Shown: one piece after another, positions 1-64,000 of the stretch | Numbering within the stretch: the stretch's first letter is position 1 | Layout: every line of letters starts with the position of its first letter | Origin: Phycisphaerales bacterium | Lineage (GTDB): Bacteria > Planctomycetota > Phycisphaerae > Phycisphaerales > SM1A02 | Direction of reading: 5' to 3' | DNA: 64,000 nucleotides | Assembly (NCBI GenBank): GCA_029242715.1 | Contig: JAQWTL010000025.1 | Location: 1 to 64,000, forward strand | Program-made: the position numbers and the translations under genes | The notes under the pieces: model-generated | Databases searched by the model: none | Told to the model about the DNA's origin: nothing | Seen by the model: the letters and a program-made list of their open reading frames with translations, nothing else

Positions 1-1908
1 GGGACCCACGTCCAGGCTCATGAGCTCCAGGGACTGCAGGCCGGTGTTCAAGCCGGTGAGTTCGAGGGTGGCGCCGTTCATGGCAAAGCGATCGTTGGCA
101 TTGATGGCCCAGTCCACGTCACCGCCGATGCCCAGCGTCCAATCGAAGTCGAGCATCCGCAGGGAGGCATCGACACCAAGGATCGAACTGCCACCGATGG
201 AAAAACCGTCGCCGGGTGACGGCAGGTCGCCGCCACGCAGGCCCGGGCCGGTATCGACGTCGCCGAGCATGGTGCCCTCGCCGCTGAGATCACCGTAGAT
301 GTAGAGGGTGCCGCGGTGGACCGCGGTCGTGCCGTCGTTGACGTAGTCGGCATAAATGTCAGTGTCACGGCTGATTCGGTTGACACCACCCGCATCGGTC
401 GACACGTCGCCCTGGTCTGCGAATATGTTGCCCGCGAGGTATCCAGTACCAGCGTGGTTGTTCATGTTCCCATAGACGAACAGGCTGGAGTTGTTCTGCA
501 CCAGTTCGCCACCTGTGTCCAGTTCCAGATTGCTGAAGACGAGTTGGCCGGAATCCGGCGCGATCAAGCTCCCCGCAAGAGAGTAGCCAGCCTCGGCGAC
601 ATCATCGGAGTCGATGAAGGATGAACCGTCACCGGGCAGGAACATCAGGTCGGTTCCCATGGCAATGGGCTCGATGGCGATGAACTGGAGGGCCTTGTCC
701 GAAGCATTGATGATGCCCGCGTAGTCGAAGGCAGATGAGCGTACCGCCAAGCGTTCACCGGTCGCAGCATCCTGCACGGCGGCATCGAGGCTGGCATAGC
801 CGGTGTTGTCGTCATCCAGGTTAATGACGTTGTAGATGCCGTAGATATACGCGCTGCCGGAGTCAGTTCCATTGTCGTCGTCCTCAAACGCACCCACCAG
901 GGCTATCTCGCCGGAGATGGCGACGCTGTAGCCGAAGTAGTCTTCTTCTGCGCCGTCGGAGGCGGTGAGTTTCGCGGATTGACTCCAGCTGCCATCGGCT
1001 TGCCGCTGATAGACGTACGCGCTGCCGGAACCACCTCCATTGTCGTCGTCCTCATACGCACCCACCAGGGCTATCTCGCCGGAGATGGCGACGCTGTCGC
1101 CGAAGTAGTCTTCTGCTGCGCCGTCGGAGGCGGTGAGTTTCGCTGATTGACTCCAGCTGCCATCGGCTTGCCGCTGGTAGATGTACGCGCTGCCGGAGTT
1201 ATATCCATTGTCGTCGTCGTAACCAACACCCACCAGGGCTATCTCGCCGGAGATGGCGACGCTGTAGCCGAAGTAGTCGCTTGCCGCGGCGTCGGAGGCG
1301 GTGAGTTTCGCTGATTGACTCCAGCTGCCATCGGCTTGCCGCTGGTAGATGTACGCGCTGCCGGAACCACTTCCATTGTCGTCGTCCCCATGCGAACCCA
1401 CCAGGGCCGTGTCGCCGGAGATGGCGACGCTGTAGCCGAATAAGTTATTTGCTACGCCGTCGGAGGCGGTGAGTTTCTGGATCTCGCTCCAACTGCCGCC
1501 GGCTTGTCGCTGATAGATGTACACGCTGCCGGAACCAAATCCATTTTCGGTGTTGAAAGGAGCACCCACCAGGGCCGTGTCGCCGGAGATGGCGACGCTT
1601 TTGCCGAAGTCGTCGTATGCTGCGCCGTCGGAGGCGGTGAGTTTCGAAGAATTCGAACTGCCGTCGGCTTGCCACTGGTAGATATACGCGCTGCCGGAGT
1701 CAGTTCCATTGTCGTCGTCCCCATACGCACCCATCAGGGCCGTGTCGCCGGAGATGGCGACGCTGTCGCCGAAGTAGTCTTCTGCTGCGGCGTCGGAGGC
1801 GGTGAGTTTCTGTTGTTCCCAAATGAAATCCGCCACGGTCTGCGCGAGCCCGGATCCGGTGAAGCAAAGCGACGCGATGGCCGCAACGATCGATGTGCGA
1901 ATGGTCAT
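1..1908 (-). CDS. FG-GAP repeat secreted protein, 3' end beyond window (partial)
   Basis: Open minus-strand frame from ATG at 1908 to the left edge (636 codons, no stop). The start follows a GGGGAGAG ribosome site, and the N-terminus MTIRTSIVAAIASLCFTGSG is a signal peptide. Six FG-GAP-like blades follow, each with KLTASD..DxFGxSVAISGDTALVGA and a DDDNG calcium-type loop, at a spacing of about 168 bp; such blades build integrin-like beta-propellers. After residue ~360 the blades stop, and a Gly/Asn/Asp-rich beta-solenoid-like region follows, resembling autotransporter or PEP-CTERM-type passenger repeats. It is a paralogue of the gene at 4275-5222, with the same signal peptide and blade type. 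Role unknown; an exported surface or extracellular protein is inferred. No dockerin is visible because the 3' end is missing. Confidence 0.85.
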   Translation of the reverse strand, partial: MTIRTSIVAAIASLCFTGSGLAQTVADFIWEQQKLTASDAAAEDYFGDSVAISGDTALMGAYGDDDNGTDSGSAYIYQWQADGSSNSSKLTASDGAAYDDFGKSVAISGDTALVGAPFNTENGFGSGSVYIYQRQAGGSWSEIQKLTASDGVANNLFGYSVAISGDTALVGSHGDDDNGSGSGSAYIYQRQADGSWSQSAKLTASDAAASDYFGYSVAISGEIALVGVGYDDDNGYNSGSAYIYQRQADGSWSQSAKLTASDGAAEDYFGDSVAISGEIALVGAYEDDDNGGGSGSAYVYQRQADGSWSQSAKLTASDGAEEDYFGYSVAISGEIALVGAFEDDDNGTDSGSAYIYGIYNVINLDDDNTGYASLDAAVQDAATGERLAVRSSAFDYAGIINASDKALQFIAIEPIAMGTDLMFLPGDGSSFIDSDDVAEAGYSLAGSLIAPDSGQLVFSNLELDTGGELVQNNSSLFVYGNMNNHAGTGYLAGNIFADQGDVSTDAGGVNRISRDTDIYADYVNDGTTAVHRGTLYIYGDLSGEGTMLGDVDTGPGLRGGDLPSPGDGFSIGGSSILGVDASLRMLDFDWTLGIGGDVDWAINANDRFAMNGATLELTGLNTGLQSLELMSLDVGP

Positions 1909-2015
1909 TGGGTTCTCTCCCCGGGCACGATGGCCCAAGCCTCCAGCCTAGTGGCCAGGATCACAGAATCAATGTATTTCCACCGTGTCCCTGCCTCAGG
2001 GCCCCGCAGAGGGGT

Positions 2016-2117
2016 TCACCACTCCGGCCCGCCCGTGTAGCGACCGTAGACGTCGGCCACGGCCTGAACCATCTCGCCCAACGTGCAGCTGGCAAGCAAG
2101 CCTTCGATCAACGCTGC
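2016..2117 (-). pseudogene. Duplicated 3'-terminal fragment of the acyl-CoA mutase gene
   Basis: Read on the minus strand, this stretch gives about 33 residues ending LGEMVQAVADVYGRYTGGPEW followed by TGA. They are nearly identical to the C-terminus of the complete mutase at 5328-6989 (LGEMVQAMADVYGRYTGGPEW). The first ~45 bp are almost identical in DNA, and differences accumulate further into the gene. No start or catalytic domain is attached, so it is a dead remnant. As at the intact locus, it lies just upstream of an FG-GAP gene start, which shows that FG-GAP gene and mutase 3' end were duplicated as one block. Confidence 0.85.
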
Positions 2118-2160
2118 CTGTGCAACTGACCAGTCCAACGGCTTGCAACACAACTGTTAT

Positions 2161-2185
2161 CAAACAAACGACCCCGGCTCCGAGG
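2161..2185. repeat. 25-bp direct repeat, left copy, flanking the GH7-like gene
   Basis: The 25 bases 2161-2185 (beginning caaacaaacgaccccgg) are identical to 4247-4271 in the same orientation. The left copy forms the first arm of a perfect hairpin; the right copy lacks the second arm. The two copies bracket the GH7-like gene. Confidence 0.85.
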
Positions 2186-2195
2186 AGCCGGGGTC
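2170..2195 (-). terminator. Rho-independent terminator for the GH7-like gene
   Basis: Perfect 12-bp inverted repeat GACCCCGGCTCC / GGAGCCGGGGTC with a 2-nt centre. On the minus strand it is followed by CGTTTGTTTG, a moderate U-tract. It lies ~95 nt past the stop codon of the GH7-like gene, a plausible intrinsic terminator. Confidence 0.65.
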
Positions 2196-2289
2196 GCGTT
2201 CATGTGATCAAAGTGATCAAGTCAATACGGGCTGTTTGGATATGGGTGTTCATCCATAAGGATTCTCCCAACGTCAGCCGATCTTAGAT

Positions 2290-3858
2290 TCAATCGCAAT
2301 CTTCGCCATCGCCCCAGTCTTCGATCACCAAGAGCAGGTCATCGATGTCAATGCAGCCGGAGTTATTAACGTCCGTCAGCTCGAATCCAAGTAAGTCATG
2401 GAATGCCCTCAGATCATCACTGTCCACATCACCATCGCCATCCAGATCAAGTCCGTCATTTGACGAGCAATCAGCACGAATGTGCGGGGTGGTTCCTGTG
2501 GGAGCGGTCCATGGGTTGACCACAAATTGATCTAACATCATCGCACCTGCAGCGCCAATACCACCGTCATTGGGACGTGTGGAGACGGTGCAAACATTCT
2601 TGTCCACCGGATCACCGATCGATGGAAGACAGGTTTCTGTGGCGCCCCATGGGTGTTCGCCTTGGGATTTTGGTCGTGCACTCACAAAGTCGGCCGGGCC
2701 AACAATCCCAACCCCAGAGCCTGCATCGAAGGTTTTGCCCTGAGTGCCCCAGTACATGCACATACCACTCTTCAATGCTTGGCCCAATTCGTGCCAACTG
2801 TCACCGTCTTGCCAATGTTGAGCAGGCGGGAAGGAGCCTGTATCACAATGTGGACAGCAGTAATAAGGAATGTCGTCCTTGTCGATATGGCCAAGAGTGA
2901 TTGTAGTTTGATCTTGGGTCATTTCGCAGTAATAGCTTTGTAGTGATTCGCCATCGTCTGTAGCTTGGAAACCCCAAGTCATTGTGAATGGCAAAGTCGT
3001 GTTGATTGGATAGTCAGACCCTGGACCATAAGCGTGGGTTCTTGCTTTTTCTGAGCTGGGTCCATACGTGAGATTGTCGTTGTAGGCATTGACTGGCCCG
3101 CAATCCGTGACGCCGCCTTGTGGCTCGTAGTCAGTGCCCGTCGGTTCACAGGGGCATCCAGTTTGCACTTGACCAATTCGGAGGCCACATCCGGAAAAAT
3201 CCGTTCCGTCCGAACCCTTGTTTTTATGTAGGGTGCTCGCCAATCCAAATTGATTGCCCTCAAAGAGGTCAATTTCAGTGCAGAATTGATCTGCAAGCGG
3301 TTTGCCCTGAGAAATTGCATCGCAATAGAAATAATCTTCGGCATTGCCAAGCCGTGGGCCGTTATTCAGCTCTGGGCTTGCATGAACGAGAACCAATTCA
3401 CCAAGGCATCCGCAGTCTTCCTCCCATTTTCCGAAATCTACTTCGACAGAAAGTGTCTTTCCAAGAAGACTGAGTGGCTGCATGTACTTGAAAAGGTTAA
3501 TACCTGACCCACCCCCATATGTATATTTCGGACAATCAGCACCCCATGCGGATGGGGGTGATCCAAGCCAGCCCCGAGCACCAACGCCCAATTGTTCCTG
3601 CCCACTCGCGTCTGTGTATGTATTACCAACGCTAACAGACAGCTTGCCGTCTGAAAAGCTGGGGGAATATCCATACACCATGAGAGCGGAGACCTCGTCG
3701 CCCGTGTTTCCGACGAGGACATTATTTTGGCCTGCGTTTGTGATTGTGATACTGCCTTGATTTATGTTTGGGTAGCCTGTACCGCAATCACCATGTGCAC
3801 TCATGCACATGCCCAGCGTTGCCCCGGCGACAACCAGGTAACTTTCAAATCGTTTCAT
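2290..3858 (-). CDS. Secreted glycoside hydrolase family 7-like protein with dockerin-like C-terminus
   Basis: 522 aa. Start ATG 3858 follows GGGGGGAGAA; an in-frame ATG at 3879 has no better site. Signal peptide MKRFESYLVVAGATLGMCMS. Residues 195-200 read E-I-D-L-F-E followed by GN, the GH7 catalytic signature ExDxxE (fungal Cel7: EMDIWEAN): E195 nucleophile, D197, E200 acid/base by analogy, with H211 at the nearby conserved His. Other family-like segments are CGCLGELVLVHAS (148-160), YFYCDA (176-181), YGPGSDYPINTTLPFTMTWG (277-296) and LKSGMCMYW (362-370). Cys-rich throughout, as in GH7. Residues ~464-522 form a dockerin-like pair of calcium loops (DLDGDGDVDSDDL, DVNNSGCIDIDDLLLVIEDWG). GH7 enzymes cleave beta-1,4-glucan and are known almost entirely from eukaryotes. 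Cellulose or a related glucan is the inferred substrate; activity is untested. Confidence 0.72.
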   Translation of the reverse strand: MKRFESYLVVAGATLGMCMSAHGDCGTGYPNINQGSITITNAGQNNVLVGNTGDEVSALMVYGYSPSFSDGKLSVSVGNTYTDASGQEQLGVGARGWLGSPPSAWGADCPKYTYGGGSGINLFKYMQPLSLLGKTLSVEVDFGKWEEDCGCLGELVLVHASPELNNGPRLGNAEDYFYCDAISQGKPLADQFCTEIDLFEGNQFGLASTLHKNKGSDGTDFSGCGLRIGQVQTGCPCEPTGTDYEPQGGVTDCGPVNAYNDNLTYGPSSEKARTHAYGPGSDYPINTTLPFTMTWGFQATDDGESLQSYYCEMTQDQTTITLGHIDKDDIPYYCCPHCDTGSFPPAQHWQDGDSWHELGQALKSGMCMYWGTQGKTFDAGSGVGIVGPADFVSARPKSQGEHPWGATETCLPSIGDPVDKNVCTVSTRPNDGGIGAAGAMMLDQFVVNPWTAPTGTTPHIRADCSSNDGLDLDGDGDVDSDDLRAFHDLLGFELTDVNNSGCIDIDDLLLVIEDWGDGEDCD

Positions 3859-4246
3859 GTCAGTTCTCCCCCCACGCATTGGCGTGGACTATGTGTTCAA
3901 TACAAATCGCAAAGCCATCAGACCACACCGCTTTCGCAGGTGACACCCGATGACTGTCATTCGCAAACGCACCATGGATCTTGGATCCCCATCCCCGTGA
4001 GCCGCCTGTTTGGCGGCGAAACGAGCATCAAAGTTAGCAGGTCTCACTTGCGATCGGCAATCCAATATGGGTATTTACAGGGCTTTACAGGCTTGTTGTG
4101 AGAATCGGCCATTAGAGCCCTTTAAGGAAGGCTTATAGGCATTTCCTTACCGGTGAGCAGCGATGTACAGGGAGTTCTTTCAGGTAGTTTGGTTCCCTCG
4201 CCTCACACCGAGGTGCTCCACTTGCCCAAACGGGCACGTGTTTCCA
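3859..4246. other. Gene-free spacer upstream of the GH7-like gene
   Basis: No ORF with a ribosome site. It must hold the promoter of the GH7-like gene (minus strand), but I see no convincing -35/-10 pair. A 6-bp hairpin GCCGCC-tgttt-GGCGGC lies at 4001-4017 without a U-tract. Confidence 0.5.
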
Positions 4247-4271
4247 CAAACAAACGACCCCGGCTCCGAGG
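4247..4271. repeat. 25-bp direct repeat, right copy (half of a terminator)
   Basis: Identical to 2161-2185. It begins four bases beyond the stop codon of the FG-GAP gene at 4275. It carries only one arm of the terminator hairpin plus the minus-strand T-rich flank, so it can no longer fold. This suggests a recombination end point between the two loci. Confidence 0.85.
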
Positions 4272-4274
4272 GAC

Positions 4275-5222
4275 TTATGGGCAGATGCCCCACGCGTCGA
4301 TCACTTCCAACAGGTCGACAACACCGACGGTGCCGTCACCATTGATGTCGGGAAGGCAGACTGTGTCACACTCATCGCACGATGTACCGGCCATGTATAC
4401 ACCACCGAGATTCCAACACTGACTGAGCGTCAGGATGTCGCACCCCGTGTTTACACAGCAGGCTCCAGTGGTCGCGGGAGTGGGTGAATAGTAGAGATAT
4501 GCGCTGCCGGATCTGGAACCGTTGTCATCGTCGCGATCGGCTCCAATAAGGACCGTGTCGCCGGAGATGGCGGCATCTTGGCCGAAGAATTCGCTGCCCG
4601 CTCCATCTGAGGCAGTGAGTTTCTGTATCTCGCTCCAGGTTCCATCGTCTTGTTGCTGGTAGAGGTAGGCGCTGCCGGAGCTCGATCCATTGTCGTCATC
4701 GTAATAGGCCCCAACCAGTGCAGTGGTTCCAGAGATAGCGACGCTATTGCCGAATGTATCAGCTCCCGAAGCGTCGGAGGCAGTGAGTTTCTGTGCCTCG
4801 CTCCAGGTTCCATCGTCTTGTCGCTTGTAGAGGTAGGCACTGCCAGACTGGCTACCGTTGTCGTCGTCATACGCGGACCCGATGAGGATGGTGTCGTCGG
4901 AGATGGCGACATTTTGGCCGAAGTTGTCATGTTCCGCAGCGTCAGAGGCAGTCAGTTTCTGAACTTCGCTCCAGGTGTCATCACCTAGTAGCTGGTAGAC
5001 GTACACACTGCCTGAGTTCGATCCATTGTCGTCGTCGTAAGCGGCTCCTGTCAGAGCCGTGTTGCCCCAGATCGAGACGTTGTGGCCGAAGTAGTCACTT
5101 TCAGCGGCATCGGAGGCAGTGAGTTTCTGTTCCACGGAGAATTGGCCACCACGCTCCCCAAGCCCGGTGCTTGCGATGCCCAGCGATGCAAAGGCTGCGA
5201 CGATGAATGTGCGGGTGGTCAT
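4275..5222 (-). CDS. Short FG-GAP repeat secreted protein with half dockerin
   Basis: 315 aa. Start ATG 5222 follows AGGGAG and begins the signal peptide MTTRTFIVAAFASLGIASTG; the longer frame to 5315 lacks a signal-like N-terminus. It has only four FG-GAP-like blades (QKLTASD..FGxxVAISG..LIGAxxDDDNG), against seven in the genes near 36-46 kb. A Cys-rich linker (GACCVNTGCDILTLSQCWN) follows, then a single calcium loop DINGDGTVGVVDLLEVIDAWG, i.e. half of the usual two-loop dockerin-like segment. Paralogue of the gene at the left edge. Four blades cannot close a typical seven-bladed propeller, so it may oligomerise or be a shortened copy. Function unknown. Confidence 0.85.
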   Translation of the reverse strand: MTTRTFIVAAFASLGIASTGLGERGGQFSVEQKLTASDAAESDYFGHNVSIWGNTALTGAAYDDDNGSNSGSVYVYQLLGDDTWSEVQKLTASDAAEHDNFGQNVAISDDTILIGSAYDDDNGSQSGSAYLYKRQDDGTWSEAQKLTASDASGADTFGNSVAISGTTALVGAYYDDDNGSSSGSAYLYQQQDDGTWSEIQKLTASDGAGSEFFGQDAAISGDTVLIGADRDDDNGSRSGSAYLYYSPTPATTGACCVNTGCDILTLSQCWNLGGVYMAGTSCDECDTVCLPDINGDGTVGVVDLLEVIDAWGICP

Positions 5223-5327
5223 TGCTTTTCTCCCTGGGTACGGTGCCCCATCTCCAGCGTAACGATGGAGGTGGGCTAAATTCAAAGAGATTTGGTTGAG
5301 AACGCGGAGGGGCACCCATCAGGGGTC

Positions 5328-6989
5328 CTACCACTCCGGCCCGCCCGTGTAGCGACCGTAGACGTCGGCCATGGCTTGCACCATCTCACCCAGCGTGCAG
5401 TTCGCGAGGGCCCCGTCGATCAACGCTGGCATGACGTTTTCATCATCGCGTGCAGCTTTTCGAATCGCATCGAGTGAATTCTTGACGGCGTCATCATCAC
5501 GATTCTTCTTGAAGGCATCCAGGCGTTCGCACTGTTTCGTCTCGACCTCATGATCGATCTGCAGAATCTCGACCTGTTGTTCATGGTTACCTTCATTGAA
5601 GGCATTTACACCAACGATCAGCCGATCACCCGCTTCCATCTCCTGCCCGAAGCGATAACTCGCCTCAGCAATGGATCGACGGAAGTAGCCCTTGTGGATG
5701 CCGTCGACCACGCCACCCATGTCATCGATCTCGTGGATGATCTCGTTTGCACCCGATTCCATCTCATCGGTGAGGCCTTCAACGAACCATGATCCCGCAA
5801 GTGGATCGACCGTTCGCGTCACGCCGGTCTCGTACGCCAGGACTTGCTGAGTACGCAACGCGACTCGCACAGCTTGTTCAGTGGGCAGCCCCAATGTCTC
5901 ATCCATGGAATCGGTATGCAGGCTCTGACAACCGCCCAGCACTCCGGCCATGGCCTGGTAGGCCACTCGTACGATGTTGTTCAGTGGTTGCTGCTCGGTC
6001 AACGAGCAGCCGGCCGTCTGGACGTGAGTCCGCATCAGCAGTGAGCGGTCGTTCTTGGCGCCGTAGCGATCACGCATGGCGTTTGACCAGATGCGTCTGG
6101 CCGCTCGCAACTTGCAGATCTCTTCGAAGAATTCGTTGTGCGAATTGAAGAAGAAGGAGAGTCGCGGGGCAAAGGAGTCGACCGGAAGGCCACGTTCAAT
6201 GGCGGCTTGCACGTATTCCATGCCATCACGGAGGGTGAAGGCCAGTTCCTGGGTTGCCGTCGAACCTGCTTCGCGGATGTGGTAGCCACTGATGGAAACG
6301 CTGTTCCAGCGTGGCAGGTGGTTCATCGCATGCTCGATGGTGTCCACAACCAGTTTCACCGACGCTTCTGGTGGGTAGATGAATTCGTTCTGGGAGTGGA
6401 ACTCCTTGAGGATGTCGTTCTGAAGCGTACCGCCGAGATGGGCCGGATCCATGTCACGTTGCTGAGCCATCGCGATGTACATCGCCCAGATGACACAGGC
6501 GGGTCCGTTGATCGTCTGGCTGACGGTCACCTTGTCGATCGGAATGTCTGCATAGAGTCGGTGCATGTCCTCGATGGTGTCGATGGCGACACCGCATCGG
6601 CCAACTTCGCCCATGCTCAAGGGGTCATTGCTGTCGCGGCCCATCAGGGTCGGCAGATCAAATGCAGTAGACAGGCCGGTGTTCGTGCCCTTGGCATTTT
6701 CAAGCAGGTACTTGAAGCGGGCATTGGTGTCATCTGCTGAACCGAAGCCGGCGAATTGCCGCATGGTCCAGAGACGGGTGCGATACATCCCCGGGTGAAC
6801 ACCCCGCGTGTAAGGGTACTGACCAGGCTCGCCGATACGCGCATCTGGCTGCTCGGGGTTGCCAGGATCAGTGGTCCGGACCTGTTCTGGTCCATAGTGT
6901 CCAGGAAGCACGTACCCCGAGAGGGTGACGGTTGCTGGATCAACAGCCGGATCGGTTTTCGGTTCAGCCTGTTTGGGGATTGAGGTCAT
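5328..6989 (-). CDS. Methylmalonyl-CoA mutase-type large subunit (no B12 domain)
   Basis: 553 aa, covering the TIM-barrel catalytic part of B12-dependent acyl-CoA mutases: YPYTRGVHPGMYRTRLWTMRQFAGF (57-81), GLSTAFDLPT, GTLQNDILKEF, WNSVSISGYHIREAG, APRLSFFFNSHNEFFEE, RTHVQTAGCSLTEQQPLNN, QSLHTDSMDE. It ends at GRYTGGPEW with no cobalamin-binding domain, so a separate small subunit must supply B12; none is in this window. Reaction by family: carbon-skeleton rearrangement of an acyl-CoA such as (R)-methylmalonyl-CoA to succinyl-CoA. Residue 65 is His where methylmalonyl-CoA mutases have the substrate-contacting Tyr (GPYxTMY), so the substrate is uncertain. Start 6989 has GGAG 11 nt upstream. 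The carboxylase at 12727 could belong to the same propionate or branched-chain route. Confidence 0.9.
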   Translation of the reverse strand: MTSIPKQAEPKTDPAVDPATVTLSGYVLPGHYGPEQVRTTDPGNPEQPDARIGEPGQYPYTRGVHPGMYRTRLWTMRQFAGFGSADDTNARFKYLLENAKGTNTGLSTAFDLPTLMGRDSNDPLSMGEVGRCGVAIDTIEDMHRLYADIPIDKVTVSQTINGPACVIWAMYIAMAQQRDMDPAHLGGTLQNDILKEFHSQNEFIYPPEASVKLVVDTIEHAMNHLPRWNSVSISGYHIREAGSTATQELAFTLRDGMEYVQAAIERGLPVDSFAPRLSFFFNSHNEFFEEICKLRAARRIWSNAMRDRYGAKNDRSLLMRTHVQTAGCSLTEQQPLNNIVRVAYQAMAGVLGGCQSLHTDSMDETLGLPTEQAVRVALRTQQVLAYETGVTRTVDPLAGSWFVEGLTDEMESGANEIIHEIDDMGGVVDGIHKGYFRRSIAEASYRFGQEMEAGDRLIVGVNAFNEGNHEQQVEILQIDHEVETKQCERLDAFKKNRDDDAVKNSLDAIRKAARDDENVMPALIDGALANCTLGEMVQAMADVYGRYTGGPEW

Positions 6990-7097
6990 GCGGTCGACTC
7001 CATCTCAAGCGGATGAGGTGCTTGCCAACCGTCATGGTAGCAGGCAAACAGGCGAAAAAAGCCTCTTGAATACAGGTGTTGACGGCAGTGAGCCGGT

Positions 7098-7628
7098 TCA
7101 GGGGTCGTAGAGCCGCATCGGATCCGACTGGACTTCATCACGTGGTCCACCCTCATCGGTCCATCCCGCGGGCCGATCCTCTTTCGTATCCGTTCGGATC
7201 GGGCGGTCTTCATCGGGTGGGGTGTAGGTCTCACCCTCGGTGAGGAAGATGTCAATTCGCCGGGCATATGGTCCGGGAACCGTGATGGATGAGCTTAGAA
7301 GTCCGCTGACATCAGTGATCGGGAAGACCCCGTACTTCATGAGATCAGGGGTGGTCTTTGAGTCATCGCCCTGATCCTTTTCGAATTGGGTGACCAGGGC
7401 CTTGCCCACGGGGATGTGCATCTCAAAGACATTCTCGCCTGTTGCGGTATCAACCACGACGAAGGTCTTGGGGTATTCGGCGGTGGAGTAGTACGTAAAG
7501 GTCCCATTGCTGCCGGCAAAGAGCCCACCGCTGGGCTGGTACTTGCAGCCGGGGGCACCCAGTGACAGGAGGATGGCTGCGAACAGCATGCTGAGGACTG
7601 GCTTGGCGGGGAGGGATCGAATCACCAT
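7098..7628 (-). CDS. Putative lipoprotein, unknown function
   Basis: 176 aa. Start ATG 7628 follows GGAG; a longer frame to 7667 adds residues before the signal peptide. The N-terminus MVIRSLPAKPVLSMLFAAIL ends in LSLGAPGC, a plausible lipobox. The mature part (KTFVVVDTATGENVFEMHIPVGKALVTQF) looks like a small beta domain, and the tail is Asp/Pro-rich and charged. No family recognised. It lies downstream of the divergent ispF promoter region and ends 108 bp before the mutase start on the same strand, so cotranscription with the mutase is possible. Confidence 0.75.
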   Translation of the reverse strand: MVIRSLPAKPVLSMLFAAILLSLGAPGCKYQPSGGLFAGSNGTFTYYSTAEYPKTFVVVDTATGENVFEMHIPVGKALVTQFEKDQGDDSKTTPDLMKYGVFPITDVSGLLSSSITVPGPYARRIDIFLTEGETYTPPDEDRPIRTDTKEDRPAGWTDEGGPRDEVQSDPMRLYDP

Positions 7629-7720
7629 GAATCTCCATTGAATCGGGCTGATGGGCATCATAGCCATGTCCTCCCGTCAGGTCCCGTTCTCCGGGGTGGC
7701 TGGTCGATACACTTTGTCCC

Positions 7721-8218
7721 ATGCGTATCGGGCACGGATACGATCTTCATCGGCTCGAGGCACGTCCTCCCAATGGGAATGGGCGGCCTTTCGTGCTGGG
7801 CGGTATCCAGGTTGAGCATTCCACAGGCCCCATCGGTCATTCCGATGGTGACGCCCTGCTCCATGCTGTGACCGATGCCCTCCTGGGTGCCTTGGGCGAA
7901 CCTGATATTGGAAGGCTCTTTCCCGATACGGATGCCGTCAACGAGAGTGCCGACTCCAGCGTTTTCCTGGAAGAAGCGGTCCGTCGGATGCAAGCCAGGG
8001 ACCTGATGATCGGGAACCTGGATGCCACAGTGATCTGTGAAAGCCCGAAAATCGCACCGATCTCGGATGCGATGAGAACTCGGATTGCCGAGTTGCTCCT
8101 CTGCTCCGAGGACAGGGTCAATATCAAGGGCAAGACCCACGAGAAGGTTGATGCTGTTGGGGAGGGTCGGGCAATTGAGGTTCACGTCGTAGCCCTCCTG
8201 GTGTCTTCTGGTGCCTGA
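7721..8218 (+). CDS. ispF: 2-C-methyl-D-erythritol 2,4-cyclodiphosphate synthase
   Basis: 165 aa, normal length. IspF closes the phosphate ring of CDP-methylerythritol phosphate in the non-mevalonate isoprenoid pathway, as a cytosolic trimer with Zn. Metal ligands are visible as D8 and H10 (GHGYDLH) and H48 (GHSDGDALLHA), followed by TDALLGALGEPDIGRLFPDTD. The C-terminal signature reads KGKTHEKVDAVGEGRAIEVHVVALL, a variant of KATTTEKLGFTGRGEGI with His in the Thr run. No strong ribosome site is visible before ATG 7721. The stop lies 36 nt before the lipoprotein gene, suggesting an operon with the next two genes. Confidence 0.95.
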   Translation: MRIGHGYDLHRLEARPPNGNGRPFVLGGIQVEHSTGPIGHSDGDALLHAVTDALLGALGEPDIGRLFPDTDAVNESADSSVFLEEAVRRMQARDLMIGNLDATVICESPKIAPISDAMRTRIAELLLCSEDRVNIKGKTHEKVDAVGEGRAIEVHVVALLVSSGA

Positions 8219-8254
8219 TTCGACTTTGGCCTATTTCAAGGGAATACTTGTTTC

Positions 8255-9250
8255 ATGATGCCTACTCCGCTGCTGAGTCTCCTGTTTTCACTGCTGCTGG
8301 TTTCATGCACTGTTGGTGTGCAACCCGATCCACCTTCCGCGCCAAATGCACCTTCTGCGCCAGAAGCGCCGGAAGCACCCGATGCCCCAGACGCACCAGA
8401 TGCGACTGAGGCACCTGAGGCTCCGGAGGCACCTGAGGCACCCGAGGCACCCGAAGCGCCCGAAGCGCCCAGCGCTCCTGAGGCGCCAGCGACTCCAGGA
8501 TCAGATGAATCAATACATCATGCGAATCCCGAGGTGGATCATCTGCTGAAGCGCATCGAGGATCACCGCAGGGATCTCAGGACCTTGACGGCCACGCTGA
8601 CCTATCGAAAAGATGAGGCATTGCTTGGTCGCAGAGAAATTCGAAGTGGCACATTTGTCTATGAAACTGCAACAGCTGATACGCCGGAACGTATGGCGGT
8701 TCTCTTCGACCAGCTGGTTGTCAACAATGTTCGACGTCAAAGGCAGCGTGAATACATCTTCGATGGCACCTGGCTGACGGAATTCGATTACCAGCGCAAG
8801 ACGATCATTCGAAGGCAATTGGCACCAGAAGGTGAAATCGTCGCTGCGACAGGTCCAGTACCGATGTTGACTAATCGGACACGCAAGGATCTGCTTCGTC
8901 TGTACAAGATCAAGATGTGCGACATCACGGAACACGATTGGATGCATGAAATCGCCAAGCGATCGGACGCCGTGTTCTGTCTGCAGTTCAAGCCCAGAGA
9001 AGGCAGTCGCCAGGCAGGGGATATTGAATCAATTGATGTTGTCTTCAATGATCGAACACTGGTTCCCGAAGGAATGGCGGAACGATCCGTGAATGGAGAT
9101 CGCAAACTGGTTCTGATGCGAGACGTCAAGACGAACCATGAACTGACGCCGGCCATGCAGCAGAAGCTGATGGAAGGTGTTCCGGATCCTCTTCCTGAGG
9201 ACTGGACGATTCACGTGGAGCCACTGGCGACTGAGGATGGATCCAGCTGA
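8255..9250 (+). CDS. LolA-like lipoprotein with Glu-Ala-Pro repeat spacer
   Basis: 331 aa. Signal peptide MMPTPLLSLLFSLLLVSC with lipobox LVSC. Residues ~28-85 are a low-complexity run of APE/APD triplets (EAPEAPEAP), probably an extended periplasmic spacer. The rest resembles the LolA/LolB half-barrel fold of outer-membrane lipoprotein carriers (DHRRDLRTLTATLTYRK.., EYIFDGTWLTEFDYQRKTIIRRQL, DIESIDVVFND). This points to binding of a lipid or lipoprotein in the periplasm, but the match is by pattern only. Its TGA overlaps the next ATG by one base (TGATG), so the two are probably translationally coupled. Confidence 0.75.
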   Translation: MMPTPLLSLLFSLLLVSCTVGVQPDPPSAPNAPSAPEAPEAPDAPDAPDATEAPEAPEAPEAPEAPEAPEAPSAPEAPATPGSDESIHHANPEVDHLLKRIEDHRRDLRTLTATLTYRKDEALLGRREIRSGTFVYETATADTPERMAVLFDQLVVNNVRRQRQREYIFDGTWLTEFDYQRKTIIRRQLAPEGEIVAATGPVPMLTNRTRKDLLRLYKIKMCDITEHDWMHEIAKRSDAVFCLQFKPREGSRQAGDIESIDVVFNDRTLVPEGMAERSVNGDRKLVLMRDVKTNHELTPAMQQKLMEGVPDPLPEDWTIHVEPLATEDGSS

Positions 9251-11886
9251 TGCTTCGACAGACTGCATCGCGTTCCGTATTTCTGTTGTGTGCTGTGATG
9301 ATTGGTCCAGCGGTACTGGCAGAACCAGGTGTTCCGGCTGCTTCCGTTCGAACGATGCTCGATGTCGACTGGTATGAGCCTGATGAACGTTCCAGCTACT
9401 ACCGGGCCCATGGCATCTGGGATGACGAAGACCTTGTCACGGATGACCATCGTCTGGAAGCAGCCCTCGTCATCGGGGATTTTCGGGACGACACGCTTCT
9501 GACTGAACAGGTTTCCCCGTGGCTTGCCGGGCAATGGATGGCCGCTCGCGGTGAACTGGAAGAATCGCTCATGCGACTTGAGTCATCTGATGATCCACGT
9601 CGTCATCTGCTTCGAGGCGACATTCTGATGGATCTTGGTCGAGAGGACGAAGCGCGTGCTGCATGGGAAGCCATGAGGCCGGCCGATTCCTCGGCATCAA
9701 GAACCGATGCGATCACAGCAGTTCGCAGGTTGGCGGAACTGGATCTTGCCCAGGCAGGTACGTATGGGCAATTGATGCAGGCTTATGCTTCCGTGCGTGA
9801 TGTTGCGCCTCTTGATTGGACATCCAAGTTGCAGGAGGCCTATCTGCTCAAGGAGAAGTACAACCCCGCCCAGGCTTACCAGGCGGTGCAGGAAGTGCTT
9901 GCACTGAACCCGAGGTACGGCGAGGCCTGGCTGCTGCTTGGCCGACTGGCTCTGATGCAGTTCAACTTTGATGGGGCAGTCATGATTGCGTCATCGCTTC
10001 GGGACCTCTCCGCGGACCACCCCATGGCGGACATCATCGAGGGTGAGGCGCTGCTCATGCAGAAGGACCCTCATGGCGCCTTGCGACTGGCAAGGAAAGC
10101 GCGACTTCAGTTGCCAAACTGGAAAGAAGCCATGATTCTTGAATTGGCAGCATTGGCCGTGCTCGATGATCCTGATCTGGAACCGATGATGGGCCGATTC
10201 GAATCCATGTATCCAGGAAGCCCCATGGCTGCTTATGGAACCGGCTCAGTGCTTTCATTCCAAAGGCAATATCCAGAGTCTGATCGCTGGTTGCGGCGAG
10301 CCATCGAAATCCGTCCCGGTTGGTCAGCCCCCTGGATCGATCTGGGACTTCTTCAGTGGCAGGATGCCCGCATGGACGATGCCGTCCAATCACTGCGACG
10401 TGCGCGTGAGCTGGACAACTACAACCGTCGAGCCAAGAACTCACTTGAAGTTCTTGAGGAGCTCTCGAGCTACGAAACATACGAGACCCCGCACTTTCTT
10501 GTCCGCTACAAACCCGGGATTGATGAGCTTCTCGTGCGAGAGATGCTGCCCCGGCTTGAATCCGTGTACACCGATACGGTTGAGGCATTTGGCTCTGAAC
10601 CGGATCGTAAAACCGTGATTGAGATCTACCCGGACCATGAACGCTTTGCGATCCGGATCATTGGAATGCCGGATATCCATACCGTGGCAGCCTGCACGGG
10701 TCCATGCATAGCAATGGAAGCGCCGCGAAAGGGTGTGCCCAGCAAGAACATGGCCATCTATGACTGGGAGCGAGTACTCAGACATGAGTTCGCACACACG
10801 GTCAATCTTGCACAGACCGACTATCGCGTACCGCTCTGGCTTACGGAAGGTGCAGCAGTCTGGATGGAGCCGGGCCCACGCAAGTGGGAAACATCACAGA
10901 TGCTCGCTGAAGAACTACAGGCCGGCACGCTTCTGGAAATGGATGAACTGACATGGGCTTTCGCACGTCCTCGGCGTCCGCAGGATCGGTCATTGGCCTA
11001 TGCGCAGAGTAATTGGATGCTTGAGTTCCTCATCGAGCGATGGGGCGATGATTCTGTTCAGGTTCTCATGGAAGGAATCAGAACCGGACAGGGCTTCCCA
11101 TCGGCCTTGCGAGGTGTGACGGGCCTGGATGTCCCAGCCTTCCGTGACCAGTTTCTTGAGTGGGCTCATGCACAGGTGAAATCGTGGGGGCTTGATCCAG
11201 AGCCGAGTCTGGCGATCCTGCTCAGAGGTGAGGATGCCGAGATGGCTGCCAAGGAACGGCAGGCTGCTGAATACGCGCATTACATCCGCGGTCTTCAGGA
11301 TGCTGTTGGCCGACCGGAACGTGATGGAGAAAAGCCTCCACAGATGCTTGCCATGGCAGCCCCGGCAGGCATTGATGATGACACTCTGCTGGAAGAACTT
11401 CTTGAATCACATCCAGATCATCCCGACGTGCTTGAAGCTGCACTTTCACGTGTCCTGGCCGGAGGCCAAATCCCTGGCATTGCGCCAATCGACTTGGCTC
11501 GCACGTACATCGAAATCCGTCCGTTGGATCCATTGGGTCATATGGTTCTGGCGAGGTTGCTTGAGCAACAGGACAAGCCGGGGCAGGCAGTCGACGCGCT
11601 TGCCGTACTGGTCGATCAGGAGGAATACGATCCGATGGTTGCCCGTCGACTTTCTCGTGCGCTGCGGTTGTCTGAGCGTTTTCAGGAAGGCGCCGATGTG
11701 ATGGAACGATCCGTAGGCATCAGTCCCTACGATCCACAACTTCGCGAGGAAGCAGCTGCAGCAGCCATTGAAGCCGGAGCCATGGAAGCGGCACTTCGCC
11801 ACATGGAAGCGCTGGTGGTGCTCGAACCTGATGAACCCAGGCACGATCGACGACTTCAAGCACTCAAGGCCATGATGGCGAAATAG
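9250..11886 (+). CDS. TPR protein with peptidase MA-like metalloprotease domain
   Basis: 878 aa. Signal-like N-terminus (MLRQTASRSVFLLCAVMIGP), then TPR-type helical repeats (e.g. ALNPRYGEAWLLLGRLALMQ, IEIRPGWSAPWIDLGLLQWQ). At residues 512-516 comes HEFAH in LRHEFAHTVNLAQTDYRVPL, with the downstream Glu in WLTEGAAVWME; this is the zinc-site layout of the MA-like (gluzincin) peptidases. More TPR repeats follow (ISPYDPQLREEAAAAAIEAG). A cell-envelope peptidase acting on or with the LolA-like lipoprotein encoded immediately upstream is inferred from the coupled start. It converges on the SDR gene with 12 bp between stops. Confidence 0.85.
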   Translation: MLRQTASRSVFLLCAVMIGPAVLAEPGVPAASVRTMLDVDWYEPDERSSYYRAHGIWDDEDLVTDDHRLEAALVIGDFRDDTLLTEQVSPWLAGQWMAARGELEESLMRLESSDDPRRHLLRGDILMDLGREDEARAAWEAMRPADSSASRTDAITAVRRLAELDLAQAGTYGQLMQAYASVRDVAPLDWTSKLQEAYLLKEKYNPAQAYQAVQEVLALNPRYGEAWLLLGRLALMQFNFDGAVMIASSLRDLSADHPMADIIEGEALLMQKDPHGALRLARKARLQLPNWKEAMILELAALAVLDDPDLEPMMGRFESMYPGSPMAAYGTGSVLSFQRQYPESDRWLRRAIEIRPGWSAPWIDLGLLQWQDARMDDAVQSLRRARELDNYNRRAKNSLEVLEELSSYETYETPHFLVRYKPGIDELLVREMLPRLESVYTDTVEAFGSEPDRKTVIEIYPDHERFAIRIIGMPDIHTVAACTGPCIAMEAPRKGVPSKNMAIYDWERVLRHEFAHTVNLAQTDYRVPLWLTEGAAVWMEPGPRKWETSQMLAEELQAGTLLEMDELTWAFARPRRPQDRSLAYAQSNWMLEFLIERWGDDSVQVLMEGIRTGQGFPSALRGVTGLDVPAFRDQFLEWAHAQVKSWGLDPEPSLAILLRGEDAEMAAKERQAAEYAHYIRGLQDAVGRPERDGEKPPQMLAMAAPAGIDDDTLLEELLESHPDHPDVLEAALSRVLAGGQIPGIAPIDLARTYIEIRPLDPLGHMVLARLLEQQDKPGQAVDALAVLVDQEEYDPMVARRLSRALRLSERFQEGADVMERSVGISPYDPQLREEAAAAAIEAGAMEAALRHMEALVVLEPDEPRHDRRLQALKAMMAK

Positions 11887-11898
11887 GTCGTTCCACGC

Positions 11899-12705
11899 TC
11901 AGCGTGCGGTATCTTTCACCTTGCGATCAAAGAGAGTCGGGAAGACGCAGCGGATGGCGGTTGCCATTCGAACAATTCTGCTGGTCCAGACCTCGGGCCG
12001 GGGTCTTCGAAGACAGCGTATGACGGCATTGGCGACACGACGGCTGCTTTGAATGAAGAGCTTGGGCGCATCATCGATCACCTTGTAGTCGCTGTTGCCA
12101 CTGTGTTCGGCAGCAACCTCGAAGAATTCCGTTCGAGTCGTGATTGGATGAACGCTTGATACATGGATTCCATGCGGCTTCAACTCCAGTCGCATGGCCT
12201 GGCAGAGCATGTCCTGTGAAGCCTTTGTCGCCGCATAGCCACCATGTTTCGGGATGGCGAAACGTGAAAGGCATGATGCGCATGCCAGAAGGTGTCCGCC
12301 CTGGCCATGAGCAAGCATCCGCCGGGCAGATTCCGCAAGCAGACGGTGCGTTGCGAAAAAGTTCACCTCGAACAGGGCTTTCATCTCCGCATCGCTTGTT
12401 TCATTCACATACCGGTTCAGGCCACGCCCGGCATTGGCAAAGACAGCCCAGACCGGACCGAGTTCCTTCTCGGCGGTATCGAGCAGGTGGGATTCACTCT
12501 CCTGATCCGTGACATCGAGTTTGACGGCAATGGCTTGGCCGCCTGCCTGTTCGATGCGTGCAACGGTTTCTTCCAGTGGCGGCATGCGACGTCCACAGAG
12601 GCAGACCTTCATGCCGGCTTCAGCGGCAGCAAGAGCTGTCTCGGCTCCGATGCCGGTTCCGCCGCCGGTGACGACGAGCACTTTTCCATGGAGATCAATA
12701 GCCAT
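11899..12705 (-). CDS. Short-chain dehydrogenase/reductase
   Basis: 268 aa Rossmann-fold oxidoreductase. Cofactor motif TGGGTGIG at 13-20, NAG at 91-93, catalytic Tyr157 and Lys161 in YAATK with a Ser at 144 or 147. R39/R40 after the second strand (CLCGRR) favour NADP(H). The PGHGIHVSSVHP-like segment reads KPHGIHVSSVHPITTRTEFF. Substrate cannot be read from sequence. It starts 21 bp after the stop of the acyl-CoA carboxylase gene on the same strand, so a shared transcript and a role in acyl-CoA or lipid metabolism are likely but inferred. Confidence 0.9.
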   Translation of the reverse strand: MAIDLHGKVLVVTGGGTGIGAETALAAAEAGMKVCLCGRRMPPLEETVARIEQAGGQAIAVKLDVTDQESESHLLDTAEKELGPVWAVFANAGRGLNRYVNETSDAEMKALFEVNFFATHRLLAESARRMLAHGQGGHLLACASCLSRFAIPKHGGYAATKASQDMLCQAMRLELKPHGIHVSSVHPITTRTEFFEVAAEHSGNSDYKVIDDAPKLFIQSSRRVANAVIRCLRRPRPEVWTSRIVRMATAIRCVFPTLFDRKVKDTAR

Positions 12706-12726
12706 GAAAGAAAGCCTACGTGATTG

Positions 12727-14358
12727 TCAGGTCTGGAGCACGCCCGTGCGGAAGGGGGCATCCATTGGCACGGTAGCGGCGACCTGGAGCGCCATGGAAA
12801 GTTCATCTCGTGTGCGATGCGGTTCGATGAGCCGGTCGAGCCAGCCTCTTGCGGCGCCGTAACGAATGTCCTGCTGGTCCGTGTAGGACTTCGTGATGGC
12901 GTCCAGTAGCGTCTGCCGTTCTTTCTGGTCCGGTTCTTCGCCACGACGTTTTCTGGCGGCCAGATCAATTTGAAGAAGCGTTCCTGCCGCAGACTGTGCG
13001 CCCATGACTGCGCAACGCGATCCCGGCCAGGCCAGGGTGAGAAATGGATCAAAGGCTCGTCCGCACATCGCGTAGTTGCCAGCTCCGTAACTGCCACCAG
13101 TGATCAGTGAGATCTTTGGAACGACACAGTTGCTCATCGCATTGACCATCTTTGCGCCGCTTCGAATGATGCCGTCCTGCTCACTGTCCCGCCCGACCAT
13201 GAATCCGGTCGTATCGTGAACGAAGATGATCGGGACCCGCTTCTGGTTGCATTCCATGATGAAGCGAGCGGCCTTGTCGGCCGAATCTGTATAGATCACC
13301 GCGGGCATGTTGGTTGCGGTAGAGGGACCGGCTTTGCCACCAGGCATCTTCCGCTTGGTCAGCATGTGCTGGTTGGCGACGATGCCGCATGGCCATCCAT
13401 CGATTCGAGCATGACCACAGACGATTGATGCACCGTAGTCGGCCTTGTATTCGTTGAAGGTGTCCTCATCGAGCACGCACTGGAGAAGTTCCTTGACGTC
13501 GTACTGTTGGCCGGGTTCATTCGTGAAGATGTCGTATACATCTTCCGGGCTGCGGGCCGGTCCGTTGGATTCAAATGGCGAGCCATGGCTTGGAGGCGCA
13601 GCCATGTCTGCGTGTACAAGGGCACGCAATCTCTTCAGGCAGGATTCGTCATCCGGTTCGTGGTAGTCAATCGTTCCAGAAATGGTGGCATGCATTTCGG
13701 CGCCACCCAGTTCCTCGGTACTGACTTCCTGTCCGATGGCTGCTTTGACCAGAGCGGGGCCTGCGAGGTAGAGGCCACTGCCTTCCGTCATCAACAGGGT
13801 GTCACAAAGCACTGGCAGGTAGCCGCCACCAGCAACACAGTTCCCCATGATGGCGGCCATCTGCGGAATGCCATCAGCTGAAATCACGGCGTTGTTTCGG
13901 AAGATGCGGCCAAAGTCGTCCGTGTCCGGAAACACATCTTCCTGGAGCGGAAGAAACACACCGGCGGAGTCGACCAGATACAACAGTGGAAGTCTGGCGC
14001 GACGAGCAATCTCCTGGGCCCGGATGATCTTCTTGCAGGTCATCGGGAAGAATGCACCGGCTTTCACAGTCGCGTCATTGGCCACGATCATGCAGATCTT
14101 GCCACCAACGAAGGCCAGAGTGGTCACCACTCCAGCAGCAGGGGCGCCGCCGTATTCACCGTACATCTCCCAGGCGGTGAACAGGCCGCACTCCAGGCTG
14201 GGCAGGCCGGGATCCACGAGAAGATCGATTCGTTCCCTTGCGGTGAGTCGTCCATGTCGGTGTTGGCGTTCAACACCCTTGGGGCCACCGCCCTCGCGGA
14301 TCTTGTCTGCCTGGGTAATGAGTGCTTCGGTGGAGGCTCTGAGGGAGTGATCGGACAT
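12727..14358 (-). CDS. Acyl-CoA carboxylase carboxyltransferase (beta) subunit, MCC-like
   Basis: 543 aa, the usual length. Crotonase-fold carboxyltransferase that moves CO2 from carboxybiotin to an acyl-CoA. Segments typical of the methylcrotonyl/geranyl-CoA branch: GKICMIVANDATVKAGAFFP, LPLLYLVDSAGVFLPLQ, VFPDTDDFGRIFRN, MGNCVAGGGYLPVLCD, GPALVKAAIGQEVSTEELGG, IIFVHDTTGFMVGRDSEQDG, LITGGSYGAGNYAMCGRAFDP. No biotin carboxylase or biotin carrier gene is nearby. The start at 14358 has no clear ribosome site. Upstream lie a short Cys-rich ORF and a terminator, a possible attenuator. It forms an operon with the SDR. Substrate could be 3-methylcrotonyl-CoA or propionyl-CoA. Confidence 0.9.
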   Translation of the reverse strand: MSDHSLRASTEALITQADKIREGGGPKGVERQHRHGRLTARERIDLLVDPGLPSLECGLFTAWEMYGEYGGAPAAGVVTTLAFVGGKICMIVANDATVKAGAFFPMTCKKIIRAQEIARRARLPLLYLVDSAGVFLPLQEDVFPDTDDFGRIFRNNAVISADGIPQMAAIMGNCVAGGGYLPVLCDTLLMTEGSGLYLAGPALVKAAIGQEVSTEELGGAEMHATISGTIDYHEPDDESCLKRLRALVHADMAAPPSHGSPFESNGPARSPEDVYDIFTNEPGQQYDVKELLQCVLDEDTFNEYKADYGASIVCGHARIDGWPCGIVANQHMLTKRKMPGGKAGPSTATNMPAVIYTDSADKAARFIMECNQKRVPIIFVHDTTGFMVGRDSEQDGIIRSGAKMVNAMSNCVVPKISLITGGSYGAGNYAMCGRAFDPFLTLAWPGSRCAVMGAQSAAGTLLQIDLAARKRRGEEPDQKERQTLLDAITKSYTDQQDIRYGAARGWLDRLIEPHRTRDELSMALQVAATVPMDAPFRTGVLQT

Positions 14359-14423
14359 CCGGGCAGGATACCGGAGCGACCTTTACCACTGCGAACGTAT
14401 GAGATCAGGGGCGTCCAGGAGGC

Positions 14424-14462
14424 AAAAAAACCAGCGGACGGCACCGAGGTACCGCCCGCTGG
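14424..14462 (-). terminator. Strong hairpin with U7 tract upstream of the carboxylase gene
   Basis: Arms 14431-14445 and 14448-14462 pair over 15 bp on the minus-strand transcript (two G-U pairs), followed directly by seven U (14430-14424). It lies 66 nt upstream of the carboxylase ATG and downstream of the short ORF at 14516-14557. It either ends the ftsK transcript or a leader RNA, or acts as an attenuator of the carboxylase operon. Confidence 0.8.
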
Positions 14463-14489
14463 GGGTTTTATCTGCTGAAGGATCGCACG

Positions 14490-14515
14490 CCCGTGCAACC
14501 CGTCAATCGCACGGG
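14490..14515 (-). promoter_or_regulatory. Leader hairpin immediately after the short ORF
   Basis: On the minus strand CCCGTGC (14515-14509) pairs with GCACGGG (14496-14490), directly following the TAA of the 13-residue ORF. The second arm can instead pair locally as GCAC/GTGC (14496-14485), so two mutually exclusive folds exist ahead of the terminator. This resembles attenuator architecture; regulation is inferred. Confidence 0.4.
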
Positions 14516-14557
14516 TTAGCAGTGCGACCCTCCTATACAGTCACATTCGTTCATCAT
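14516..14557 (-). CDS. Short Cys-rich ORF (13 aa), possible leader peptide
   Basis: ATG ATG at 14557/14554 preceded by a near-perfect AAGGAGGTGG ribosome site 6 nt upstream, the best in the window. It encodes MMNECDCIGGSHC and stops with TAA. Three Cys and one His in 13 residues. Too short for a known family. Position (ORF, hairpin, U-tract terminator, then carboxylase ATG 158 nt downstream) fits a leader peptide sensing Cys-tRNA or translation state, or a small metal-binding peptide. Other reading: a free-standing small mRNA or sRNA ended by the terminator. Confidence 0.5.
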   Translation of the reverse strand: MMNECDCIGGSHC

Positions 14558-14562
14558 CAGAC

Positions 14563-14817
14563 CACCTCCTTTCATGAGCCCGACCTGTCCCAACCGTCGC
14601 CAGCTGTGAAACCGGCCGCCGGGTTCCTGTTCCCCCGGGCGTCCCTGGGGCACATCGCCCACGAGCAGTTGCTCGCGGTCGTCACAGGCTGTCACGTCTC
14701 CTCTGGGCTCAAATCGGCTCGACGTGATCCGATCCCGTGATGTCCAATAGTATCGCCACAGTTGGGCCCGAGAGGCCACAAAATCGACTTCCATCGTCAA
14801 GGCCCGCAGATCTGCTG
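14563..14817. other. Spacer between ftsK and the leader ORF
   Basis: No further gene supported. The minus strand is rich in G/C self-complementary runs (around 14630-14700) and could be the 5' part of a structured leader or small RNA. I found no SRP, tmRNA, RNase P or cobalamin riboswitch signature. Confidence 0.4.
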
Positions 14818-17391
14818 CTAGCGAAGAAAATCACCATCGTCTTCATCCGGGACAGGCCCATCCAGCCCATCCGGATCATCGTCATAGACGACTTCCAGTT
14901 CATTGGTGTCCTCAGTCCCCTCGCCGGATTCCATTGCCTGCATTCGATCCCAGTCTTCAAGAGATATGAGAACTTCGCGGGCAACTGACCCCTTGTGTTC
15001 CCCAAGGATGCCGGCCATGGCCATCTGGTCCACCAGTCTCGAGGCCCGGCTGTACCCGATGGACAGTCTCCTTTGCACGAGTGAGACCGAGCCACGACCG
15101 GATTCAATGATGATCCTGACCGCCTCGTCAAAGAGCGGATCACGTTCCTGATCACCATCCCCACCACCAGCAAAGCCACTGGGTGGAACCTGTACCAGGC
15201 TGCGTTCAAAGGTTGGTCCTGCGACGTCCCGTAGGAAGCGGACAACCTTGCGTGTCTCACTGTCGTCAACAAGTGTTCCCTGCATTCGGCAGGGTTCGGG
15301 GCTCTGAGGCGTGACCATCATCATGTCGCCGTGGCCAAGCAACAGTTCGCCACCCTTGGTGTCCATGACGATTCGGCTGTCCATGCCACTGGCGACCTTG
15401 AAGGAGAGCCGGCAGGGCATGTTGGACTTGATGAGGCCAGTAACGACATTGGCCTGTGGTCTCTGGGTAGCGAGGATCAGGTGAATACCAACCGCCCGTG
15501 CCTTCTGCGCGATACGGACAATGTGTTGTTCTACTTCCTTGGCGGACATCATCAGGTCAGCGAGTTCGTCGATGACAAACACGATGAAAGGCAACTTTCG
15601 TGGAATCTTGGCTTCTTCCAGTTCAGTACCCGGCTGGAAGATTTCCTTCTTCTCTTCCCAGGGGATGTTGTTGTAGGAAGGAAGATCACGAACACCTGCT
15701 TCCTTCAGAAGCTCATATCGTTCTTCCATCTTCTTGACAGCCCAGGCGAGGGATGCAGTAGCCCGTGCTGTTTCGGTGATCACAGGGCTGGCCAGATGTG
15801 GAATCTCACCGAACTGGCTGAGTTCCACCATCTTGGGATCAACCAGGATCAGCTTGAGTTCATCAGGCCGTTTCATGAAGAGCCATGACATGATGATCGT
15901 GTTGATGCAGACACTCTTGCCAGAACCGGTCGTGCCGGCGATGAGCATATGGGGCATCTTTACGAGATCAGCCACGAGCGGTTCGCCGCTGGCATCCTTG
16001 CCCAGGAACATTGGCAATGTCATGCCTTCTGCGGCGCCACTGGAGATCAGTTCCCGCAGTCGAACCTTTTCACGTTTTTCATTTGGCACTTCGATGCCTA
16101 CGGCGGTTTTCCCTGCAATCGTAGGAACAATTCGAATGTTCTGAGCACGGAGGCTTCGAGCCAGATCTCGTGAAATGGCGTTGAGCTTGGAGACCTTGGT
16201 GCCTGGTTCCAGTTCAACGGAGAAGAGTGTCACGGTTGGCCCGGAGTCGATTCCGACAACAGAACCTTCGATTCCGTAGACGTCCAGAGACTTCACCAGG
16301 GATTCGGCCTGGCGTCGAACGGTGGCCTCTGCATTCTTCGAAAAGTCATCTTCGGGCTCGCTCAGTAATTCAACGGAGGGGAAGGTGTAGCCTTCGTAAT
16401 CTTCACGCTGAATGTCGTCATCCGTGACAAGTTCGGTCTTGCGAGCACCCATGCGCAACGGCAGTTTGGCAATCTTGGCACGCAGATCGGCCATGCTCAG
16501 TTTCGGCTTGACCTCGTCTTCGTACTCGTACTCTTCGTCTTCTTCCTCTTCTTCCTCTTCCTCGTCTTCTTCCTCTTCTTCGTCTTCTTCCTCGTAGTCA
16601 CCGTCGTCTTCGTCTTCGTCTTCGTACTCGTACTCGTCCTCGTATTCATCCTCGGCACCGTCCTCGGCGCCGTCTTCGATCTCATAATCTTCTTCGTCCG
16701 TTGGATCCAGGACAGCTGTGCCGGGTCCACCAGCCAAGACAGCCTTCTCCTGGCCAGGTCGTGACCAGAGTGTGGCAAGCATGCCCAGTCCACGTGGACG
16801 TTTATGACGTGAACCAAAGGCTGCTACCACGCGGCGAGGCAGATCCAATACGAGTTCATCTGCTGCAACGATTGCACCCACGAGGAATATCGCCACCAGA
16901 ATCAAGAAGGAACCGACGGTGGAGAACAACGGTACCAGTGCACTTGTTGCGGCATGTGCAATGAGACCGGCAGGTGCGCCAGGCATGAGTCCGAAGTTGG
17001 GAAGGAGAAGTGCATGCAGACCAGCCAATGCGATGGCCATCACCAACAGTCCGCCGAAGCGAAGGCCAACTTGCGTACATTGGCGGCCAGCTGCTCGCAT
17101 GACCAGCCAGGTGCCTGTGCCGGCAATCACCAGCCAGGCACTCAGGCCCAGCAGCCGGTAGGACCAGTAGGCGATCCAGCTTCCGGCTGTGCCACACAGA
17201 TTGCCAGCGGGATCGTTGTGGACCGCTACCAGGTGGGAAGGCCAGTCTGCTGAGCTGAAACTCACCAGGGCTGTGGCCATGAAGAGCCAGAGGCCTCCAG
17301 CCAGGATCCATAGGGACCAGTGCAGCGGACTATTGTCAGCGGCTTGTGATTTCTTCGCAGTGTCGTCTTGTGTGGAATTCCGTCGTGCCAT
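14818..17391 (-). CDS. ftsK: DNA translocase FtsK/SpoIIIE family
   Basis: 857 aa. Start chosen at ATG 17391 (MARRNSTQDD); the frame extends to 17493 but would overlap the divergent gene. Four to five N-terminal membrane helices (HWSLWILAGGLWLFMATALV.., LLGLSAWLVIAGTGTWLVM.., FLILVAIFLVGAIVA). Next comes a linker of ~70 residues, almost pure Asp/Glu/Tyr, then the FtsK alpha/beta motor with Walker A GTTGSGKS near residue 485, Walker B FIVFVIDELADLMM and ATQRPQANVVTGLIKSN. A winged-helix gamma domain (SVSLVQRRLSIGYSRASRLVDQM) reads polar DNA sequences. Moves chromosome termini through the closing septum. The acidic linker replaces the usual Pro/Gln-rich one. Confidence 0.95.
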   Translation of the reverse strand: MARRNSTQDDTAKKSQAADNSPLHWSLWILAGGLWLFMATALVSFSSADWPSHLVAVHNDPAGNLCGTAGSWIAYWSYRLLGLSAWLVIAGTGTWLVMRAAGRQCTQVGLRFGGLLVMAIALAGLHALLLPNFGLMPGAPAGLIAHAATSALVPLFSTVGSFLILVAIFLVGAIVAADELVLDLPRRVVAAFGSRHKRPRGLGMLATLWSRPGQEKAVLAGGPGTAVLDPTDEEDYEIEDGAEDGAEDEYEDEYEYEDEDEDDGDYEEEDEEEEEDEEEEEEEEDEEYEYEDEVKPKLSMADLRAKIAKLPLRMGARKTELVTDDDIQREDYEGYTFPSVELLSEPEDDFSKNAEATVRRQAESLVKSLDVYGIEGSVVGIDSGPTVTLFSVELEPGTKVSKLNAISRDLARSLRAQNIRIVPTIAGKTAVGIEVPNEKREKVRLRELISSGAAEGMTLPMFLGKDASGEPLVADLVKMPHMLIAGTTGSGKSVCINTIIMSWLFMKRPDELKLILVDPKMVELSQFGEIPHLASPVITETARATASLAWAVKKMEERYELLKEAGVRDLPSYNNIPWEEKKEIFQPGTELEEAKIPRKLPFIVFVIDELADLMMSAKEVEQHIVRIAQKARAVGIHLILATQRPQANVVTGLIKSNMPCRLSFKVASGMDSRIVMDTKGGELLLGHGDMMMVTPQSPEPCRMQGTLVDDSETRKVVRFLRDVAGPTFERSLVQVPPSGFAGGGDGDQERDPLFDEAVRIIIESGRGSVSLVQRRLSIGYSRASRLVDQMAMAGILGEHKGSVAREVLISLEDWDRMQAMESGEGTEDTNELEVVYDDDPDGLDGPVPDEDDGDFLR

Positions 17392-17462
17392 AAGTCTGGA
17401 TCTATCGGCATGAATGGGCCTGGCGACACAGGAATCGAGCCTTTCAAGCTCAGGCTGAGGCC

Positions 17463-18260
17463 ATGAAAGCCGGGTTGATGGCACAATCCACATTCATGAC
17501 CGATGCCTTCCAACCCGAGTTTGTCTCCTGGGCCGCACTTCTGGGCCGCTGGATGGATTTCGCCCGGGCATCGGCGGCTTTGCCAAGGACTCCCGAAGGT
17601 GACCAGTGGAGATCCTCGGTATCACCCATGATCACTCTGCAGGCTGTCACATTTGCCCTCTCGGAACTGGAGCAGGTTGATGCTGCAGAGCGGATGTTGG
17701 GATGGGATCGTGGAGAGATGCTCTGTGAAGAGGCCATTGAGCAGCTTGACCAGATCTGGGGACCGGCTGCTCCTCCAGAAATCATCGAGGTCGTCGAACA
17801 GGCAGAAGCGGCGCTTGGTCATGTGCTGGAGCGTTTCAGCCTGGTGCTCATCCAAGCCAGTTCCGAAGTAATGATCATGCCCGCCATGGAGATCGTCGAG
17901 CCAGTCGGCTCCTGCACACTGGCTGCAGTGGGCACACCGATCATGCCTGGTGCTCCGATGGCCTGGTGGTCGGATGTTGACCTGGACCAGATTCGCGCCC
18001 TGCAACTGCCTGGCGTTCTGCAATTGCTGCAGTGTCCGGTTCAGGTGTGGCGTTGCCGGAATGAACTGGAACAATTTTCCGAGGATGTTGTGACGGATCT
18101 CGATACCGAGCGAGAAGACGGCCTGCCACTCCTGGTTCCTCGTGTCCTTGAGGGAATGCTCTTGAGCGATCCAATGCCGGATTCCCGTGACGTCATGGCC
18201 TTTCACGAGCGATTCATGCAGGGGCCATGCCTGCCGGTTCGGTGGATGATCAACCCGTAG
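17463..18260 (+). CDS. Conserved-looking hypothetical protein
   Basis: 265 aa, no family recognised. Divergent from ftsK (71 bp between starts) and overlapping the MBL hydrolase gene tail-to-tail by 11 bp. The first half is helical with many acidic residues (LSELEQVDAAERMLGWDRGEMLCEEAIEQL); the second half contains strands (SSEVMIMPAMEIVEPVGSCTLAAVG). No signal peptide or membrane helix, hence probably cytoplasmic. ATGs at 17478 and 17496 are alternative starts; none has a good ribosome site. Base use matches its neighbours, so it is probably a real gene. Confidence 0.65.
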   Translation: MKAGLMAQSTFMTDAFQPEFVSWAALLGRWMDFARASAALPRTPEGDQWRSSVSPMITLQAVTFALSELEQVDAAERMLGWDRGEMLCEEAIEQLDQIWGPAAPPEIIEVVEQAEAALGHVLERFSLVLIQASSEVMIMPAMEIVEPVGSCTLAAVGTPIMPGAPMAWWSDVDLDQIRALQLPGVLQLLQCPVQVWRCRNELEQFSEDVVTDLDTEREDGLPLLVPRVLEGMLLSDPMPDSRDVMAFHERFMQGPCLPVRWMINP

Positions 18261-19059
18261 CGAGTTGGTGACCTGCTGCCTTGACCTCAAGCATCACGGT
18301 GGAATGATCCTGATGGGTGAGGATCATGCGATCCACGAGATGAATAGCTTGTTCTCGCCAGAGTTGAAGAACGCAGCCTGGGTGATTGCATTGCTGTGAC
18401 ATGTGCAGCAATGCGATCTTCTGCAGTTGGGATTCACGAGCAATGGTGCTGACAGCTTCCAGTGATTCGCAATTGGAAAGGTGTCCCTTGCCTCCCATGA
18501 TTCGTTCCTTGAGAAACTCGGGTCGGTCGGAGTCCAGTTGCATGGTTCGGTCGTAGTTGGACTCGAATGCGAGTGCATCCAGGTTCACGAAACGTTCAAG
18601 CAGATGACTGGGCACATGGCCGATATCCGTTGCCCAACCCAGCCGACAGCCTTCACACTCGAATATGAAGGCTGTGCAGCCTGAATCATCATGTGCGACG
18701 TTGATGCATTCAATCTGGATGCTGCCGGCACGGTTGGGTGCTTCCATGTCCAGCAAGCGAAGTGTTTTTCTGCAGGTGCCCGTTGCTTCCGCGGCACCCA
18801 AGTGCCCGGGCGCCAGATACACAGGAAGCGGGATGCGTTTGAGGCGACCAGCCCATCCGGAAGAGAAATGATCGCGATCAAGGTGTGTCAGAACGATTCC
18901 ATCGAGATCTGCCACCGAGAGTCCCAGATTCTGGAGCCGCAACTGTGTCTGTTTGACGGAAAGTCCGGCATCGATGAGCAGAGTGTGCGGCCCACAACAG
19001 AGAACGGAAGCATTTCCTTTTGAGCCACTGCCAAGAACCGCGAACGAGATCGATGTCAT
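18250..19059 (-). CDS. Metallo-beta-lactamase fold hydrolase (YycJ/WalJ-like)
   Basis: 269 aa. The start at ATG 19059 gives MTSISFAVLGSGSKGNASVL, which matches the usual start of this group. Metal motif H59-L-D61-R-D63-H64 (THLDRDH): the second ligand, usually His in HxHxDH, is Asp. Further conserved parts: GCRLGWATDIGH, LDALAFESNYD, and a SNCESLEAV-type segment after GKGHLS, as in YycJ phosphodiesterase/nuclease-like proteins. Substrate unknown; a nucleic-acid end-processing role is known for relatives. Start and stop of lpxA nearly touch (an ATG at 19068 would overlap its TGA), so the two are cotranscribed. Confidence 0.88.
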   Translation of the reverse strand: MTSISFAVLGSGSKGNASVLCCGPHTLLIDAGLSVKQTQLRLQNLGLSVADLDGIVLTHLDRDHFSSGWAGRLKRIPLPVYLAPGHLGAAEATGTCRKTLRLLDMEAPNRAGSIQIECINVAHDDSGCTAFIFECEGCRLGWATDIGHVPSHLLERFVNLDALAFESNYDRTMQLDSDRPEFLKERIMGGKGHLSNCESLEAVSTIARESQLQKIALLHMSQQCNHPGCVLQLWREQAIHLVDRMILTHQDHSTVMLEVKAAGHQLATG

Positions 19060-19060
19060 C

Positions 19061-19873
19061 TCATTCATGTCCGCCACGAGTGTGTTTAACGATGCCGTGG
19101 GCGATGGGTTGGTCACCGGATTCAATGAATGTCACGTATTCCTGCACGATGGGATCATCGGCCTGCTCTCGAAGAATGTCCATGGCCTTGGCCAGGGAAT
19201 ATCCCTTTCTATAGAGCACCTTGAAGACCCACTTCCGCTGCTTGATGTCCTCATTGGACATCCCGCTACGTCGCATGCCTACGAGATTGATTGATCCACA
19301 GGTGTTGATCCATGTCAGGGTAAACCATGGCGGGACATTCCCCGAGGTGGCAACGGCACCTGACAGGAAGGCGCCATGCCCGAGGTGGACAAACTGATGA
19401 GTGGCCGTATTGCCGCCGACGATGACTTTATCATCGACAAGTGTATGGCCACCAAGGCACGCGCCTGTTGCGAGTTGGCAATTGTTGTGAATGTGGCAGT
19501 CATGGCCCACATGCGTATTGGTCATGAAGTAATTATTGTTGCCGATGCGTGTTGGCTGATCGGTTTTTCCCCGATGTCCTGTGAAGCCCTCGCGGAAGAC
19601 GTTTTCATTTCCAATCACGATTCCTGGTTCAGGTTGATCATGATCGAAGCCGAGGTCCTGTGGAGGTCCTCCGATGCGGGCGCCGGGGTAGAGGACATTG
19701 CCATGTCCGATCTCCGCACGACCGTAGATCCAGTTCTGCCCCAGAAGTCGTGTGCCGGACTTGATGGTGACCGGGCCGGTAATGAGGCAGTGAGGTCCGA
19801 CGATGACGTCATCATCAAGATGAACGTCGCCTTCAATGACCGCGGTTGGATGAATGGTCGAGGTCTGTGGCAT
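19061..19873 (-). CDS. lpxA: Acyl-ACP--UDP-N-acetylglucosamine O-acyltransferase
   Basis: 270 aa, standard length. First step of lipid A synthesis: 3-O-acylation of UDP-GlcNAc. Left-handed beta-helix hexapeptides fill residues ~5-190 (IHPTAVIEGDVHLDDDVIVG). The catalytic His corresponds to H124 in NTHVGHDCHIHNNC (E. coli H125). The C-terminal helical part RRSGMSNEDIKQRKWVFKVLYRKG matches the family. The insert GGPPQDLGFDHDQPEPGIVIG is the usual LpxA loop. It implies an outer membrane with lipid A in this organism. Divergent from lipB with 57 bp between starts; followed by the MBL gene. Confidence 0.95.
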   Translation of the reverse strand: MPQTSTIHPTAVIEGDVHLDDDVIVGPHCLITGPVTIKSGTRLLGQNWIYGRAEIGHGNVLYPGARIGGPPQDLGFDHDQPEPGIVIGNENVFREGFTGHRGKTDQPTRIGNNNYFMTNTHVGHDCHIHNNCQLATGACLGGHTLVDDKVIVGGNTATHQFVHLGHGAFLSGAVATSGNVPPWFTLTWINTCGSINLVGMRRSGMSNEDIKQRKWVFKVLYRKGYSLAKAMDILREQADDPIVQEYVTFIESGDQPIAHGIVKHTRGGHE

Positions 19874-19930
19874 GGTTCCTGTGCGTCATCCTATCATGGT
19901 GGATCGGCCATTGGCCAAGCAGGTGATGAG

Positions 19931-20638
19931 ATGGAACAGGTGATGCAGGTTGAATATGCAGGAGCATCGGTCGAGATCATCGATCTTGGTCGCATGCCTT
20001 ATGCCGAGGCCTTGGCTGAGCAGCGTCGTCGACAGGCCGAGGTCATCGAATCAAGGGCGACGGATTCACCTCGCATGGATCTTCTCATCGTGGAGCATGA
20101 TCCTCCGGTCATCACCATCTCGAATCGGCCCGGGGCACGTGAACATCTTCTTGCCAGCGAGCAACAGCTGTCATCACGGGGCGTGGAAGTGCATGCGACG
20201 GATCGTGGCGGGGATATCACATGGCATGGCCCAGGCCAGGTGGTGCTCTACCCGATTCTCGACCTGAACCGACTGGAGCTCCGGCTGCATGGTTACCTGC
20301 GATGGCTTGAGGAGATCGTGATCCAGGTTCTCTCGCGTTGGCAGATCACCGGGCATCGTGATTGTGATGCGACGGGTGTCTGGGTCGGCGATAACGATGG
20401 ATCAGCTCGGAAGATCTGTGCAATGGGCGTTCGAGTAAGTCGATGGGTCACCATGCATGGACTGGCCTTGAATGTGAAACCGGACTTGTCCCATTTCGAA
20501 CTGATCGTTCCATGCGGGTTGGTTGGTCGTTCCGTCACCAGCCTTGAGCAGGAGCTGGGCGCGGCGGCACCATCACTTCCGGAGGTCAAGGAAGCTCTGC
20601 GGGATGAATTCATCAAGGCATTGAAGCAGACTGCCTGA
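19931..20638 (+). CDS. lipB: Octanoyltransferase (lipoate biosynthesis)
   Basis: 235 aa. Transfers octanoyl from ACP to the lipoyl domains of dehydrogenases. Motifs: VEHDPPVITISNRPG, TDRGGDITWHGPGQVVLYPI (with catalytic His/Lys partners), ARKICAMGVRVSRWVTMHGLALNV (active Lys) and IVPCGLVGRSVTSL (active Cys). The frame is open back to 19376 but that part is antisense to lpxA; ATG 19931 (AGGTGA upstream) or 19943 is the real start. Ends 6 bp before the convergent Skp-like gene. Confidence 0.95.
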   Translation: MEQVMQVEYAGASVEIIDLGRMPYAEALAEQRRRQAEVIESRATDSPRMDLLIVEHDPPVITISNRPGAREHLLASEQQLSSRGVEVHATDRGGDITWHGPGQVVLYPILDLNRLELRLHGYLRWLEEIVIQVLSRWQITGHRDCDATGVWVGDNDGSARKICAMGVRVSRWVTMHGLALNVKPDLSHFELIVPCGLVGRSVTSLEQELGAAAPSLPEVKEALRDEFIKALKQTA

Positions 20639-20644
20639 TCGGTT

Positions 20645-21376
20645 CTATTCAAGATCGAGGTTCAGTTCCTCGGCAACATCCTCTGTGATGTCGCTGTTCT
20701 CTGGATACCGAAGCAACGTTCGCAGACGGATCTGCAGCATCGCGCCATTCACGTCAGCGGGCGTGAAATCATCATCCGTGGGAATGAATCTGAAGACGGT
20801 GTCAATCTTGTTGCGATCTGCAACCACGTTGACAGCGGTGACGAGCTCCCGATAGCACTGCTCGAGTTGTTCAGCAGCCTTGGCTTCCACGATGGCATCT
20901 GCCTGCTGGCGGAATGCCTGGAGTTGCTGAGCCAGTTGTTGTCCTCGCTGCATCTGCTCCTGTGCCGCTTCATCCTCCGGCTGGAGATCCTCGATCTCGG
21001 CCTGAATCTTCTCGAGCTCATCGATCATGACCTGGGCATCCTCTGTCAGTCGTTCCGTCATGGCCTGCCGTTCCTCGACGCGTTCCTCTCGTTGCATCAA
21101 CTGTGTCAGCAGGGCTCCAATATGAACGTAGGCGACTGCTTCGGTTCGCTGCTGGGCCTCTTCGCCCCAGGCCAGCCGACCGTCCATTGCATGAAGTTTG
21201 ACAGTGGGCTTGTCTTCTTCAACCAACAGAACGCTGGAGGCGGGCCCGATCGCTTTGGCATCGGCCTCACCATCAGCCATCAACTGATTCCCGCCGGGTC
21301 GAAGGAAGGACAGCAGGACGAGACAGGCAAGTGTTGCCAGAGTGGACCATGTAAGAAGACGTTCGCGGGCTGTCAT
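20645..21376 (-). CDS. OmpH/Skp-like periplasmic chaperone-type protein
   Basis: 243 aa. ATG 21376 follows CGGAG at 7 nt; the frame extends into the lepA 3' end. N-terminal membrane anchor or signal TWSTLATLACLVLLSFL. VAYVHIGALLTQLMQ resembles the Skp start. A long Glu/Gln-rich coiled coil follows (~residues 95-175) with the Skp-like return strand CYRELVTAVNVVADRNKIDTVF (~176-200). Skp chaperones carry outer-membrane proteins through the periplasm. The first helix appears uncleaved, so it may be membrane-tethered. Lies 34 bp downstream of lepA, same strand. Confidence 0.75.
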   Translation of the reverse strand: MTARERLLTWSTLATLACLVLLSFLRPGGNQLMADGEADAKAIGPASSVLLVEEDKPTVKLHAMDGRLAWGEEAQQRTEAVAYVHIGALLTQLMQREERVEERQAMTERLTEDAQVMIDELEKIQAEIEDLQPEDEAAQEQMQRGQQLAQQLQAFRQQADAIVEAKAAEQLEQCYRELVTAVNVVADRNKIDTVFRFIPTDDDFTPADVNGAMLQIRLRTLLRYPENSDITEDVAEELNLDLE

Positions 21377-21410
21377 CGGTTGCTCCGATCGTGACGTGTT
21401 GGGTGGTATG

Positions 21411-23219
21411 TCATTCGGTCTGATCAAGAATCGAAAGGAAGGCTTCCTGAGGAATGGTCACGGAGCCAACCGTCTTCATACGCTTCTTGCCTGCCTTTTG
21501 TTTCTCAAGCAATTTGCGTTTACGCGTGATATCACCGCCATAGCATTTGGCTGTCACGTTCTTTCGGACGGACTTGATGGTTTCACGGGCGATGATCTTG
21601 CCTCCAACAGCTGCCTGGAGAGGGATCTCGAACTGGTGCCGGTCGATCTGCTTTCTGAGTTTCTGGAGGATCACGCGGCTGCGCTTTTCTCCACCATCTC
21701 GATGGCAGATGAGACTGAGGGCTTCAACGGGTTTTTCATTGACGAGGATTTGAATCTTCACAAGGCTGTCGGCCCTGAATTCAATGATTTCGTAATCCAT
21801 CGTTCCATAGCCGCGGGTGATTGATTTCAGCTTGTCGTAGAAGTCATAAATGATCTCGGCAAGCGGGATCTCATAGGTCAGCATCTGCCGTCCGGTGGAA
21901 ATGAAGATCTGGCTTCGAAAGATGCCGCGTCTTGCATCACACAGACTCATCAGGTCGCCGATGTTCTCATCGGGGCAGATGATCTCGATCTTGACGATTG
22001 GTTCTCTGATCTCCGCGATGTTTGTCGGGTCCGGCAATTCGGCAGGATTGTGAATCTCCAGGAGTTGATCATCCGTTGTTGCGACCTGGTACGTGACCGT
22101 GGGAGCGGTCTGGACGATTTCGACGCCGCCCTCTCGTTCCAGTCGCTCCTGGACGATCTCCATGTGAAGGAGGCCGAGGAACCCACAGCGATAGCCGAAG
22201 CCCAGGGCTTCGGAGTGCTGTACATCAAATGTGAAGGAGGCATCGTTGAGTTGCAGTTTCTCTACAGCTTCTCGAAGCGCTTCGAAGTCGGCCTTGCGAC
22301 CGGATGCTTCATCGCTGGTCGCGGGATAGAAGTCGCAGAAGACCATCTGTTTGGGTTCTTCGTAACCCGGCAAGGCTTCCGGAGCAGGGTTGGCATCAAG
22401 TGTGATGGTGTCGCCGACCCGCACATCGGCAAGCGTCTTGATTGCGGCCACCATGTAGCCGACTTCGTTGGTCTTGATCTCCTGGGTCTTGAGTGGCTGG
22501 GGCGTATAGCGGCCCAGTTCGGTGACCGTGAATGTTCGACCGGTCCCCATCATGCGGATTTTGTCGCCGATCTTCAGGCTGCCATCGAATACACGGAAGT
22601 AGACGATGACTCCACGATAATCGTCATAGTGGCTGTCGAAAATCAAGGCTCGGGTCTCGGCCAGATCGGACTTTGGCGGCGCCGGAAGCTTGCGACAGAT
22701 GGCATCGAGCAGTTCCGCGATGCCCTCGCCGGTCTTGGCCGAGCAGTTGATGCAATCTTCTGCAGGCAGTCCCAGTACCGATTCGATTTCCATGGCAACC
22801 CGGTCCGGGTCAGCTGCCGGCAGATCGATCTTGTTGACTACGGGGATCAGTTCGAGGTCATTGGCGACTGCGAGGTAAGCATTGGCAACGGTCTGGGCTT
22901 CAACACCCTGGGTGGAATCGACAACGAGGACAGCGCCTTCGCATGCGGTCAACGCACGGGACACCTCGTAGGCGAAGTCCACGTGTCCGGGTGTATCGAT
23001 GAAGTTGAGTTGGAAGGTCTCGCCATCACAGACATGTTCAACCGTGACGGCAGAAGCCTTGATGGTGATACCTCGTTCTCTCTCAAGATCCATGGAGTCG
23101 AGCATCTGGTTGCGAGACTCACGATCGGTGACAGCTCGAGTTGCCTGCAGCAGGCGATCGGCAAGAGTGCTCTTGCCGTGGTCGATGTGTGCGATGATGG
23201 AGAAGTTGCGTATGGGCAT
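21411..23219 (-). CDS. lepA: Elongation factor 4 (LepA)
   Basis: 602 aa, the full usual length. Ribosomal back-translocating GTPase. G motifs: AHIDHGKST (10-18), RGITIKA, DTPGH, NKIDLP, SAKTGEG. The LepA-specific C-terminal domain is present: LAEIIYDFYDKLKSITRGYGTMDYE, RRKLLEKQKAGKKRMK at the tail and GGKIIARETIKSVRKNVTAKCYGGD. Start ATG 23219 (MPIRNFSIIAHIDHG) is the canonical position. Confidence 0.98.
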   Translation of the reverse strand: MPIRNFSIIAHIDHGKSTLADRLLQATRAVTDRESRNQMLDSMDLERERGITIKASAVTVEHVCDGETFQLNFIDTPGHVDFAYEVSRALTACEGAVLVVDSTQGVEAQTVANAYLAVANDLELIPVVNKIDLPAADPDRVAMEIESVLGLPAEDCINCSAKTGEGIAELLDAICRKLPAPPKSDLAETRALIFDSHYDDYRGVIVYFRVFDGSLKIGDKIRMMGTGRTFTVTELGRYTPQPLKTQEIKTNEVGYMVAAIKTLADVRVGDTITLDANPAPEALPGYEEPKQMVFCDFYPATSDEASGRKADFEALREAVEKLQLNDASFTFDVQHSEALGFGYRCGFLGLLHMEIVQERLEREGGVEIVQTAPTVTYQVATTDDQLLEIHNPAELPDPTNIAEIREPIVKIEIICPDENIGDLMSLCDARRGIFRSQIFISTGRQMLTYEIPLAEIIYDFYDKLKSITRGYGTMDYEIIEFRADSLVKIQILVNEKPVEALSLICHRDGGEKRSRVILQKLRKQIDRHQFEIPLQAAVGGKIIARETIKSVRKNVTAKCYGGDITRKRKLLEKQKAGKKRMKTVGSVTIPQEAFLSILDQTE

Positions 23220-24047
23220 GGGGTGGCTCGGGCATCGGCTCAGGCCGTCCCGGCTGCGGATTATAGGTGGACGGTGAGATGTTTCGTGTGCTCATGCTTG
23301 GCATGGGCGAAGGTGGCTGGGTTTGAAGTGGGTCCTTGCCGTCAACAAAGGGTATTTTCGACCCATGGTGACTCATCACTCATTTGCTTCAGTCGATCTG
23401 TATTGAGTCAGTCTGCGGAAGTTGGGCTTGGCGGTAGCTGGCCATGGATCAGTTGAAGCTGCTCAGCGAAAACGCTGGCAACCAGAACTGATTCGGGCTA
23501 TCTGGCTACGGCATTCCCTGGTCACCATGAGTCCATGAGTCCATAGGGGCCAGGCAGGGGGAGGGCCGGGCAGGCAAATTGATGCCAGTGGTCCAGCAAA
23601 TAGCCGGAATTGGCACCGGGAGCCCCTTCTGAAGGGGGCCTTTGGTGGGTGGAGACAGCAGCTTAACGGTGGATAACTTTGGGGCAGACGACAGAAATCT
23701 TTTATTGACAACACTTTGAGTAAATGGCAAATAGGTGGGTATTCGCCAGCCTCTCCAGATTGCCTAGATTGCCAACCCCTTATCCTTGCCTGGGGCACTC
23801 AAAGATCACAAATACCTATGAATGTTGAACTTATGATCCCCGGCCCGTCCCTGTTTCCTGGGAGGAGATCAATATTCCACTAAGTATCGGGAGACGGCCA
23901 GGGCCTGCACGTGGCCCAGAAACCCTTCTCGGAGCTAGATTTACGACTCAGGCCAGCCATTTCTGTCTCGCCAATTTGTATATGGATTGATATAAGGGTC
24001 AGGCCGGTTAATTTGGATCGGCTAGTGAAATGTGGGGAGGTAGGAAG
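23220..24047. other. 828-bp gene-free stretch between lepA and the HTH regulator
   Basis: No ORF with a ribosome site. It contains an imperfect 7-8 bp hairpin GCCCCTTC/GAAGGGGGC at 23620-23638, short tandem words (catgagtc twice at 23526; agattgcct twice near 23756) and one TTGACA (23705-23710) with a poor -10 (CAAATA). It holds the promoters of both flanking genes, which I cannot place. Confidence 0.5.
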
Positions 24048-24680
24048 GTGGCAGGATTTCCTGGGACACAACGTTTGAACTTGTCTGCTTCGGTCGAGAC
24101 GACATCGTCCGGGAGCGGTAAACAGGTCTTCACGACTGGAGAGGCAGCACGGCTGTGCAATCTCTCGCAGCAGACCATTATTCGGTGCTTCGACGCCGGC
24201 CGGCTTCGAGGCTACAAGGTGCCTGGGAGCAAGACGCGTCGGATTCCACGTGGCGAGCTCATCCGCTTCATGCGGAGTCATCACATGCCCCTGGATGTCC
24301 TTGGCGAGAGCGATACGGTTCTCCTGGTCGTGGAACACGACCTCGATACGGTTCAGGACATTCGCCGGGTTGCCGAGGTAATCGGTGGCTATTCGGTTCA
24401 TGTTGCGACGACCGCCTACGAAGCAGGGGTTCTGACGGCCAAGCTGGACCCTCAGATCCTTGTCATCAATACACGCCTGCCTGATCTTGATGTGCTGACA
24501 GCCTGCCGTTCCGTACGAATCGCCAACGGCGAACCAGGAACGACCGTGATTCTGCTGGCCAACAAGTTCCGCACTGAAGAAATGGAGGAATGCAAGGATG
24601 TAGGCATCAAGCATTTCCTTCGCAAGCCATTAAATGATGTCGAGTTCAGCAAGGTGCTGATGGCTGCAGTGAATGCTTGA
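24048..24680 (+). CDS. Excisionase-type HTH fused to a receiver-like domain
   Basis: 210 aa from GTG 24048, which has GGGGAGG 8 nt upstream; ATG 24030 lies before that site. Residues ~27-75 form a MerR/excisionase winged helix (FTTGEAARLCNLSQQTIIRCFDAGRL.., TRRIPRGELIRFM) and ~90-210 a CheY-like receiver (VLLVVEHDLDTVQDIRRVAEVIGG). The phosphoacceptor Asp is replaced by Asn (N141, LVINTRLPDLD) and the switch Thr/Ser by Ala (LLANKF); the Lys (LRKPL) remains. It is probably a phosphorylation-independent transcription regulator. No histidine kinase adjoins. It may regulate the downstream secreted protein, 43 bp away. Confidence 0.85.
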   Translation: MAGFPGTQRLNLSASVETTSSGSGKQVFTTGEAARLCNLSQQTIIRCFDAGRLRGYKVPGSKTRRIPRGELIRFMRSHHMPLDVLGESDTVLLVVEHDLDTVQDIRRVAEVIGGYSVHVATTAYEAGVLTAKLDPQILVINTRLPDLDVLTACRSVRIANGEPGTTVILLANKFRTEEMEECKDVGIKHFLRKPLNDVEFSKVLMAAVNA

Positions 24681-24723
24681 TGAAATCAAGGCTTGACTGC
24701 TTGCCTGGGGGAAGGAAGCCGCC

Positions 24724-27102
24724 ATGATTCGTATGACCATGTTCTTGTTGCTGATGTTGACTTTGTTGCTGTCCAGGGAATCCTTTGGGCAAGCACGGGG
24801 CAATGAAAGGCAGGCTTGGTATCTGCCGCCATGTCTGCAATCGGAACAAGATTGTTCAATTGATGATCTTGAACGAACATTGGCGGATGGCAGCTTCGTT
24901 CTGCCTGGTGATGGAGTATCGGTAACGTGCTCAAACGGCCAGGAGGCCGGTTGGCGATATGTTGATATTGGATCAGAGCGGCACAGTTTTGATGCGGAGC
25001 CAGGAAGTTGGCTGTACTTCTCCATTGAAGATCTTCCTGCTGGGCCAGCTTTCATTGATGTCTCCGGGCATCAGCGATTTTATGTCAACCGTGAGGCGCG
25101 ATCTTCCCGTCCACAGCAAGCGGGAATGATGAAGTTCCCTGTTGAGTTGCGAGCGGGAGACAACGAGATACTCGTCCATGTGAAGCAAGGGCCGGTCCTC
25201 CTCAAGGTCCAGCCGCTTGCTGAGACGGATGAGACAGTCCGTTTTCTTCAATATGATCGGATTGTTCCCTGGCTTGATGATCTCCAGAACGTGGATGTGG
25301 TCGCATCATTGCTTCTTGTCAATGCTGGCGAACCACTTCATGACTTGCGTGTAGCGACAAGAACCCGATTTGAGCCGATGGTCGAGTGGGCGGATTACCC
25401 GGACGATGCCGTTCCAGGGGTATGGGAGTACGAGTCCATCGATTCCATTCCTGGATGGTCCATGACCAAGATGCCGCTCCGGATCGTTGGGCCACCTCCG
25501 CACAAGCGTTCTGGTTTTCCCTATCCGGTTGACGTCCAGTTGCAGCGTGCTTCCGATGGAGAAGTCATTGCTTCGACTGTTTTCAACATGTCTACTCGAA
25601 ACGTAGGCAATCATGAACTACGAACATGGATTGATGATCTTGGGACGGTTCAGTCCTGCATGGTGTTGCCTCCAGTGGCAGAGAAGGCAGGATCAAGGCC
25701 CACGATCGTGGCGATGCCCTCGGTCCTCAGGAGCATGCATCAGACGGTCTATGCCTATGAGGAAGGCCCTGATGAATTGATCATCGTGCCCAGCACTCGC
25801 CGGATCGGTCTGGGTGGTACCAGCATGGGGCGAGCGAATGTGGATGGAGCCATGGCGCATGTTTGCAAACTTCATCCGACGGATGATCAACGGATCGCGA
25901 TCAATGGATTTGCTGACGCTGGGTTGGATGCGTGGAACATGACCTTGAGGCGACCGGGCGTGTTCACAGGGGTGGTTCCCATAGGAACAGATGTCCAGGT
26001 CATGGAGGACACTCCACTCTGGTCCAATCTGGATGATGTCGACGTGATCTTCCGTCATGGTTTGAAGGATGAAACCGTTGATCCTGGACTCGGCGATCGG
26101 ATTGAACGTGGCCGACGGGATTGTCAGAGTCGGACGCGAATCGATATTCAGCCGGAGTTTGGCCGTTGGTGGGGTGCCACGACGATTTCAGACGCGTCCT
26201 TGGCGGAGTTTCTCTTCGATGAGTCAAGGGAAGGTCCCGACACTTCGGTTATTGAGCTTGTTCAGGATCATGCAACCGAGCCACATGCTGACCATTGGGC
26301 TGTGATCCACCAGCGTGTTGATGTTGCGCGCCCAGCTCGACTCAAGGCTGCCCATGACGAAGGTCGTGCCATGATCCAGACTGAGAATGTCAGGCAACTG
26401 CTTCTGCGAGGTGAGCCTCTTGAGGCAAGAGGATCCCTGGATATTGAAATCGATGGAACATCGCTATCGATTGATTCCGATGTCGGTGAGGTCTGTCTGC
26501 AACAGGATGCAGGCGGGTGGCAGTTTGCCGAGGGTTGTGATCCTTCTGGCAAGAGCCATCTTCGGAGTCATTACGAACATCTCTTCAGCAGGCCACTGCT
26601 CATGGTTCATGGCACTGGTGGCGGCGAAGCCGTTGCACGCGGCAACTGGGCCAAGGCAAGATTCGATGCCGAGCAATTCTGGAGCATGGCAGATGGTGCC
26701 GTTCGTATCGTGTCGGATAAGGAACTGGCTCCTGGGATGCTCGATGGAGTCAACGTGATTCTGTACGGGAACGCTGATACGAACTCGGCCTGGATCGACT
26801 TGATGCCGGACTGCCCGATCAGGGTCCGCACGGGGTCTGTACAGGTTGCTGATCAGACCTGGGAGGGCGACGACCTGGTTGCCATGTTCATGAGGCCACT
26901 GCCTGGCGACCGGCAAGGGCTTGTTGTCGCCATGGGTACTTCAGGAGTACCTGCTTGCCACCTTGCCCAGCACTTGTTGGTCACGGATCCAGCAGCGACA
27001 TTCCCGGATTGGATGATCATGAATCCGTCCACCCTGGGGCAGGCTCCCTTGATGTCGGGTGAGTTTGATCGAAGTTGGGCGATGGCACCTCTGGCAGAGT
27101 AG
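24724..27102 (+). CDS. Secreted alpha/beta-hydrolase-like protein lacking the nucleophile Ser
   Basis: 792 aa. Signal peptide MIRMTMFLLLMLTLLLSRES. The N-terminal half is beta-rich (IDVSGHQRFYVN, ELRAGDNEILVHV). Residues ~366-450 look like a prolyl-oligopeptidase/esterase core: IAINGFADAGLDAWNMTLRRPGVFTGVVPIG aligns with the usual GLSMGG..W..A..P..F nucleophile elbow, but the Ser is Ala397. RHGLKDETVDP (444-454) matches the acid-bearing loop. The C-terminal part (VHGTGGGEAVARGN, VILYGNADTNSAWIDLMPDCPI) resembles that of planctomycete S9-like secreted peptidases. Probably catalytically dead, or it uses another residue. Followed by a nested terminator hairpin. Confidence 0.75.
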   Translation: MIRMTMFLLLMLTLLLSRESFGQARGNERQAWYLPPCLQSEQDCSIDDLERTLADGSFVLPGDGVSVTCSNGQEAGWRYVDIGSERHSFDAEPGSWLYFSIEDLPAGPAFIDVSGHQRFYVNREARSSRPQQAGMMKFPVELRAGDNEILVHVKQGPVLLKVQPLAETDETVRFLQYDRIVPWLDDLQNVDVVASLLLVNAGEPLHDLRVATRTRFEPMVEWADYPDDAVPGVWEYESIDSIPGWSMTKMPLRIVGPPPHKRSGFPYPVDVQLQRASDGEVIASTVFNMSTRNVGNHELRTWIDDLGTVQSCMVLPPVAEKAGSRPTIVAMPSVLRSMHQTVYAYEEGPDELIIVPSTRRIGLGGTSMGRANVDGAMAHVCKLHPTDDQRIAINGFADAGLDAWNMTLRRPGVFTGVVPIGTDVQVMEDTPLWSNLDDVDVIFRHGLKDETVDPGLGDRIERGRRDCQSRTRIDIQPEFGRWWGATTISDASLAEFLFDESREGPDTSVIELVQDHATEPHADHWAVIHQRVDVARPARLKAAHDEGRAMIQTENVRQLLLRGEPLEARGSLDIEIDGTSLSIDSDVGEVCLQQDAGGWQFAEGCDPSGKSHLRSHYEHLFSRPLLMVHGTGGGEAVARGNWAKARFDAEQFWSMADGAVRIVSDKELAPGMLDGVNVILYGNADTNSAWIDLMPDCPIRVRTGSVQVADQTWEGDDLVAMFMRPLPGDRQGLVVAMGTSGVPACHLAQHLLVTDPAATFPDWMIMNPSTLGQAPLMSGEFDRSWAMAPLAE

Positions 27103-27125
27103 CGCCCCCAGGGCTTCAGATGAAT

Positions 27126-27179
27126 CCTTTCAGATACGGCAGTTCATTTTGAGCTGCCGTATCCTTTTATTCTGAAAGG
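27126..27179 (+). terminator. Nested hairpin terminator
   Basis: Inner 10-bp stem GATACGGCAG (27133-27142) / CTGCCGTATC (27154-27163) followed by CTTTTATT. An outer 9-bp stem CCTTTCAGA (27126-27134) / TCTGAAAGG (27171-27179) encloses it, overlapping the inner arm by two bases. The inner stem plus U-rich tail would end the upstream gene 24-60 nt after its stop. Confidence 0.7.
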
Positions 27180-27520
27180 ACTTATAAAAAAACAGCAAAC
27201 TACCCAAGCAGCCCTTCTTAACAAAGCGGCGCCAGATAACCAAGCTTGCGTGAATTTGACATGTAGACCATGTATGTAGCAAGACGCTCGGGAGGCTTGC
27301 AAAGGAGGCTTGTGGGCCTGATCGGTCCGGCTATCTATACGTAAGGCAATTCATTGCACGGAAAATGCCACTATCAATGTCCTTGTACACATGGGTTTAT
27401 GTCGATTTAGAGATTGAAGCCCTTTCCTTAAACTGGTAACACAGGCAACTTGAAGCGCTTGGCAGGAGTGCCGGGCATCCGTTGATTGCGTTGAGATTTA
27501 CTTGTTTAAGGGGCGATGGC
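27180..27520. other. Upstream region of the first beta-helix/dockerin gene
   Basis: No gene. AT-richer than its neighbours. TTGACA occurs at 27257-27262 but without a matching -10 at 16-18 bp. A long 5' leader is likely, as for the paralogue at 29774. Confidence 0.4.
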
Positions 27521-28975
27521 GTGGTGGGGCGATTAGGAAGAGCATGGAGTCTGATGCTGTTGGCTGGTCTGACCAGTCTGGCGGTTGCCGAGGAGCCTGA
27601 TCCAAATCCAGCTCCTCAGCCTGATGGTACGAACGTCTGGTACGTCGGTAACAACACCCAGTACCCGGTCATCCAGGAGGTTCTGGATGCCTGTGGCGAT
27701 GGGGATGAAATCGTTGTTGCTGAGGGTCTCTATGTCGAGAGTCTCAACATCATTCGAAACGATGTGACCTTGCGTCCCTGGTGTCTACCAGCCGGTGGCG
27801 GTGTTCCTGTACCGCACTGGGCCAATGTGACCTTCTGGAACCCTACTGAGGGTTTTAACAACGCCAATGGATATGCCATCCGAATGACGGGTGGCAACAA
27901 TACCTACGTGGGTCGACCACGTCAGGTTACAGAACTGAGTAACAGCTTCTATTACGCCCCCACGGAGGTACAACCAGGTGAATTCAATCCGGTTGGTCCA
28001 GCTGTTGACGTTGCAATCATTGCACAAGTTACAGATGGCTTCTTGAATCGTAGGGCGATGACATTCTGGAGTCGATCCATCAATAACGTTGCCGTCTATT
28101 CGACCAATGGCGAGGGCACGTTCCAGGACTGCGACATCACCTCAGAAAACGGTTTCGGTGGCGGTGCTATTCTGACCGGCGATGCCAATACGACTCAGTT
28201 CGTGAATTGCAACTTCAATTCAACATTCGCAACTGGTAATCCTTTGAAACTGTCAGATGGCACATTTGGTCCCGAGGTAAATGTCGTGACCATCACGGGT
28301 GGTGCGCCACAGTTCATGGAATGCGAATTCACGAATAACCAGGCAGGAACCTTTGGAATCATCTATGACATGGATAGTCGATCTCATTGGGATCAATGCA
28401 AGTTCATCGGCAATGTCTGCCCTGCATCAAACGGCACCTATACCGCGATCAGAAGCACTCCAACCTTCATGAGATCAACGTTTCTCGCGAATTCTTCTTT
28501 GCGTGGCACGGTCTACTGGGACGCTACGGACGTGACAGGTCCTGACATGATGAACTTCAACAACTGCAACTTTGAGAACTGCATCACGGCCGACTTGATG
28601 TATGGCGGTGCTGTGATGGTTGATTGCGATGACTGTGCAGGTAATGCACCGTTGGTAACGCTGTCCCAGTGCGGCTTCCGTGGCAACCAGGGACGACCCA
28701 ACAGCACAGGATGGGATCAGTACGATATTTGGTCGCCCTATTTTCCCAAGTTCCGAATAGGTTCAGATCTCGACCTGACCAAGGTTGTGGTAATCACAGA
28801 CATGGATGCTGTCATTCCAGGTGATGTCAATGGTGACGGCCAGGTTGATACAGATGATATTGAGTCGCTCCATGCTGCTCTGGGCACCTGTCGGTATGAC
28901 GGTGATTACAACGGTGAGATCACGATTGATGATCTACTGGGCGTACTCGCGTCATACGGTAGTCCTTGCCAGTGA
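27521..28975 (+). CDS. Secreted beta-helix protein with dockerin-like C-terminus (paralogue 1)
   Basis: 484 aa from GTG 27521, which has AAGGGG 7 nt upstream; a TTG at 27482 is the longer alternative. Signal peptide RAWSLMLLAGLTSLAVAEE. The mature part starts PDPNPAPQPDGTNVWYVGNN. QYPVIQEVLDACGDGDEIVVAEGLYVE is the entry to a right-handed parallel beta-helix (pectate-lyase-like fold), followed by Asn-ladder turns with many Cys (FQDCDITSENGFGGGAI, FVNCNFNSTFATGN, FMECEFTNNQAG). The last ~60 residues hold two calcium loops, DVNGDGQVDTDDIESLHAALG and DYNGEITIDDLLGVLASYG. About 60% identical by eye to the protein at 29774. No catalytic residues recognisable; a structural or binding surface protein is inferred. 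Confidence 0.85.
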   Translation: MVGRLGRAWSLMLLAGLTSLAVAEEPDPNPAPQPDGTNVWYVGNNTQYPVIQEVLDACGDGDEIVVAEGLYVESLNIIRNDVTLRPWCLPAGGGVPVPHWANVTFWNPTEGFNNANGYAIRMTGGNNTYVGRPRQVTELSNSFYYAPTEVQPGEFNPVGPAVDVAIIAQVTDGFLNRRAMTFWSRSINNVAVYSTNGEGTFQDCDITSENGFGGGAILTGDANTTQFVNCNFNSTFATGNPLKLSDGTFGPEVNVVTITGGAPQFMECEFTNNQAGTFGIIYDMDSRSHWDQCKFIGNVCPASNGTYTAIRSTPTFMRSTFLANSSLRGTVYWDATDVTGPDMMNFNNCNFENCITADLMYGGAVMVDCDDCAGNAPLVTLSQCGFRGNQGRPNSTGWDQYDIWSPYFPKFRIGSDLDLTKVVVITDMDAVIPGDVNGDGQVDTDDIESLHAALGTCRYDGDYNGEITIDDLLGVLASYGSPCQ

Positions 28976-29295
28976 TCCTGGCTGTGTGCCGGGTCCTGCG
29001 CTGAATTCAATCCAAAGTCCGTAGACAGGCCTGTACTCCTCTTGAGGTGGCTGCATTGTGCGATCGAACTCGAATGGCATAGTTGCCTGTTGGGCTCCTG
29101 TATTTCCCGAATGGTGTGCCTCACCAGGTCCTCATCAGGTCCTTGCCAAGTCATCACGAAATCATGGTGTCTTAAGCAAGACCCACCGCCTATATCCAGC
29201 GGCTTTTCGGGGTGCACGGCCAAGCCTCTATCCGTGTGTTGCATATTGCTTTAACACAGGCACTTACGGACGTTCCAGGCAGATCCGAATACTAT

Positions 29296-29323
29296 TTGAA
29301 CCGATTTCATGGAATCTTATAAG
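29296..29323 (+). promoter_or_regulatory. Candidate sigma70-type promoter
   Basis: TTGAAC (29296-29301), 16-bp spacer, TATAAG (29318-29323). Good -10, weaker -35. It would give a ~450-nt 5' leader to the gene at 29774. Pattern match only. Confidence 0.3.
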
Positions 29324-29565
29324 TTGATATCTGATAACGACTTATGGGCTATTTTCAAACTCTTCTTGTACTTGTCTACATGTGCTCATGCTCCTGCCCT
29401 TGCTGTGCAACTTCACCAACTTGCCAAGGCAAGCAAAGCCGCGTGTCTTAAACCTTTTCATTGGCTTCAACGTTACCGCTGCATAGCGTCAATGAATGGT
29501 TATTGGCAGCTCAATTGCCTTGTGAATCACACTGTCCTTGCCACCTATTCATACCAGAGACTTAT

Positions 29566-29589
29566 CGTCGTAAGTCTCTTCTTCACAAG
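29566..29589 (+). repeat. Perfect inverted repeat in the leader of the gene at 29774
   Basis: AGAGACTTA / TAAGTCTCT with a 6-nt centre (TCGTCG), ~185 nt upstream of the start codon. It could be an operator or an mRNA-stabilising hairpin. No U-tract follows, so it is not a terminator. Confidence 0.5.
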
Positions 29590-29773
29590 TGGATGTGTGA
29601 TGTAAATAGTCTTGCGAATGGATGTTTGGCCGGTTATTTATGACTCTTTGTATTTGGGGGGGGAAGCGTGTTCCCTCCGAGTTCTGAGTCGCTGAGACCA
29701 GCCGCGGTGGTTGGCTTGGCAATCACGAGCAAGTGGGTGATTCAGTTTGAGCACCCCGAGAGGAGAACGAGGA

Positions 29774-31258
29774 ATGAATATCGTTAAAACAACCGCCGCC
29801 ATTGCGATCTTCGCATGTGCAGGCACCGTCATGGGTGAGCAGCCGGATCCAAATCCGCGTCCAAACGCCGATGGCACAAGCACCTGGTACGTCGGAAACA
29901 ACACCCAGTACCCAGTCATTCAGAACGTCCTGAACGCCTGCGCTGATGGTGATGAAATCGTCGTGACCGCAGGCCTCTACGTTGAGAGCCTGGAGATCAC
30001 TCGAAACGACGTCACCCTTCGTCCTGCCGCACTTGGTACTCAGAGTACCGCAGCATGGGCTGATGTCACTTTCTGGAACCCGACCGAAGGTTTCAACAAT
30101 GCCAATGGTTATGCCATCCGCATGACCGGTGGCAACAACACCTATGTAGGTCGTCCCCGCCAGATCGAGCAGTTGGCAAACGGTCTTGAGGTTCCAAACT
30201 CAGTTCCTGTCCTGAACAACACAAACCAGGATCCCGACTCATGGACAGAGCAGCAGACCCAAACGCCAGCGCAGGTCAGCACTGGCAGCGGCGACGTTGC
30301 TCTTACGTTCTGGAGTCGCTCCATTGATAACGTCGCTGTGTACTCCACAGACGGCACTGGTACTTTCGAAGACTGCTACATCACCTCCTCCAACGGTTTC
30401 GGTGGTGGTATCATCTGCTCCGGTTCTGCCAACACGACCCAGTTCGTTGGTTGCAACGTGAACAGCACATTCGCAACAGGCAATGCTCTGGCACTCGCTG
30501 ACGGAAGCACTGGTCCTGCTTGTAACGTCGTCACCATCACTGGTGGTGCACCTCAGTTCATGGAATGCAGCATCAATGACAACATGGCTGGTTCAATCGG
30601 CATCGTCAATGATTCCGGTAGCTCAAGCCGCTGGGACATGTGCACGTTCCAAGCAAACATGGCCCCTGCATCCGAAGGCATGTACTCCTGCGGAAGCAGC
30701 ACGCCTGATTTCATGCGTTGCACTTTCAGTGGCAATACTTCCAATCTCGGTACAGTCTACTGGGATGCAACTGGCCAGGCTGGTCCTGACATGATGAACT
30801 TCAACCGCTGCAACTTCACTGACAATGACACTGCCAACAATGGTGGTGCTGGTCAGATGTATGGCGGCGTTGCTTATGTTCGTAATGCAACTGCTGGCGG
30901 CGCTCCACTGATCAGCTTCTCCGCTTGCGGTGCAGCTACGAACAACAGTGCTGCAGCTCCTGCTACATCAGCTGAATATGGTCTTATGCCTGGTGATATC
31001 GATTCTGGTTGGTTCCCACGCTATCGCATCGGCGATGACTTCCTTCTGGGTGACGCTACCGCATGGACGGCTATTCAGGGCACGCCTGGCACCAGCACTC
31101 CTGGTGACATGAACGGCGATGGCGCTGTCGACGCTTCAGATCTTGATGAGATGCACGGCGTCCTGGGTACCTGTCACTACGATGGCGACCTCAGCGGCAG
31201 CATCAACATCGAGGACCTCCTCGGTGTACTCTCGGTGTACGGCGGTACCTGCAACTGA
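29774..31258 (+). CDS. Secreted beta-helix protein with dockerin-like C-terminus (paralogue 2)
   Basis: 494 aa. ATG 29774 has the strong site GAGAGGAGAACGAGGA; the frame opens at 29747. Signal peptide MNIVKTTAAIAIFACAGTVMG. Same plan as the gene at 27521: WYVGNNTQYPVIQNVLNACADGDEIVV, right-handed beta-helix turns, then DMNGDGAVDASDLDEMHGVLG and DLSGSINIEDLLGVLSVYGG. Codon choice is strongly skewed (Asn almost always AAC; Gly GGT/GGC). With the excellent ribosome site, long leader and powerful terminator this suggests very high expression. A major cell-surface or extracellular-matrix protein is inferred. Enzyme activity not evident. Confidence 0.87.
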   Translation: MNIVKTTAAIAIFACAGTVMGEQPDPNPRPNADGTSTWYVGNNTQYPVIQNVLNACADGDEIVVTAGLYVESLEITRNDVTLRPAALGTQSTAAWADVTFWNPTEGFNNANGYAIRMTGGNNTYVGRPRQIEQLANGLEVPNSVPVLNNTNQDPDSWTEQQTQTPAQVSTGSGDVALTFWSRSIDNVAVYSTDGTGTFEDCYITSSNGFGGGIICSGSANTTQFVGCNVNSTFATGNALALADGSTGPACNVVTITGGAPQFMECSINDNMAGSIGIVNDSGSSSRWDMCTFQANMAPASEGMYSCGSSTPDFMRCTFSGNTSNLGTVYWDATGQAGPDMMNFNRCNFTDNDTANNGGAGQMYGGVAYVRNATAGGAPLISFSACGAATNNSAAAPATSAEYGLMPGDIDSGWFPRYRIGDDFLLGDATAWTAIQGTPGTSTPGDMNGDGAVDASDLDEMHGVLGTCHYDGDLSGSINIEDLLGVLSVYGGTCN

Positions 31259-31320
31259 TGTAGGTAACGGACGTTTACCGTTGCAACTTGATCTGTTGAT
31301 CACTTGTTGATTTTTCAGCT

Positions 31321-31358
31321 CCCCGACCCGTCTCCCCCGGCGGGTCGGGGGTTTTTTT
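31321..31358 (+). terminator. Strong rho-independent terminator
   Basis: 10-bp stem CCCCGACCCG (31321-31330) / CGGGTCGGGG (31341-31350), then G and seven T. It lies 63 nt past the stop of the beta-helix gene. Confidence 0.92.
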
Positions 31359-31501
31359 GAGGACTTGTCCTACGGTCATGTTCCAGGCCTCAGTCTTCTG
31401 AAATGTTCCATATAGATCGTGAACTTGGTTCAATGAATTGCTAGGCTGGTAGGGTTCCGCGGTGCATCCTGAGGCATTACGGACGCAAGGAGTGGTGGGG
31501 C

Positions 31502-34252
31502 ATGCGTGTCGATACATACCATTTCATGACTGCTCTCTTGATGACGCTGGTAGCGCCATTGGTAGTTGCTGATGTACTGCATCCGGCATTACTCGAGCCC
31601 ACTGAAACAGCCTGGTATCAGAGAACGCGAGCAGAGTCATCACTCGGGATCGAATCCTCGGTGGTTTGTGTGCAGCTTCAGCCGGGTGTTCCATTGGAGG
31701 CCGGTGAGAATCTGCTGAGTGCTTGGGGCGGCCTGGTGTACAGCCGTCTTGAGTCGCTCCAGGCCCTCGTTGCAGAGCTTCCAAGGGCTCAATTGGGAAC
31801 ACTGGCCCAGATGCCCTTGATCAGGTGGATTGAGCCTGTGCTTCCTCCCATGCAGCCAACTGCAGACGGTATGCGGATCTGTTCGGATATTGACCTTGTT
31901 CAGGGGCCACCCTGGTCTCTGGATGGCAGTGGTGTCAGGCTTGGCTTGATTGAAGTTGAGCTTCCCAGCAATACGCACGCGGATCTGGCTGGTCGGGTCC
32001 AGCACCAGACAAGCGGTTCAGTTGGCGGGCACCCCACGCATGTGGCCGGCATCATGGCCGGTGACGGTTCTGCCAGTAGCGGGCTCTACCGCGGTGTCGC
32101 CCCTGGTGCCATTGTGGATGCGCATGTCATCGGAAGTTTGCAGGAGTATCTTTTCTTCACCGATCCTGGCACGCTGGAATCCATTTATTCGAATCAGCAG
32201 GCGATGGGTGGAGTGGCGGCATTCAATCAATCCATGGGTATCAACGTCGGAGCGAATGATTATCCCTGCTGGCTTCTTGGTGATTACGGGCTGACATCCG
32301 CCTTGTTGGATGAACTTGTACGTGGTTCCCTGGGAGAGCCTGTTATCAGCGTGTGGTCTGCCGGGAATGAACGCGCATACGACCAATGTACGAACGACTA
32401 CGGGACGGTGGCATCGCCCGCGTGTGCCAAGAACATTCTCACAGTTGGGGCTGTGTACAGCGATACCTCCAATACAACCTGGTTCAGCAGTTGGGGGCCT
32501 ACTGATGACGGACGTATCAAACCGGACCTGGTAACAGCAGGCAGCCAGATTGGCGGGGATAACGGCATTACGTCCTGTGCACACAGTAGTGGCTACGAAA
32601 TACGATCAGGTACATCCATGGCGGCGCCTGTGGTGACCGGTGTTGTCGGTCTCATGCAACAAGCCTGGAATGAACTGGCCAATGATGGCGTATCACCGCT
32701 GCCTTCCAGTTATCGTGCCATTCTGTGTCATACAGCAGAGGACCGATGGAACATCGGACCGGATTACCGAACGGGTTGGGGCCTGGTCAACGCCGAGCGT
32801 GCTGTCAGCAAGATGTCGGAGCGAACTTGGCAGGAGCGAGTGATTGCTTCCGGAGATGTTCTCGTCATGCCATTTGAAGTGACGGATACAACATCGCCGC
32901 TTCGGATCACCATTGCCTGGGATGATGTGGCTGCTCAACCCGGAAACAATGCAGGACTCGTCAATGATCTTGATCTCGTGCTGCAGTCTCCAGAGGGTAC
33001 ATTCCATTATCCCTGGACTCTTGATCCAGCGAATCCAGACTTGCCTGCTCTACGCAATTCTGCTGATCGTGAGAACCCGATTGAACAGGTTCAAGTCGAT
33101 CTTCCTCTGCCAGGAATGTGGAACGCCATCATTGCTACGTCCCCGCTTCAAGGAGATGGCCAGCAGGTATTCAGTCTTGTCAGCGATCCGCCGCTTCCCA
33201 TCACGATCCTTCAGATGGGAACATTGCCTGAGTACATTCCACTTGACGGAAATCTGGACGTCCTTGTTCAGGCAGAAACGCTCGGGGAAGAGGTTATTCC
33301 AGGAACGGCACAGCTCAACTACAAGATCGATGATGGTGAGTTCCAGTCCGTTCCACTGATCCTCGAAAACAATGACTGGTACCGGGCGGAGTTGATGGAT
33401 CTACCCTGTGGTTCAGATGTATCGTTCTTTGCCCAACTGGAATCAACGATTTCAGGAACTCATGCCTTGCCTGCCGGTGCTGCTGCTGATCCCTTTGTTC
33501 TTCAGGTTGGCCCATCACTCAGCACGGTATTCATGGATTCCTTCGAAACGGATCAGGGATGGATCTCCAGTGGAAGTGCGACCGGCGGACATTGGGTTCG
33601 AGAAGTACCGTCTGGACAATGCCTTTGGGGTGGAGCGCCAGGCGGTGATGCAGAGCCAGATTCAACCAAGTGCATGATCACGGGTGTGGATCACGATCTC
33701 AGTTGCAACAACGTTGATAACGGCTGTGTCGAATTGATATCCCCGGCATTGCCAGCAGCAGGATCCAATGTCGTCTTGAGCTATTCCAGATACTTTGCAA
33801 GTCCGAATGAAAACTGGCCCTACGATGATGACTCGCTCCAGGTTTCCTTTTCGGTTGATGATGGGAATTCATGGCATGTCCTCGAGACGGCAACGCAGGG
33901 TGATGATACGGCTGGTCAGTGGGTTGCCAGTACCTGGGTCATGGACGACATCGAGCACTTCGTGCCGACGGACTCTCTGGTGGTGAAGTTCGTGGCGTGT
34001 GACACATCGACTCCCACGCGAGTGGAAGCGGCCATTGATGCGGTTCGCATCGAGCAGAGTCCTTGCAGTGGCATTGAACCCGTGTGTCCAGCGGACATCG
34101 TCGGCAACGATGGCGTCGTCGACATCAAGGATCTGCTGAGGATGCTGGCCGGTTTCGGGCTGGATGATCCTTTATGTGATCTTGATAATGACGGCGATGT
34201 CGATATCGAGGATCTGCTGAGCCTCATCAATGCTTGGGGCCAGTGCAGCTGA
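31502..34252 (+). CDS. Secreted subtilisin-family (S8) protease with dockerin-like C-terminus
   Basis: 916 aa. AAGGAG lies 10 nt before ATG 31502; signal peptide ends near LVVADV. A propeptide-like region runs to ~120. S8 domain ~140-430: His177 in GGHPTHVAGIMAG (usual HGTHVAG), oxyanion Asn289 in SVWSAGNE, nucleophile Ser372 in SGTSMAAPVVTG. The first triad strand reads GLIEVELP, so Glu151 stands at the catalytic Asp position (usual V-I-D-T/S-G). Then come a P/jelly-roll-like domain (LRITIAWDDVAAQPG.., LVNDLDLVLQSPEG), further beta domains, and the C-terminal pair DIVGNDGVVDIKDLLRMLAGFG / DLDNDGDVDIEDLLSLINAWGQCS. Could process surface proteins of this island; whether the Glu supports activity is open. 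Confidence 0.9.
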   Translation: MRVDTYHFMTALLMTLVAPLVVADVLHPALLEPTETAWYQRTRAESSLGIESSVVCVQLQPGVPLEAGENLLSAWGGLVYSRLESLQALVAELPRAQLGTLAQMPLIRWIEPVLPPMQPTADGMRICSDIDLVQGPPWSLDGSGVRLGLIEVELPSNTHADLAGRVQHQTSGSVGGHPTHVAGIMAGDGSASSGLYRGVAPGAIVDAHVIGSLQEYLFFTDPGTLESIYSNQQAMGGVAAFNQSMGINVGANDYPCWLLGDYGLTSALLDELVRGSLGEPVISVWSAGNERAYDQCTNDYGTVASPACAKNILTVGAVYSDTSNTTWFSSWGPTDDGRIKPDLVTAGSQIGGDNGITSCAHSSGYEIRSGTSMAAPVVTGVVGLMQQAWNELANDGVSPLPSSYRAILCHTAEDRWNIGPDYRTGWGLVNAERAVSKMSERTWQERVIASGDVLVMPFEVTDTTSPLRITIAWDDVAAQPGNNAGLVNDLDLVLQSPEGTFHYPWTLDPANPDLPALRNSADRENPIEQVQVDLPLPGMWNAIIATSPLQGDGQQVFSLVSDPPLPITILQMGTLPEYIPLDGNLDVLVQAETLGEEVIPGTAQLNYKIDDGEFQSVPLILENNDWYRAELMDLPCGSDVSFFAQLESTISGTHALPAGAAADPFVLQVGPSLSTVFMDSFETDQGWISSGSATGGHWVREVPSGQCLWGGAPGGDAEPDSTKCMITGVDHDLSCNNVDNGCVELISPALPAAGSNVVLSYSRYFASPNENWPYDDDSLQVSFSVDDGNSWHVLETATQGDDTAGQWVASTWVMDDIEHFVPTDSLVVKFVACDTSTPTRVEAAIDAVRIEQSPCSGIEPVCPADIVGNDGVVDIKDLLRMLAGFGLDDPLCDLDNDGDVDIEDLLSLINAWGQCS

Positions 34253-34274
34253 TTTCACGGTGGCATGAGCCGAA

Positions 34275-36497
34275 TCAAACATCTGAAGAACAAATCAATT
34301 CCAATTCACATTGATTCCAGTTTTCGATCACGATCAAGAGATCGTTGACGTCTACATCACCATCACCATCGAGATCAGCATCACTTGCAGTGCTGTCCCA
34401 TGCATTGATGACCGCCAGAACATCGTTGACATTGACATTGCCATCCTTGTTGACATCGCCGTCGCAGAAACAGCTGTCCAGGAACATGTCTGAGTCAAAA
34501 TCACTTTCATCAACAATAATGCCATCGATATGACTTGGGCTGTTCTCGCAGAAGGTGCTGTCCTGAACAGAGAGCATCTTTTGATCCCAGTCGATCTGAT
34601 CGGAATCGTAAATGGCACCCCCGGCAGCTTCACCGCATACCCCACTTGATGAATGGCAATAGGGGATGACGTTGTTCCCAGAAAAGTCACAGTCAAGAAT
34701 GATCAGTGATTGATACTCCTCTCGATAAACCGCGCCGCCCTCTGCATTGCCACCAGAGAACAAATCAGTGGTTTGAGAATCATCTACCAAAGTAGAAACG
34801 GCTTTATTATCAATGAAGCAGCAGTGCTCAAGGGTCATGCTGGATCCCAGATGGTAGATCGCACCGCCTTGTACATTCTGTGCGATATCCCAACCGCCGT
34901 TTCCAGGCCCTCCATCACATTGGCAATAGATGGGGTCTTCATCCCAGCAGTCATTGCATGGTGAGCAGGCTAATTCGATTTCATGCTGTGCACGATTCTT
35001 TTCGAATCGCGTATTGTTGATGGTGAAGAGATCCGCCAGTGATGATCCTGTGCTGATGGCGCCGCCTCGACGACTCGCACTGTTGCCCGTGAAAAAGCAG
35101 TCTTGCATGCTGGTCCACCAGGCATCACTTATGAATACGCCGCCGCCTTCACATTCATTGCCCTGTGCCCAGTTGTCTACAAACTGTGTGCCCAGGACGC
35201 GAAGATTGCTTTGTATGGCATAGATGCCACCGCCGTCTTGGTGCGTACTGTTGCCTTCAAGCAGACAATCGGTGATCCGTGCGTATTCTGCGCCCTGGAT
35301 GCCTATCGCGCCGCCACCAACTCCATTGCCTGAGCCAATACAGACATCAGCCTGATTGTTTATGAAGTCACATCGCGAGATCAGCAGATGAGTCGGTGAG
35401 AATGCCCAGATTCCGCCACCAACAGCACCGGCGGAGTTGTCCTTCAAAGTGCAATCAAAGAGATAGCCTCTGGGGTCTCCTGGGTAATTTGATTCAACGC
35501 TTCCGCCGATACAAATGGCGCCGCCTTGTACCTGGGCACTGTTTCCAGTGAGAGTGCAGTTGATCAGCCAGGTACCGCCAAGCATTCCAGCACATTGAAT
35601 AGGATCAGAATCACAATCAGTGCACGCGGGGTTCTCATCCAGATCACATTCATAGAGGCACAGTTGCTCGGGGTCGCAGTTCCCATTGCCACTATTCCAT
35701 TCGCAATTGCAATCCATGTCGCCATCCAATGAAATGCTTGCAGTTGTCGAAATAGCACCACCACGGATTGCGGTATTGGATTCAAAATGACATTCTTGCA
35801 TAAGAACGTTCGAAAATTTTCCGATTCCCAGGGCGCCAGCCCAATCGTTACTGTGATTATCACTGAACTGACAATGGGTCATGTTCACATTTGATTTGTA
35901 GCAGGCCGCAGCGCCGCCCCAATGAGCGTGGCTTGCATTGAATTGGCAGGATTCCACATGCAAACCGACCTGATAAGCGAGCAGTGCGCCACCGCATTCC
36001 GGATAAAGGGTTTCAATTGGAATTGAGGGGATATCAGAAAATTGAACGCCAACGCCACGGGTGACATGCAGTCCGGTGAGCGAAACCTGATGAACATCAG
36101 CTCCATGTACTTCGCATTGGATTCCGCGTCGTTCATCTTCGCCATCGATGATCACGATCTTGCCATCGATTTCAAGTCCTTCGACATCAAGTGTCCGGTT
36201 CTCAAGTCGCATGACCGGATTGGGTAGACCTGTCAAAGGGTCTGTGCCAGTGCCGACATAGGTTCCCGGCCAGATGGTGATCAGATCGCCGTCAGCAGCT
36301 TGGTCGATCGCATCCTGAATTGTCAGGAAGTGGGCGTCGGGGTTCTGTAATCGGTCATCATCCACGGTCCATGTTGCACCGTTTACTGTCATGGTGGCCA
36401 GCAGTACAGCCAGCGGCATCATCAGCAGCCGGCATCCAAGATTGTCGGATCGATGTCGGCTTTGCTTGGAGAGAAAAGAGGGATCAGGTGATCGCAT
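34275..36497 (-). CDS. Secreted right-handed beta-helix protein with dockerin-like C-terminus
   Basis: 740 aa. Start ATG 36497 after AAAGGA. N-terminus contains the signal helix LLMMPLAVLLATMTVNGA. Starts like polymorphic outer-membrane/pectate-lyase-type proteins: WTVDDDRLQNPDAHFLTIQDAIDQAADGDLITIWPGTY. Many turns of the type GGAI-C-x-SN-x(3)-C-x-F-x-N-N-x-A follow (GGALLAYQVGLHVESCQFNAS, GGAISTTASISLDGD, GGGIYAIQSNLRVLGTQFVDN). Two inserted Asp/Cys-rich stretches (e.g. CDPEQLCLYECDLDENPACT) interrupt the helix. The tail has two calcium loops, DVNKDGNVNVNDVLAVINAW and DLDGDGDVDVNDLLIVIENW. Convergent with the protease gene, 22 bp between stops. Function unknown; adhesin-like or matrix role inferred. 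Confidence 0.87.
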   Translation of the reverse strand: MRSPDPSFLSKQSRHRSDNLGCRLLMMPLAVLLATMTVNGATWTVDDDRLQNPDAHFLTIQDAIDQAADGDLITIWPGTYVGTGTDPLTGLPNPVMRLENRTLDVEGLEIDGKIVIIDGEDERRGIQCEVHGADVHQVSLTGLHVTRGVGVQFSDIPSIPIETLYPECGGALLAYQVGLHVESCQFNASHAHWGGAAACYKSNVNMTHCQFSDNHSNDWAGALGIGKFSNVLMQECHFESNTAIRGGAISTTASISLDGDMDCNCEWNSGNGNCDPEQLCLYECDLDENPACTDCDSDPIQCAGMLGGTWLINCTLTGNSAQVQGGAICIGGSVESNYPGDPRGYLFDCTLKDNSAGAVGGGIWAFSPTHLLISRCDFINNQADVCIGSGNGVGGGAIGIQGAEYARITDCLLEGNSTHQDGGGIYAIQSNLRVLGTQFVDNWAQGNECEGGGVFISDAWWTSMQDCFFTGNSASRRGGAISTGSSLADLFTINNTRFEKNRAQHEIELACSPCNDCWDEDPIYCQCDGGPGNGGWDIAQNVQGGAIYHLGSSMTLEHCCFIDNKAVSTLVDDSQTTDLFSGGNAEGGAVYREEYQSLIILDCDFSGNNVIPYCHSSSGVCGEAAGGAIYDSDQIDWDQKMLSVQDSTFCENSPSHIDGIIVDESDFDSDMFLDSCFCDGDVNKDGNVNVNDVLAVINAWDSTASDADLDGDGDVDVNDLLIVIENWNQCELELICSSDV

Positions 36498-36648
36498 CAG
36501 ATTCCTTTCGCATTCCCCCTCGGACTCAATCTGTCTATGAGCATTGGTTCTGGATGCATGGCCTTGCGCCGAACCAACCCAAATGTAACTACAACTACGT
36601 GAATCAAGAACACATTAGTTTGAGGGAGCACACTTCAATGAAACTGCA

Positions 36649-36723
36649 ACTAAAAAGCAGCCCTCTGCACTTTGGCAGAGGGCTGCATCAGTTCATTTAT
36701 GCAGGCATGTTTACTAGAGGCAC
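36649..36723. repeat. 75-bp identical 3'-end block, copy A
   Basis: Identical over 75 bases to 38594-38668. It spans the last codons of the FG-GAP gene, its stop and its terminator. Perfect identity, in contrast to the diverged coding regions, indicates recent duplication or gene conversion. Confidence 0.88.
36652..36686 (-). terminator. Terminator of FG-GAP gene 36714-38288
   Basis: 12-bp perfect stem GCAGCCCTCTGC / GCAGAGGGCTGC with a 6-nt loop, followed on the minus strand by five T. Confidence 0.92.
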
Positions 36724-38288
36724 AAACCCCATTCGCCGATCACGAGCAGCAAGTCGTTGACACCCACGGTGCCATCACCATCAACATCGGCGGGGCAGTC
36801 CGCGTCTGGAACGCAGTCGTCCCAGCCGCCGATGACCGCGAGGATATCGTTGACGTTGATGGTGCCATCGCCATTGGTGTCGGGGCATTCACATTCATCG
36901 GGGATGCCATTGCCGTTGGTGTCCTCAGAGGTACCGAAGGCGATGTCATCAATATCGCAGATGCCGTTTTCGTTGCAGTCGATCAGATCTGGAATATTGA
37001 AGATAGAGGCGCTGCCGGAATTGCCTCCGTTGTCATCATCTGCATAGGCCCCAACCAGGGCGGTGGTTCCCGAGATGGCGACGGAGTAGCCGAAGTAGTC
37101 AGTGCTTTCACCATCGGCGGCCAGGAGCTTGGCGGTTTCAAGCCAGCTGCTGTCTTGTTGTTGCTTGAAGATGTAGGCGCTGCCGGAGTAACTTCCGTTG
37201 TCATCATCGCCATAGGCCCCAACCAGGGCGATGGTTCCCGAGATGGCAACGGACCAGCCGAGGAAGTCCTTGCTTTCACCATCCGAGGCCAGGAGCTTTG
37301 CCGTCTCCAGCCAGGTGCCATTTTCTTGTTGCTCAAAGATGTAGGCGCTGCCGGAGTAGTCACCGTTGTCACCATCTCTATGGACTCCAACCAGGGCGGT
37401 GGTTCCTGAGATGGCAACGGAGTAGCCGAACCAGTCATTGCTTTCACCATCGGAGGCCAGGAGCTTGGCAGTCTCCAGCCAGCTGCCATCTTGTTGTTGC
37501 TCGAAGATGTAGGCGCTGCCGGAGTTGAGCCCGTTGTCATCATCGTAACAGGCCCCAACCAGGGCGGTGGTTCCCGAGATGGCAACGGAGTAGCCCAAGC
37601 GGTCGTTGCTTGCACCATCCGAGGCTGTGAGCTTGGCGGTCTCCAGCCAGGTGCCGTCTTGTTGCTGCTCGAAAATGTAGCCGCTGCCGGAGTTTGATCC
37701 GTTGTCACCATCTTCATAGGCTCCAATCAGGACGGTGGTTTCCGAGATGGCGACGGAGTAGCCGAAGTAGTCAGAGCTTTCTCCATCGGAGGCCAGGAGC
37801 TTGGCGGTCTCCAGCCAACTGCCGTCTGGTTGTTGCTCGAAGATGTAGGCGCTGCCGGAGTTTGTTTCGTTGCCGTCGCCGCGATAGGCCCCAACCAGGG
37901 CGATGGTTCCCGAGATGGCAACGGAGTTGCCGAAGAAGTCAGTGCTCGCACCATCGGAGGCCAGGAGCTTGGCGGTCTCCAGCCAACTGCCGTCTGGTTG
38001 TTGCTCAAAGATGTAGGCGCTGCCGGAGTTTGATCCGTTGTCATCATCTAAAGAGGCCCCAACCAGGGCGGTGGTTCCCGAGATGGCGACGGAGTAGCCG
38101 AGCCAGTCATTGCTTGCACCATCGGAGGCCAGGAGCTTGGCTACTTGCTCAGGTTCACAGTTGATGTCATCGTCAGCCATGGCAGCTGCTGCCGTGGAAC
38201 ACACATAGAACATCATCAGCAGAACAAGAAGCGAGTGGCGTGAAGAGCGAACTAAAGGTGAGGCTGTCATGCATGAACTCTTTGACAT
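36714..38288 (-). CDS. Seven-blade FG-GAP propeller protein with dockerin-like C-terminus
   Basis: 524 aa; ATG 38288 or 38270. Signal helix HSLLVLLMMFYVCSTAAAAMA. Exactly seven ~57-residue blades (AKLLASDG-x2-S-D-x-FGYSVAISGTTALVGA-x5-DDNG-x-NSGSAYIFEQQ-x-DG-WLETAK), the number needed to close one integrin-like propeller, with DxDNG calcium loops. Blades are highly alike in DNA as well. A Ca-binding spacer DCNENGICDIDDIAFGTSED follows, then CPDTNGDGTINVNDILAVIGGWDDC and CPADVDGDGTVGVNDLLLVIGEWGLCL. First of three tandem relatives on this strand. Probably an exported calcium-dependent binding protein; ligand unknown. Confidence 0.88.
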   Translation of the reverse strand: MSKSSCMTASPLVRSSRHSLLVLLMMFYVCSTAAAAMADDDINCEPEQVAKLLASDGASNDWLGYSVAISGTTALVGASLDDDNGSNSGSAYIFEQQPDGSWLETAKLLASDGASTDFFGNSVAISGTIALVGAYRGDGNETNSGSAYIFEQQPDGSWLETAKLLASDGESSDYFGYSVAISETTVLIGAYEDGDNGSNSGSGYIFEQQQDGTWLETAKLTASDGASNDRLGYSVAISGTTALVGACYDDDNGLNSGSAYIFEQQQDGSWLETAKLLASDGESNDWFGYSVAISGTTALVGVHRDGDNGDYSGSAYIFEQQENGTWLETAKLLASDGESKDFLGWSVAISGTIALVGAYGDDDNGSYSGSAYIFKQQQDSSWLETAKLLAADGESTDYFGYSVAISGTTALVGAYADDDNGGNSGSASIFNIPDLIDCNENGICDIDDIAFGTSEDTNGNGIPDECECPDTNGDGTINVNDILAVIGGWDDCVPDADCPADVDGDGTVGVNDLLLVIGEWGLCL

Positions 38289-38593
38289 CTGGTGTGTTAC
38301 GAATCGACAGCAAGTTTCACACTTGCCTCAGTGGTCGAATCTAGATGCAGACTCTGCCGTCGCTTGATTGGCGGCTAAATTTCTTACTGTTCACTAAATA
38401 CTGGAACACCCCTTGGAACTCTCGCTGCCATACAGCAGGTATCCGGTTCCTTTCACATTCATCTCGGATTCAATCGGTGTGTGAGTATTTGTTCGAGATG
38501 TCTGAAATGGCACTGAGCCAATTCGAATGTATCTGCGACATTCGTGGTTCGTGAATACAGTAGTTTGAACCAGCACACGTCAATAAACCCAAG
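38289..38593. other. Spacer within the FG-GAP gene array
   Basis: No gene. About 130 bp (38450-38590) are recognisably related to 36505-36648 (shared words such as ttcctttc.cattc and cggattcaatc), so the intergenic DNA was copied with the genes. It should hold the promoter of the gene at 36714. Confidence 0.5.
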
Positions 38594-38668
38594 ACTAAAA
38601 AGCAGCCCTCTGCACTTTGGCAGAGGGCTGCATCAGTTCATTTATGCAGGCATGTTTACTAGAGGCAC
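38594..38668. repeat. 75-bp identical 3'-end block, copy B
   Basis: Identical to 36649-36723; see that copy. It covers the 3' end and terminator of the 38659-42591 gene. Confidence 0.88.
38597..38631 (-). terminator. Terminator of FG-GAP gene 38659-42591
   Basis: Same 12-bp stem and 6-nt loop as at 36652-36686, followed by T5 on the minus strand. Confidence 0.92.
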
Positions 38669-41600
38669 TCGCCCCATTCGCTGATGATCAGCAGAACATC
38701 ATTGACACCCACGGTGCCATCGAGGTCGACATCGGCGGGGCAATCATCATCTGGCGGGCAGTCGCCCCAGGCGTCGATCACGGCGAGGATGTCATTCACA
38801 TCGACGGAGCCGTCACCATTGGTATCGGGGCAGTCGCACGAGTCGTAGGCGACATTACCGCCGAGGTCTTGCCAGTTGCCTCCTGAGATGTCGTTGAAAT
38901 CATGGCCGCACAGAGTGGAGTCCTGGAGGGAGACCATGGAAGATTCGGATACGCCCCAGATCTGACCAACGCTGGCCAGCCCGGTGTTGTCTTCAAACTC
39001 ACATTGATTCATGGTGACGAGGATGGTGTCTTCCAGGCCTTGTTCGCCGATGTGGAAGGCGCCTCCCAAGCCTGCATGGTTGTATTCGAATCGAGTGTTC
39101 CGCAGGTCAACGATTGCGTTGAATGCCGCCAATCCACCACCACCACCGGAGAGAGGAGGGTGTGCTTGCGTGGCAGTATTGGTGGAGATCAGGCAGTTCA
39201 TGAATTCAACGGGGTCACCGTTGACTGAACTTCTATTGATCGCGAGGCCACCACCGCCGCCATTCACGGACTCGTTGCCCCTGAAGTGGCAGTTCTCAAG
39301 CAAGGGTGCGCCAGCAACCACGTACAGGCCACCACCGCGAGCGGCGCGGTTGGCCACGATGTCACAGTTGCGGATCGTGGGAGCGGCATTGGCGATCAGG
39401 AGTCCGCCTCCACGCCAAGTAACATCACCGCCCGTCATGGAGAACCCGTCGACAACGGTTTCCCGGCTTTGTTGATTGACGATGCTCAAGGCGGTGGCGT
39501 CGGTATTGCCAAGAATAAATGTGGCTTCTGATCCCACCTCGGAAACAAGTACAACGGGATGTGTCGGAAGAACGACCGGACCCAGGTAGACTCCAGGGCT
39601 CACCAGGATCGTCGAGCCTGATACCGACAAGTCCAAGGCCGACTGGATGTCCTCAAACATGGCGCTTCCATCAGTCGCTACGGTGATCACGAAGTTCGTG
39701 TCACACTCATCAGGGATGCCATCGCCGTTTGTATCCGGTGAGTGACCACTGGCGAGATCGCAGGAGTCTGGTACGCCATTGTTGTTGCAGTCAAGTTCAA
39801 GACCCTGCTCGATCTCATAGTGATCCGGGATGAGGTCACTGTCGCAGTCTGTCTCACAGGTATCGGGGATGCCATTCGAGTCGACATCGAGATAGAGGCC
39901 ATCAGCGATGTCGCACGAGTCCAATGCGCCGTTGCCATCGCAGTCGACGCTGAGGCCTGAGGCGATATCCAACTCATCGCAGATCCCGTTGAGGTTGCAA
40001 TCGTCCTGGCCGGCACTGTTCGCTGGCGGCACGGTGAAGACTGAGACTTCAGTGAACAGGAAGTCGTTCATAAAGCCGATGGCAATCTGGTTGCCGGATA
40101 AATCGACTCGAGGAGAGGGCATCCAGTCTACGGGCAGTTCAGGTCGTTTGAAGATCTCGATCTCGTTCCACTGGTCATCTTCGAAGCGGAACAGGTGGAC
40201 TCGTCCCTGTTCAACATCGGAATCATCCGGCCAGTTGTAATTGATCCCTGACGAAACCGCTATCAAGTCACCGCTGATTCTGACGGCATAGCCGAGCCCT
40301 CGGGTTTTCGGCTCCTGTGATTCGAGAGCCTGCTCCGGTGCCCAGAGTCCACCGGTACGACGATAGACAAGGGCATGATTCACATCCAAACTGTGAGCTC
40401 GCCCAACAACAGCGACATCGCCTTCCAGGTCAACGCTGTCTCCCAGCACCAAGCCTCCGGTTGGCAGTTGCTGAGTTTCAATCCAGTCCTCCCCGTCGTA
40501 TTCGAAGATCCATGCACCGGAACTCAGGCTCCCCACAATGACGGTGTTGCCGTCGATGGCCACATCCGTTCCAAACCATTCAGTTGGTTCACCCAGCGTT
40601 TGAACCAGAGTGGTCTCGTGCAACCAGGTCGATCCAAAGCGGCGGTAGACACGGACTCCAGGCATATCCACATCGGATCCCACGACGGCCACGTCGCCCG
40701 AGATCGACACGCTGAGGCCGTAATACCACTCTCCTTGTTCATCGAAGGTTGACTCCACATTCCATTGACCGCCTTGGCGGCGGTAGATAGTTGATCGTCC
40801 CCCGGCCCCAGTGGTTGAGCCGACGATCACTGTGTCTCCGGAGATATCCAATGACTTTCGCGGCCACCACAACGAGCTTTCGTCATCGTCGAATAATCGA
40901 GTGGCCTCGTGAATCCATTGCCCCTGTTCTCGGTGGAAGAAGTGGACGTTGAACGTGTTGTGTGGGGGATCGACATTGGTATCCAGGACAGCGGCAATAT
41001 CGCCGGAAATCGCAAGATCAAGTCCGGTGGCATACCCGCCATCACCCAGATTCCCGTCGTACCCGAGATCTTGCTCGAAAGTTGAGCACAACAAAAGAGG
41101 GCATTCATCCGGGATACCGTTGCCATCGGCATCCTGGCTGGTGCCATCGGCGATGTCGCAGTCGTCGGGAACGTTATTGGCATTGCAGTCCTGACTCAGG
41201 CCGGACTGAATATCCAGATAATCACAAATGCCATTGTCGTTGCAGTCCTGATCTATGGAGTTTGTGGACAAGGATGTCAGGTAGGCGCTACCGGAACTGT
41301 TGCCGAAGTCATCATCACCGGGCATTCCGATGATGAGATCATCACTGGCCAGGCAGACTGAAGATCCGAAGCCATCCTCAAGCTCACCATCGGCGGGGGT
41401 GATGATGGTGGTCTCCAACCAGTCATTCCCTGAAGTTCGCTGGAAGGTGTAGACAGATCCTGGACCAAGGTTGCTGTCCATGATGCTTGGGGCAGCCACG
41501 ATGGCATAATCGCCATCCACAGATACAGATCTGCCGAAGTAGTCATCTTCCTGGGCATTTGAGGCGGTGAGTTTGTCGACCTGTAGCCAGGTGCCGTTGT

Positions 41601-42591
41601 CATCTTGTTGAAAGACATATGCAGAGCCAGTTCGCTTCAGGCCCGGTTGATTCGAGTAGAAGGCACCTACGAGTGCGGTCTCGTCGGAGAGACTGACGCT
41701 GAAGGCGAACTGATCGTAAGACTCGCCATCGGAGGCAGTGAGTTTGGCAGACTGGAGCCAGTTTCCGTCGTTTTGTTTGCTGAAGATGTATGCACTGCCC
41801 GAGTAGGAACCGTTGTCATCATCGTAAGGCGCTCCAATGAGAACGGTAGTTCCTGAGATATCGACGGAAGAGCCGAGGCTCTCCCAATGATCAGCATCTG
41901 AAGCCGTGAGCTTGGCGGTTTCCAGCCAGGTGCCATCTGGTTGCTGCTCGAAGATGTAGGCACTGCCTGAATTGTCTCCATTGCCATTATCGTTATTGGC
42001 TCCGATCACCGCGGTCATGCCGGAGAGGGCGACGGAATGGCCGAATCGTGCATAGCTCCCACCATCCGAAGCCGTGAGCTTGGCGGTCTCCAGCCAGGTT
42101 CCATCCTGTTGTTGCTTGAAGATATAGGCGCTGCCGGATGATGATCCGTTGTCATCATCGCCAATGGCCCCAACCAGGGCGGTATCACCATCGACGCTGA
42201 TCGAGCGTCCGAAGTCGTTATTGCCAGCCTGGTCGGATGAAGTCAGTTGTCCGGTTTCCGTCCACTGCCCGCTCCAGTTGCGTGCGTAGGTGGTGACGAC
42301 ACCGGTGGCACCGCTTGAAGTCGAGGGGGCGCCAACCATGGCGGTGTCGCCCGAGATGCTGACAGAAGATCCGAACGCACTTCCTTGAGTGTTGTTGCTC
42401 GAGGGCAGTTTGAATGGGCAGGAGGCCAGGCTTGCCATCGATGTCTGCGCTACCAATGACGTCAGGCCAAGCAGGAGCAGGGTTCGTGGAAAGTGTTTTT
42501 GAGTACGGAACGATTCGGGCATGTTCGTCGCCTTTTGCATGTTGTGTGAAAGTTCGGGAACCAGTTCACACTCACCTCTGGAAAAAGACAT
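38659..42591 (-). CDS. Giant double-propeller FG-GAP, beta-helix and dockerin-like protein
   Basis: 1310 aa. ATG 42591 has GAGGAG at 6 nt; ATG 42522 would give a more compact signal peptide (PRTLLLLGLTSLVAQTSMA). Domain order: propeller 1 with seven FG-GAP blades (~60-440); Ca-binding DCNxNGIxD repeats; propeller 2 with seven more diverged blades (~505-850, e.g. KSLDISGDTVIVGST); a second run of DCDxNGxxDxCD repeats (~855-960); right-handed beta-helix (VITVATDGSAMFEDIQSALDL.., GGGLLIANAAPTIRNCDIVAN); dockerin-like pair ending VNDVLLIISEWGECL. The plan resembles a modular adhesin. Middle gene of the tandem array. Confidence 0.88.
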   Translation of the reverse strand: MSFSRGECELVPELSHNMQKATNMPESFRTQKHFPRTLLLLGLTSLVAQTSMASLASCPFKLPSSNNTQGSAFGSSVSISGDTAMVGAPSTSSGATGVVTTYARNWSGQWTETGQLTSSDQAGNNDFGRSISVDGDTALVGAIGDDDNGSSSGSAYIFKQQQDGTWLETAKLTASDGGSYARFGHSVALSGMTAVIGANNDNGNGDNSGSAYIFEQQPDGTWLETAKLTASDADHWESLGSSVDISGTTVLIGAPYDDDNGSYSGSAYIFSKQNDGNWLQSAKLTASDGESYDQFAFSVSLSDETALVGAFYSNQPGLKRTGSAYVFQQDDNGTWLQVDKLTASNAQEDDYFGRSVSVDGDYAIVAAPSIMDSNLGPGSVYTFQRTSGNDWLETTIITPADGELEDGFGSSVCLASDDLIIGMPGDDDFGNSSGSAYLTSLSTNSIDQDCNDNGICDYLDIQSGLSQDCNANNVPDDCDIADGTSQDADGNGIPDECPLLLCSTFEQDLGYDGNLGDGGYATGLDLAISGDIAAVLDTNVDPPHNTFNVHFFHREQGQWIHEATRLFDDDESSLWWPRKSLDISGDTVIVGSTTGAGGRSTIYRRQGGQWNVESTFDEQGEWYYGLSVSISGDVAVVGSDVDMPGVRVYRRFGSTWLHETTLVQTLGEPTEWFGTDVAIDGNTVIVGSLSSGAWIFEYDGEDWIETQQLPTGGLVLGDSVDLEGDVAVVGRAHSLDVNHALVYRRTGGLWAPEQALESQEPKTRGLGYAVRISGDLIAVSSGINYNWPDDSDVEQGRVHLFRFEDDQWNEIEIFKRPELPVDWMPSPRVDLSGNQIAIGFMNDFLFTEVSVFTVPPANSAGQDDCNLNGICDELDIASGLSVDCDGNGALDSCDIADGLYLDVDSNGIPDTCETDCDSDLIPDHYEIEQGLELDCNNNGVPDSCDLASGHSPDTNGDGIPDECDTNFVITVATDGSAMFEDIQSALDLSVSGSTILVSPGVYLGPVVLPTHPVVLVSEVGSEATFILGNTDATALSIVNQQSRETVVDGFSMTGGDVTWRGGGLLIANAAPTIRNCDIVANRAARGGGLYVVAGAPLLENCHFRGNESVNGGGGGLAINRSSVNGDPVEFMNCLISTNTATQAHPPLSGGGGGLAAFNAIVDLRNTRFEYNHAGLGGAFHIGEQGLEDTILVTMNQCEFEDNTGLASVGQIWGVSESSMVSLQDSTLCGHDFNDISGGNWQDLGGNVAYDSCDCPDTNGDGSVDVNDILAVIDAWGDCPPDDDCPADVDLDGTVGVNDVLLIISEWGECL

Positions 42592-42840
42592 TACGACTCC
42601 TCAATGGAGGGGCGTGGAATGACGACCAAATTTCTTGTGACGCCCTTTACGTCATCCTCCCCACGATCAACCGTCGCATCTCATATCGCATGAAATCAGA
42701 AGCCAAACTGTCGCGCGGCAGCCTTTTGGTTGCACTTGCATGTACAGCCAGCGGCATTATTGATGTTCAGGGTGCTGACATGTGAAAAATCATGTAAACC
42801 TCGCGAGTATTTCAATGAGGTGTGGTGGCGTGGGGTGGTT
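42592..42840. other. Spacer in the FG-GAP array with a possible gene remnant
   Basis: Minus-strand promoter region of the 38659 gene. On the plus strand 42690-42785 encodes a 31-residue signal-peptide-like ORF (RGSLLVALACTASGIIDVQG) that stops soon after, without a ribosome site; it may be the debris of a lost secreted-protein gene. Confidence 0.35.
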
Positions 42841-45800
42841 CTACTCACAAGTACCCCATTCGCCGATCACCAGCAGCAAGTCGTTGACGTCCACCACATC
42901 ATCACCATCGACATCGGCGGGGCAGTCCTGATCAGGAACACAGTCGCCCCAGGCATCGATCACCGCGAGGATGTCGTTCACATCAACCAAGCCGTCACCG
43001 TTGGTGTCGGGGCATTCGCACTCATCCGGGATGCCGTTGTTGTTGGTGTCCTCGGAGGTGCCGAAGGCGATATCGATGAAGTCCGGAACGCTGTTGTCAT
43101 TGCAGTCCGGTTCGCATTCATCGGGCAGACCATTGAGGTTGAAGTCGTTACTGGTGCCATCCGTGATGTCGCAGAAGTCCGCGATGCCATTGGGCTGGCA
43201 GTCGGCGTAGCCTTCCTCGCACTCGTCGTACAGGCCATTGGCATTGCAGTCATTCAGCACGCCTGAGGTGGCATCACATTCATCCGGGATGCCATTGCCG
43301 TTGCAGTCCTCGCTGGCACCTGACTCGATATCGCAGAAGTCGTCATGGTTGTTGCCATTGCAGTCAAGGTAGCCAGCCTCGCATTGATCGTAGAGGCCAT
43401 TGGCATCGCAGTCCTCCAGTACGCCGCTCTGTTCATCACAGGTATCCGGGATGCCATTGCCATTGCAGTCCTCGCTCGTGCCATCATCAAGATCACACCA
43501 GTCCGGAATGCCATTCGCATTGCAATCTTCCTCAAGGCCCTCTTCGATCTCGTAGTCATCCGGCAGGCCATCGCCATCACAGTCGATGTCGCATTCATCC
43601 GGAACGCCATTGCCGTTGAGGTCCGTGCTGGTGCCGTCGGTGATATCACAGGCATCGCCGATGCCATTCTCGTTACAGTCCTCGCACTCATCCGGGATAC
43701 CGTTGCCATCACAATCCTCGGAGTTGCCTAACTGGATGTCCAGGTAGTCCGGCAGGCCATTGTCGTTGCAATCGGGCTTGCAATCGTCGGGTACCCCATT
43801 CTGGTTGAAGTCGTTTGAGGTTCCATAGACGTTGATGTCACACCAGTCGGGGATGCCGTTCTCGTTGCAATCCGGTTCAATCCCATCGGCGATCTCGCAG
43901 GAATCAAGAACTGAGTCACCATCACAGTCGAGATCCGGATTCTCAGAGATCTGTGTGAAGTCACACGTGCCATCGTTGTCGCAATCCTTACCGAAGAGAT
44001 TTCCGCCAAGATCATCCCAAGAGCCCAGGATGTCATCGGGTGTATTGGCGCAGAAGCCGGAGTCGGCAATCGAGAGGTCCCCCCCCAGATTGGTCAGTCC
44101 GCCACCCGGTGAGGAGGCTACATTGTTCAGGAAGTTGCACGCTTCTATGTTCAGGTTGCTGTCGTTGCCAATCAGTCCACCACCGGTGAAGCTTGACGTG
44201 TTCTCCAGGAAGTCGGTTCTGATCAGCGAGATCGCAGCGTCTTTCGCAGCCATGCCGCCACCGCTGCCATTGAAGGCATCGGTGCCGTTGGCATTATTGG
44301 CTTCCAGCAGACAGTTGTTGAGTTGAACCGGATCTCCACTGCTGTGGATGCCCTCGATCCTGATGCCGCCGCCTCGCAGTGCCAGGTTGCCCAGGAACTG
44401 GCAGTCTTCCATGATGGGAGCGCCCTGGTTGATCCAGGCACCACCTGTCTGGTTGGCCAGGAAGATGCAGTTTCGGATCGTGGGTGCCGATTGAATCACC
44501 TGCAGGCCACCACCGAGGTAGGCATCGCCTCCGGTAAGGGTGAAGCCTTCCAGCAGAGTATCAGCGGCATGGCCTTGCCCGATCCGGATGACCGCTTTGT
44601 AGTCGTCGCCGGTGATGATGGTGGACTCGGGGCCGTCGACGGAGATCAGTTGAATGGCATGATCGGGGAAGACCAGCGAGCCGTCATAGGTTCCCGAGGC
44701 GACCTGGATGGTGGCGCCGGGGAGCGCGAGATCGATGGCGGGTTGGATCTGGTTCAACAGCCCGGTGCCATCGGTCGCGACGGTGATCACGTAGGAAGGA
44801 TCGCATTCATCGGGGATGCCATCACCATCACCATCGGGCGAAGTGCCGTTGGCGATATCGCAGGAGTCGGGAATGGTGTTTCCGTTGCAGTCCAGTTCGG
44901 TGCCCTGTTCGATCTCGTAGTCATCGGGCACGAGATCGCCATCGCAATCTTCTTCACACGCATCGGGAATACCATCGAGGTCGACATCGGCGTACAGACC
45001 ATCGGCGATGTCGCATTCATCTGGAACACCATTGCCATCGCAATCCAGGCTGTAGCGAGCGGCTAAATCAAGTTCATCACATATGGCATTACCGTTGCAA
45101 TCGACGGCATCGATGCCATTGACGACGGCAAACATGTAAGCGCTGCCGGAGTCTGTTCCGTTGTCGTCATCCCTATAGGCCCCAATCATGGCGGTGGTTC
45201 CCGAGGTGGCGACGGAGTCGCCGAATTGGTCATCGCTTGCACCATCTGAGGCGATGAGCTTGGCAGTCTCGAGCCAGAAGCCGTCTTCCTGTTGCTCGAA
45301 GATGTAGGCGCTGCCGGATTTTTCTCCGTTGTCATCATCCCAGAAGGCCCCAACCAGAGCGGTGGTTCCCGAGATGGCGACGGATATGCCGAACCAGTCA
45401 CCCCCTGCACCATCCGAGGCCAGAAGCTTGGCGGTCTCCAGCCAAGTTCCGTCATCTTGTTGCTCGAAGATATAGGCACTTCCGGATGAGCTTCCGTTGT
45501 CATCATTGCCATAGGCTCCAACCAGAGCGGTGGTTCCCGAGAGGGTGACGGGGTAGCCGAAGTTGTCAGACTCTGCACCATCTGAAGCCAGAAGCTTGGT
45601 GGTCTCCAGCCAAGTGCCGTCTTCCTGTTGCTCGAAGATGTAGGCGCTGCCGGATGAATCTCCGTTTTCATCATCTAATCGGGCCCCAACCAGAGCGGTG
45701 GTTCCCGAGATGGCGACGAACTCGCCGAAGAAGTCAACGGCTGCCCCATCCGAGGCCAGAAGCTTGGCGGTCTCAAGCCAACTGCCGTCTGGTTGTTGCT

Positions 45801-46380
45801 CGAAGATGTAGGCACTGCCGGAGTTGTTTCCGTTGTCATCATCCCAGACGGCTCCAACCAGGGCGGTGGTTCCCGAGATGGCGACGGAGAAACCGAAGTA
45901 GTCACCCTCGGCACCATCCGAGGCTGTGAGCTTGGGGATCTCCAGCCAGGATCCATCTGGTTGTCGCTCAAAGATGTAGGCGCTGCCGGAGTCGCTTCCA
46001 TTGTCATCATCTTCATAGGCCCCAACCAGGGCGGTGGTTTCCGAGATGGCGACGGAGAGCCCGAACCAGTCATTGCTTGCACCATCCAAGGCGGTGAGCT
46101 TGGCGGTCTCGAGCCAGGTGCCGTCATCTTGTTGCTCAAGGATGTAGGCGCTGCCGGAGTTGTATCCGTTGTCATCATCGCCATCGGCTCCAATCAGAGC
46201 GGTGGTTCCTGAGATGGCGACGGAGCAGCCGAAGTAGTCGCCCTCTGCACCATCCGAGGCGAGGAGCTTGGCGATTTCAACCGGATCGCATTCAATGTCA
46301 TCAGCAGCCATGGCAGCCGGGCTCATCAGGCCCAACACGCCAAGCAATACAACCAACCAACTGATGATCAATCCCCTCAT
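42841..46380 (-). CDS. Giant FG-GAP propeller, Ca-repeat, beta-helix and dockerin-like protein
   Basis: 1179 aa. ATG 46380 follows GGAGAGAGAGA; signal peptide MRGLIISWLVVLLGVLGLMS. Seven FG-GAP blades (~35-425), then DCDGNGVPDECD-type repeats (~430-535), a right-handed beta-helix (YVITVATDGTGLLNQIQPAIDL.., GGGLQVIQSAPTIRNCIFLAN, ~540-770), a long array of about twenty Ca-binding units of form D-C-N-x-N-G-I-P-D-x-C-D (~780-1120), and the dockerin-like pair VNDILAVIDAWGDC / VNDLLLVIGEWGTCE. The Ca array resembles thrombospondin type 3 repeats and would form a rigid calcium-loaded stalk. Same modules as the 38659 gene with one propeller fewer and a much longer stalk. Confidence 0.88.
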   Translation of the reverse strand: MRGLIISWLVVLLGVLGLMSPAAMAADDIECDPVEIAKLLASDGAEGDYFGCSVAISGTTALIGADGDDDNGYNSGSAYILEQQDDGTWLETAKLTALDGASNDWFGLSVAISETTALVGAYEDDDNGSDSGSAYIFERQPDGSWLEIPKLTASDGAEGDYFGFSVAISGTTALVGAVWDDDNGNNSGSAYIFEQQPDGSWLETAKLLASDGAAVDFFGEFVAISGTTALVGARLDDENGDSSGSAYIFEQQEDGTWLETTKLLASDGAESDNFGYPVTLSGTTALVGAYGNDDNGSSSGSAYIFEQQDDGTWLETAKLLASDGAGGDWFGISVAISGTTALVGAFWDDDNGEKSGSAYIFEQQEDGFWLETAKLIASDGASDDQFGDSVATSGTTAMIGAYRDDDNGTDSGSAYMFAVVNGIDAVDCNGNAICDELDLAARYSLDCDGNGVPDECDIADGLYADVDLDGIPDACEEDCDGDLVPDDYEIEQGTELDCNGNTIPDSCDIANGTSPDGDGDGIPDECDPSYVITVATDGTGLLNQIQPAIDLALPGATIQVASGTYDGSLVFPDHAIQLISVDGPESTIITGDDYKAVIRIGQGHAADTLLEGFTLTGGDAYLGGGLQVIQSAPTIRNCIFLANQTGGAWINQGAPIMEDCQFLGNLALRGGGIRIEGIHSSGDPVQLNNCLLEANNANGTDAFNGSGGGMAAKDAAISLIRTDFLENTSSFTGGGLIGNDSNLNIEACNFLNNVASSPGGGLTNLGGDLSIADSGFCANTPDDILGSWDDLGGNLFGKDCDNDGTCDFTQISENPDLDCDGDSVLDSCEIADGIEPDCNENGIPDWCDINVYGTSNDFNQNGVPDDCKPDCNDNGLPDYLDIQLGNSEDCDGNGIPDECEDCNENGIGDACDITDGTSTDLNGNGVPDECDIDCDGDGLPDDYEIEEGLEEDCNANGIPDWCDLDDGTSEDCNGNGIPDTCDEQSGVLEDCDANGLYDQCEAGYLDCNGNNHDDFCDIESGASEDCNGNGIPDECDATSGVLNDCNANGLYDECEEGYADCQPNGIADFCDITDGTSNDFNLNGLPDECEPDCNDNSVPDFIDIAFGTSEDTNNNGIPDECECPDTNGDGLVDVNDILAVIDAWGDCVPDQDCPADVDGDDVVDVNDLLLVIGEWGTCE

Positions 46381-46508
46381 GGCAATCTCTCTCTCCAGCC
46401 TTCCATCTTATAGAAGGATGGGGGGTTTCAAGCGGTAAAAAGACCGCCTTGAAGGAGGTTCAGGGGCTGGCAGGCGGGGAAGCGGGGGGAAAGGGATTTG
46501 CGGCAGCG

Positions 46509-47573
46509 CTATCGCCAGGTGTCGCCAAGCACACGAAGCCAGTTGCCGTGTGCCATCGCGATCAGCGATTCGTCCGACCAGCCGCGGTCACGCAACACGT
46601 CGACGAGTTTGGGAAGACCCGTGCAGTCGCCAAGTTCTTCGGGCATCGTCGCACCATCGAAGTCGCTGCCCAACGCCACATGATCAATGCCCATGTGATC
46701 GACCATGTAGTCGAGATGATCGGCGATCACGCTCAATGGAACATCCGCATCCTCAAGACCATCTGGACGAAGAAACTCCACATGGAAATTCACGCCCACG
46801 ATGCCGTTGCTCTCCTTGATGATCGTCAACTGATCATCCAGCAGGTTGCGAGTCGAAGGACAGATCGCATGCACACCGCAGTGCGTCGCGACCACCGGGG
46901 CCGTCGTCAACTCGGCGATATCCATGAAGCCGCGGTAGTTCAGATGCGATACGTCCAGAAGAATGCCCAGGTCGTTGCAACGACGAACCAGGTCCTTGCC
47001 AGCATCCGTCAAGCCCGGACCAATGTCGGGTGTGCACGGATTGGCAAAGGGAACGCCATGGGCAAAGGCGTTGGAACGGCTCCACACCGGACCAAGTGAT
47101 CGAAGGCCCCGCTGGTAATCGCCCTCGAGATCCGAGAGATCCTCGCGAAGCATCTCGACGCCTTCGTAATGAAGGATGCAGGCCGTCACGTTGTCCGCCA
47201 GACAACCCTCGATGTCCTGGACGGTTCGGACGAGACGAATCGCGCCGTCCGCTTCATTGAACATGTCCGCCGTACGACGCAGAACGCTTTCGGCTTGCAC
47301 GCGGGCGATATCACGATCGAGTGGGTCGGCACACAACGCATCGATGGTCGTTCCATCATTGGCTGTGATCGAGCGAACCTCGCTCTTGGTCTCACTGGGG
47401 ACGAAGATCGCGAAGAACCCACCGGCCAGACCACCCTCGGCAGCTCGCGGAAGATCAATGTGGCCTTGCGTGTCACGCTTGATGATCGAACGAGATACCG
47501 AGTCGTCCGTCGGTGGAAAGACTCGAGTCAGCGTGTCATTGTGTCCGTCCAGGATGGGGATCTTGTCATGCAT
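46509..47573 (-). CDS. Membrane dipeptidase family (peptidase M19)
   Basis: 354 aa from ATG 47573; a TTG at 47588 would overlap rimO. M19 enzymes are Zn-dependent TIM-barrel dipeptidases. First metal motif ILDGHND (usual DGHNDxP), bridging Glu in CILHYEGVEML, SHLNYRGFMDI (His ligand), VVATHCGVHAICPSTRNL (second His) and VALGSDFDGA (Asp). No signal peptide, so it is cytoplasmic here. It starts 7 nt after the rimO stop: same operon. Relatives cleave dipeptides including D-residue products of peptidoglycan. Confidence 0.92.
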   Translation of the reverse strand: MHDKIPILDGHNDTLTRVFPPTDDSVSRSIIKRDTQGHIDLPRAAEGGLAGGFFAIFVPSETKSEVRSITANDGTTIDALCADPLDRDIARVQAESVLRRTADMFNEADGAIRLVRTVQDIEGCLADNVTACILHYEGVEMLREDLSDLEGDYQRGLRSLGPVWSRSNAFAHGVPFANPCTPDIGPGLTDAGKDLVRRCNDLGILLDVSHLNYRGFMDIAELTTAPVVATHCGVHAICPSTRNLLDDQLTIIKESNGIVGVNFHVEFLRPDGLEDADVPLSVIADHLDYMVDHMGIDHVALGSDFDGATMPEELGDCTGLPKLVDVLRDRGWSDESLIAMAHGNWLRVLGDTWR

Positions 47574-47580
47574 GGGTTGT

Positions 47581-49155
47581 TCAGCCAATCACCGGCAAAC
47601 TGGTGATGCGTTGCAACTCGGATTCAGGACGCATGATCAGGTCATAACCGTCCGAGTCGACCACGCGACATCTGATCAGTTCGCCCGGTGCGATCTCGGC
47701 TTCACTTGCCAGCAAGGTGATGGAATCCACCTCAGGCGCCTGGTGATAGCACCGGCCGATGTAGGTCTTGTAGGAACGGCCATCCTCGGTGATCTCACGC
47801 TCGTGTGATCGTTCATCAACCAGCACGTCAAAGAGCACACCTTCCTCGGCCAGGTAGGCGGCATTCTCAAAGGCCACTTCCTGCTGGGCGAGCATGAGTT
47901 CCTCTTCACGCTGCTGCTTGATCTCATCAGGTACGCAGAGTTCGGGATCCTTCTCCATCGTTGCTGCGACCGTGCCTTCTTCATGGCTGTACTTGAAGAC
48001 ACCCATCATGTCGAATTCGAAGTCGCGTACGAAGTCGACCAGTTGACGGTGATCGTCTTCGGTCTCGCCGGGGAAGCCCGTGATGAAGGTGGTTCGGATC
48101 GCCAGACCAGGAATGCGCTCCCGCAGCCTGTACATGAGATCTTCCTGTTCCTTCCGGAGCAGGCCGCGACGCATCTTCGTGAGCATGTTGTCCGAGATGT
48201 GCTGAAGGGGAATGTCGATGTACTTGGCGATGTGATCGAGTGATGCGATCGCGTCGATCATCTCATCGGTGAAGTTGGTCGGATAGGCATACATCAGGCG
48301 AACCCAGCCATTGCCATGGTGGGCCACCATGTTGTTGAGTTCGGTCAGAAGACCGACCAGGCCGCGGTCGTCGCCGATGTCGCGACCCCAGTTGGTGGTG
48401 TCCTGCCCGATCATGTTCAGTTCGAAAGCACCATCCGAGAGCAGGGCGTTGGCCTCGCTGAGAATGTTGTCCATCGACTTGCTTCGCATCTTGCCGCGGA
48501 TCGAGGGAATCGTGCAGAAAGTACATCGCTGGTTGCATCCTTCACTCATGCGAAGGTACGCCCAGTGACGTGGTGTCAGTCGCAGACGAGCACCGTCGCC
48601 CTCGAAGTAACCGATGCCCTTGCCATCCTTGCCGTGCACGGTGAGTTCGGTGGTATCCATGCCACGATCGTTGGCAGCTTGCAAGGCATTGCCGGCAATC
48701 CAGTACTTGGGCTTGTCCGATGATTCAGCCAGGCCGGGGCGGTCGGGTGGTTGTTCGTCGATCCCGGAAACCGCTTCGATCACGTGATCGCGATCAAACA
48801 CACCGATCATCGCGTCAATACCGGGGGCCCAGTCGAGCATCTTGGCGCGATGACGTTGCACGAGGCAACCGGCCACCACGACTCGCTTGAGTTCGCCTTC
48901 CTTCTTGCGGTCGATTGCTTCCCGGATCACGGAGAGCGACTCATCCTTGCTGGCTTCCAGGAAGCCGCAGGTGTTGACCACGATGGCATCGTGGGGTTCC
49001 GATTCGGGAACCACGTGATAGCCGGCCTCGACCAGCGTGCCGAGCATGGCTTCCGAGTCGACCAGGTTCTTCGGGCAACCCAGGCTCACGAAGGCCAGCC
49101 GGAGACCCTCGGGGGTCTTTGGATCCTGGATCGGATTGGCCTGGGAACTGGTCAT
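47581..49155 (-). CDS. rimO: Ribosomal protein S12 methylthiotransferase
   Basis: 524 aa from ATG 49155; the frame runs to 49287 but the added residues are Pro/Ser-rich and atypical. Radical-SAM enzyme that methylthiolates an Asp of ribosomal protein S12. N-terminal Fe-S domain: FVSLGCPKNLVDSEAMLG, VVNTCGFLEASKDES, VVAGCLVQRH (three Cys). Radical-SAM motif: YLRMSEGCNQRCTFCTIPSIRGKMRS. Then MIGQDTTNWGRD, IPLQHISDNMLTKMRRG, FITGFPGETEDDH and a C-terminal TRAM domain with IGRCYHQAPEVDSITLL. The loop between Fe-S and radical domains (~30 residues with NALQAANDRGMD) is longer than usual. Confidence 0.95.
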   Translation of the reverse strand: MTSSQANPIQDPKTPEGLRLAFVSLGCPKNLVDSEAMLGTLVEAGYHVVPESEPHDAIVVNTCGFLEASKDESLSVIREAIDRKKEGELKRVVVAGCLVQRHRAKMLDWAPGIDAMIGVFDRDHVIEAVSGIDEQPPDRPGLAESSDKPKYWIAGNALQAANDRGMDTTELTVHGKDGKGIGYFEGDGARLRLTPRHWAYLRMSEGCNQRCTFCTIPSIRGKMRSKSMDNILSEANALLSDGAFELNMIGQDTTNWGRDIGDDRGLVGLLTELNNMVAHHGNGWVRLMYAYPTNFTDEMIDAIASLDHIAKYIDIPLQHISDNMLTKMRRGLLRKEQEDLMYRLRERIPGLAIRTTFITGFPGETEDDHRQLVDFVRDFEFDMMGVFKYSHEEGTVAATMEKDPELCVPDEIKQQREEELMLAQQEVAFENAAYLAEEGVLFDVLVDERSHEREITEDGRSYKTYIGRCYHQAPEVDSITLLASEAEIAPGELIRCRVVDSDGYDLIMRPESELQRITSLPVIG

Positions 49156-49386
49156 GAGGTGAAGGGCTGTTGCTGCGGGGTGGTCTGGGGGTCGATTTGG
49201 AGGCGATTTGGAGGTGGGGAGTGAAACAAGGCCAATTGAGGATTGTACCGGCGTCGGGCGATTTTCCTGCTGTTTGATTCCCGCCACCTGTGAGATCGAC
49301 CCTCAGGGCATCGCAGGCCCATTAGAAGAGAGTGTCGGTCCAACTGCGGTGGTTGGATCGTTCCTTATTACATCGGAGATGCACGG

Positions 49387-49977
49387 ATGTTCTCATTGAC
49401 CCGCTTTACTCGATTCCACGCCACATTCGGCGTGATCACGCTTTCCTTCCTTTCATTGCTTCTGGTGGCAGGAAGCGGATCCAAGGCCGATGAATTGGAA
49501 GTGTCCTGCGACAGTTCCTTCCGCAGGGCCATGCTCCTGAGCGCACCTGTGTTCGCCTATGAACCGGCCGAGACTGCTCTGGAACACTGGTCCAGTCTCT
49601 GGAGTGCTTCTTCCGGACTCGATGATCGAACACGCCACGCTCGACGAGGTCTGCTGCTGGCAGCGGTGGAACCGATGCTTCAACGAGCGACCGGAGACCA
49701 GTGCACGGTTTCCATCCAACGTGTCCGTGATCAGATCGAGGCCGAACTGGATCTGCTGGGTGACTATGACAGGCTTCCGGCTGAAGATGTCTGTGACTGG
49801 ATCGTTCTGAATCGACTGCTGGGTGAAAATGATCGAACCCGCAAGTGGATGGAACATCGCTGCGACAACTCGCCGATGAACTACTTGCCCAAGCGTGTAC
49901 GCGAACTGGTCTGCATGGAACTCGCCGATGAAATCGAATGGGACGAGAGTTGCGACTGCCTGCTTAAGGATTCCTGA
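49387..49977 (+). CDS. Small secreted hypothetical protein
   Basis: 196 aa. CGGAGA lies 8 nt before ATG 49387. Signal peptide (FGVITLSFLSLLLVAGSGSKA). The mature part is mostly helical with six Cys (VSCDSSFRRAMLL, DQCTVSIQRVRDQI, EDVCDWIVLNRLLGEND, HRCDNSP, VCMELADEIEWDESCDC), suggesting disulfide bonds in an exported protein. No family recognised. Stands alone between rimO (divergent) and nadD (convergent, 7 bp). Confidence 0.7.
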   Translation: MFSLTRFTRFHATFGVITLSFLSLLLVAGSGSKADELEVSCDSSFRRAMLLSAPVFAYEPAETALEHWSSLWSASSGLDDRTRHARRGLLLAAVEPMLQRATGDQCTVSIQRVRDQIEAELDLLGDYDRLPAEDVCDWIVLNRLLGENDRTRKWMEHRCDNSPMNYLPKRVRELVCMELADEIEWDESCDCLLKDS

Positions 49978-49984
49978 GCCGCGA

Positions 49985-50617
49985 TCAGGTTGTGGCTCGG
50001 TAGAGACCATTGTCCTGGATGTAGGACTGGACGGATCCCGGCAGCAGGTCATCGATGGCCTGGCCCGATTGAATTCGATTTCGGATCACAGTCGCCTCGA
50101 CATCCATGATCGGAAGATCCAGCCGCCAACCAAGCCAACATGAAATGTCTTCATCAGTCCAGATGCCTTCACCTCGCAAGGCTTCGGCAAAGGCTTCGGG
50201 AGTGGCGTACAGCCGTGGCAAGACCAGGGGCTCCGCTAAACCAATGATCGGATCCCAATCTTTCCAGCGATGGAACGACACGGCTTGGTCGTCGCCGATC
50301 AAGAGCCGAAGCGGTGAAGCGTCGTCGATCTCATCACGCAGAGCCTTGACGGTGTCGATCATGTAACTGGGGCCGGCCCGGTCCAGTTCGATGCGGCTGA
50401 TCTCTGCGCCCTGGTTTCCGTCGATCGCCAGCTCAAGCATGGCCAGGCGATGGGCCGGATCCAGTGGCGGCGTCTCGAGCTTGTGCGGACTGATCGCAGC
50501 AGGGATATAGATCACACGCTGTGAACCAACCGCCGAAGCGGCACGCATCGGCAGAACCCGGTGCGCATTGGTCGGGGGATCAAAGCTGCCGCCGAAGATG
50601 AGAACCGGTGAGGTCAC
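49985..50617 (-). CDS. nadD: Nicotinate-nucleotide adenylyltransferase
   Basis: 210 aa. Adenylates nicotinate mononucleotide in NAD synthesis. GGSFDPPTNAHR (9-20) is the nucleotidyltransferase loop with a [T/H]xxH variant, IPAAISPHK follows the second strand, LRLLIGDDQAVSFHRWKDW matches the NadD core, and IMDVEATVIRNRIQSG is the iSST-like C-terminal motif, here VEAT. Lies 30 bp downstream of the aldehyde dehydrogenase gene on the same strand. Confidence 0.93.
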   Translation of the reverse strand: MTSPVLIFGGSFDPPTNAHRVLPMRAASAVGSQRVIYIPAAISPHKLETPPLDPAHRLAMLELAIDGNQGAEISRIELDRAGPSYMIDTVKALRDEIDDASPLRLLIGDDQAVSFHRWKDWDPIIGLAEPLVLPRLYATPEAFAEALRGEGIWTDEDISCWLGWRLDLPIMDVEATVIRNRIQSGQAIDDLLPGSVQSYIQDNGLYRATT

Positions 50618-50647
50618 GACGGAATCCTAGGTCATATGGGTGAACAA

Positions 50648-52021
50648 CTACTTGGGTTGGCTCACGAGTCGTACCTGGGTGAACTGCCGATGGCCGTTAT
50701 GCCCACTGTGATAGCCATAGCCGGATTGCTGTGCACCAACCCATGGCGTACCACTGGCACCACCGCATCCCTGATTCACGCCGATCATGCCGGCGGTGAG
50801 TTGACGGGCGACACCTGATGCACGGCCTGCTTCACCGTAGACCGCGGCGCCCAGGCCATAGGGCGTGTCGTTGGCAAGCTCGACGGCTTCGTTCTCGTTG
50901 GTGACACGCATGATGCAGGCGATGGGCCCGAATGTTTCATCTCGCATGATGTCCATGTCATGACTCATGCCGGTGAGTACGGTTGGCATCACGAAGTTGC
51001 CATCTGCAGGCGTATCGCCACAGGCAACGGTTGCACCCTGTTGCTTGGCCTTGTCCAGCTGATCAAGAACGTGTTCTTTCTGTCGCGAACTGATCATGGG
51101 GCCGATGTTGATGCCATCTTCGGAGCCATTGCCGACATTCAACGCCTTCGTACGCTCGATGACGGCGTTCTCGAAGTCATCGGCAATGCCTTCTTCGACG
51201 TAGATTCGCTCGGTGCTCACACAGACCTGGCCGCAATTGCGGAAGGAGTTGTTGACGGCGAAGTCTGCGGCGGCATTCACATCTGCATCGGAGAGCACGA
51301 TCATCGGGTCCTTGCCGCCGAGTTCCAGCACGACTCGTTTCAGGTCGGCACCAGCGGTTGAAAGGATGTGCTGTCCGGCTTCACGAGAACCGACGAAGGC
51401 GATCAGGTTCACGTCAGATTTCACCAGTGCCTTGCCCTGGTCATCGCCGCCGTGGATCACAAGAAGAACATCCTTTGGCAGGATCTCCATGAAGATCTCC
51501 GCGAAAGCCTGTCCCGTCAGAGGTGTCTCATCGGATGGTTTCATGACGACGGTGTTGCCTGCTGCCAATGCGGGAATGACAACCTGCAAAGGCATGAGGA
51601 ATGGAAAGTTCCAAGGTGTTATCGCGGCGCAGACACCCAGTGGATCGTGAAAGAGGGTGGTATTCGTGCGTTCATCCTCATGCGTCTCAGGGGCCAGCGC
51701 TTCTGCGATCTCATCGAGTTCAGCGTCATAGCCACTGATGCCGTAGCCGATCTCGCCATTGGAATCCTTGAGCGGCTTCCCCATTTCAGCCGTGAGCTGC
51801 TCGGCGATTGTTTCCTGCCGTGCCTTCATCAGATCGGTGGCCTTGCGGAGGATGCTGATGCGATCAGCCAGAGGTGTCCTGGCCCAGGCAGTCTGTGCAG
51901 CTCGTGCCCGTGCGACGACCTCATCGACTTCTGCTGCAGGTGTTACAGGGACACTGCCCACCGGGTCGCCAGTCGCTGGATTCAGTGAAGTCAGTTCATT
52001 CGTGGTCATCGCCGTGGTCAT
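50648..52021 (-). CDS. NAD(P)-dependent aldehyde dehydrogenase (succinate-semialdehyde type)
   Basis: 457 aa. ATG 52021 is preceded by CTGGAGAAGATC. Class 3 Rossmann aldehyde dehydrogenase: AAITPWNFPFLMPLQVVIPALAAGNTVVMKPSDETPL (substrate-cofactor region), VAFVGSREAGQHI (NAD loop), LELGGKDPMIV (catalytic Glu) and FRNCGQVCVSTERIYV (catalytic Cys). It resembles GabD/SSADH-like enzymes by spacing and SLNPATGDPVG start, but the true aldehyde is unknown. Confidence 0.9.
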   Translation of the reverse strand: MTTAMTTNELTSLNPATGDPVGSVPVTPAAEVDEVVARARAAQTAWARTPLADRISILRKATDLMKARQETIAEQLTAEMGKPLKDSNGEIGYGISGYDAELDEIAEALAPETHEDERTNTTLFHDPLGVCAAITPWNFPFLMPLQVVIPALAAGNTVVMKPSDETPLTGQAFAEIFMEILPKDVLLVIHGGDDQGKALVKSDVNLIAFVGSREAGQHILSTAGADLKRVVLELGGKDPMIVLSDADVNAAADFAVNNSFRNCGQVCVSTERIYVEEGIADDFENAVIERTKALNVGNGSEDGINIGPMISSRQKEHVLDQLDKAKQQGATVACGDTPADGNFVMPTVLTGMSHDMDIMRDETFGPIACIMRVTNENEAVELANDTPYGLGAAVYGEAGRASGVARQLTAGMIGVNQGCGGASGTPWVGAQQSGYGYHSGHNGHRQFTQVRLVSQPK

Positions 52022-52137
52022 GATCTTCTCCAGGAGGTACTCAAGGGCAGGGTATTGGGAGGTGATCCAACATTGTATAAGCTGCTGGAGGCAGCCAGTC
52101 ACCGCTTCCTGATTTTTTGCCAGTCGGAGGAAATGCC

Positions 52138-53013
52138 ATGACGGTTCTTGTTACTGGGGCAACGGGCATGTTCGGAGGATTGATCACCAGCCGCCTTCAA
52201 GGCGATGGTGTCGATGTCCTGGCTGTGACGCGAAGCCCGGAACGAGCGGCGTCGTTGACGACTGGTTCGGTGACCGGAGTGGTCGCCGATATGGATGACG
52301 TGGGCACGCTTCAGGAAGCGATCTCACGTGCGGATCGCATTTTCCTGCTGAGCCCGATGCATCCGGATCTCGGCGCCAGGGAATGTGCCGTCATAGAGAT
52401 GGCCAGATCCGCAGGTGTCTCACAGATCGTAAAACTGTATGGAGCGGTTGAGCATGAGGGAGATCCACTGGATACGCAGCATCACATGGCGATCGATGCA
52501 CTGAAGCAATCCGGTCTCTCCTGGTGCCTGGTCTCGCCGCAGACCGTCATGGATTCACACCTCCTGGCACAGGCGGAGTCGATCCGGGAGGAACACCGGA
52601 TGTATGCGTGCGCAGGCGATGGTCGCATGGGCATCGTCTCAGCCGACAACTGCGCCGAAGTTGCATCGCATGTTCTGCAATCACCGGTCGATGATTACCA
52701 GGGTCGTAATCTCCAGATCACGGGCCCCGAGGCGGTGACCTTTGCCGAGATGGCCAGCCAGTTGACCGAGGCGCTCGGTGTCACCATCGAGTACATCGAC
52801 ATGAGCGAAGACGAGTTTGGGAAGCTCGCGGTTGAAGCCGGTTTTCCAGCCGAGGATCTGGAACTGCAAATACTGTGTCACTTCCGCCAGATCCGGAACG
52901 GGAAGGCGATGCTGGTGACGGATACATTTGAGAAACTGATCGGAAGGCCTCCTGCTTCAGTGAAGCAGTGGGCCAGTTCGCATCGAGATCTTCTGCTCAA
53001 GGAGATTCCATGA
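52138..53013 (+). CDS. NmrA-like NAD(P)-binding protein
   Basis: 291 aa. ATG 52138 follows GGAGGAAA. Atypical SDR: TVLVTGATGMFGGLITSRLQ (nucleotide motif at 5-13), RADRIFLLSPMHPDLG, VSQIVKLYGAVEHEGDP, LSWCLVSPQTVMDSHL. Lacks the YxxxK catalytic pair, typical of NmrA-type redox-sensing or quinone-reductase-like proteins. Its TGA overlaps the ATG of the kinase gene (ATGATG..), suggesting translational coupling; a sensing role linked to the kinase is speculative. Confidence 0.85.
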   Translation: MTVLVTGATGMFGGLITSRLQGDGVDVLAVTRSPERAASLTTGSVTGVVADMDDVGTLQEAISRADRIFLLSPMHPDLGARECAVIEMARSAGVSQIVKLYGAVEHEGDPLDTQHHMAIDALKQSGLSWCLVSPQTVMDSHLLAQAESIREEHRMYACAGDGRMGIVSADNCAEVASHVLQSPVDDYQGRNLQITGPEAVTFAEMASQLTEALGVTIEYIDMSEDEFGKLAVEAGFPAEDLELQILCHFRQIRNGKAMLVTDTFEKLIGRPPASVKQWASSHRDLLLKEIP

Positions 53014-55382
53014 TGTCATTGGATGACTCATTCATTCCTGAGGAAGACACGCTGAATTCGCCGACGGTTCCCCTGGCTGGCGGGGAAGGGGACACCGGGC
53101 TCAGTGCCGGCGATGAAGTCGGTCCCTACCGACTCAAGTCGCTGCTGGGCGAAGGCGGCATGGGCATGGTGTGGCTGGCCGAGCAGGATGAACCCGTCAA
53201 GCGACGTGTGGCGGTCAAGGTCATCAAGCCGGGAATGGACTCACGGATCGTGCTGGCACGCTTCGAAGCGGAACGTCAGGCACTGGCGATGATGAACCAT
53301 CCCTGTATTGCCAAGGTGCTTGATGCCGGGACGACTCTGCGAGGCCTGCCCTACTTCGTGATGGAACTGGTCAAGGGCATTCCAATCACCCGGTTCTGTG
53401 ATCGTGAGCAGCTGGATGTCCGTGAACGCGTTCATCTCACCATCAAGGTCTGTGAAGCGATCCAGCATGCCCACTCCAAGGGAATCATTCACCGTGACAT
53501 CAAGCCGGGCAACGTGCTGGTCGCGTGGCGGGACAGCAAGCCTCATCCGGTCGTGATCGACTTCGGTGTTGCCAAGGCCCTCGATCAACGGTTGACAGAG
53601 AAGACGGTTTTCACCGAACAGGGCCGTGCCATTGGAACGCCGGACTACATGTCACCTGAACAGGCCGATCTCGGAGCGCTGGACATCGATACCCGAACCG
53701 ATGTGTATTCGATCGGTGTCCTGCTCTACCAGTTGTTGACGGGCTTTCTCCCTTTCGATCGAAAGCGAATCCGGGAAGCTGCTTTCATGGAAGTTCAGCG
53801 CATCATCTGCGAGGAACAGCCGCCAAGGCCTTCTACCAGGTTCATGACAACCGACAGTGAGCGGGTCGAGGAGATCACGGAAGCCAGATCAACGCACACC
53901 GGTTCACTGGTGAAGTTGTTGAAAGGCGACCTTGACTGGATCGTCATGCGATGTCTGGAGAAGAGTCGGGGTCGCCGATACGAGACAGCCAACGGGCTGG
54001 CTCTGGATCTTCAGCGTTATCTGGATTACGAACCGGTGCTGGCCGGCCCTCCGACGATTCGCTATCGCGCTGGTCGATTCGTGCGCCGCCACCGCGGCCC
54101 GGTCATTGCCGCGAGCTTCTTCGTTCTTCTGTTGATTGCAGCTACGGTCATTTCTCTTGTGCTGCTTGCACGTGTTGATGCCCAGTGGAAGCGAGCGGAA
54201 GAGGCCTTGACGACTGCTCAGGGGCTTGCCGCCAACACGGTTACACGGGTCAATGGTTCACTGGCTCAGGTGCCAGGTGCGGATGAAGCCCGCATGCTGC
54301 TGATCACGGAAGGTCTGCAGATGCTTGAGCACATCACGGACAGTTCCGATATCAATCGACTCAATCCGAAACTGGCACGCGATATCGCGGTTGGATACAA
54401 GGGAATCGGCGATGTCCTCGCGCAACGTGGTGAACGTGAAAGGGCGATCACACGGTACATGCAGGCGCAGACCTATATCGATCAGGCCATCGAGCAGCAG
54501 GCTGACCACGGCCCATCCTTGAGAGAGCAGGCAGTCTTGTTGGGGGCTCTTGCCAGTCTTGATCGAATGGAAGGTGACGATGAACGAGCGGATCAAAGGT
54601 TGGTGGAATCGATTGAAATCAGCCGAGACCTGATTGAACGATCGCCTGAAAATCTCCAATACCGTCGCGATCTGATCGACACCCTTGGAATGCAGATCTA
54701 TCCACTTGTGGAATCGGGTGATCAGCCCGAGCGAGTTCTGGAACTCGTTGGCGAAGCCTTGCCGCATTGCGAGTTGGTGATCAAGATGGATCCGGAAGAC
54801 ACAGACGAACGTGATCGACTGGCCACGTTGCTTCAGTATCGAGGCATGGCCAGGATCAGTCTGGATGATGTGGAGGGCGGCTCACAGGATATGAGCCGAT
54901 GCATGGAACTCATGGAGGAGGTCCACCAGGCGCTGCCTGGCGATGCTCATATCGCCAGCAATCTCATCGCAGCTCGTCAGCAGTGTCGTGACATGGAGAT
55001 GTATCTGTATTCACAAGGCGGTGATCTGCAGATCGATCGGTGGATCATGCTGACACTGGCCAACAGAAAACTGGCTGACGAACTTTCACAAGCAGAACCT
55101 GAAAATGCGGAATATGCACAGACTGCTGCCATGGCCAGAATCAACTTCGCGTCTTTGAAAGCGGATTTCGTGGCGACAGACGAGTCACTTGATCAGCAGG
55201 CGAGAGAAACCGCGGCAGCGGATGCGGTACTTTTTTGTACGCAGGCAACTGACATCCTGGAAGCACGTCAGGCTGATCTGAATCCTGATTTCTATGGAAT
55301 GTTGATGGATGCCATCAAGCAGGTTCGACTCAAGGCGGAATCGGAACAACAGAAATTGAAATCCGATCCAACGTCAGAATGA
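53010..55382 (+). CDS. Serine/threonine protein kinase with TM helix and TPR-like sensor
   Basis: 790 aa. AAGGAG before ATG 53010. Kinase domain ~40-320: glycine loop LGEGGMGMV (47-55), K70 in VAVKVIK, HRDIKPGNVL (161-170), DFGVAKAL (184-191), GTPDYMSPEQA. Subfamily text EQDEPVKRRVAVKVIKPGMD is typical of planctomycete kinases. Basic stretch and one membrane helix at ~363-385 (IAASFFVLLLIAATVISLVLL). The periplasmic or cytoplasmic C-terminal half is helical with TPR-like repeats (LAQRGERERAITRYMQAQTYIDQAI, LVESIEISRDLIERSPENLQYR). Overlaps the convergent panC by 9 bp. The ligand of the sensor half is unknown. Confidence 0.93.
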   Translation: MMSLDDSFIPEEDTLNSPTVPLAGGEGDTGLSAGDEVGPYRLKSLLGEGGMGMVWLAEQDEPVKRRVAVKVIKPGMDSRIVLARFEAERQALAMMNHPCIAKVLDAGTTLRGLPYFVMELVKGIPITRFCDREQLDVRERVHLTIKVCEAIQHAHSKGIIHRDIKPGNVLVAWRDSKPHPVVIDFGVAKALDQRLTEKTVFTEQGRAIGTPDYMSPEQADLGALDIDTRTDVYSIGVLLYQLLTGFLPFDRKRIREAAFMEVQRIICEEQPPRPSTRFMTTDSERVEEITEARSTHTGSLVKLLKGDLDWIVMRCLEKSRGRRYETANGLALDLQRYLDYEPVLAGPPTIRYRAGRFVRRHRGPVIAASFFVLLLIAATVISLVLLARVDAQWKRAEEALTTAQGLAANTVTRVNGSLAQVPGADEARMLLITEGLQMLEHITDSSDINRLNPKLARDIAVGYKGIGDVLAQRGERERAITRYMQAQTYIDQAIEQQADHGPSLREQAVLLGALASLDRMEGDDERADQRLVESIEISRDLIERSPENLQYRRDLIDTLGMQIYPLVESGDQPERVLELVGEALPHCELVIKMDPEDTDERDRLATLLQYRGMARISLDDVEGGSQDMSRCMELMEEVHQALPGDAHIASNLIAARQQCRDMEMYLYSQGGDLQIDRWIMLTLANRKLADELSQAEPENAEYAQTAAMARINFASLKADFVATDESLDQQARETAAADAVLFCTQATDILEARQADLNPDFYGMLMDAIKQVRLKAESEQQKLKSDPTSE

Positions 55383-56195
55383 TCTGTTGTCGATGAGCCG
55401 AACGGTGTCCAGATGAGCAGCGATGAGCGCACGGTGGCCCGCCACGGATCCTTCGACCGGCATGAGCGTTCGGCTGTCGCGGACTACCGCATAATCAACG
55501 CGCAGTTGGTGTTCTTCAAGTACCGATTGCATGCGTGCTTCGGCAGAGGCCACATCGGGTTCTTTCGCGGCGGCTTGCATGGCGAGTGACAAGCCCAAGG
55601 CCCGGTCACGGTTGACTTCATCGAGATACGCGTTGCGACTGCTCATCGCCAGCCCATCGGGCTCGCGAATGGTCGGGCTTCCGATGACCTTGATGTTCGG
55701 CCACCGTTGTCGATCTGCATCGACCATGGCCTGCAGGACCAGCAACTGCTGGTAATCCTTTTCGCCCATGATCATCCGGTGTGGCCGAACGAGATCAAGA
55801 AGTCTCGCCACCACGGTGCAGACACCTGTGAAGAAGTGGGGGCGGTGGGCGTCTTCCAGTCCCGGTTCGGTGGCAACCGATGGCAACGGAGGACACGCGA
55901 TCTCTTCACCTGCGGGATACATCAGGCTGGTGTCGGGAATGAAGACAGCCTGGGCGCCGGCTGCTTCAGCCTTGGCAAGATCTTCATCGATGGGTCGGGG
56001 ATACGCCTCGAAGTCTTCATCGGGTGCGAACTGCGTCGGGTTGACGTAGATGCTCATGAGAACCTGGTCGCCCAGGGCCAGGCCTGCACGGACCAGCGAG
56101 AGATGCCCATCATGCAGAGCACCCATCGTGGGAACGAAGGTCATGCCCTCAAGGGCGGCCAACTGGTCTTTTTCATGGATGACTTGGAGGCTCAT
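55374..56195 (-). CDS. panC: Pantothenate synthetase
   Basis: 273 aa. Joins pantoate and beta-alanine with ATP. FVPTMGALHDGHLSLVRAG (HIGH motif, 20-38), SIYVNPTQFAPDEDFEAYPR, GVCTVVARLLDLVRPHRMIMGEKDYQQL, DGLAMSSRNAYL (KMSKS-like). Slightly shorter than E. coli PanC. Divergent from the cysteine desulfurase gene with only 28 bp between start codons, so their promoters must overlap. Confidence 0.97.
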   Translation of the reverse strand: MSLQVIHEKDQLAALEGMTFVPTMGALHDGHLSLVRAGLALGDQVLMSIYVNPTQFAPDEDFEAYPRPIDEDLAKAEAAGAQAVFIPDTSLMYPAGEEIACPPLPSVATEPGLEDAHRPHFFTGVCTVVARLLDLVRPHRMIMGEKDYQQLLVLQAMVDADRQRWPNIKVIGSPTIREPDGLAMSSRNAYLDEVNRDRALGLSLAMQAAAKEPDVASAEARMQSVLEEHQLRVDYAVVRDSRTLMPVEGSVAGHRALIAAHLDTVRLIDNRSF

Positions 56196-56223
56196 GTCTC
56201 TCCTAGTCTACGATTGTCGGTCC

Positions 56224-57357
56224 ATGGCCAGTGATTGTGTCTATCTCGACCATGCTGCGACAACACCCGTCGATGAACGGGTGCTGGAAGCCATGCAGCC
56301 CTGGTTCCGTGGCCTGGGGGCCGCCAATCCGGCCAGCACCCAGCATGCCCCCGGGCATGCGGCTGCTCGAGCGGTGGGTGAGGCCCGTGAACAGCTTGCG
56401 GAACTGCTCTCCGTGACGCCCGGTGAGATCGTGTTCACCTCCGGTGCCACCGAGTCCTGCAATCTCGGAATTGCCGGATTCGCCCGTTCCATCGGGCGTG
56501 GTCATGTGGTCACCGTCGCCCATGAACATCCTGCCGGACTGGATCCGGTTCGCCGACTGGCGGGCGAGGGGTTCGAGACCACGATCCTGCCGGCACCATC
56601 AACCGGTGTCGTCACCGCTGCGGATATCGAGCCGGTCTTGCGGCCGGACACGCTGCTCGTCTCGGTGATGTGGGCCAACAATGAACTGGGCACCATCAAT
56701 GACATGGAAGGCATCGCGATGCTGTGTCGCGATCGTGGTGTTGCCTTGCACTGCGATGCCACCCAGGCCGTCGGGAAGATACCGATCAACCTGGAACGCG
56801 TTCCCATCACGCTGCTCAGTTGTTCTGCACACAAGATGTACGGACCCAAGGGTGTCGGCGCTCTGTATGTTCTCGCCGGAACACGGTTGCGACCATTCAT
56901 CGAAGGTGGGGGTCACGAACGTGGGCTGCGCAGCGGCACCTTGAATGTTCCCGGGATCGTCGGGCTTGGTGAAGCCTGCCGGATCTGCAGCGATGAAATG
57001 AATGTGGAATCGGCTCGACTTGCAGAGTTGAGAGATCGACTTGAAAGCAGCGTCATCAACCGGCTTGAACAGGTGCATGTTCACGGTGATCGAACGCTGC
57101 GACTGCCTTCCATCACGAACATTTCTCTTGGCGGACTGTTGGGTCCGGATCCACTGGTGAATCGCCTCCGGGGGCTGGCATGCGCAGCAGGTGCGGCGTG
57201 CAGCAGTTCACGGGAAGGCCCCAGTCATGTGCTGGAAGCCATTGGTGTTCCACCGGAGCGTGCACGCAATGCGTTGCGCCTGAGCCTGGGACGAAGCACG
57301 ACTGCCACCGATATCGACACGGCGATCGATTGCATCGTGGCCGCAGCGTGCAGCTGA
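56224..57357 (+). CDS. Cysteine desulfurase (NifS/IscS-like)
   Basis: 377 aa from ATG 56224 (MASDCVYLDHAATTPVDERV); the frame opens earlier, antisense to panC. PLP enzyme releasing sulfur from cysteine for Fe-S or thio-cofactor assembly. FTSGATESCNLGI, HEHPAGLDP, CDATQAVGKIPINL (PLP-contacting Asp), SCSAHKMYGPKG with PLP Lys204, and the mobile loop LACAAGAACSSSREGPSHVL with catalytic Cys326. No iscU/sufE gene next to it. No clear ribosome site is visible. Ends 5 bp before the convergent fabF. Confidence 0.93.
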   Translation: MASDCVYLDHAATTPVDERVLEAMQPWFRGLGAANPASTQHAPGHAAARAVGEAREQLAELLSVTPGEIVFTSGATESCNLGIAGFARSIGRGHVVTVAHEHPAGLDPVRRLAGEGFETTILPAPSTGVVTAADIEPVLRPDTLLVSVMWANNELGTINDMEGIAMLCRDRGVALHCDATQAVGKIPINLERVPITLLSCSAHKMYGPKGVGALYVLAGTRLRPFIEGGGHERGLRSGTLNVPGIVGLGEACRICSDEMNVESARLAELRDRLESSVINRLEQVHVHGDRTLRLPSITNISLGGLLGPDPLVNRLRGLACAAGAACSSSREGPSHVLEAIGVPPERARNALRLSLGRSTTATDIDTAIDCIVAAACS

Positions 57358-57361
57358 GTGA

Positions 57362-58666
57362 TCAGGTTCTTTGAAGGACCAACGTGTCGTTCTGGCCGCC
57401 GAAACCGAACGAGTTGCTCAGGCAGGTCCGCACTTCCGCCTGTCGTGAGACATTGGCAACGTAGTCGAGATCGAGTGCAGGATCCGGATCGGCGAGATTG
57501 ATCGTGGGGGGTATGACGCCGTCCCGCATCGTCAGCAATGACGCAATGCACTCGACGGCGCCAGCTGCGGCGATGAGATGTCCCATCATCGACTTGATGC
57601 TGTTCATCGGAATCCGGTTGGCGTTGTCACCGAAGACGCGTTTTACGGCAAGCGTCTCGATGCTGTCGTTTTCCTTGGTGCTGGTTCCATGCGCCGAGAT
57701 GTACTGGACCGGAGCGGGATCGCCACTGGCCAGTGGATCGATGCCTGCGCGACCAAGTGCCTGGTGCATGGCGGCAGCGGGTCCACGACCCTCGGGATGA
57801 ATGTCGGTGATGCGATAGGCGTCAGCACTGCTTCCGTAGCCGATGATCTCGGCCATGATGTCGGCGCCACGTGCTTCTGCGTGTTCGAGTGTTTCGAGGA
57901 TGACGATGCCCGAGCCTTCTCCCATGACGAAGCCATCACGCGTGCGGCTGAAGGGGCGCGATGCGTGAAGGAAATCATCATTGCGGGTGGACAACGCCGT
58001 CAGGCGATTGAACCCGGTGAGTCCCAGGACATGGAGCATCGTGTGGGTTCCACCACTGACCATCACGTCAGCATCGCCGCGACGGAGAATGGACCAGGCT
58101 TCACCGATGGCCTGGGTACTGGCGGCACAGGCAGTCAGGCAGTTGAAGGCCGGTCCGCGGAGCCCGAACTCGCGGGCGATGTGGCACACCGGCATGTTGG
58201 GTTCCTGAGCAAGCTCGTCGGCGCCATCGATGTACTGGCGTGCGCCGGCGACCCACTTTGAACCATCAACGGATCGAGTGGCTTCATCCCAGCCGGCCAG
58301 TGAAGTCTTCTGGTAGGAATCGAAGTTCAGGACACCTTCGCCTGCGCCCAGATACATGCCGACTCGACGTCGATCAAGACCGCCATGATCACCAAGCTTG
58401 GACATTTCCCAGGCCTGTCTTGCGGCGCCCAATGCAAAGGCAGTGTGCTTGCCGGGATTCCCGTGCCGGGAAGCATCATCGACGTAGTCCTGCCAGTTGT
58501 AGTTGCTGATCTGTGAAGCAAAGGTCGTCGGGAAGGTGGTCGCGTCGAAGCGTTTGATGGTGTCCACGGCGGTTTCACCGGCAACCAGTCGCTTCCAGAC
58601 GGATTCGAGATCGTGTCCAAGGGGTGTGACCCAGCCGGCGCCGGTAATGACGATGCGTGTGGTCAT
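57362..58666 (-). CDS. fabF: Beta-ketoacyl-ACP synthase (KAS II type), active partner
   Basis: 434 aa. Condensing enzyme with an intact triad: C180 (NCLTACAAST), H326 (YISAHGTST), H363 (KSMMGHLIAAAG), plus SFGFGGQN at the C-terminus. It differs from housekeeping FabF in inserts (MSKLGDHGGLDRRRVG, SYQKTSLAGWDEATRSVDGS) of the kind seen in secondary lipid or polyketide pathways. Its ATG overlaps the stop of the upstream ketosynthase (ATGA), so the two proteins are made in step and probably form a heterodimer. Confidence 0.92.
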   Translation of the reverse strand: MTTRIVITGAGWVTPLGHDLESVWKRLVAGETAVDTIKRFDATTFPTTFASQISNYNWQDYVDDASRHGNPGKHTAFALGAARQAWEMSKLGDHGGLDRRRVGMYLGAGEGVLNFDSYQKTSLAGWDEATRSVDGSKWVAGARQYIDGADELAQEPNMPVCHIAREFGLRGPAFNCLTACAASTQAIGEAWSILRRGDADVMVSGGTHTMLHVLGLTGFNRLTALSTRNDDFLHASRPFSRTRDGFVMGEGSGIVILETLEHAEARGADIMAEIIGYGSSADAYRITDIHPEGRGPAAAMHQALGRAGIDPLASGDPAPVQYISAHGTSTKENDSIETLAVKRVFGDNANRIPMNSIKSMMGHLIAAAGAVECIASLLTMRDGVIPPTINLADPDPALDLDYVANVSRQAEVRTCLSNSFGFGGQNDTLVLQRT

Positions 58667-59979
58667 GACTCGGCACTCCCGAGAACGACAGCGGTGTTCT
58701 GTCCACCCTGACTGGCGCTCATCACGAGGACTCGCTTCAACTTGGCGTTCATCGCATCGGCAGCCGAGGCGTTCAATCCATCCGGGGTGCCTGCATGGAG
58801 TCGTGCCGGCAATTTCTGTTCACTGATGGCAGCAGCAGCGACACACAGGCCGATGGCGCCATTTCCAGCGGTGCAGTTGCCGGTGTAGGGAATCGTGCAG
58901 ATCAATGGAATGTCTGAGGCGCGATCACCCAGGTTCGCATGTATGGCATCACGCTCGGCGGCATCGATGGCCGGGATGCTGCTGCCGAACGGAACGATTG
59001 CGTCGATGTCCTCGGGCGAGCATTTGGCAGAGGTCAATGCAGCTGCGATCGCATCACCGAGGCAGTCTGCAGAAGCCCCGAAACCATCATCATCAAATGA
59101 TTGCGTGCAGGCGAATCCCTCGATGGTGGCCCGGGCTCGACCGCCTCGCTGCTCAAGGCATTCTCTGGATTCCAGAACGAGGATGCCGCCACCTTCACCC
59201 AGAAGAGTGCCGCTTGCCTTCGGATCAAATGGTCGAAGCACCGTCGAGTGGTCATCATCGCTGCTGGTTTCCGCCAGTCGTCCCGAGCAGCACTGTCGAT
59301 AGTAGGCCATCGGGTTGAGTCGACTCTCTGCACCACCGGTCAGGCAGGCATCGGCGTCACCGCGTTCAATCACACGCATTGATTCGCCAAGTGACAGTGC
59401 GCTGCTGGATTCGCAGCAGGTAATCGTGTTGCTTGGGCCACGGCACTCGTGAACGATCGTCACGTGGCAGGCCAGCATGTTGGGCAGGTACTTCAGGAGC
59501 CACAGTGGCGTGAGGTTCTCCATGCCCTGTTCGCCCCAGTGATGCAGATCAAAGAGACCGTCTGGGCCACGACTGGGCCAGAGGGCTGCCGTCAATTCGT
59601 TGACCTCCGAACAGATGAGTCCTGCGCCGACGTGGCAACCCATGCGTTCGGGGTTGATGGTGGGATCTTTGCCATCTGCATTGGCTGCCGTAATCAATCC
59701 GGCATCTGTTACAGCTGCGGATGCAGCACCGATCGCCAGTTCGATATCGCGGCACATCACCTTGGTGGCCTTGCGATAGGACTTGGGAACGATCTTGCGG
59801 ATCGAGAAATCCTCGTCATCCATTTCTCCCGCCAGGCTGCAGGAGAAATCACTGGCATCAAAAGCCTTCACCGGGCCAAGCCCACTGCGGCCAGCAGTCA
59901 TGGCTTCCCAAGTGGCTTCGATGCCGAGCCCCAGTGCGGAGACAGGGCCAATGCCGGATATGACGACAGGAGCTGCCAT
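58663..59979 (-). CDS. Degenerate ketosynthase, chain-length-factor-like partner
   Basis: 438 aa thiolase fold with the FabF layout, but both active-site His are missing. AHGTS reads PFGSS (Phe331) and the KSMxGH segment reads IPYTGN (Asn368). The Cys is kept (C189, TITCCESSS), with Glu directly after it. The end SASQGGQNTAVVL replaces FGFGGxN. Loss of catalytic residues next to an intact KAS is the arrangement of KS-alpha/chain-length factor pairs in type II polyketide and aryl polyene synthesis. The pair here has no ACP or other PKS gene beside it. Start ATG 59979, divergent from the ZIP-like gene. Confidence 0.88.
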   Translation of the reverse strand: MAAPVVISGIGPVSALGLGIEATWEAMTAGRSGLGPVKAFDASDFSCSLAGEMDDEDFSIRKIVPKSYRKATKVMCRDIELAIGAASAAVTDAGLITAANADGKDPTINPERMGCHVGAGLICSEVNELTAALWPSRGPDGLFDLHHWGEQGMENLTPLWLLKYLPNMLACHVTIVHECRGPSNTITCCESSSALSLGESMRVIERGDADACLTGGAESRLNPMAYYRQCCSGRLAETSSDDDHSTVLRPFDPKASGTLLGEGGGILVLESRECLEQRGGRARATIEGFACTQSFDDDGFGASADCLGDAIAAALTSAKCSPEDIDAIVPFGSSIPAIDAAERDAIHANLGDRASDIPLICTIPYTGNCTAGNGAIGLCVAAAAISEQKLPARLHAGTPDGLNASAADAMNAKLKRVLVMSASQGGQNTAVVLGSAES

Positions 59980-60053
59980 GGAAAGGCAGTGTATCCACCT
60001 GCTGCTGCGTCAGGGAGGCTACATGCGATAGGGTGTCCAGTAAGGAGCTTCAG

Positions 60054-60794
60054 GTGGTCGGAACCGTTGCGTTGTGGATGCTGTTACCGCTGACCGTGAC
60101 GGTCATTGGGGGGTGGGCTGCGACTCGACGCGCCCCTGGGCCCCGCATGACCTCGGCACTTCAGCACTTTGCCGCCGGCATCGTGATCGCAGCCGTCTGT
60201 ACCGAGGTGGTTCCGGATGCGATTGCACAGAACCACATCTGGCCCGTAATCGTCGGGTTTGCCATCGGTGTACTCCTGGTGATGTCCGTGAGAGAACTCT
60301 CCGGGGAGGGGCCGCGTCGGTCTGGTCGCAACGCTGAGGAGGAAAAACCGGCAAAGGGTGTTTCAGTGGGCATGATCGTCACCATGGGGATCGATCTGTT
60401 CATTGACGGCCTGCTGGTCGGGCTCGGTTTTACGCTGGCTTCGGCCAGCGGAGAACTGCTGGTCATCGCGGTCACCTTCGAAGTCCTCTTCATCGCCATG
60501 AGTCTGGCAGCAACCATGCGGGCTGCGGGGTCTCGAATCATGCGTGTGCTGGCCATGATGTGCATGCTTGGAATACTGGTGCTGCTTGGTGGCGTCCTTG
60601 GCGCATGGGTCCTGGCGGGGGCTTCAAGCCAGTTCCTGGCAGGGTTGGCAGCCTTTGCCACGGCAGCCCTGCTCTATCTGGTGGTTGAGGAGCTGCTCGT
60701 GGAAGCCCATGAAAACGGGGAGACCACCATGGGCTCCCTCATGTTTTTTGTGGGCTTCGGGGCCTCGCTCGTGCTGGCGATGGTGCTGGGGTAG
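60054..60794 (+). CDS. ZIP-family-like metal transporter
   Basis: 246 aa. GTG 60054 chosen because AAGGAG lies 6 nt upstream; an earlier GTG at 60033 has none. About eight membrane helices. HFAAGIVIAAVCTEVVPDA and VVEELLVEAHE correspond to ZIP helices 2 and 5, and the helix-4 metal motif, normally HNxPEG, reads GIDLFIDGLLVGLGF (Asp in place of His/Glu). A short polar loop (GEGPRRSGRNAEEEKPAKG) replaces the His-rich loop. Divalent-metal transport is probable, but metal choice may differ from canonical ZIPs. Confidence 0.8.
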   Translation: MVGTVALWMLLPLTVTVIGGWAATRRAPGPRMTSALQHFAAGIVIAAVCTEVVPDAIAQNHIWPVIVGFAIGVLLVMSVRELSGEGPRRSGRNAEEEKPAKGVSVGMIVTMGIDLFIDGLLVGLGFTLASASGELLVIAVTFEVLFIAMSLAATMRAAGSRIMRVLAMMCMLGILVLLGGVLGAWVLAGASSQFLAGLAAFATAALLYLVVEELLVEAHENGETTMGSLMFFVGFGASLVLAMVLG

Positions 60795-60855
60795 CATGCT
60801 GCCTGTCCATTGAGCCAATCGAGTGCCAATCGAGTGCCAATCAAAGAGGAACACC

Positions 60856-61131
60856 ATGAACGAAGCACCGCCAACACCAGTTCCGGAATTCAACGAGGAA
60901 GATGTTCGTCAGAAGAAGATGCTCTGTGGCATCTTTGGAATCCTGTTGGGCGGATTGGGCATCCATAAATTCCTTCTTGGTTACACCTCGACTGGAATCA
61001 TCCAGATCATCCTTGCCCTGCTTTGCGGCATCGGCTCGATCATCGGCCTCATCGAGGGAATCATCTACCTCACCAAGTCCGATCGCGATTTCTACGACAC
61101 CTACATCGCGAACAAGAAGGAATGGTTCTAG
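60856..61131 (+). CDS. TM2-domain membrane protein
   Basis: 91 aa. AGAGGA precedes ATG 60856. Acidic Pro-rich N-terminus, then the TM2 module: KKMLCGIFGILLGGLGIHKFLLGYTSTGIIQIILALLCGIGSIIGLIEGIIYL, two helices with GxHKFYLG-like turn, ending KSDRDFYDTY. TM2 proteins are widespread and of unknown function. Upstream 60815-60841 contains a short tandem repeat (caatcgagtgc twice, then a partial copy). Confidence 0.9.
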   Translation: MNEAPPTPVPEFNEEDVRQKKMLCGIFGILLGGLGIHKFLLGYTSTGIIQIILALLCGIGSIIGLIEGIIYLTKSDRDFYDTYIANKKEWF

Positions 61132-61165
61132 AACCATTGCATTCTGTTCCTGGATGATTGGGATC

Positions 61166-62527
61166 TCAGCCCGTGATGCGACGAGCGATCAGCATGGCCA
61201 TCTCAAGGGCCTGTTCGTAGTTGAGCCGCGGGTCAACCAGCGATCGATAACCGTCACCGAGATCATCATCGGTGAGCCCACGTGCGCCGCCGGTGCACTC
61301 GGTCACGTTGTCGCCGGTCAGTTCGAAATGAACGCCTCCAAGCCGTGAATCAAAGTTGCGGTGTATCTCGATGGACTGCTCGAGTTCCATCAGGATGTCA
61401 TCGAAACGACGGGTTTTCAGGCCCTTGTCGGTAGATCTCGTATTTCCATGCATGGGATCGCAGACAAAGAGAACTCGTCGCCCGGTGCTTTTCACGGCCT
61501 CGATCAGGGCTGGCAGGTAGTCGGCCACCTTGGACGCACCGTAGCGATGGATCAGAGTGAGTCGGCCAGGTTCATCATCAGGGTGCAGGGCATCGATGAG
61601 TGGATTAATGAAACCACTGATTTCGTGAGGTTCGACGCTTGGTCCGATCTTGACCCCGATTGGATTCCGGATGCCTCGCATGAATTCAACATGGGCGCCA
61701 TCGGCAGCAGCAGTACGCATGCCGATCCAAGGGAAGTGGGTCGAGAGGTTGTACCAACCATGCCGTCGCGGAACCATTCGGGTGAGGGCTGCCTCATATT
61801 CAAGGAGCAGGGCTTCATGGCTCGTGAAGAAGTCGACACGTGAAAGATCACCGACGGAAATACCCGTGAGTGTCTCCATGAACTGAACGGCATCGCCCAG
61901 TTGGCCGACCATCTCCTGGTACTCGCTGGCATGGGGTGAATGTTCAACCCAGCCCAGGTCCCAGTACTCGGGGTGATGCAGATCGGCGAATCCACCGCCG
62001 ACCAGTGCTCGGATGAAGTTGATCGTCAGGGCTGAACGCTCATATCCCCGGAGCATCCGCCATGGATCCGGTTTGCGTGAATGTTCCTCGAACTCGGGAC
62101 GGTTGACGATGTCACCGAAGTAGGAAGGCAGTTCGACCCCATCACGGGTTTCAGTCGGGGACGATCGAGGCTTGGCATATTGGCCGCCCAGGCGTCCGAC
62201 GCGGATGACCGGAAGGCGTGTTCCCTGGACGAGCACAAGTGACATCTGCAGAAGGATCTTGAGTTTCGCAGTGATCTCGTCAGAGGTGCATCCATTGAAC
62301 TGCTCGGCGCAATCACCTCCCTGGAGGAGGAAACGACGTCCTTCGGCAGCTTCACCAAGCCGTTCCTTGAGCCGCTCGATTTCCCAGGAAGTCACCAGGG
62401 GTGGAAAGGAGGCCAACTCCCCAGCCGCTTCCTTCAATGAGGCAGCATCCGGGTAGCCCGGCTGGTGCATGGCAGGTCGGTCCCGCCAGGATTCATTGGT
62501 CCACGTTGAGGCCTGGTTCTTTTTCAT
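61166..62527 (-). CDS. 3-deoxy-7-phosphoheptulonate synthase, class II
   Basis: 453 aa, usual length for the plant/actinobacterial class II enzymes. First step of the shikimate pathway. FLLQGGDCAEQFNGC, LPVIRVGRLGGQYAKPRSSP, ADLHHPEYWDLGW, FTSHEALLLEYEAALTR, WIGMRTAAADGAHVEFMRGIRNPIGVKIGPS, VCDPMHGNTRST, GGVHFELTGDNVTECTGG, YRSLVDPRLNYEQALEMA. Lone gene; followed upstream by tRNA-Leu on the same strand. Confidence 0.97.
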   Translation of the reverse strand: MKKNQASTWTNESWRDRPAMHQPGYPDAASLKEAAGELASFPPLVTSWEIERLKERLGEAAEGRRFLLQGGDCAEQFNGCTSDEITAKLKILLQMSLVLVQGTRLPVIRVGRLGGQYAKPRSSPTETRDGVELPSYFGDIVNRPEFEEHSRKPDPWRMLRGYERSALTINFIRALVGGGFADLHHPEYWDLGWVEHSPHASEYQEMVGQLGDAVQFMETLTGISVGDLSRVDFFTSHEALLLEYEAALTRMVPRRHGWYNLSTHFPWIGMRTAAADGAHVEFMRGIRNPIGVKIGPSVEPHEISGFINPLIDALHPDDEPGRLTLIHRYGASKVADYLPALIEAVKSTGRRVLFVCDPMHGNTRSTDKGLKTRRFDDILMELEQSIEIHRNFDSRLGGVHFELTGDNVTECTGGARGLTDDDLGDGYRSLVDPRLNYEQALEMAMLIARRITG

Positions 62528-62614
62528 GGGAATGGGAAGAGTACCCGCTGAATAGCCAGTGGCCTCTGAAAAGGCTCATTGAAAGGAGGGGTCGGGTCCT
62601 CAGGGGGATCAAAA

Positions 62615-62696
62615 TGCGGGTGAGAGGATTCGAACCTCCACGGGTTGCCCCACTGGAACCTAAATCCAGCGCGTCTGCCAGTTCCGCCACACCCGC
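62615..62696 (-). tRNA. tRNA-Leu (anticodon UAG)
   Basis: 82 nt cloverleaf. Acceptor GCGGGTG/CACCCGC with discriminator A, D-arm TGGCGGAACTGGCAGACGCG, anticodon stem CTGGA/TCCAG with loop TTTAGGT (UAG), long variable arm TGGGGCAACCCG, T-arm GGAGGTTCGAATCCTCT. CCA is not encoded; TTTT follows. Confidence 0.97.
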
Positions 62697-62805
62697 AATA
62701 AAGTACCTGTGAAGCCCCGGTGGGCCTTGGGACGATGATGGGAGGGTACCTTTGCCCACATGATGCTGGGCAGCACACAATGATACACCCAGGGAGTCAC
62801 TCTCA

Positions 62806-63486
62806 ATGAGTTTCAGTCAAGCCACCGGAACAACCTTCATGCCCTTGTTGAGCCGAATCGTCCTTGGTTCAGCTTTCCTGCTGTCTGGTTGGTACCACTG
62901 CTTCTCAACAGGCGATTTCACGCCTGCCCAGCAAGACCAGATCAAGCAGATGCAGGCCTCCGTGGGCCATGGGGCCACAAAGGCCAGGGTGGTTGTCCTT
63001 CAGGATGGTGATGGGGGCGATGCTGAGACACCTCCAGCAGCGGAACCCAAGCCTGCGGATGACCCTCCAGCAGCCAAGGAGCCCGAGGGAACCCGAGCGA
63101 TGTATCGCATCGCTCTGGATCTTCACCAATGGGGCATCAAGGGCGCCGTCCCGCTGGCATGGGGCATCGCGGTCTTCGAGATCGTTGCCGGAGCACTTGT
63201 CCTGCTGGGTCTCTTCACGCGGCTGTGGGGTTTCCTGCTGGCTTGTCTGATCGGCGCTGGATTCGCCCTGACCAGTGTCCAGGAGCACGGCATGTTCCAG
63301 GACAATCCATTCCAGTGGCGTGGCAATCCTGCTGCGTACTACGAGATGTATTTCCAGGCAGCTGGTTTCGTGCTGGCGCTGGGTCTGTTCCTGGTCGGCC
63401 CGGGTGTGCTCGCCCTGGATAGCGTCGTCTTCGGGCGTCGCCAGGCCAAGGCGAATGCAAGCACACCGGCAAACCAGGCCAGCTGA
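62806..63486 (+). CDS. DoxX-like membrane protein with Pro/Ala-rich loop
   Basis: 226 aa. Four membrane helices in the DoxX pattern: LLSRIVLGSAFLLSGWYHCF, PLAWGIAVFEIVAGALVLLGLFTRLWGFLLACLIGAGFAL, QAAGFVLALGLFLVGPG. A ~75-residue loop between helix 1 and 2 is Pro/Ala/Glu-rich (AETPPAAEPKPADDPPAAKE), longer than in typical DoxX. Possible role in thiosulfate or redox membrane chemistry as in relatives; not shown. No ribosome site stands out before ATG 62806. Confidence 0.85.
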   Translation: MSFSQATGTTFMPLLSRIVLGSAFLLSGWYHCFSTGDFTPAQQDQIKQMQASVGHGATKARVVVLQDGDGGDAETPPAAEPKPADDPPAAKEPEGTRAMYRIALDLHQWGIKGAVPLAWGIAVFEIVAGALVLLGLFTRLWGFLLACLIGAGFALTSVQEHGMFQDNPFQWRGNPAAYYEMYFQAAGFVLALGLFLVGPGVLALDSVVFGRRQAKANASTPANQAS

Positions 63487-63493
63487 ACCGATC

Positions 63494-64000
63494 GTGGATC
63501 GTTCGCCGGCACGGTTGAAGAGAAATCGTCGGACTCGCAAGCCGCAGCGTTCGCGTGCCGTCCCCTGGATGGCATCGATCCTGCTGCATGCTCTTGTCAT
63601 CGCAGCGGGGCTGGTCGTGACCTGGACAGTCGTCCAGGAAGATTCCAGGCCATTGCCTCGACCGATTGTTGCGGATTTCAAGGCGACGGCCTTCATGCCA
63701 GTGGATGAACTCCCGGTCACTCAGATTCAGGACAGCATTGAGCCCACATTGGAACCGCCACCCCCGATTCCCGTGAAGACGACCAGCCCTGAACAGGTCG
63801 ACATGACTTGGGCAGTCATTGATGCCTCGATGGCGGCAAGAGCAGGCGAATCAAAGCATGACGCGGGATTTGCAGGTGCAAGGGCAACCAATGCACGCTC
63901 GATTGTCTATGTCATCGATGCCAGCGGCAGCATGACGACCTGGTTGACCATGGTGCTCAAGGCGCTTGACCAGTCGTTGTCCCGACTTGATTCTGCCCAA
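63494..64000 (+). CDS. VWA-domain protein, C-terminus beyond window (partial)
   Basis: 169 codons from GTG 63494 to the right edge, 7 bp after the DoxX-like stop. Very basic N-terminus (ARLKRNRRTRKPQRSR), one membrane helix (MASILLHALVIAAGLVVTWTVV), a Pro-rich stretch (IEPTLEPPPPIPVK), then the start of a von Willebrand A fold with MIDAS motif YVIDASGSM at ~147-155. Likely cotranscribed with the DoxX-like gene. ATG 63569 is an alternative start. Function unknown. Confidence 0.8.
   Translation, partial: MDRSPARLKRNRRTRKPQRSRAVPWMASILLHALVIAAGLVVTWTVVQEDSRPLPRPIVADFKATAFMPVDELPVTQIQDSIEPTLEPPPPIPVKTTSPEQVDMTWAVIDASMAARAGESKHDAGFAGARATNARSIVYVIDASGSMTTWLTMVLKALDQSLSRLDSAQ

Follow-up and report, generated by a model that had tools for sequence, protein, structure and literature searches.

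Does a planctomycete encode an enzyme of glycoside hydrolase family 7 (GH7)? The question is raised by a gene on the minus strand of a stretch of 64,000 nucleotides (in the following, the window) from a bacterium of the order Phycisphaerales. PMC7571853 describes GH7 from fungi and other eukaryotic kingdoms, and in prokaryotes it has other families, e.g., GH48, take the role of the cellobiohydrolases. No report of a bacterial GH7 enzyme was among the matches listed for the open-access literature, and the word GH7 is absent from PMC5352709, PMC5673643, PMC4807772 and PMC12175321. We propose that the protein is a secreted, divergent member of GH7, or the nearest sister of this family, in a bacterium, a reading to which we assign a probability of roughly 0.7. 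Together with a second bacterial protein described below, with which it shares about 30% identity and in which the catalytic residues are kept, it would give GH7 a bacterial foothold; the pair would also supply a distant outgroup for the GH7 tree and an enzyme scaffold of bacterial source.

An open reading frame of 529 aa runs on the minus strand from 3879 to 2290, and the plus strand read from 2290 in frame 1 contains stops. Within this open reading frame the ATG at 3879 is followed by a second in-frame ATG at 3858, from which the protein begins MKRFESYL. The second ATG is the likelier start because it is immediately preceded by the purine-rich stretch GGGGGGAGAACTGAC and because it opens what by eye is a Sec-type signal peptide; the protein is probably secreted. 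The original prediction, which let the gene end at 3858, agrees with this start and left out the strand. The features of the locus are collected in the table.

Features of the GH7-like locus (positions of the window; residue numbers count from the ATG at 3858)
Feature	Position	Strand	Remarks
Intrinsic-terminator-like hairpin, 13 pairs, downstream of the GH7-like gene	2168..2197	-	
25-bp direct repeat, copy	2161..2185	-	Overlaps the right arm of the terminator-like hairpin
GH7-like gene	2290..3858	-	522 aa from the probable start, ATG 3858
C-terminal dockerin-like tail, two EF-hand-type calcium loops	2305..2451	-	Pfam and matches in the same genome
GH7-like catalytic domain, 431 aa	2500..3792	-	Pfam PF00840, E = 1.6e-5; hhalign against four solved GH7 enzymes, E = 9e-9
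YGPGS segment	3016..3030	-	Aligned in register with YGPGS of Cel7A
His211	3226..3228	-	11 residues after E200; aligned in register with H228 of Cel7A
Catalytic motif CTEIDLFEGN with E195, D197 and E200	3253..3282	-	Putative nucleophile E195 and acid/base E200, by homology
Probable Sec signal peptide, MKRFESYLVVAGATLGMCMSAHG	3790..3858	-	By eye: basic start, hydrophobic core, small residues

The relationship to GH7 rests on profile comparisons and on the residues that these bring into register. The Pfam profile of GH7, PF00840, matches the whole protein with E = 3.8e-5 (23 bits, in two stretches) and the 431-aa domain with 24.2 bits, both short of the curated cut-off of 27, and GH7 is the sole enzyme family matched at E ≤ 10. 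The profile search that had been suggested with the original prediction thus returned a GH7 match, albeit one under the cut-off. Four solved GH7 enzymes (1cel, Cel7A, and 1eg1, EG I, both from Trichoderma reesei; 1a39, EG I; 6su8) were aligned, and hhalign of this alignment against the window domain as a single sequence gave a probability of 95.7 over 211 columns. In the control the score of 68.1 stood against a best score of 28.4 among 150 shuffles and of 8.8 for the reversed protein. When 79 open reading frames of at least 250 aa, drawn from the window and from seven other loci, were ranked in this way, the GH7-like gene came first (68.0), the second bacterial gene scored 45.4 and the next one 28.0. 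NCBIfam and PHROGs gave no match, and the full-length 529-aa protein, by phmmer against the PDB, hit no GH7 chain at E ≤ 10; neither did a profile of both bacterial proteins (hmmsearch) hit a GH7 chain in the PDB. AlphaFold2 models, computed in two runs from the single sequence without an alignment, reached a pLDDT of 31.2 and 33.8, too low for either model to be informative about the fold.

The sequence elements from which a GH7 enzyme had been predicted are all there. Glutamate E195, aspartate D197 and glutamate E200 have the predicted spacing and are followed by GN; the histidine said to follow the motif is H211, 11 residues beyond E200 as in Cel7A; and the YGPGS..TT..FT segment is present as YGPGSDYPINTTLPFT, of which YGPGS and the T..F strand align to GH7. 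The "many Cys" amount to 17 within residues 31-460 (529-aa numbering). Searched as degenerate DNA, C-x-E-x-D-x-x-E-[AG]-N occurs in the window a single time, at 3253-3282 on the minus strand, and in none of 100 shuffles. The motif E-x-D-x-x-E is common to clan GH-B, which comprises GH7 and GH16. Beyond it, the +11 His, Y-C-D, C138-G139, the positions of C172 and C210, YGPGS and the T..F core strand (Cel7A numbering) are aligned, so that the protein is like the GH7 enzymes in all of these features; with EGN rather than EAN its motif resembles that of EG I (1eg1). Considering the Pfam and hhalign scores, the latter far above those of the shuffles, and the catalytic triad and the histidine in register, we regard the homology of the protein to GH7 with high confidence. 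The assignment to GH7 proper as opposed to a sister family, on which the sub-threshold Pfam score bears, is less certain than the homology itself.

The protein also differs from the known enzymes in several respects. It is 23-27% identical to the four solved GH7 enzymes and, unlike these, has an insertion before YGPGS. The part preceding the equivalent of Y82-G83 comprises about 40 residues in the window domain and about 80 in Cel7A, most of whose cysteines in this part are missing from the window domain. Cysteines align with C138, C172 and C210 of Cel7A, those corresponding to C176 and C209, which in Cel7A form a disulfide, are both missing, and the others are without reliable alignment. Glutamine Q175 is replaced by isoleucine. 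In the stretch with W367 and W376 of Cel7A there is only one tryptophan, which one alignment places at W367 and two at W376. In place of a fungal cellulose-binding module the window protein has the dockerin-like tail. A short N terminus is also found in 8pof ("Putative glycosyl hydrolase family7", 321 aa), presumably RsSymEG1, a small endoglucanase of GH7 from a protist of the termite gut. Ahead of the position that aligns with residue 71 of EG I it has 30 residues, i.e., about 40 N-terminal residues fewer, which is comparable to the window protein. Unlike the window protein, which matches EG I weakly (23.5 bits), 8pof matches EG I with E = 2.9e-48.

A second related gene is present in a genome from another genus of the same taxonomic family (G018, locus L059), where it was found with a profile of the window domain and the four solved GH7 enzymes (E = 1.6e-7 per genome; 397 genomes of the class). 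Its product is 598 aa long and by eye starts with a signal peptide; the motif reads EIDLMEAN, a His follows at +11, YGPGS is present, and the protein has a dockerin-like tail of its own. BLASTP against the window domain gave 57.8 bits (E = 2e-13 in a single comparison, 28% identical across 326 columns), the overall estimate of the identity between the two being about 28-33%. Compared with the GH7 profile the second protein has a probability of 75 and E = 2.5e-5, weaker than the window protein, and in the shuffle control it scored 45.1 versus a best of 26.9 among 150 shuffles; Pfam GH7 did not match it at E ≤ 10. Its gene is surrounded by genes for a GH25 protein, seryl-tRNA synthetase and methyltransferases, unlike those in the window. 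A covariation of disulfides in the second protein was considered and dropped, the two alignments disagreeing on its cysteines.

Further relatives were sought in samples of genomes that overlap. A profile with both bacterial proteins recovered the gene itself and the second gene in 2 of 181 genomes of the taxonomic family and, among 382 genomes of the phylum, the same two plus a stretch with an internal stop in one further genome (G255, E = 0.0066). With the profile of the window domain and the four GH7 enzymes, the 397 genomes of the class yielded, besides these two genes, one weak stretch with three stops. The 431-aa domain as query matched 6 of 392 genomes of the phylum, namely its own and five with weak stretches, of which the one inspected (L025) was chance-like; in the 181 genomes of the family it found its own gene and one chance stretch with four stops. 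With the full-length query 18 of 61 genomes were matched, everywhere except in the gene itself confined to the C-terminal part (residues 424-529). PF00840 matched 8 of 392 genomes at E ≤ 0.1, all under the cut-off, and is too insensitive when used alone since it missed the gene of the window itself (E = 0.122). Five other genomes of the genus, among those listed, gave no match. In a collection of 84,980 species a scan for close relatives returned eight pattern matches, of which none was confirmed, and a scan with the motif pattern returned seven loci, none of them GH7 on translation; the latter result is weaker than it appears because the pattern requires a Cys two residues before the first Glu, where the second gene has a Ser, so that this gene would have escaped it. 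The scans for close relatives found none in viral contigs, plasmids or phages, and further viral scans gave, in turn, no match, 51 unconfirmed matches, one chance open reading frame and no match.

The two proteins could instead represent a new family of clan GH-B, sister to GH7 and with a substrate of its own, e.g., an algal or bacterial glycan. This reading would accommodate the Pfam score below the threshold, the deviating N-terminal part and tryptophan region, a host genome without a GH5 or GH3 match, and a tree of only six sequences that unites the bacterial pair with 100% support and sets it apart by long branches from the four solved GH7 enzymes. The +11 His, YGPGS, TT..FT and Y-C-D, however, match GH7 and lie beyond the clan-wide motif, and a Pfam match to GH16 was not found at E ≤ 10. 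We therefore consider a sister family a serious possibility, though an unlikely one.

If the protein is a divergent GH7 enzyme, as we prefer to think, how did its gene get into a bacterium? In a comparison of 21 genes of the window it ranks last both in GC3 (0.489; next 0.507) and in the correlation of its codon usage with that of the rest (0.655; next 0.732). Overall G+C content does not single it out in this way: it has 0.514, above the 0.507 of one gene and close to the 0.515 of another. The deviant codon usage and GC3 fit an acquisition by transfer without proving it. Transfer is the probable origin of the gene, a microbial eukaryote being the simplest source, and fusion to a local tail would have followed. 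That the two bacterial proteins instead survive from an ancient bacterial line of GH7, which split off before the known eukaryotic enzymes, appears quite improbable to us; if true, a eukaryote-only cellulase family would have a prokaryotic root or would have taken part in an ancient exchange between domains. In the tree of six sequences the placement of the bacterial pair among the solved GH7 enzymes has 28-31% support, i.e., it is meaningless.

The counterparts of E195 and E200 in Cel7A have the roles of nucleophile and acid/base. By homology, E195 would attack the anomeric carbon and E200 would act as acid/base, D197 and H211 would tune the two glutamates, and a beta-glucan would be cut with retention of configuration. 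A two-step retaining mechanism of GH7 is described in PMC8987026, which also names an E217Q mutant. Because of the shorter N-terminal part, the loss of C176 and C209 and the single tryptophan, the cleft is predicted to be more open than in Cel7A, and the enzyme would more likely cut internally in soluble or amorphous beta-1,4- or mixed-linkage glucan than act as a processive cellobiohydrolase. Our best guess from the sequence is that the protein is a retaining endo-beta-glucanase, the substrate also being a guess. Calcium is probably bound by the tail, which may keep the enzyme attached to the cell surface. In the host genome neither GH5 (PF00150) nor GH3 (PF00933) was matched at E ≤ 0.001. 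A cellulose-utilising pathway is therefore not evident, and it may be that uptake proceeds differently or that the substrate is something other than cellulose.

The long branch in the tree, the additional calcium tail and the conserved residues that are missing, Q175 and one of the two tryptophans among them, would also be expected of a protein that has kept the fold, lost catalysis and binds sugars at the cell surface. To this explanation we give very little credence: both glutamates, the aspartate and the histidine are kept in two bacterial proteins that are only about 28-33% identical, which points to selection for catalysis.

Besides the putative endoglucanase gene, those scanned genes of the window that were recognised by Pfam (methylmalonyl-CoA mutase, YgbB, FtsK, LepA and carboxyltransferase) are ordinary bacterial genes. 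A chimeric contig or eukaryotic contamination, as could be suspected from the deviant GC3 and codon usage and from a draft genome in 46 contigs, is extremely improbable, since the gene lies uninterrupted between bacterial genes on a contig of 127 kb, its tail shares up to 76% identity with other tails of its own genome, the terminator and the sequence just 3' of the gene are found again on contig C45, behind another gene with such a tail, and a related gene exists in a second genome. The gene thus looks like a native resident of the genome. Three large open reading frames elsewhere in the window (24724-27102, 27482-28975 and 29747-31258; 792, 497 and 503 aa) matched no Pfam family at E ≤ 1e-5.

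The gene is flanked on both sides by the 25-bp direct repeat, the second copy being located at 4247-4271; the other arm of the hairpin is present only at the copy at 2161. A 24-bp core of the repeat has one further occurrence in the genome, again on contig C45 behind the other tailed gene. A reading of the flanking repeats as those of an integron cassette was rejected, the repeat being part of the terminator-like hairpin and found also behind this other gene.

The end of the protein had been predicted to be dockerin-like, which is an apt description of a C terminus with a pair of calcium-loop repeats, as in type I dockerins. Unlike type I dockerins, the tail stays below the Pfam cut-offs (EF-hand_6, E = 3e-4; Dockerin_1, PF00404, E = 0.18 and 12.5 bits where 22.9 are required), and it is found on several unrelated proteins. 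Its five best matches in the same genome are 68-76% identical, and including these at least 12 matches besides the gene itself reach E ≤ 0.001, a lower bound as 24 of 87 candidates were scored. Similar tails are carried by FG-GAP, GH18-like and unclassified proteins, the module being common in the host genome and its relatives. Cohesin (PF00963) was not matched at E ≤ 0.01 in the host genome, the one genome searched, which is 96.7% complete. Since the module is present on many proteins of the genome and a cohesin was not found, the tail does not imply a cellulosome, and a cellulosomal reading was rejected.

Within the window, FG-GAP_2 repeat proteins are encoded at 4275-5315, 36714-38288, 38659-42591 and 42841-46380, all on the minus strand, and three of these four, when scanned, ended in a calcium-loop tail of the same type (those at 4275, 36714 and 38659). 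By eye, the region from about 1 to 1910 has the repeat look of the FG-GAP_2 proteins. On contig C12 of the same genome a protein (L054:2438-3775) has half a tail module not at the C terminus but near the N terminus; the roughly 380 aa after it match nothing in Pfam at E ≤ 0.1. A GH18-like protein (PF00704, E = 2.6e-8), encoded on contig C8 (L053:3374-4585), carries a tail resembling that of the GH7-like protein.
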